Part shown: one piece after another, positions 1-24,104 of the stretch
Layout of the letters: each line of letters begins with the position of its first letter
Position numbering within the stretch: position 1 is the stretch's first letter
Assembly: GCA_029564595.1 (NCBI GenBank)
Contig: JAKQPS010000174.1
Span: 1-24,104 of the forward strand
From: a bacterium
Lineage (GTDB): Bacteria > UBP15 > UBA6099
Reading direction: 5' to 3'
Length of the DNA: 24,104 bases
Position numbers and translations under genes: made by a program
Notes under the pieces: model-generated
Database searches by the model: none
The model's input: only the letters and a program-made list of their open reading frames with translations
Told to the model about the DNA's origin: nothing

Positions 1-145
1 TTAAATCGCTGAAAAACGTTTCTATTATTGACAATTCTGTGATGTGGCTTAAAAACCCCACCGCTGTCGGTCTAAACCGTTTGTCTTGTTGACCGCTTCG
101 AGATGATGGCAACTCAACATAATTTGCGGCTTTACATAAACAAGG

Positions 146-165
146 TTATGTAGAGCTCTACATAA
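146..165. repeat. perfect 20-bp palindrome with a third half-site
   Basis: Positions 146-165 are identical to their own reverse complement, with GAGCTC at the centre. The half-site TACATAA occurs again at 133-139, so TTATGTA at 146-152 can pair with either 133-139 (6-base loop) or 159-165. The palindrome overlaps the TAG stop (160-158) of the leftward gene that ends here. It could be a 3'-end hairpin for that transcript or a dimeric protein-binding site. No run of T follows on the minus strand, so it is not a classic Rho-independent terminator. The palindrome itself is directly visible; its role is inferred. Confidence 0.7.
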
Positions 166-472
166 TTCTATAAAGCTCGCTCATTGTATTTACCGATTTC
201 CAGAATATTTCGGGCGTCGCGTCTCTCAACTCCCGTATGTCGCGTTTATTGACGCACAGATTGTCCGCTCCGACCTCGCCTTGATATATCACTGCGGTGA
301 TTTTCCCGTTCTTCAGATTCTTCTTTGAGATAATCCTTCTGACATGATTACTTCCGGGCACCGAAAAATCCACGATTGCGAACAGGCTTTCATCAGGCTC
401 ATTGATGACTATCAACGGATTTGAACCTTCGATGTTTTCCTTTTTCTTTCCACTCTGCTTTTTCTTCTTCAT
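158..472 (-). CDS. small Lys-rich protein of unknown function
   Basis: This is a 104-aa protein that I do not recognise. The ATG at 472-470 is chosen because GGAGG lies at 477-481 on the coding strand, 4 bases upstream; a longer reading frame to 595 has no comparable site and would overlap the upstream gene. The first 12 residues are mostly Lys (MKKKKQSGKKKE), followed by a mixed, mostly beta-like stretch (PLIVINEPDESLFAIVDFS) and a helical, charged C-terminus. There is no signal peptide or membrane segment, so it is probably cytoplasmic, and the basic tail could bind nucleic acid (inference). It lies 32 bases downstream of the zinc-ribbon gene on the same strand and probably shares its transcript. 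It ends in TAG, which shows that TAG works as a normal stop in this genome segment. Confidence 0.6.
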   Translation of the reverse strand: MKKKKQSGKKKENIEGSNPLIVINEPDESLFAIVDFSVPGSNHVRRIISKKNLKNGKITAVIYQGEVGADNLCVNKRDIRELRDATPEIFWKSVNTMSELYRIM

Positions 473-504
473 TCCGCCTCCATAACCTTCATTCACCCGT
501 ATTA

Positions 505-729
505 TCAGGCGCGGCTGATCGGGTGCGACGCATGATGAGCGGCCAGATCGAGGACGGCTTCGTATATTTCCCCCGTTTCGAAGCAGTCGCCGCACACGGG
601 TATGTCAACGATGATTTCCTCATGCTCGAATCTGAGAAAGAATCCGCCGCTCTCGAATTCCCTCCGGCAGTGTGAACAGGCGAACCGGTTAGAATACGGG
701 TTCCTTCCGAATTTCACTCGTATTTTCAT
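505..729 (-). CDS. small zinc-ribbon-like protein (CxxC...CxxC)
   Basis: This is a 74-aa protein with two knuckles, CSHC (Cys18, Cys21) and CGDC (Cys46, Cys49), the spacing of a four-Cys zinc ribbon. The start at 729 follows a clear Shine-Dalgarno site, GGAGGGG at 739-733. A longer frame to 810 would start inside the candidate promoter region. The stretch between the knuckles carries a hydrophobic/acidic strand pattern (FFLRFEHEEIIVDIPV), and the tail is His/Ala-rich. A structural zinc site in a small regulatory or nucleic-acid-binding protein is likely, but the exact family is not recognised. It is the first gene of the leftward pair with 472-158. A short rightward frame over the same DNA (421-675) is its antisense shadow. 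Confidence 0.65.
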   Translation of the reverse strand: MKIRVKFGRNPYSNRFACSHCRREFESGGFFLRFEHEEIIVDIPVCGDCFETGEIYEAVLDLAAHHASHPISRA

Positions 730-780
730 GTTCCCCTCCGGCGATATATTACGCCGCGCGATCCGTATCGGCATTCCACC

Positions 781-810
781 ATTAGGGCTCCGAATGGGAG
801 CGGAAGTCAA
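781..810 (-). promoter_or_regulatory. candidate sigma70-type promoter for the leftward pair, dyad in spacer
   Basis: On the minus strand TTGACT (810-805) is followed after 18 bases by CCTAAT (786-781), about 50 bases before the ATG at 729. The spacer contains the inverted repeat GCTCC/GGAGC (787-791 and 797-801). A dyad in a slightly long spacer is the arrangement used by MerR-type regulators, but five base pairs is short and the -10 match is only 4 of 6. Treat this as a candidate. Confidence 0.35.
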
Positions 811-880
811 GCCGCATTACCACATTTAATTTGTCATCAGGTGACGGATTAATATTTTCTAATCTTTCTGAAATATCGGC

Positions 881-909
881 TTGCAATCGGTGCGTTTCGG
901 CTCCTTAAT
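881..909 (+). promoter_or_regulatory. weak candidate promoter for the rightward operon
   Basis: TTGCAA (881-886), a 17-base spacer and CTTAAT (904-909) match the -35 and -10 consensus at 4 of 6 bases each. They sit about 50 bases upstream of the ATG at 957, between the two divergent gene sets. No better pair is visible to me in 811-956, although 821-870 is AT-rich. The call rests on position and weak matches only. Confidence 0.25.
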
Positions 910-956
910 GTTGATGCGCATGACACGATTGCGGACCTGAAAACGGGAGGTAAAAC

Positions 957-1220
957 ATGGAAAAGATCATCGGACGCAGAGCCAGATACAAAGGAAGGGA
1001 GCATCCATATCTCCGGGAGGTGGTCATTATCCGGGCGTTCATTGCGCGGGACACGGACGATGTGGACAACCATCTGTATCTGGACAACGACGCGGACATC
1101 GCGGCCGCGGGCGGCGTGAAACCCGCGGACCGCGTGGAAGTGCAACCTGTGCTGCCGGACGGTCGTCTGAGCTGGGTGACAAGCGATCCACGGCTGGCCG
1201 ACCTGGAATTCCTTGACTGA
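957..1220 (+). CDS. small conserved-looking protein of unknown function
   Basis: This is an 87-aa protein that I do not recognise. The start is well supported: GGGAGG at 945-950 lies 6 bases before the ATG. The N-terminus is basic (MEKIIGRRARYKGREH). It is followed by a hydrophobic strand (LREVVIIRAFIA), a run rich in Asp (DTDDVDNHLYLDNDAD) and a C-terminal part ending LADLEFLD. There are no Cys residues, signal peptide or membrane segment, so a small soluble protein is likely. It is the first gene of a rightward series in which each of the first three genes has its own strong ribosome site. High third-position GC marks it as a real gene matching the rest of the operon. Its link with the downstream DNA-transaction genes is by position only. 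Confidence 0.6.
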   Translation: MEKIIGRRARYKGREHPYLREVVIIRAFIARDTDDVDNHLYLDNDADIAAAGGVKPADRVEVQPVLPDGRLSWVTSDPRLADLEFLD

Positions 1221-1275
1221 ACCGCGTCAGTCGAACGGAAACAAATAGTCGGAAAGAAGGGAGGTGATGATTGTA

Positions 1276-1599
1276 ATGGAAACGCCGGAAAACAGCCCCC
1301 ACGAACTATCGATGGTGGCGCGGGAGCTTGCGAAGCGGTTCATTTACCGCTACGTGGAGCGCGGCGACTCGCTCGAGAGCTTAAAGAAGTCACACATGGG
1401 AATGGGCTGCCTCAAAGAGCGCGTTCAAATAGGAGGCTGGATGAACGGGAAATCCCACACCACAGATTTCATCCTCGTGTCGAAGGTGAACGGGCGGGAA
1501 GCGAATGTGTCGTTCCGGCTCCGGGACATATTCCGGGAAGTCGAGGGCGAGATAATGTCCGCCGCCGCGCTCGATGATTTCAGGCTCGAGCCGGGGTGA
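1276..1599 (+). CDS. small soluble protein of unknown function
   Basis: This is a 107-aa protein that I do not recognise. The frame opens at GTG 1264 and also has ATG 1267, but both overlap the very strong Shine-Dalgarno run GGGAGGTGAT that starts at 1259. The ATG at 1276 sits at normal spacing from it and is chosen. The first half looks helical (an acidic ELSMVARELAKRF segment, then a basic stretch). The middle contains short strands around ILVSKVNGREANVSFRL, and the end is an acidic helix (IFREVEGEIMSAAALDDF). It lies 55 bases downstream of the 87-aa gene and 105 bases upstream of the core-binding-domain gene on the same strand. No catalytic motif is visible. Confidence 0.55.
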   Translation: METPENSPHELSMVARELAKRFIYRYVERGDSLESLKKSHMGMGCLKERVQIGGWMNGKSHTTDFILVSKVNGREANVSFRLRDIFREVEGEIMSAAALDDFRLEPG

Positions 1600-1704
1600 A
1601 AACCGCGCGACGGGCTGAATCGTCAGGCGCATGTAATTTCTCTGTCTCCGGTTGATTTTAGACACACACAATCTTTTCAAAAACTGAAATGGGAGGCCAC
1701 TACA

Positions 1705-2163
1705 ATGGCAAAGAAGAAAGCGACAGGCAAAAAAACCGCCGCGGCGAAGACCGGCGGCGCGGACATCACATTCGAAAAAGCGGTTCCGAAATTTCTGGAC
1801 GCGCTCAAGGAGCAAGGAAAGAACGAGCGCACCGTCGAGGTGTACGGGCGGTGCCTTGAAAACGCCGCGCAGTTTTTCGGCGCGGACAGGGCGCTCGGAA
1901 AGCTGACGCCGATGCTCATCGGGCAGTATTTCAAATCGGACGTCATGCTCAAGAAACCGAACGGGGTCGTGAAAAGCCCCATAACGGTCGAGCAGACGAA
2001 AAGAGTTCTGCGCCTGATGCTCGTATGGGCGAACGAGACGGGATACATCGCCGATGTGCCGCTTCCGAAATCGGAGATGAAGGGGAGCCTCGCCCGGAAG
2101 GATGCCGAAACGAACGAGACCGGCGAACGGACGGGAAACGGAAACGCGGAAGCGGGAGAGTAA
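1705..2163 (+). CDS. orphan tyrosine-recombinase core-binding (SAM-like) domain protein with basic tail
   Basis: This is a 152-aa protein. Residues 1-20 are a Lys/Ala histone-like tail (MAKKKATGKKTAAAKT). About residues 23-130 resemble the N-terminal SAM-like core-binding domain of phage integrase family recombinases: a first helix FEKAVPKFLDALKEQGK, then T-x3-Y-x3-L (TVEVYGRCL), LTPMLIGQYF, and QTKRVLRLMLVWANETGYI before a proline. The catalytic domain with its Arg/His/Arg/Tyr residues is absent, and the frame ends in an Asn/Gly/Glu tail without sign of a frameshift. The protein should therefore bind DNA but not cut it. GGGAGG at about 1691-1696 precedes the ATG, and a strong terminator follows the stop. 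It could be a remnant integrase, but the clean ends and start signal favour a dedicated small protein. Confidence 0.7.
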   Translation: MAKKKATGKKTAAAKTGGADITFEKAVPKFLDALKEQGKNERTVEVYGRCLENAAQFFGADRALGKLTPMLIGQYFKSDVMLKKPNGVVKSPITVEQTKRVLRLMLVWANETGYIADVPLPKSEMKGSLARKDAETNETGERTGNGNAEAGE

Positions 2164-2170
2164 ATCACGG

Positions 2171-2216
2171 CGGGGGGCCGGGGATAATTTTCACCCCGGC
2201 CCCCCGTTATTTTTTT
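2171..2216 (+). terminator. strong Rho-independent terminator
   Basis: Arms 2171-2183 and 2194-2206 form a perfect 13-bp stem of almost pure G/C around a 10-base AT-rich loop, followed by TTATTTTTTT at 2207-2216. It begins 7 bases after the stop of the core-binding-domain gene. The next start codon (TTG 2234) is only 17 bases beyond the T tract and its Shine-Dalgarno begins at once, leaving no room for a promoter downstream. The downstream genes must therefore be reached by readthrough, or from a promoter inside the upstream gene. Confidence 0.9.
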
Positions 2217-2233
2217 GAAGGGAGGAATCCTGT

Positions 2234-2845
2234 TTGTCACGAACAATTGAGATTGTTTACAACGGCGAAGTTTCATCATTTGAATTTGCGAAAGTAGATC
2301 GTGGAAAACTGTACGGGCGAAAAACGCGCGTCTGTCTCGACGCCGCGGGCCGTGAATGCGGGGAGGCACGGCTGACGGAAGACGGGCGGTACATCCTGCC
2401 GCACGGAACAACTGCGTCGCTATATGTTAATGAAAGCGGCGATGCAGTGTCATCAAAGGAACTCATTTCTGTGGATTCCGGGGGACAGCCGCTTCCGCTG
2501 TTGCCCTCCACACTGAATGCGCCGCAGGAAGTTTCGGAACTGGTTCCACTTGATGATTTTCTGATGCATAGAGTGACGGCGGTGTATCAATTGGACGATG
2601 CCGCGATATCCACTGCGTTGGATGCCGCGCTGTCGCGGGGCGACATCTTCCGCGTCCCGTTCCGCTACAGGCCGTCGCGCCATGATAATCCAGCATTCCT
2701 TCTGATGAACGATGAAGGAATATTCCTTCTCGTCGCCGAACCAGCGGCGTTTGATTTCATCGGATACGACGCGGTCGCAACGGAACCGGCGGATGATGAG
2801 ATGCCGCGCGATGCGCCGGACGATTTTGAATTCGGAATGTTTTGA
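2234..2845 (+). CDS. unrecognised 203-aa protein, first gene of the ligase-AAA+ block
   Basis: The start is TTG at 2234, set by GAAGGGAGG at 2217-2225 with 8 bases of spacing; no in-frame ATG has comparable support. The N-terminal third is predicted beta-rich (IEIVYNGEV, KLYGRKTRVCLDAAGREC, DGRYILPHG). A Pro/Leu linker (QPLPLLPSTL) leads to a second part with a helix (DDAAISTALDAALSRGD), a basic strand (FRVPFRYRPSR) and hydrophobic strands (AFLLMNDEGIFLLVAEP), then an acidic tail ending EFGMF. There is no signal peptide. I do not recognise the family and see no catalytic motif. It follows a terminator directly, sits 31 bases before the next gene, and is probably transcribed with it and with the ligase-AAA+ gene. 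Position suggests an adaptor or substrate-recognition partner; that is inference. Confidence 0.65.
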   Translation: MSRTIEIVYNGEVSSFEFAKVDRGKLYGRKTRVCLDAAGRECGEARLTEDGRYILPHGTTASLYVNESGDAVSSKELISVDSGGQPLPLLPSTLNAPQEVSELVPLDDFLMHRVTAVYQLDDAAISTALDAALSRGDIFRVPFRYRPSRHDNPAFLLMNDEGIFLLVAEPAAFDFIGYDAVATEPADDEMPRDAPDDFEFGMF

Positions 2846-2876
2846 GCAGCGCCAATAAGCATGGAAGGAGACGCAC

Positions 2877-3608
2877 ATGTCACGATGGATAAAGATTGCA
2901 AACGACAGAGGCCGCTGGGCGCGTGTGCGGATGGAATCCCCAGCGCGGGAGTCCAGCGCGGCGCTTATGTGTCCCGACGGCGGACACGCGACGTCCGCCG
3001 CTTTTATAAAGGGAACTCTGGAGACCGGGTACGGCGCTCTTCTTTCCCGGTGCGGTGATGACGCCGCGCTCGCGGAGGCGCTCATCAGCAGCGATCCGGA
3101 AATTGATTTCGGTGCGGTCGGGAGAAAAACGGGCGCCACCGACCGCATCTTTATGTCACCGGACGGCGATGTGCTCTATGCCGTCAATTTTCAGGAGGTG
3201 ATTTTCTCTACGGACGGCCTGGAGGCAGGACGCCGCGAGCCGGTGGATGTTCAAGCCAACATCGACCCGGAATTGCCCCCCGTGTGGTCGGGGCGTCTCA
3301 CCCCACGCGCCGAGGCGGCGCGCCGTTTCGCGTTTACGCGCAATTATCGTTTGAGGCACGTGGACGGACTCACATTCGATTTTCTGTTCGACCTGGCACG
3401 ATCCCTCGAAGATGCGGACGCTATGGCGACTGTCGGCTCGGGCCCAAGAGGAACCGGCCCGCTGTACCTCGAACGGAACGGCATCCCTTACTTCGGACTC
3501 CTTGAGGGCAGGACGAGGGCGGACACGTATCTTATCATCCTGCATCTCACAAACATGGAACTGAAGCGCCCGGTGTTTGCCGAACGGGAGGAGGTGATGG
3601 ACGCATGA
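2877..3608 (+). CDS. unrecognised 243-aa protein, translationally coupled to the ligase-AAA+ gene
   Basis: The ATG at 2877 follows AAGGAG with 6 bases of spacing. Its stop (3606-3608) overlaps the next start in an ATGA arrangement, which usually means coupled translation and often a shared complex. The N-terminus is basic and aromatic (MSRWIKIANDRGRWARVRM). The middle has strands around DRIFMSPDGDVLYAVNF. The C-terminal part has a helix (FDFLFDLARSLEDAD) followed by a Pro/Gly turn and strands (PLYLERNGIPYFGLLEG). The helix, turn, P-[FY]-L, N-x-G and Leu-rich strand order loosely parallels the C-terminal part of the preceding protein, so the two may share a diverged domain. No signal peptide, membrane segment or catalytic signature is visible. 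The function is unknown. Confidence 0.65.
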   Translation: MSRWIKIANDRGRWARVRMESPARESSAALMCPDGGHATSAAFIKGTLETGYGALLSRCGDDAALAEALISSDPEIDFGAVGRKTGATDRIFMSPDGDVLYAVNFQEVIFSTDGLEAGRREPVDVQANIDPELPPVWSGRLTPRAEAARRFAFTRNYRLRHVDGLTFDFLFDLARSLEDADAMATVGSGPRGTGPLYLERNGIPYFGLLEGRTRADTYLIILHLTNMELKRPVFAEREEVMDA

Positions 3609-6600
3609 ATATCGTGGATGAATCCCGGTTCCGGCCATTCGGCTGCGGCCGCGCCGCTCCCATTGGGTCCATTGCGGATGCCGCGCTCGACGCGCGTCTT
3701 TCCGCATACAAGCGAAACGTCGCCGGACAATACCAGAGCGTTCCGCCGGATGAGATTCACAGAAAAGTTCCGCCCGGCGTCCATATCGTTTCTCCTAAAA
3801 TCGACGGCGAGCAGTGGTTCGTTTATTCGGACGGCGGCGGAAGCACGATGCTGCTTTCGCCGACGGGAAGAGCGATAACGGGCATACCACTGACAGATGA
3901 GGCGGCGCGGATTATCGGCGGGCGGCGCATTCTCGTCGCCGGTGAGCTTTTTGCGAACGGAAAACCCGGCAGGCCCCGCGTTCATGATGTGGTCGCCGCG
4001 CTTGGAGGCGGAACGGACGCTGATGTCGAACGCTTGAAATTCGCACCGTTCGATCTGCTCCAGAATGGAAATGAAGACGCCTGTCGGCTGCCATTCCAGG
4101 GGCGCGTTGAGCTACTGCGCGGGCTTTTCAGCGGTTCCGTCTGTCTGCGCCCCGTTGATTTCAGGCGCGCGGACGGCGCGGATGCCGTTGCGGCCCTGTT
4201 CGATGAATGGGTCACGCGCGGCGGCGCGGAGGGAATCGTTGTCCGGTGTGCAGATGGCCGTATCCTGAAAATCAAACCGGAAATCACCATTGACGCCGCC
4301 ATCGTCGGATTCAGTGAAACCGGCTGCGGCATCGGGCGGCTGCTTCTCGCGCTTATGCGCCCGGACGGCAAATTCCAACTCATCGGCTCCGTCGGCACGG
4401 GATTTACCGATGAGGAACGCGCCGCTTTTCATCGTGCTCTTTCAGGTGATCCGGTTCCGGCGGCATACCGGAAGGCGACGCCTGAAGGGGCGTTATACCG
4501 TTTTGTACGCCCTCGGATTGTGGTCGAGGTGAAATGCAACGATCTTCTCACGCACCGCTCCGACGGCTCGGCCATCCGCCGCATGGCTTTGAATTATTCT
4601 GACGAAAAAGGCTGGACGCCGATCCGGAATGTTCCGTCCGTTTCCATGATCAACGCCGTGTTCCTGAGAATTCGAGAGGATAAAACCGTCGAGCCGGTTG
4701 CCATCCGGTTTTCACAGGTCACTGATATCGCGCCTGTTGAGGACACGGGTACCGATACTGTAGCGGGACCGATGCCGGCGCCCCTCATCGTGCGAAGGGA
4801 GGTTTATTCAAAAACAACCGGTGACAGAAGACTCATCCGTAAACTCGTCGTGTGGAAAACAAACCGCGAAACCGCCGATCCGCTCTGGCCGCAATATATC
4901 GCATTTTTCACCGACTTCGCGCCGGGGAGGAAGGAGCCGCTCAAGACGGAACTTCGTGTCGCATCCTCGCTTGAAACGATTCAACCTCACGTTGACGAAT
5001 GGCTCGCCGCGAATATAAAATGCGGCTGGGAACTCGTCTCGGACGCTATTGTGCAACCGGTTTCCAAAGTGGATGTGAAAAATGCCAGACTGGCAAATTT
5101 TCCGGTGGACACGATTGAAAACGATTCCGCGGCAAGTCCGTCCGAAACAGCCGAATTCGCATCGCCTGAGATTTTGGGTGATCAAATTGAAAAAGACCGG
5201 GGCGGGCTGCCTGGCGAAATAAAATTGGATGCCAGCGGCACAAAACAGAAATGGGCAATCGGCGTGGCGTTCCCGCACAGTTCATCCGCGAACTTCGCCG
5301 TCGCCCTACGCCGGGCGAAAACGCTCGCGCTGTTCGGTAATCTTGAATCCGAAACCGACGACAAGGGGCGGCAGGCGCGGTTCACCCTCACCATCGATTC
5401 GGCGATTGTCGAAAACGCAGTAAAAATTGAGAATCTTGTTCGAGTCGTTTCCAAGTGGCGATGCACGGAGCTTTCAATCAACGGCGAGCCTGTATCGCTT
5501 TTTGAATTCGATTCTTTTCTCGAGGAAATTTCCAACCTGCGCCGCTGCCTGCGCCGACACGGCGGCAGGCAGGCGCATTCAGGCGGTCTTATGTGCGTAA
5601 CGGATTCACCGCTTGGCTGCCGTCGCCTTCGCATCGAACCGAATCAGAAATTCCTGAAATTCCTCAATCACAGTGACATGCCGTGGTTCGCTGTCGGCGC
5701 TTTCGACGGCAAAACCGTGCGAATAGACAAACAGGCGCTCCGCGCACAAGTGAATAATACGAAAAATGAGCGGTTGGAGCTTTGCCCGCTGTTCGACAGA
5801 GACGTGGTTATCAGGCACATCGAGAAATTGCCCGATGCGCTCGATCCGTCGAAAGACAAACGCTGGGTCATCGTTTATTCCCGCGACACGGGCAAGCCTG
5901 TCTGGGCGCTGCCAAGAAAACACTCTTTTTTGCCTCATGATCTCATGTTCGCGCCAAGGGAAAAACCTGAACACAACATCGTAAGTCCCATCCTCTTGGG
6001 GGAAAATGCTAAAAAAGACGCGCCGCCCCGGCGCAGAATCCCTTCCGTCCGGTTTTCCGATGTGCGCGGCCAGAACGCCGCCGTCGAGGCGGTGCGTGAC
6101 TGCGTGGAACTTCCACTTCGACACGCCGCCCTGTTCGAGCGCGTTGGCGTCAGGGGCGGCGGCGGAATACTACTTTATGGACCGCCCGGCAACGGTAAAA
6201 CGCTGCTCGCGAAAGCCGTCGCCGGGGAGACCTCCGCGCATATCGAAATCGTCTCCGGCCCGGAAATACTCTCAAAATGGGCGGGGGAATCGGAACGCGC
6301 CCTCCGCGCCGTCTTCGAGAGGGCAAGACAGCATGCGCCGTCCGTCATCCTGTTCGATGAAATCGACGCCATCGCCCCCGCGCGAGACGCCGCCGATGCC
6401 GTGCATCAAAAAATACTCGTCTCGCAACTCCTCGTCCTTCTCGACGGCCTCGAAGCGCGTGGCCGAGTCTTCGTCATCGCCACCACTAACCGCCCCAACG
6501 ACATTGACCCCGCCCTCAAACGGCCGGGGCGTCTCGACCGGCTTGTGTATGTCGGCCCGCCCGACGCTGCCGGACGCACCGCGATATTTGAAAGATACAT

Positions 6601-6916
6601 TTTGACAATGCGCGTCAGCGCCGCCATCCGTCCCGCCGAACTCGCCGCCGCCACACCCGGCTTCTCCGGCGCCCAGATCGAATACGCCTGCCGCGAAGCC
6701 GGTCTGCTCTGCATCAAAGAAGCCCTCCGCACTGGCGCGCCTTTCGAATCCGTCGAAATCCTCCCTCTCCATTTCAACGAAGCCATAAGCGCCATAAGAC
6801 AACCGCCAGAAACGCAATTCCAGGGAACTACCGCAGCCCTTGTCTCGTTTCTGAACTGCACACTCTCAGGAAAAACACATGCTGATCTTCAAAAGCGTCG
6901 CTGTGACATTCTCTAA
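3605..6916 (+). CDS. ATP-dependent DNA-ligase-like domain fused to a Cdc48/PAN-class AAA+ ATPase
   Basis: This is an 1103-aa fusion. Residues about 60-225 carry the nucleotidyltransferase motifs of ATP-dependent DNA ligases: motif I KIDG with Lys65 as the expected AMP-acceptor, motif III GELF (Glu114), FAPFDLL (149-152), motif IV EGIVVR (Glu209) and motif V KIK (222-224). An OB-fold-like part follows, with GTGFTDEER and a motif-VI-like LRIREDK. The DNA-binding N-terminal domain of large ligases is missing, and the Arg usual two residues after KxDG is Gln70. Residues about 395-475 (Trp/Lys-rich) and 545-790 are unrecognised. Residues about 812-1060 form one AAA+ module: Walker A GPPGNGKT (859-866), pore-loop-like KWAGESE, Walker B ILFDEIDA (Asp918, Glu919), sensor Asn962 and Arg fingers in RPGRLDR (973-979). 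The start overlaps the previous stop (ATGA). It may adenylate or seal DNA ends while the AAA+ ring remodels protein on DNA (inference). Confidence 0.85.
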   Translation: MNIVDESRFRPFGCGRAAPIGSIADAALDARLSAYKRNVAGQYQSVPPDEIHRKVPPGVHIVSPKIDGEQWFVYSDGGGSTMLLSPTGRAITGIPLTDEAARIIGGRRILVAGELFANGKPGRPRVHDVVAALGGGTDADVERLKFAPFDLLQNGNEDACRLPFQGRVELLRGLFSGSVCLRPVDFRRADGADAVAALFDEWVTRGGAEGIVVRCADGRILKIKPEITIDAAIVGFSETGCGIGRLLLALMRPDGKFQLIGSVGTGFTDEERAAFHRALSGDPVPAAYRKATPEGALYRFVRPRIVVEVKCNDLLTHRSDGSAIRRMALNYSDEKGWTPIRNVPSVSMINAVFLRIREDKTVEPVAIRFSQVTDIAPVEDTGTDTVAGPMPAPLIVRREVYSKTTGDRRLIRKLVVWKTNRETADPLWPQYIAFFTDFAPGRKEPLKTELRVASSLETIQPHVDEWLAANIKCGWELVSDAIVQPVSKVDVKNARLANFPVDTIENDSAASPSETAEFASPEILGDQIEKDRGGLPGEIKLDASGTKQKWAIGVAFPHSSSANFAVALRRAKTLALFGNLESETDDKGRQARFTLTIDSAIVENAVKIENLVRVVSKWRCTELSINGEPVSLFEFDSFLEEISNLRRCLRRHGGRQAHSGGLMCVTDSPLGCRRLRIEPNQKFLKFLNHSDMPWFAVGAFDGKTVRIDKQALRAQVNNTKNERLELCPLFDRDVVIRHIEKLPDALDPSKDKRWVIVYSRDTGKPVWALPRKHSFLPHDLMFAPREKPEHNIVSPILLGENAKKDAPPRRRIPSVRFSDVRGQNAAVEAVRDCVELPLRHAALFERVGVRGGGGILLYGPPGNGKTLLAKAVAGETSAHIEIVSGPEILSKWAGESERALRAVFERARQHAPSVILFDEIDAIAPARDAADAVHQKILVSQLLVLLDGLEARGRVFVIATTNRPNDIDPALKRPGRLDRLVYVGPPDAAGRTAIFERYILTMRVSAAIRPAELAAATPGFSGAQIEYACREAGLLCIKEALRTGAPFESVEILPLHFNEAISAIRQPPETQFQGTTAALVSFLNCTLSGKTHADLQKRRCDIL

Positions 6917-6925
6917 TACTCAAGA

Positions 6926-7714
6926 TCAAGTTCGTCTCGTGGAGGATGTTTCCCGTTGTGACATCTGTTTGTCAAGGCAGCCGGTTTTTACGCCGACCCT
7001 CGACAGCGCATCTTTGAAATCCATATCTTCTCTCGCGGTGACAATCGCCTCATCCCATGATCTGAAATAGTCGTAAACCGGCGCCCACAGACCGCTGTCG
7101 TCTTTTTTAACAACGCTGACGGAAATATCCTTTCCCATCTCCATTCGTTCCTAGAGAGCCGCGATCACCTTTTCTCTGCTCAATCGCCGCATCGTCCGGT
7201 ATTCATCGTAATCTGTTCCTGCCGTGCGCACCACCTTCTCCCACGAACCGAACCGCGAAACCCCGGCGCTGAACAACCGTTCGTTCACGCGACAGACCAC
7301 CGTTGAAACAAGAGCGCCCCCGTCCGCTTTTGTCCGCTGTATCTCTCCGATCACATCATCCTCTGTCCATTTCAGGTTCACACATACCTCCATGTAATCG
7401 ATCCCCGCCGCGATCACCGCATCTCGCCATGTGCCGAAATGCCGATCCCCGGCATAAAGGAGCCGCCTGTCATTCTCCATGATGCCGGCAGCGTCGAGGC
7501 GCTCTCCCGCTTTGTACATTTCACGGATTCTGTCTCTCACGATTTCCGGTGTCCACCTGCAGCGCCTCCGGATTTTGCCGTAATCCTTTATTTCCACGGC
7601 TGCGAGCGCCGCCTCCCAACCGCAGTAATAATGATTAGCGGCCCACACCAGTCTCCCATTAATGCCGCTGATTTCCTTCTCCCGGATCTCGCGCCCTTCA
7701 TGCAAAGTAAATAG
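6926..7714 (-). pseudogene. broken tandem-repeat gene of HNH_repeat type, with in-frame TAG and lost 5' end
   Basis: One minus-strand frame encodes four copies of a unit of about 60 aa with the ending F-G-[ST]-W-x2-A-x2-A-G, as in homing-endonuclease-associated repeats (HNH_repeat). Signatures are CGWEAALAAVEI, FGTWRDAVIAAGID, FGSWEKVVRTAGTD and FRSWDEAIVTA. The fourth unit begins LSREKVIAAL, meets TAG at 7153-7151 and continues in the same frame (ERMEMGKDIS...) to TGA at 6928-6926. It aligns without gaps to the second unit, with the stop at unit position 11. Upstream of about 7714 the repeat similarity ends and no Shine-Dalgarno-supported start exists, so the 5' part is lost. An internal restart at ATG 7144 or 7138 is possible but would give only a repeat fragment. 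The frame is convergent with the ligase-AAA+ gene, 9 bases apart. The nuclease domain itself is not present. Confidence 0.7.
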
Positions 7715-7747
7715 TTCTTTCCTGCACCATGAGTTGTTTAAGAGGTG

Positions 7748-7790
7748 TTGACAAATGTGGTCGAATGGTGATAAATTCGGAGAAAACCAC
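7748..7790 (+). promoter_or_regulatory. candidate promoter of the giant gene, overlapping a nested inverted repeat
   Basis: TTGACA (7748-7753, a full -35 match) is followed after 16 bases by GATAAA (7770-7775, 4 of 6). Downstream, GTGGT-CGAAT (7757-7766) is mirrored by ATTCG (7775-7779) and ACCAC (7786-7790), giving two nested 5-bp arms that span the -10 box. This could be an operator. The giant gene starts at 7932, so the leader would be about 150 bases. A second, weaker TTGACT lies at 7809-7814. Confidence 0.4.
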
Positions 7791-7931
7791 TTCATATTAT
7801 GTTCTATGTTGACTGTTTCGAGTGAGTTGTTTGTGAATAAAACATAAAGCAGACAACTGGGAGCAAACAGGAAGATACCTTTATAAGCGACACGGAATAA
7901 TGTTGTTTTGAATACAAATATGGAGTTACCC

Positions 7932-10900
7932 ATGAATAGAGAACGAAACAACATACCAAAGAAAATGCTTCCGTTGCTGGCAATTGTATTTTACTCGGCA
8001 GCTTTTTTACTCACTGTGAAATTGCTCGCGGCGCACGTCCCGACGGTCGAGATAACGGAACCGGCACCTGGAGAAGTCGTATCCGGTGTTATTCCCGTGT
8101 CCGTGAATTACGGCGTCGACCGCGGCAACGTCCACACGCTCATTCTGCTGGCGGGCAGTCCTCTTGCGGAAGTAGAGCGCGTCGCGGTTCACGATCAGGA
8201 GGGATCGCACACATTTTTCCTTGACACGACAAATTATCCCGACGGACCGCTTCAGATAAAGGTTGAGGCGTGTTCATCATCCCCCCACCAGGGAGATCAT
8301 TGCTCGGACGATTCGGTTTCGGTTGTGGCCGATAATATTGAAGATGACACGGAAGCGCCTGAAATAGAGATCACATCGCCCGGGGCGGGAGAATTGGTTT
8401 CGGCCGCGCCGGTTGTCGTGTCTGCGGCGCTTTCGGACAATGTCGCGGTATCCCCCGAATCGGTAATCGTTAAACTCGACACACAGACCGTGACCCCTCA
8501 GTGCGATGTGACGGCTGTTTCCGTCATTTGCGCCCTATCACCTTCGGATGGACGGCACAACATCACGATAGACTGCCGGGACACAAGCGGCAATCCGGCG
8601 ACTCAGGCGGGTGTGTCGTTCACGCTCGATACAATCGCGCCTGTGGTCTCGGTAACAAGTCACACGGACGGCCAGACAGTCACAGCGCCGACGGCTGACC
8701 TCGCAGGAACGGCGTCCGACGCGACGAGCGGCGTTGTATCGGTTGAAATTAACGGCGAGGCGGCGGTTCTGAACGGGAACTCTTGGAGTCTTGAAAACTT
8801 CGCTCTCGACGAGGGTGCGAATGTAATAACGATAACCGCCGGGGACGCCGCCGGGCATTCGAAGGTTATCACAATTACAATCAACTACAATCCACCTGAC
8901 ACTCAGAAACCAGTGATCACAATCGGAGAGCCCGCCACCGGAGCGCTTCTTGACGCGCCGCCGGTTATCATCAGCGCGGAGCTTGAGGACAACGTGGCCG
9001 TTGCGACCGCGAGCGTGGTCGTAAAGCTGGACGGAGAGAACATCACAGGCGACTGCGCCGTGACCTCGTTCTCTGTTGACTGCGCCCCGTCCCCGGAAGA
9101 CGGCGCGCATACCGCCACAATAAACTGCAAAGACATAAACAACAACACGGCGGTTCAAAAGAGCGTTACATTCACTGTTGACACAACCACTCCGACGGCG
9201 GCGGTAACAAGCCACTCGGACGGTCAAATAGTCGTCACGCCCGCAATCAATCTGTCGGGAACCGCGTCCGACGCCACGAGCGGCGTCGTGTCCGTAAAAG
9301 CAAACGGAGAAGACGCTTCTCTTAACGGCAACGCATGGTCCCTGGCGGGATTTTCACTCGAAGAGGGTCCGAACGCCGTCGTCATCGAGGCCGAAGACGC
9401 CGCCGGACATGCGGCGCTCGTTGCGATCACGATAAATTACGTCGTTCCTGAATGTTTCAACGACGCCGGATGCGACGACTCCGACGCGTACACAGAGGAT
9501 GTCTGCACAGCGCCCGGAACCGCAGACGCCGCATGCTCCCACAATCATATCGAATGCCAGAGTTCAGCCGACTGCGATGACTCGGACGCCTATACCGCCG
9601 ATGCCTGCACCGCCGCCGGTACGATCCGGTCCGCCTGCGTTCATTCCCCCATTGCCTGTCTTTCAAACGAAGACTGCGATGATTCACAACAGCTTACGCT
9701 CGACACGTGCAATTCGCCCGGGACCGCCGGATCGTCCTGCTCACACGATCCGCTCGAATGCGCGTCCGACACCGACTGCGAAGATGAAAACGCCCTTACC
9801 ATTGACGATTGCCTCAATCCCGGAACGATGCAGTCCGAATGCTCGCACGTCGTTATCGCCTGCAACACGAATGACGACTGCTCGGACGGAAATAATTACA
9901 CGGAAGACGTCTGTGTTTCGGGCGGAACGCCGGGCGCGTCGTGTAACCATAATATCATTGAATGCCTGAGCGCGGCGGACTGCGATGACGGACGGGCGCT
10001 TACCCTCGACGCCTGTTCCGGCGCGGGGACTCCCCTGTCCGCCTGCGTGAATACTCCGATAGCGTGCAACACGGATACGGATTGCGATGATCGGAACGCT
10101 TACACGCTCGATACATGCGCCGGGGGCGGAACGATTGCCGCTTCATGCGCACACGCGGCGATCAGGTGCCTGACATACGCCGACTGCGACGACTCCGATC
10201 CTCTCACCACGGATTCATGCGTGAATCCCGGCGCGGCATCCTCGTCCTGCTCGAACGTGAAATGTCCCGTCGCGTGCGCCTCCGCGGCGGACTGCGACGA
10301 CGGTAATCCGCTGACTAACGACGTATGCTCGAATCCCGGCGACTGCGCGGCGGCATGTTCCCACGTCGCGTGCGCCGTCGCATGTACATCGGCCGCCGAA
10401 TGCGACGACGGGAATCCGGCCACGACCGACACCTGCGCGGCGCCCGGAACGTGCGGCGCGGCATGCTCTCACACACCGATTTCTGAACCAGCCGCGCTGA
10501 CGCTGGCGATTACCTCGCCCTCCGAAGGGCTTATCACGAACAATCCTTCGATAACAATTGCTGGAACAACTACTCCCGGAGCGACAGTGACGATAAACGG
10601 CTCGCCCGCCGCCGTCGGAGCGGACGGCGCTTTCTCGGACGGCGTCGCTATTAATAAAGGAATAAATACGATAAATACTGTAGCATCCCTCGGCATGCAA
10701 AGAATCGAAAAAACAATCACCGTCACTCTGGACACAAAAGCGCCGACGGTCATAAGTTCCGACCCCACCGACGGCGCTGAAATCGAAATCGCGCCTTCCC
10801 GCGTCGCCGTCCGAATCGAGGACAATCCAGGCGGCTCGGGGCTCAACACGACGGCCATCCGCCTTTTCCTCGACGGAGAGGAGATCGCCGGACAATACGT

Positions 10901-13900
10901 AACCACGACCCAAAGCATTGAAGCGGCTGGCATCGAAATACAATCAGGAAGACATATCCTTCATGTCTCCGCCTCCGACCTAGCGGGAAATACTCTCGAT
11001 CAGACAATCACCTTCGTTCTCGCCGGAAAAGGTCCGAAAGTGAAATTTCTCAAACTGCCGGGAACTTCGGGCGCGTCAGCATCATCCGTTGTCGGAACAT
11101 CGTCCACTGATACGGGCGGCTCTTCGTTTACAGACTCAACGTTCGCTCAATCTATCTCATCGACACCGGCAATGGAAAGCGGGGCGGTGACAACCACATC
11201 CCCGTCCGTGGCCGGAGGAACATCCGGCGCGGCGACAGCCCAGTCCGCGTCTTCCGGCTGGCTCGATGTAGGGCAAAAATACAACATCGATACGATCATC
11301 GAGCTTCTGAAGGAAAAGTATCCATCGAGCGACTGGAATCTCGATGGACGGTCGTCCCCCACCGGCGCGGCCGGCGGTCCGCGCGACGCCGAAAACGCCG
11401 CCTCTCCAATCGCGGACGCGAAAATCACCGTTTCATCATATCCGCCACCGACGGCGTTTTCCGTTGTGGGAGAACTCGAGGCTCAGATCGACGAGGGCGA
11501 CGCGCCGGTGGACGCGGATTCCATCCATGTAGAAGTTGACGGAATCGCCGTGCCGCATGAATATGCTCCGGCGTCGAATAAAGTTAAATCAAAGGTAAAG
11601 GGACTCAAAAAAGGCGCGCACAACACCAAAGTCACCGCGTCCGACACGGACGGCGCGACGGGCATGGCGATGAGCGCGTTCACCGTGAGCGCCATCGCCG
11701 ACACCCTGACGTTTGAAAATCTCACGATGCCCGGAACGGAAATCCGCGCCGGAGATAGATTCAGACTCCGCGTGGATTCCACTTATCAATACACGCCGTG
11801 GGTGGTTCTTTATAATCCGGTCATACCGGTGTCTCCTGGAACCGTCGGGTCATGCAACGCGCAGTTTTTCGTCGGCGACGGATACAGTCCGGCCCTCATC
11901 GGAGGCACGGCGTACAGCTACGAGGGCGAAGGAATATTTTACACGAGCGCCGACCGCGAGGGCCGCGCGGCAAGCCGCGTTTACGCCGCGACGCCCGTTG
12001 ACGCCTTTGATGAATTGGGCAACGGAAACTGCCTTTTCTCAAGCAACTCCATGACGGTCGTGAACGGTCCCGTCGCCCCGCATCTTGATTCCGCGACTTT
12101 CAAAAAGGCAACCGATCCGGCGGCGAAGGTCATCAGCCTAGGCGATGAATATACAATAACCGCGTCCGGCTCGCCGGGTGTCGTGAACGCCGATTACTGG
12201 CTCATCGATCCAGAGCAGATAGAGGGAAGCGGCGTGCTCGGCGCGGCGGTTGATTCCGGTGTCATGGTCGAGACGGCGCTCGGATCAGGGCAATACGCTC
12301 TGATGGTTCCCCGGACTCTGAACAACGTGACGCCGCCGGGGAAAAGTCCGGCCCGGTTCCTTCTCGCGCTCGTGAGACCCCGCGCATGGAACGCGGACAT
12401 TCCGCCCGCAGTGAGCGACATTCTTTACATCGGCCCCGCCCCCGCGCCGGTGTTCAACGTCGTCGAAGTCTCAAACTCCGATCATCCGGGTGAGCCGCTC
12501 CGGCACGGCCAGAGGTACAGAATACGCATTCAGGGCGACGTAGATTACGCGCACAGGGATCATCTGAAAGTCGTCCTTATCAACTCCGACCGCTTCTATC
12601 CCGGATGGAAGCCTTATTACGGAACAGGTCTTTTCATTCCCGGCACGGAGTCCGGGTATAACACCGGCCTCAACTGGATGGACCCGAACATTTACGGCCC
12701 CGGCGTCTACGAGGCGGAAGGTTTCATGCCGCCGCTCTCGGATTCCGATGGACAAACCGTCTCAAACGTCCGCGCCGTCGTCACCGCCGCCTCTTACTTC
12801 GATTACGCCGTCTCATCCCCCGTTCCAGCCGAGCAGGCGCAGCCGCCGGTCTCGGTTGAAAACATCCGGTTCATCAATAAGGATCATCCCGACTGGACGA
12901 CCGTTGCGGCGAGTGAAACCGTGCGGGTCGAGGCGGAAGCCGCGCCGGGACTGAGCCTCGATTGCCTCGTATCCGCCGCGAGTTTCACGGGCGGCGAAAA
13001 CACCGAGCCCGTGGTGTCGAAGGCTATGACCGAGGGGCCGTCGGGCAAATATTCATGCGAGGGCGCCGTCGCAACACGTCCCGACGTGAATGGCGCGCCA
13101 GCCGATTTTCTCATGGCGAAGACCATAAGTTCGGGTAGCTTCGCGGATATGGCGGACGATCTTCTCACGTTCCGGGACGCGGTCCGTGAAGTCCATTTCC
13201 GCAACCTCACGCGCCCCGGCGCGGCGGACATAGCGCCCGGAGAAAGATTCGAGATCACCGCCGCCGGACAGTCCGGGCTTTCCGACATTTATGGAAGCAT
13301 CCTCGACGCCGCGCTCTTCCACTCCGCGCAACAGGGTCCCTTCCAGCCGACGGACAGACTCATCGAAGACACGCCCGGCAACTACAGAATCGAAGCCGCG
13401 CTCGCAACCGTTCCCTATGGTGTGAAAGCGGTCCGCGCGGCAATCGGCGATCCGAACAGCCCCGTAAAGCCCGTAGTATCCACTGAAATTCTCGCGGTTG
13501 TTCATGCCGAGCCTCCCAAGCCGCCTGAGATAACCCACGTCAACAATGTCTTGGTATCGGGCGGCGAAGTAACGTCCGATTCGTTCTCGCCCGTCGTCAC
13601 GGGAACCGCCGAGCCGGACTCCACGGTGAAAATCTATGAATTCACGGAGGGTGCTGGAGTCGAAATATATCCCGTCCCTAACGGCCTGTCGCTCTCGGCA
13701 TCGTTCATACCGGGCAGTTTTCTTTATGATGATTTCGGCGATTCGACTTACTCGGAAAATCTATGGCATTTCAACACATCGGAAGGCGTTCGCGCGGAAA
13801 TTGTAAACGGCGTGCTCGAAGCGGAACCCTCCCCGACTGTTCCCGTATGGATGGAATCGAGAATTCCTGCGGTCGCCCAGGGCGACTTCTACGTGCAATT

Positions 13901-16900
13901 CAGCATCAAAACACCGCTTGCCCAAATGGGCTCCTCCGATTTCTTCCATTTCGGCGTTCCCGCAACGGCGGGAGGCCCGTCTCCATTTCAAATTTACTGG
14001 CAGGGCGGCGGACGGATTGAAATCCGATATCAAAGCGGCGTATCGACATACCATCAACACGTTCCGCCGACGCCGGATACATGGTACATCATACGAATGG
14101 ATTACAACTCCAATGCGAATACCGTATCACTTTCCATCGACGGCGCGCAAATCGCGACAAGCGATCCGGTTGCCGGTTTCAATGATGAACAGGCAGGGTT
14201 CTTCCTGTCGTTTTTCATGAATGCGGGCGCCGGACATCGCGCTATATTGCTTGACGTTGTAGAAACATCTTTGATTCTTCCTTCCGGCTACAAAATCAGC
14301 GGCCCGGCGCTTGTAATGAACGGCGTCGCATACGACGGCTTCGGCACCGGCGACGGGATGCTTATGAGCCCCTGCAAGGAAGGCCCCACGCCTCTACCCG
14401 CGCTCGATCAATGCGTCACCGGCGGAAAGGACATACGTGCTTTTCTGGTAACGGCGACTGATGTAATGGTGGAAGGCGGAACAATTGTCCCCGAACTGAA
14501 AGTCACATTCTACACCGCCGGTGACCCGTCCGTGCCCGGCAATGACCAGTATGCGTTCATCAAACAGTTCTTCGACATGATCACCGGACAATTCATCGGC
14601 GGATACGGCATTGACGGCGAGGTCGTCGCCCTCCGCGCCCCAGCCGCCGGAGCGCCCAACGATTACGATGCCGTCGAGCCGCTCATCGCTCAGGAACAAC
14701 TCTGCCGCGAAGTCCCCGGCCAGCCGGGCAGTCTGCGCTGGGACGCCGCGCGGGGCAAATATCTCGCCTCTTACACTCCGCTCGCCCACAACGATGTCAA
14801 TTACACCGATTACGTGATATGGGGCCGCGCGGAGAACCAGGACGCGCCGAACCTGATCTCCGGCCCCGACGCCCCGGTATGGTGGGCGGATGGGACGGAC
14901 GACATTTCGGCGGCTACCATTCACGCGGATCAGGAGGGATGGGACGCGACCATATATGTCACGGAGGATTTCTTCGGCAATCTCCCGAACGGCATAACTC
15001 TCACCTCGAGGGCGGACGGCGCGATCAGGGCGAAAGGGGCCGGAAATGATTATGAATGGAACCAGCCCGCGCTCGACGCGCGGAACATCACCATCGCCCC
15101 CGTCGAGTCGTGTTCGAGAGGCATGTTCAAACTCATCGGCGAGACCGTCGCGGGCGAATCCGGCGCGTTTGCAACGCAGGTGATTTCGTTCGATGCGCCC
15201 GGCGACCACATCATCGCCGCAAGATCAACAAAGAACAACTTCACAACAAAATGGTCCGATCCCGTCGTTTACCATCTTTCAACAGGCACGGTTGATACAA
15301 GCCCGCCGGCTATTGTTATTATTTCCGCTGCCCCTGATGTCATATCACCATCCAATCCGACAAGCATCGGAGTAAAAGATGCGTTTCGATTTATTGCAAA
15401 TATTGCTGATCAAAGCCAGGTCGACTGGTGGTTTTCCGTTATGGATCAATCGCAAACCAACACCTTCTGGAGAACCAACGGATCAGCCTACGACATGGAT
15501 GTGGCATGGTATGGTAAAGATACAGAGGGCGCTGTCGTTCAGGATGGAATATACGCGGGCATTCTTACAGCAATTGACAACAGCCCGGCGGAGTATTCAT
15601 CTGAAAAGAAGATTTACTTCCGTGTTGATGACACATCGCCGTCTGTCTCCATAGAAAATCTAATTGACAACCAAATAGTATATGGTATTGTAACGGTCTA
15701 TATCACAGCAAATGATGGCTTGAATGGATCAGGCATTGAATCGATTGTCGCTGCTGTTGACTCCGATCAGATAAATATATATCAGGCAGGTCCTGGATAT
15801 GCAGCCGTATGGGACACCACTGCCGTGCCAAACGGCGTGCATACTATTTCCATAAGGGCAATAGACCGAGGCGGGAACACGGCGACACAAACGGCTGACA
15901 TTATCGTGGCTAATGACGTAACGCCTCCAATTATCGAGTTCCTCAATCCGTCTGAGGCCGGTTTTTTTACAAGTGATCCGGAGCTCATGATTACGGTCAG
16001 AGCGTTTGATGAGCCGGGCGGTTCCGGTTTGAAGAACGTGGAGTGGGCAGGCTCCGGATACCCCTTCTATGTGTCTTCGACAAGCAATCCTGAAGTATTC
16101 CTTCTGCGCCTTTTCGGTCCAGTCACCCAGAGTAGCGTTGTTCCCATAAGGATTAGAAGTAAAGATAATAATAACAATTCAAGAGAAATCGATTTCCACT
16201 GGATAGTCGATCTCGATGAACCGGAGATCACTCTGATTTCTCCCGCCACGATGGGCTATTTAAACAACTCAATGCCAACTATTGTTGCTGATATTAAAGA
16301 TATAGTGTCAGGAGTTCATTCCGATTCGTTGTCGGTACAATTAGATGGAGATTTCATCAATGGATTTCAGTTCAATGAAGCAACCGGGCGACTTGAAGCG
16401 ACGGTTTCCCTGCCTTTATCCGAAGGTCTTCATGAACTTGTTATAGAAGCATACGACATGGTCGGAAATAAATCGATAAAAGCAGTTCAACTCGGGATAG
16501 ATACACAGCCGCCGGTTGGGGACATGAACCCAATGGCGCGCCCAGGCAGTTTTGAGGGTATCGGCGAGTACACCACCGACTACACCGTCTATTTCACCTG
16601 GGACCCGATATATGACAACACGGGTGGAAGTGGAATCCTGACGTATCTGGCCGAAATCAGAGATGGAACACCAATAGACGAGGATGCCGGGACTGATGGA
16701 CAAGATACGGATGAAGCAACCACTGACGGATTGGTTGAATATTGTGTTGTGGCCGTTGACATGGCGCTTAATTACAGCGCTCCCCAGTGCGATAAGATTA
16801 CGATTGCTGTCGGCGTACCAACCATATCGAATGTTGCCGACTCGCCCGACCCGATTTCTCCGAAGAACGTTGTGTCTGGCAAAAACACGAACGATTACAC

Positions 16901-19900
16901 GACTATTACCGCCGATGTTGTTGGAACCGATCCTTCATATACATGGGTGGTTCAGATATTCAAAGACATGAACGACATGGTTGCCGAACTTCCGCTCACC
17001 GGGCCCGGAAGCGGCACAATTGTGAGCGCTGAATGGATGGGTAAAAGATACCCGCAGGACTCATATGTTGATGACGGACTCTATTACTACCGGATCATTG
17101 CAACTGCGGACGGTACGGGTGTCGCCTCGCTGCCTGGCGTCGGAACCATTACCGTTGACAACGCATATCCTGAACCGATGATTGTAGCGCCTACCGATAA
17201 CGCCAATATCAAAGATGATTATTATACGGTTTTCATAGAAGTCAAAGAGGATGTCGGCATTGAAGTTGTAGTAATTATGGTGGATGGAATTGTCAGAGGG
17301 GCGGCACAGTGGGCGTATGATAAATCGAATGGAATAAAAGTCTATACATACAACTGGAACGTGGCGGCGGAGGGGGCGGGCAACCATAATCTTGTTGCTC
17401 TTGTTGCCGACAAAGCCAAGAATACAAAAGCAGACGACGTAAATATCAAGTTCGGCCAGATACCAGCGCCGGAAGTTTCCATCATATCGCCACTGAATAA
17501 TGACGCTGTTAAAGGACAAGCGCCGGTTAATGTTCATTTTGAACTCAAGGAGGGAAAGGTCAAGAGACTCGAATTTTACACGTCTGCCGATGGTGCAAAC
17601 TACACTCTTGCGGGTAGTCATTCATATCCGAATAACAACAGGCCGAGCAGTGGAGGTTACCAATTTGTTCTCGACACTGCAAACCCAAGCAATGGGTATT
17701 TTGACGGTCTTTATTATCTGAAGGTGGTAGCGATCAAATCGTCTTTGTCGGCGGAATCGGCGCCGGTAAAAATTTTGATTGACAACACACCGCCAGTGAT
17801 TTCAGAGGTGTCACCTCAAAATGGCGGTGTGCTGACACCCATGACCGGCAAAGACAGCTTGCAGGTTCTTATAATTGCGAGACTCAGCGATGGGGGCGGG
17901 TCGGGTCTCCGAAATACCGCGAGTCTTTCAATCAACGGCGCCACAAGCGCTGTCCCGATAATCAACTTCTCAGGAAGCATGGCTATTTTCAACTCCCAGA
18001 GTCTTTCTTTAGGAAAATACCTGGTCACACTGATGGTTTCCGATATCGCGGGCAATACTACACAGTATAGCTGGGTTTTTTCCGTCGGAGTTAAACCCGA
18101 AATTGCCAGTCTATGTCCTGTCAGCGGACCGGCGGGAAGCCAAGTAACTCTTGCGGTGAAAGGATTTCCAGTTGACCCTGAAAATGTGAAGTTTTATATA
18201 AATTACCCCAATTATTCTTCCATACCCGCTAGCGTAACGAAATATGAAATGGAAATCGTTAGTTTCGCCAGCGACACCCTTGTTGTCAGACTGCCTCAAT
18301 CACTGCCGCCGAGCGATCCCAATGATCCCAACGGACTGCCATTTATCAATGCATATTTTCCAGGTGCGTATCCCAACATCCCATTTGTTACGAAAGGCAA
18401 ATATTTCAGAATTCTTGAACGTCCGTACGGAGAACGCATGTATGTGGCCAACACGGGCAGCAGAAACATTTCCGTTATTGATTTGGATTCTGGAGAAGAA
18501 GTGGCGACAATCGGACAGGATCAGGGGCTCATCACGGGTGACGGCAAATACGGGGGACTTACCGACGTTTTAATGATCCCTGACGGAAAGTACGTCTACG
18601 CCCTGAATGGCGGTGATGGGTTACCTGATGACAAGAGAAAGCTTAATGTCATCGACACAGTCTGCAACACTGTGATATCCACGATTGACGGCGTTTCCGG
18701 CTATGAATTGCTAATGTCGCCGGAGGGGGACAAACTTTATGCTGCCGACCTCAGCAGAGGCGTATTTATTCTTGATGCTCAACAGACAGCGTCACAACCG
18801 GTTTCCGCCGTTGTCGGTTTTAGTTCTTTTGTTCTTGGGATGAACACACGATTTGGAATGGATGGCGCCGATATTTATACAATCAAAGACGCGCATTACA
18901 GCATTGATGACGAAGCGCTCCTTACAGACCCTGACAATTGTGTCAGGAAAAGAATCCCTTCGTTGTTTTCCGGAGACATAACGGATGACGTGTTTTCTGG
19001 AGATCTGACCCCCGACGGCAAATACATTGTCGGCGGATGGGGAGATGATAAAGGCTTGAACTATTACATTCGGGTCTTCAGAACCGAAAGCGGTTCATTG
19101 ACAAATTCTTATCCGCTTGGGGCTAAAAAACCGGAGTTTTTAAGAATTCATCCAGACGGCAAGTACATTTATGTATTATCGAGTTCAAATCTCTTCATCA
19201 TAGATTTAAGGAAAATTATCAAGAATTCACCGGGCGATCCGATTGTGTCTAAAAACATTCCCGGTTCTCCAAGCAATATCACATTTTCCAATGACGGCGG
19301 CATCGCATATGTTATGCTGAAATCCTCAAACGTCAGACCGCAAGTATCAGGCGGTGATCTCGATTCGGTTCTGTTGATCGACCATGAATCGTCTATTAGA
19401 GATGGCGAAATAAGGATATTGCGGGAAATAACCGTTGGAGACAGGCCTGTAGATATTGCATTTGTCCCGCCCGCGGCGCCTCGCATTGACAGCATCAATA
19501 CGTCTCAGGGATATGCGGGTCAACAGGTTGTCGTAACGGGGATCAATTTCAGCGAAAACGCAGATCATAATATAGTCATGTTCGGATCGGCTCGAGGGCA
19601 GGTTTTTGCAGCGACTTCGACAACAGAACTGACGGTCAGAATACCCTCCGATGCGAAGACCGGTTATCTATATGTCGCAAGAGCTGGAATAGTATCCAAC
19701 AAGATACCATTCTCCGTTCTTCCACCTGTCATCGACGCAATGTATCCAGAGAACAATCTTCGTGCCGGACAGACGGTTCTGATAAGAGGGAACGGTTTCA
19801 GCGAAATCGCCAACGAAAACAATGTTTACTTTAATGACATCAAAGCTGAATTGACATCGGCGAGCTTCTCGACGTTGACAGTAATAGTTCCGTTCAAATC

Positions 19901-22900
19901 CATTTCCGGCAATCTTCATGTCGAGGTGGGCGGGAAACCGAGCAATTCTGTGCCATATGCGATAATCGCTCCTTCAATATCAATAACTTCACCAGCGAAC
20001 GGCGATGTTTTTGATATGGATGCTGACACGGATGGAAACACTCGAAACGGGATACAGATAAATGTTTCGGCCACTACCGATGTATCTGATGGAAAAACAG
20101 TATTGCTTCAGGTCGCTGACAAGGAACCCGTCAGCGCCAAAGTGATTTCCGGTGTGGTCACGTTTAATACCGTGACTCTCTATCCGCCCGACACAACCAT
20201 AAAGGTATATTATCTCGATCAGATGAACGGCGACTACGCCGAAGATTCGGTTTCCGTCACCGTATCGCTGCCGTACGAATCACCAAGCGATATTGTATAT
20301 ACAAAATCGGGTGAACCGGTGCCGACCCTCATAATGGGACAGCAGGTCATGCTACCCACAAAACAATTATCCATTTATGATGCGCAAACGAAACAATCCG
20401 TTCCCGTTCAAAATACGTCGAACGGCGACATGCCGTCATGGAGGGCCGACGGAGATAAGATTGTATTTGTGAGATCAGTTAATATATGGGATTCGAATGA
20501 CCCATTTTCGCCATGCATATTTTGTCCGGCCTACCTCTATGTCTCCGTGCTTGGAACAGGAACATCTTATCCGGTGCAAATCCAAAGCGATGGAGGCGCT
20601 GAAAATATTGAGGCGTTAAATCCATCATGGTCGCCGGATGGAGCAAGAATCGCATACTTTCACGACACGGCGTCTGGATTCCCTCACTCATCCAGTCTTT
20701 CCGTTATATCCATAGACGAGAACGGACTTGTTACAGACGGCCCCAGGCTCATTGCTGCAAACATCCGTCATATGGGCAATCCATCTGCGGTATGGTCTCC
20801 GAATGGCAAATATCTGATCTTTCCCGGATCGGTGGACCTCGGAGAAGGTTCTCTTGCGCTTGCCTCATTCGAAGAAGACGGCGGCGAAGTTCGAATCAAA
20901 ACAAAAACAACGGGAATAAAGGCGAATGCGGTGGATTGGATGCCTATGTCGGAGGATATTCTCGGAAACAGCGTGTTATTTCTGCATCTGACCAATTTGC
21001 CGACGGGCGTCTCTTTTCCGATTTATCTGCAAGAGGAACCGGATTTCATAGTTGGCGCCTCCGTCGGGCTGAGCGGTAAAGAACTCATATATACTGACTA
21101 TGCTGTGCCGAATAGGTATAGCTCGTATTTAGTCGATCTTGCGACTCTTAAACGCACTACCACAGGCGATGTCTTGCTAAACCCGGATTGGCGCAAACCA
21201 AGGCAGCCGATATACAACAGTACGCCACCACAAATAAAGAACCTATGGCCTGCCGACGGAGCTTTTGTCAATACAAAAGCCCCCAAGATCAGCGCAAATA
21301 TTCTCGATGACATGCCTCCTTATGTTTGCGCCGTTGAATCGATTGCGCTTACGGTTAACGGAATCGACGTTTCGAATAAGGCCGCTTATAATCCTACCAC
21401 AGGGGCATTTTCATACAACACTTCTATGGATTTCGAATTTGATTATCTCGAAACGGTCTCTTATTCGATTAGAGCAACTGATTGCGTTGGCAATAGCACG
21501 GATATCATATCCGGCGCGTTCACCATAAATGACCCGCCCGCTATCTCTCAGATTTCCCCTCCGGAAGGAGGAGCGGTCAGATCGCAGAGCGTTAAGATTT
21601 CAGCTTCTATCCGTGATACGCAGGGAATAAAACCGGATTCGATCAGATACGAAGTGTCGGGAATCGGGGAAATACCGGGGATATACAACCGCGAGAAAAA
21701 CACCGCTGAAATCCAGATTGCTCTTGGGGAGGGAACCAAACTAATAAAATTGAAGGCCGAGGATATATATGGCTATAAGGCGGAAAGTGTCTGGAGTTTT
21801 ATTGTTGACCGCACAAGCCCACAGATCAAAAGCAGTTCGCCTGCCGCTACGTTCAATTATTTGCCTTCTCTTCCATCCGAGATAACAATAACGCCTATCG
21901 ACAACGAAAGCGGTATCGATCCTTATTCTCCCAAGACAGCTTTATATCTAATTAAGAACGGGATCAACTTCAAGCTGCCGCTCGACGAACAGTCAAAGAT
22001 GAGTGGTATTCTCAATTACAAGTTGCAGGCCACGTCCGATCCCTATTTTGATGTGGAGACGGGTTACGTTCTGAGAGCGGACATATACGACCGCGCCGGA
22101 AACGGTGTATCTCACAATATGACAATAGTTTACGATGCCACAAAACCTCAGGTATACATGCAACGCCCGCTTAACGGCTCTCTCGTGAACGATCCTTTTA
22201 TCGAACTGGTTATAGAAGATTCCATAAGCAATGCGGATGAGATGGAATTCATGAAATTTCAATTACTCTCCGGCGGAACAGTCGCAAACTGCGTCCCGAG
22301 GAAGGTCAACAAAAACACGGTGTCATGCGATCCCAGGCTTCCCGACGGATCACAGATTCCCGACGGCCCCTATCGACTTCACATAATAGTCTCCGACCAG
22401 GCGGGTAATGTTTTAAATGACAACTCAATGACTTTTACACTTGATAGAAGCCTTTCGGATGACGATCTCGTAAATCCTGAAATATCAGAGTTCAATATTA
22501 CGCCAAGAATGTTAAATCTTTTCGATGATAACGGCGATAACGACACAGCGAATATAGGTTTCAATCTGGCGGTGCAGTCCGATGTGACGGTTTCCATCCA
22601 TGCCTTGGACTATTCAATGAAGCCAGTATATCCTCCGGTGAGGGTTATAACATCACTTTCCATGAGCCCGGCGACCAACAGCATCATCTGGGATGGAAAG
22701 GACAGCAACGGGAATATTGTTCCAGACGGAGCTTATTTATTCAGAGTTTCCGCCACTGACTCCGGCGGAACCGGCGGAACGTATTACCTTCAGGATCAGA
22801 GAGAGGGACCTTCCGTCGTCGGGATTGACGAGGAAAAGGAATTTTCGCCGCCTGAAAACAATGGCATAGATTTCAATTTCTCTTTTAATATTCCTTCTTA

Positions 22901-24020
22901 TCTAACAATTTCCGTCCTTCGTGACACCGGAGAGATCGTCAGGCATGTGACGTATTATGAGGCGTTTGGCACGGAGTATTATCATGAAATATGGGATGGT
23001 CGAGACTCTTCGGAGGGAATAATCGCTCCGGGAACCGAATTTCGGCTTACCGCCGTGCCTCAAGCGCTGCCACTGAACTCCGTGGTGATGAGAGGCAACA
23101 CCCCGTCCATCGGACTTCCGGATTCTCCGGTCCTGATAGTGGGCGGAAATAATGAAACAACATCTGTTGAATACACACTTTCCGGCGCTGGATGTGCCGA
23201 GGGATGCGAGATTTCTGTGAGAGTTCTTGATAAGTATGGGAACGAAATCGGGACACTGCTATCCAACGAACTCAAATCATCGGGCGGCAATTATTCCATC
23301 AACTGGAACGGCTCATTCCCTTTTCCAGGTGGGAATACCCTCCCCGACGGACTGTACACGCTGGCGTTTGATGCCGTGAATAAAAGCCCCTACTCTCTGA
23401 AAGCGAAAACCAGATATCTTTCCGTTCAGATTGTCACCCCGGTTGTATTCGTCAGAAACGACGGTTTTTATGTTATAACTCCTGACGGCATCGAAGTAAC
23501 ATCGGCAGTTGAGGATTCTTCGAAAGCAATTGAGATTGCGCCTTTTGGAATGGATCATCTCTGGAAAGGTGTGGTACCGGATACATCACCCGGCCCGCAC
23601 ACGTTCACGGTAGAGTTATTAAACAGGTCGATTTCCTCTGGCGTGCCTTTCACCGTAAGCAAGAACTATGTATTCCACGCGCCGATAAACCTGATGGTGG
23701 ACAGGGATGATTTCCATCCGGGATCGGAAACGATAGGCGTTTCATTCAATGTTGAATATGCCGATCAGTACAGCATTGGGTTATATAGGAGAATTCCAGA
23801 TCAACCTGTCACCCTTAACGATCCCTCCAACCTTGAACACATAATCAAAGATCACGAACCTGTTTCAGGTTCCGGCGCTCAAAAGATTATCTGGGATGGG
23901 ATGATGAACGGACAGCGAGTCGGCCCGGGAAAGCATGTTCTTGTGCTGTTCCTGCATGTCCCCGGGGTGAATTATGCAATGCCCTATTATGAAAGCTGGA
24001 CTCTTAACGTAGCGGACTGA
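7932..24020 (+). CDS. giant secreted multi-domain Ig-like/propeller protein (5362 aa)
   Basis: The frame opens at TTG 7908, but the ATG at 7932 is preferred: GGAG at 7922-7925 gives 6-base spacing and leaves a typical signal sequence (MNRERNNIPKKM, then a hydrophobic core to about residue 34, AAH). Sec export to the envelope or outside is expected. In order: Ig-like repeats (40-506), ten Cys-rich repeats (507-850), Ig-like modules, a Ser/Thr/Gly linker (about 1045-1115), Big-type modules, a concanavalin-like domain (about 1930-2115), further Ig-like modules often opening with TxPP or SPP, a TIG domain, a YVTN propeller, two TIG domains, a TolB/PD40-type propeller, Ig-like modules, and four FlgD-type modules with IWDG. 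No LPXTG, autotransporter barrel or recognisable sorting tail is seen. Adhesion, surface structure or polysaccharide contact is likely, but this is inference. GC drops sharply near 15.3 kb. TGA ends it at 24020. Confidence 0.9.
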   Translation: MNRERNNIPKKMLPLLAIVFYSAAFLLTVKLLAAHVPTVEITEPAPGEVVSGVIPVSVNYGVDRGNVHTLILLAGSPLAEVERVAVHDQEGSHTFFLDTTNYPDGPLQIKVEACSSSPHQGDHCSDDSVSVVADNIEDDTEAPEIEITSPGAGELVSAAPVVVSAALSDNVAVSPESVIVKLDTQTVTPQCDVTAVSVICALSPSDGRHNITIDCRDTSGNPATQAGVSFTLDTIAPVVSVTSHTDGQTVTAPTADLAGTASDATSGVVSVEINGEAAVLNGNSWSLENFALDEGANVITITAGDAAGHSKVITITINYNPPDTQKPVITIGEPATGALLDAPPVIISAELEDNVAVATASVVVKLDGENITGDCAVTSFSVDCAPSPEDGAHTATINCKDINNNTAVQKSVTFTVDTTTPTAAVTSHSDGQIVVTPAINLSGTASDATSGVVSVKANGEDASLNGNAWSLAGFSLEEGPNAVVIEAEDAAGHAALVAITINYVVPECFNDAGCDDSDAYTEDVCTAPGTADAACSHNHIECQSSADCDDSDAYTADACTAAGTIRSACVHSPIACLSNEDCDDSQQLTLDTCNSPGTAGSSCSHDPLECASDTDCEDENALTIDDCLNPGTMQSECSHVVIACNTNDDCSDGNNYTEDVCVSGGTPGASCNHNIIECLSAADCDDGRALTLDACSGAGTPLSACVNTPIACNTDTDCDDRNAYTLDTCAGGGTIAASCAHAAIRCLTYADCDDSDPLTTDSCVNPGAASSSCSNVKCPVACASAADCDDGNPLTNDVCSNPGDCAAACSHVACAVACTSAAECDDGNPATTDTCAAPGTCGAACSHTPISEPAALTLAITSPSEGLITNNPSITIAGTTTPGATVTINGSPAAVGADGAFSDGVAINKGINTINTVASLGMQRIEKTITVTLDTKAPTVISSDPTDGAEIEIAPSRVAVRIEDNPGGSGLNTTAIRLFLDGEEIAGQYVTTTQSIEAAGIEIQSGRHILHVSASDLAGNTLDQTITFVLAGKGPKVKFLKLPGTSGASASSVVGTSSTDTGGSSFTDSTFAQSISSTPAMESGAVTTTSPSVAGGTSGAATAQSASSGWLDVGQKYNIDTIIELLKEKYPSSDWNLDGRSSPTGAAGGPRDAENAASPIADAKITVSSYPPPTAFSVVGELEAQIDEGDAPVDADSIHVEVDGIAVPHEYAPASNKVKSKVKGLKKGAHNTKVTASDTDGATGMAMSAFTVSAIADTLTFENLTMPGTEIRAGDRFRLRVDSTYQYTPWVVLYNPVIPVSPGTVGSCNAQFFVGDGYSPALIGGTAYSYEGEGIFYTSADREGRAASRVYAATPVDAFDELGNGNCLFSSNSMTVVNGPVAPHLDSATFKKATDPAAKVISLGDEYTITASGSPGVVNADYWLIDPEQIEGSGVLGAAVDSGVMVETALGSGQYALMVPRTLNNVTPPGKSPARFLLALVRPRAWNADIPPAVSDILYIGPAPAPVFNVVEVSNSDHPGEPLRHGQRYRIRIQGDVDYAHRDHLKVVLINSDRFYPGWKPYYGTGLFIPGTESGYNTGLNWMDPNIYGPGVYEAEGFMPPLSDSDGQTVSNVRAVVTAASYFDYAVSSPVPAEQAQPPVSVENIRFINKDHPDWTTVAASETVRVEAEAAPGLSLDCLVSAASFTGGENTEPVVSKAMTEGPSGKYSCEGAVATRPDVNGAPADFLMAKTISSGSFADMADDLLTFRDAVREVHFRNLTRPGAADIAPGERFEITAAGQSGLSDIYGSILDAALFHSAQQGPFQPTDRLIEDTPGNYRIEAALATVPYGVKAVRAAIGDPNSPVKPVVSTEILAVVHAEPPKPPEITHVNNVLVSGGEVTSDSFSPVVTGTAEPDSTVKIYEFTEGAGVEIYPVPNGLSLSASFIPGSFLYDDFGDSTYSENLWHFNTSEGVRAEIVNGVLEAEPSPTVPVWMESRIPAVAQGDFYVQFSIKTPLAQMGSSDFFHFGVPATAGGPSPFQIYWQGGGRIEIRYQSGVSTYHQHVPPTPDTWYIIRMDYNSNANTVSLSIDGAQIATSDPVAGFNDEQAGFFLSFFMNAGAGHRAILLDVVETSLILPSGYKISGPALVMNGVAYDGFGTGDGMLMSPCKEGPTPLPALDQCVTGGKDIRAFLVTATDVMVEGGTIVPELKVTFYTAGDPSVPGNDQYAFIKQFFDMITGQFIGGYGIDGEVVALRAPAAGAPNDYDAVEPLIAQEQLCREVPGQPGSLRWDAARGKYLASYTPLAHNDVNYTDYVIWGRAENQDAPNLISGPDAPVWWADGTDDISAATIHADQEGWDATIYVTEDFFGNLPNGITLTSRADGAIRAKGAGNDYEWNQPALDARNITIAPVESCSRGMFKLIGETVAGESGAFATQVISFDAPGDHIIAARSTKNNFTTKWSDPVVYHLSTGTVDTSPPAIVIISAAPDVISPSNPTSIGVKDAFRFIANIADQSQVDWWFSVMDQSQTNTFWRTNGSAYDMDVAWYGKDTEGAVVQDGIYAGILTAIDNSPAEYSSEKKIYFRVDDTSPSVSIENLIDNQIVYGIVTVYITANDGLNGSGIESIVAAVDSDQINIYQAGPGYAAVWDTTAVPNGVHTISIRAIDRGGNTATQTADIIVANDVTPPIIEFLNPSEAGFFTSDPELMITVRAFDEPGGSGLKNVEWAGSGYPFYVSSTSNPEVFLLRLFGPVTQSSVVPIRIRSKDNNNNSREIDFHWIVDLDEPEITLISPATMGYLNNSMPTIVADIKDIVSGVHSDSLSVQLDGDFINGFQFNEATGRLEATVSLPLSEGLHELVIEAYDMVGNKSIKAVQLGIDTQPPVGDMNPMARPGSFEGIGEYTTDYTVYFTWDPIYDNTGGSGILTYLAEIRDGTPIDEDAGTDGQDTDEATTDGLVEYCVVAVDMALNYSAPQCDKITIAVGVPTISNVADSPDPISPKNVVSGKNTNDYTTITADVVGTDPSYTWVVQIFKDMNDMVAELPLTGPGSGTIVSAEWMGKRYPQDSYVDDGLYYYRIIATADGTGVASLPGVGTITVDNAYPEPMIVAPTDNANIKDDYYTVFIEVKEDVGIEVVVIMVDGIVRGAAQWAYDKSNGIKVYTYNWNVAAEGAGNHNLVALVADKAKNTKADDVNIKFGQIPAPEVSIISPLNNDAVKGQAPVNVHFELKEGKVKRLEFYTSADGANYTLAGSHSYPNNNRPSSGGYQFVLDTANPSNGYFDGLYYLKVVAIKSSLSAESAPVKILIDNTPPVISEVSPQNGGVLTPMTGKDSLQVLIIARLSDGGGSGLRNTASLSINGATSAVPIINFSGSMAIFNSQSLSLGKYLVTLMVSDIAGNTTQYSWVFSVGVKPEIASLCPVSGPAGSQVTLAVKGFPVDPENVKFYINYPNYSSIPASVTKYEMEIVSFASDTLVVRLPQSLPPSDPNDPNGLPFINAYFPGAYPNIPFVTKGKYFRILERPYGERMYVANTGSRNISVIDLDSGEEVATIGQDQGLITGDGKYGGLTDVLMIPDGKYVYALNGGDGLPDDKRKLNVIDTVCNTVISTIDGVSGYELLMSPEGDKLYAADLSRGVFILDAQQTASQPVSAVVGFSSFVLGMNTRFGMDGADIYTIKDAHYSIDDEALLTDPDNCVRKRIPSLFSGDITDDVFSGDLTPDGKYIVGGWGDDKGLNYYIRVFRTESGSLTNSYPLGAKKPEFLRIHPDGKYIYVLSSSNLFIIDLRKIIKNSPGDPIVSKNIPGSPSNITFSNDGGIAYVMLKSSNVRPQVSGGDLDSVLLIDHESSIRDGEIRILREITVGDRPVDIAFVPPAAPRIDSINTSQGYAGQQVVVTGINFSENADHNIVMFGSARGQVFAATSTTELTVRIPSDAKTGYLYVARAGIVSNKIPFSVLPPVIDAMYPENNLRAGQTVLIRGNGFSEIANENNVYFNDIKAELTSASFSTLTVIVPFKSISGNLHVEVGGKPSNSVPYAIIAPSISITSPANGDVFDMDADTDGNTRNGIQINVSATTDVSDGKTVLLQVADKEPVSAKVISGVVTFNTVTLYPPDTTIKVYYLDQMNGDYAEDSVSVTVSLPYESPSDIVYTKSGEPVPTLIMGQQVMLPTKQLSIYDAQTKQSVPVQNTSNGDMPSWRADGDKIVFVRSVNIWDSNDPFSPCIFCPAYLYVSVLGTGTSYPVQIQSDGGAENIEALNPSWSPDGARIAYFHDTASGFPHSSSLSVISIDENGLVTDGPRLIAANIRHMGNPSAVWSPNGKYLIFPGSVDLGEGSLALASFEEDGGEVRIKTKTTGIKANAVDWMPMSEDILGNSVLFLHLTNLPTGVSFPIYLQEEPDFIVGASVGLSGKELIYTDYAVPNRYSSYLVDLATLKRTTTGDVLLNPDWRKPRQPIYNSTPPQIKNLWPADGAFVNTKAPKISANILDDMPPYVCAVESIALTVNGIDVSNKAAYNPTTGAFSYNTSMDFEFDYLETVSYSIRATDCVGNSTDIISGAFTINDPPAISQISPPEGGAVRSQSVKISASIRDTQGIKPDSIRYEVSGIGEIPGIYNREKNTAEIQIALGEGTKLIKLKAEDIYGYKAESVWSFIVDRTSPQIKSSSPAATFNYLPSLPSEITITPIDNESGIDPYSPKTALYLIKNGINFKLPLDEQSKMSGILNYKLQATSDPYFDVETGYVLRADIYDRAGNGVSHNMTIVYDATKPQVYMQRPLNGSLVNDPFIELVIEDSISNADEMEFMKFQLLSGGTVANCVPRKVNKNTVSCDPRLPDGSQIPDGPYRLHIIVSDQAGNVLNDNSMTFTLDRSLSDDDLVNPEISEFNITPRMLNLFDDNGDNDTANIGFNLAVQSDVTVSIHALDYSMKPVYPPVRVITSLSMSPATNSIIWDGKDSNGNIVPDGAYLFRVSATDSGGTGGTYYLQDQREGPSVVGIDEEKEFSPPENNGIDFNFSFNIPSYLTISVLRDTGEIVRHVTYYEAFGTEYYHEIWDGRDSSEGIIAPGTEFRLTAVPQALPLNSVVMRGNTPSIGLPDSPVLIVGGNNETTSVEYTLSGAGCAEGCEISVRVLDKYGNEIGTLLSNELKSSGGNYSINWNGSFPFPGGNTLPDGLYTLAFDAVNKSPYSLKAKTRYLSVQIVTPVVFVRNDGFYVITPDGIEVTSAVEDSSKAIEIAPFGMDHLWKGVVPDTSPGPHTFTVELLNRSISSGVPFTVSKNYVFHAPINLMVDRDDFHPGSETIGVSFNVEYADQYSIGLYRRIPDQPVTLNDPSNLEHIIKDHEPVSGSGAQKIIWDGMMNGQRVGPGKHVLVLFLHVPGVNYAMPYYESWTLNVAD
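8361..9449 (+). repeat. tandem duplication of a 184-aa Ig-like pair
   Basis: Two copies begin at 8361 (EIEITSPGAGELVS) and 8913 (VITIGEPATGALLD), exactly 552 bases apart. Both contain DNVAV, a two-Cys stretch, then SH-[TS]-DGQ, GTASDATSGVVSV, an NGN-x-WSL turn and AGH before the end. The second copy is slightly shortened by the start of the Cys-rich array. Each copy holds two Ig-like folds of the bacterial Big type, the first with a Cys pair that could form a disulfide. Confidence 0.85.
9450..10484 (+). repeat. array of ten Cys/Asp-rich repeats (34-36 aa)
   Basis: Units start at 9450, 9552, 9654, 9756, 9858, 9960, 10062, 10164, 10272 and 10380. The first seven are exactly 34 aa and the next two 36. 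The pattern is C-x5-[DGE]-C-[DES]-D-x6-T-x-D-x-C-x3-[GP]-x-x5-C-x-H, with four Cys per unit. The Asp cluster (DCDDG or DCDDS) suggests metal binding, probably calcium, and the Cys suggest disulfides after export. Similar DCDDG repeats are known in large surface proteins of Myxococcota and relatives. Units 8 to 10 gain extra Cys (NVKC, GDC, VAC, GTC), departing from the earlier units. Confidence 0.9.
13720..14275 (+). other. concanavalin A-like lectin/glucanase-type domain of the giant protein
   Basis: The segment opens with DDFGDSTYSENLWHF, a common entry to LamG/concanavalin-like folds. It continues with strands around GDFYVQFSIKTP, FHFGV and RIEIRY, then DTWYIIRMDYNSNANTVSLSIDG, the typical strand pair with a bound-ligand edge, and closes with FFLSFFMNAG. 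Such domains often bind glycans. No catalytic acid pair of a glycosidase is evident, so binding rather than cleavage is more likely. Confidence 0.6.
18092..18420 (+). other. IPT/TIG-type domain of the giant protein
   Basis: The segment reads as an IPT/TIG opening (PEIASLCPVSGPAGSQVTLAVKGF) followed by a strand on an unusual residue (VKFYINYPN) and a late FASDTLVVRLP strand. The Pro-x-x-G-x3-G-x2-V-x-[IL] pattern matches the family. It lies immediately before the YVTN propeller and probably acts as a rigid spacer. Confidence 0.55.
18432..19470 (+). other. YVTN/YncE-type beta-propeller of the giant protein
   Basis: Repeats of the YVTN type run through this part: RMYVANTGSRNISVIDLDSG, KYVYALNGG with LNVIDTVCNTVISTIDG, KLYAADLSRGVFILDA, KYIVGGW, KYIYVLSSSNLFIIDL and IAYVMLKSS with SVLLIDHES. 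Phrases like PDGK-Y and SPEGDKLY open blades. This is enough for a propeller of about six or seven blades. These domains mediate protein or ligand contact; no enzyme residues are evident. Confidence 0.75.
19479..19968 (+). other. pair of IPT/TIG domains of the giant protein
   Basis: Two consecutive units follow the TIG pattern: PRIDSINTSQGYAGQQVVV then TGINFSEN, NIVMFG and TELTVRIP; and PVIDAMYPENNLRAGQTVL then RGNGFSEI, NVYFND and STLTVIVP. Each ends in a strand with SN before the next. They separate the YVTN propeller from the next Ig-like module and the second propeller. Confidence 0.8.
20280..21200 (+). other. TolB/PD40-type beta-propeller of the giant protein
   Basis: PD40-like blade signatures are visible: MPSWRADGDKIVFVRS, NPSWSPDGARIAYFHD, SAVWSPNGKYLIFPG and a late LSGKELIYTD, ending LLNPDWRKPRQP. 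The [SV]WSP-[DN]-G pattern is the hallmark of TolB-type blades. Two Cys in CIFCPAYLY sit within one blade. Having this propeller in the same chain as a YVTN propeller is unusual. Confidence 0.75.
22560..23960 (+). other. four C-terminal FlgD-type Ig modules of the giant protein
   Basis: Four modules share the pattern strand, V-x-D/L-x-x-G-x-x-V, then IWDG or NWNG and PDG-x-Y/F: SIIWDGKDSNGNIVPDGAYLF, YHEIWDGRDSSEGIIAPGTEF, SINWNGSFPFPGGNTLPDGLY and KIIWDGMMNGQRVGPGKHVL. The first is preceded by DDNGDNDTANIGFNL, like the NGDG-x-NDT lead-in of FlgD-type domains. In many bacteria such modules lie at the C-terminal ends of secreted proteins, though no sorting signal is recognisable here. Confidence 0.7.
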
Positions 24021-24067
24021 TCTTGCCGGGCGATTTCGGTGTCGGTTCAGTCGAAAGGAACGATGAC

Positions 24068-24104
24068 ATGATAAAGAGGCAAAAATGGATCGCCATAATG
24101 CTGC
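24068..24104 (+). CDS. start of a further gene (cut by the window end), signal-peptide-like
   Basis: After a 47-base gap, AAAGGA (24054-24059) precedes an ATG at 24068 that encodes MIKRQKWIAIML before the window ends. A short basic start followed by hydrophobic residues is the beginning of a signal peptide or membrane anchor. Same strand and short spacing suggest co-transcription with the giant gene. Nothing can be said of its function. Confidence 0.55.
   Translation, partial: MIKRQKWIAIML

Follow-up and report, generated by a model that had tools for sequence, protein, structure and literature searches.

Ku is a closed ring that slides onto broken DNA, where sealing of the ends traps it. 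In bacterial NHEJ, Ku is a homodimer encoded by a single gene and the ligase is LigD, in which the ligase domain is accompanied by a polymerase and/or a phosphoesterase domain. In eukaryotes, VCP/p97 takes Ku off religated DNA (PMC5577460), and PMC8073936 cites van den Boom 2016 for the VCP/p97 removal of trapped Ku; a limited term search of papers on bacterial NHEJ and Ku evolution showed no bacterial Ku-removal route. A sealing enzyme joined to a p97-class motor beside a predicted Ku-like gene makes the question of bacterial Ku removal directly testable, and these components are encoded together in the 24,104-nucleotide bacterial contig analyzed here (the window).

The operon is composed of genes E (2234..2845, +, 203 aa), F (2877..3608, +, 243 aa), and G (3605..6916, +, 1103 aa), with Shine-Dalgarno-like sequences at the gene starts and the stop codon of F overlapping the start of G (ATGA). 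It resembles bacterial Ku-LigD NHEJ in that a protein with a predicted Ku-type fold is encoded with an ATP-dependent DNA ligase, but it has two small partners (E and F) rather than a single Ku homodimer gene, F falls below Pfam Ku detection, and an AAA+ motor is fused to the ligase in two cases. It also resembles the removal of Ku70/80 by VCP/p97, with a Cdc48-class AAA+ ATPase, a Ku-like protein, and a ligase in one system, and the task proposed here is likewise the freeing of a ring trapped on sealed DNA; however, the AAA ring of G is single rather than double and is part of the ligase polypeptide, there is no known ubiquitin route here, and a cysteine-containing domain (MD) stands where VCP/p97 has its substrate-binding N domain. 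The open-access literature searched, which lacks most subscription journals, yielded no description of a ligase-AAA fusion or of a comparable bacterial operon with a Ku-like gene.

G is a single unbroken ATG frame organized, from its N terminus, as a ligase core, a ligase C-terminal domain, a variable linker, MD, and one Cdc48-class AAA+ module. The first-pass annotation had placed a ligase and an AAA+ ATPase in one frame, and this is borne out by the open 1103-aa frame, by the motif positions, and by Pfam and NCBIfam models that match the ligase core, the OB part, and the AAA. It had left residues 393-811, which hold the ligase C-terminal domain, the linker, and MD, without assignment, and its coordinates omit the two upstream genes, E and F, that belong with G. 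A search for homologues of the same domain order identified the same fusion and gene order in genome G607 (Myxococcota), a member of another phylum, whose protein is 48% identical to G over residues 3-1063. The two fusions are sisters on the ligase tree (support 100/99), on which the fusion arose once. Elsewhere the two halves are usually separate genes, but not always, and the outcome that the annotation had named as fatal to its proposal, halves that are separate in every homologue, is thus not what was observed.

The ligase half begins with a nucleotidyltransferase core (3737..4309, +, residues ~45-235) carrying motifs I (KIDG, 65-68), III (GEL, 113-115), IIIa (FAPFDLL, 146-152), IV (EGIVV, 209-213), and V (KIKP, 222-225), followed by an OB-fold part (4310..4780, +, residues ~236-392) with motif VI (RIREDK, 355-360). 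Residues K65, D67, G68, E114, E209, G210, K222, K224, R357, D359, and K360 are invariant in 24 homologues, so that motif VI, which the first-pass annotation had called weak, is in fact intact. Pfam DNA_ligase_A_C (PF04679) matches residues 242-360 above its cut-off (E 1.6e-12), DNA_ligase_A_M (PF01068) matches residues 49-218 at 1.5 bits below its cut-off (E 2e-5), and NCBIfam NHEJ_ligase_lig matches residues 63-315 (E 9e-17). When searched against the PDB, a profile of the ligase family finds LIG1, LigD, and ligases of archaea (E 1e-23), and it aligns with human LIG1 through the OB fold, so both the core and the OB part are covered. Judged by its sequence, the ligase half of G is an ATP-dependent DNA-ligase core with all adenylation motifs intact. 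The LigD ligase domain (NHEJ_ligase_lig) is the best NCBIfam model for 24/24 family members, but LigD equivalog models score far under their cut-offs against G, no LigD polymerase or phosphoesterase domain is found in its 1103 aa by Pfam or NCBIfam, and the family has a C-terminal domain of its own (4781..5038, +, residues 393-478, VWKTN...TDFAPGRKEPL...KCGW). This domain is conserved in the 24 homologues, which end there, and a Pfam search of residues 393-478 found no domain.

Beyond the linker (5039..5251, +, residues 479-549), which is 35% identical to that of G607 over the 34 of its 71 residues that align, versus 52-53% for the ligase parts, lies MD (5252..5929, +, residues 550-775). MD has no Pfam match and is present in 16/386 genomes, elsewhere as a stand-alone protein or in other contexts: in L016 it is joined to a nuclease region resembling VRR-NUC, in L018, L021, and L023 it is joined to zinc ribbons, and it adjoins a Ycf46-like AAA gene at another locus. 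Four cysteines (C648, C664, C672, and C727) are invariant in 16 sequences and probably form a Zn site. No known fold could be assigned to MD (model pLDDT 65, no Foldseek match at E<=1e-3, and VIA Z <=6, which is noise level), and because the model is modest and the fold searches are at noise level, we limit our claim to the Cys4 site.

The AAA+ module with its lid (6038..6736, +, residues 812-1044) matches NCBIfam CDC48 over its full length (E 1e-75), as well as Pfam AAA (residues 855-984, E 1e-40) and AAA_lid_3 (residues 1011-1042, E 1e-8). It has the features of Cdc48/p97 AAA modules, namely Walker A (6179-6202, +, residues 859-866), the aromatic pore loop 1 KWAGES (6275-6292, +, residues 891-896), Walker B (6344-6367, +, residues 914-921), sensor 1 (ATTN, residues 959-962), arginine fingers (6521-6541, +, residues 973-979), and the lid. 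G lacks a second AAA ring (D1/D2) and a double-psi N domain, and MD and the ligase precede its single AAA. Proteins with the same order of MD then Cdc48-class AAA, themselves undescribed, are present in G287 and G400, but these have no ligase half; neither genome has a Pfam Ku, and there is no E, F, or ligase within the neighborhoods read. The client of an MD-AAA protein therefore need not be Ku, an observation that weighs against clamp removal as the task of the motor.

F is conserved upstream of the ligase and has, in the predicted model, a Ku-type fold. In the AlphaFold model (pLDDT 77, pTM 0.61), residues ~41-100 are at pLDDT 50-70 (mid-model), and all 43 of the Foldseek matches in the PDB at E<=1e-3 are Ku, with M. 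tuberculosis Ku (E 7.5e-6) and Ku70/80 at the top. VIA gives Z scores of 12.6-12.8 for Ku and 11.9 for SPOC domains. SPOC domains share the Ku-type beta-barrel. The closeness of 11.9 to 12.8, together with the dependence of the F-Ku link on a predicted model with a pTM of 0.61, counts against our preferred explanation. Pfam Ku (PF02735) has no match in 23 F members, and hhalign of E or F against 22 Ku proteins scores at the level of permuted controls, so that Ku was rejected as a sequence-level assignment for either. E, a conserved operon partner with an acidic C-terminal tail (DDDLDFEMF in relatives), aligns with F at an hhalign score of 28.0, compared with 14.5 +/- 2.8 for a column-permuted null (0/60 permutations as high), which weakly suggests that E and F are homologous. 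Neither matches a known family in Pfam, NCBIfam, PHROGs, PADLOC, or PDB sequences.

The ligase family to which G belongs is otherwise ~480 aa long, is carried by 31/235 Myxococcota genomes, and is undescribed in the open-access literature searched. The stand-alone ligases of the E-F-ligase operons of the Myxococcota and others, also undescribed, correspond to residues 1-478 of G in the same operon, with 27-45% identity; however, these ligases normally stop at residue ~478, directly downstream of E and F as in the window, and have neither MD nor AAA. E, F, and the ligase are co-oriented in every locus that reaches at least ~1.5 kb upstream of the ligase, although E is undetected in L123. Most relatives of the operon lack a fused motor, and a search for MD acting in trans in 26 genomes with unfused operons found none; the motor is thus optional, which also counts against our preferred explanation. 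Pfam Ku is absent from the host genome and from 37/46 genomes with the ligase of the operon, whereas the culturable carrier Paraliomyxa miuraensis (L080) does have one. The operon is thus no accessory to a standard Ku, and as a candidate pathway for end joining it would escape standard Ku/LigD surveys.

We favor a reading, to which we assign a probability of about 0.45, in which E, F, and G constitute a divergent operon for NHEJ-like end joining, its ligase joined to a p97-like motor that plausibly frees sealed DNA of a Ku-like clamp. F, probably with its relative E, would form the clamp on broken DNA ends, with the two proteins binding as a pair, and the ligase half would join double-strand breaks through adenylation at K65, transfer of AMP to the 5' phosphate, and sealing. 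MD and the AAA+ module, which would form a hexamer, travel on the same polypeptide, and the motor likely acts after sealing to extract from the DNA the Ku-like ring or some other partner trapped there, or else remodels the complex ahead of sealing; that its substrate is the clamp is proposed by analogy with VCP/p97. Since the ligase-motor fusion shares an operon with a Ku-fold gene, this may be a break-repair machine with its own ring-removal tool. More tentatively, a two-gene Ku-like clamp and a ligase with a built-in p97-like segregase that strips it from sealed DNA may constitute an independent, single-polypeptide counterpart of the division of tasks among ligase, Ku, and VCP in eukaryotes. 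The first-pass annotation had suggested settings in repair, mobile-element control, or defense; repair fits best because the conserved partner F has a predicted Ku-type fold, and that sealing is coupled to protein remodeling, as also suggested, we infer.

Other explanations differ in how far they depart from this reading. It is conceivable that G arises from an assembly or binning artifact joining two genes, as it lies on just one of the 203 contigs of a draft assembly and the fusion is in 0/6 other genomes of the host's own phylum, but this has a negligible probability because G607, in another phylum, carries the same 48%-identical fusion in the same order, and no stop codon interrupts the frame within the linker; G607 excludes an artifactual fusion, although the contig may still have been binned into the wrong genome. 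RNA ligation or protein adenylation by the nucleotidyltransferase half, in place of DNA sealing, is very unlikely. The Arg of KxDGxR is indeed missing across the ligase family, but the Gln in G, taken earlier as a hint of RNA ligation, is at a position that varies (Leu, Gln, and others; KIDGELWF), and a non-Arg residue is thus a family trait. These alternatives are further weakened by the invariant R-x-x-DK of motif VI, by the profile spanning the DNA-ligase core and OB fold, and by the predicted Ku-like fold of the operon partner.

Closer to the end-joining reading, and possible if somewhat doubtful, is that the operon joins ends but the motor clears another protein from the break or the ligase, such as a blocked nucleoprotein or a toxic client, with MD as a substrate adaptor. 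The ligase-free proteins of G287 and G400 and the varied partners of MD argue for this, but two distant genomes keep the fusion downstream of the Ku-like gene with MD 42% and AAA 63% identical, and this retention fits a role within the pathway. An unlikely alternative is a defense or mobile-element system directed at invading or excised DNA, in which the Ku-like proteins, the ligase, and the AAA+ would, for instance, circularize an element or sequester its ends. The fusion is patchy (1/7 genomes of the host's phylum), and both fused copies have kept beside them gene D (1705..2163, +, 152 aa), which codes for a tyrosine-recombinase core-binding (SAM-like) domain without a catalytic domain; D matches the phrog_1 integrase (E 8e-10) and its homologue at the G607 locus (26% identity, E 2e-15), and the unfused loci examined have no D match beyond chance. 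The AAA of G also resembles IetA profiles in PADLOC, but this is generic AAA similarity, weaker than the CDC48 matches, and known defense genes are absent among the window genes scanned. No relatives were found in viral contigs, where the one pattern match (L039) lies in a phage-like structural gene and is due to chance. Phages and plasmids have ordinary ligases only, and the unfused operon sits amid unrelated chromosomal genes.

Residues 49-360 of the fusion protein G (3605-6916, + strand; a single open reading frame of 1,103 codons) are assigned by Pfam and NCBIfam to an ATP-dependent DNA ligase core plus OB fold, and residues 812-1044 to a Cdc48-class AAA module including its lid. Both motif sets are complete, and Cdc48/p97 are the top PDB matches when full-length G is the query. 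The first-pass annotation had read a ligase and a Cdc48-class AAA+ ATPase in one frame, as is borne out here, and had doubted ligase motif VI, which is in fact present.

Scanning 84,980 species genomes for the pattern TDFAPGRKEPL (residues 436-446) yielded 38 loci; the majority code for a protein related to residues 1-478, at 27-45% identity. These relatives are mostly from Myxococcota (the family is present in 31 of 235 genomes of that phylum), but also from Bacteroidota, Verrucomicrobiota and Acidobacteriota; in the phylum of the window, only this genome among the seven searched has the family. They end directly after the KGW terminus of the 393-478 domain or with short tails. Some stand-alone ligases (L143, L144 and L145) have Lys/Ala-rich, histone H1-like C-terminal tails, and in genome G463 the gene is broken by an in-frame TGA (L075, 6909-6911; L133, 2506-2508), reflecting a pseudogene, a sequencing error or recoding.

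Among the ligase frames examined, one runs beyond residue 478 into further domains. It is from a myxococcal genome, G607 (L140/L146), has the order ligase, C-terminal domain, linker, MD (a four-cysteine domain, residues 550-775 of G) and AAA, and is 48% identical to G over residues 3-1063. Identity is 53% in the ligase, 52% in the C-terminal domain, 42% in MD and 63% in the AAA module, with 35% over the few aligned linker residues. Genes E and F lie upstream in the same order as in the window, and the two ligases are sisters in the tree (support 100/99). This second fusion rules out an assembly artefact, and both copies are explained by a single joining of the halves, after which the gene was transferred or inherited over a long time.

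Homologues of E (2234-2845, +) and F (2877-3608, +) are immediately upstream of the ligase gene, on the same strand and with short gaps, wherever the available sequence extends far enough, except that no E homologue was detected in L123. The three genes form an operon; in the window F and G overlap by ATGA and a purine-rich, ribosome-binding-like stretch precedes every start. Standard Ku is absent from the host genome and from 37 of the 46 genomes with an identified ligase gene of this family, so the operon is not an accessory of Ku/LigD. Gene D (1705-2163, +) codes for a tyrosine recombinase core-binding domain lacking the catalytic domain; a homologue accompanies the G607 operon (L146, 689-1231; 26% identity, E = 2e-15), and none was seen in the unfused loci examined.

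Neither E nor F matches any Pfam or PDB sequence family, and profile comparison of sequences does not reveal a link between F and Ku. However, F is Ku-like in its predicted structure. An AlphaFold model (23-row alignment, pLDDT 77) matches Ku exclusively among PDB structures at E≤1e-3, with M. tuberculosis Ku first and Ku70/80 next. In structural alignments Z is 12.8 to Ku80 and 12.6 to M. tuberculosis Ku (113 residues, 2.8 Å); SPOC domains, which have the same barrel as Ku, align with Z 11.9. The search does not yield Ku by default, as the MD model, run identically, gave no match at E≤1e-3. E and F are probably homologous to each other, with a profile score of 28.0 versus 14.5 ± 2.8 in column-permuted controls (0 of 60 as high), and this kinship suggests a two-subunit clamp. 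E closes with an acidic tail, strongly conserved at the extreme C terminus (DDDLDFEMF in relatives; alignment columns 203-211), which is similar in style to the tail by which SSB binds its partners and is a possible docking peptide.

MD occurs in 16 of the 386 bacterial genomes searched, standing alone or fused to zinc ribbons, to a VRR-NUC-like nuclease region, or to the same AAA type (L015, G287 and G400). Four cysteines (C648, C664, C672 and C727) are invariant across 16 sequences, and MD thus likely carries a zinc site. The zinc ribbons (CxxC...CxxC) are N-terminal in L018, L021 and L023. In L016 (1-1671, -; genome G344) MD and the apparent nuclease region, read by eye, share one frame, which looks like a further tie to DNA-processing enzymes. 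MD and AAA also pair as separate genes, as in genome G261, where a stand-alone MD gene immediately precedes one for a Ycf46-like AAA protein (L045, 5741-8088, -).

In the open-access papers searched, neither a ligase-AAA fusion nor an E-F-ligase operon is described. The system would be an end-joining system with a new architecture. Its parts, their order and their conservation are observed, and a mechanism can be proposed around them. As expected from their established families, the ligase half would be adenylated at K65 and then seal strands, and the AAA module would use ATP to drive threading through its aromatic pore loop. E and F would hold DNA ends, G would seal them, and the motor would extract the clamp or another partner. 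Clamp removal has a precedent in VCP/p97, which strips trapped Ku from religated DNA (PMC5577460; PMC8073936). The chief caveat is the occurrence of MD with AAA elsewhere without ligase or Ku. The motor may thus act on a protein other than the Ku-like clamp, and we accordingly give the full model of end-holding, sealing and extraction slightly less than an even chance (about 0.45).

Downstream of G, a 267-aa protein (7151-7954, -) has HNH_repeat units associated with homing endonucleases (PF18780, E = 2e-6), and its gene overlaps the start of a 5,370-aa open reading frame (7908-24020, +). The latter codes for a probable giant surface protein in which Ig-like and Cys-rich (CDDSDAYT) units recur and one region looks like a propeller, and the GC content falls within it from ∼58% to 47% near position 15000.
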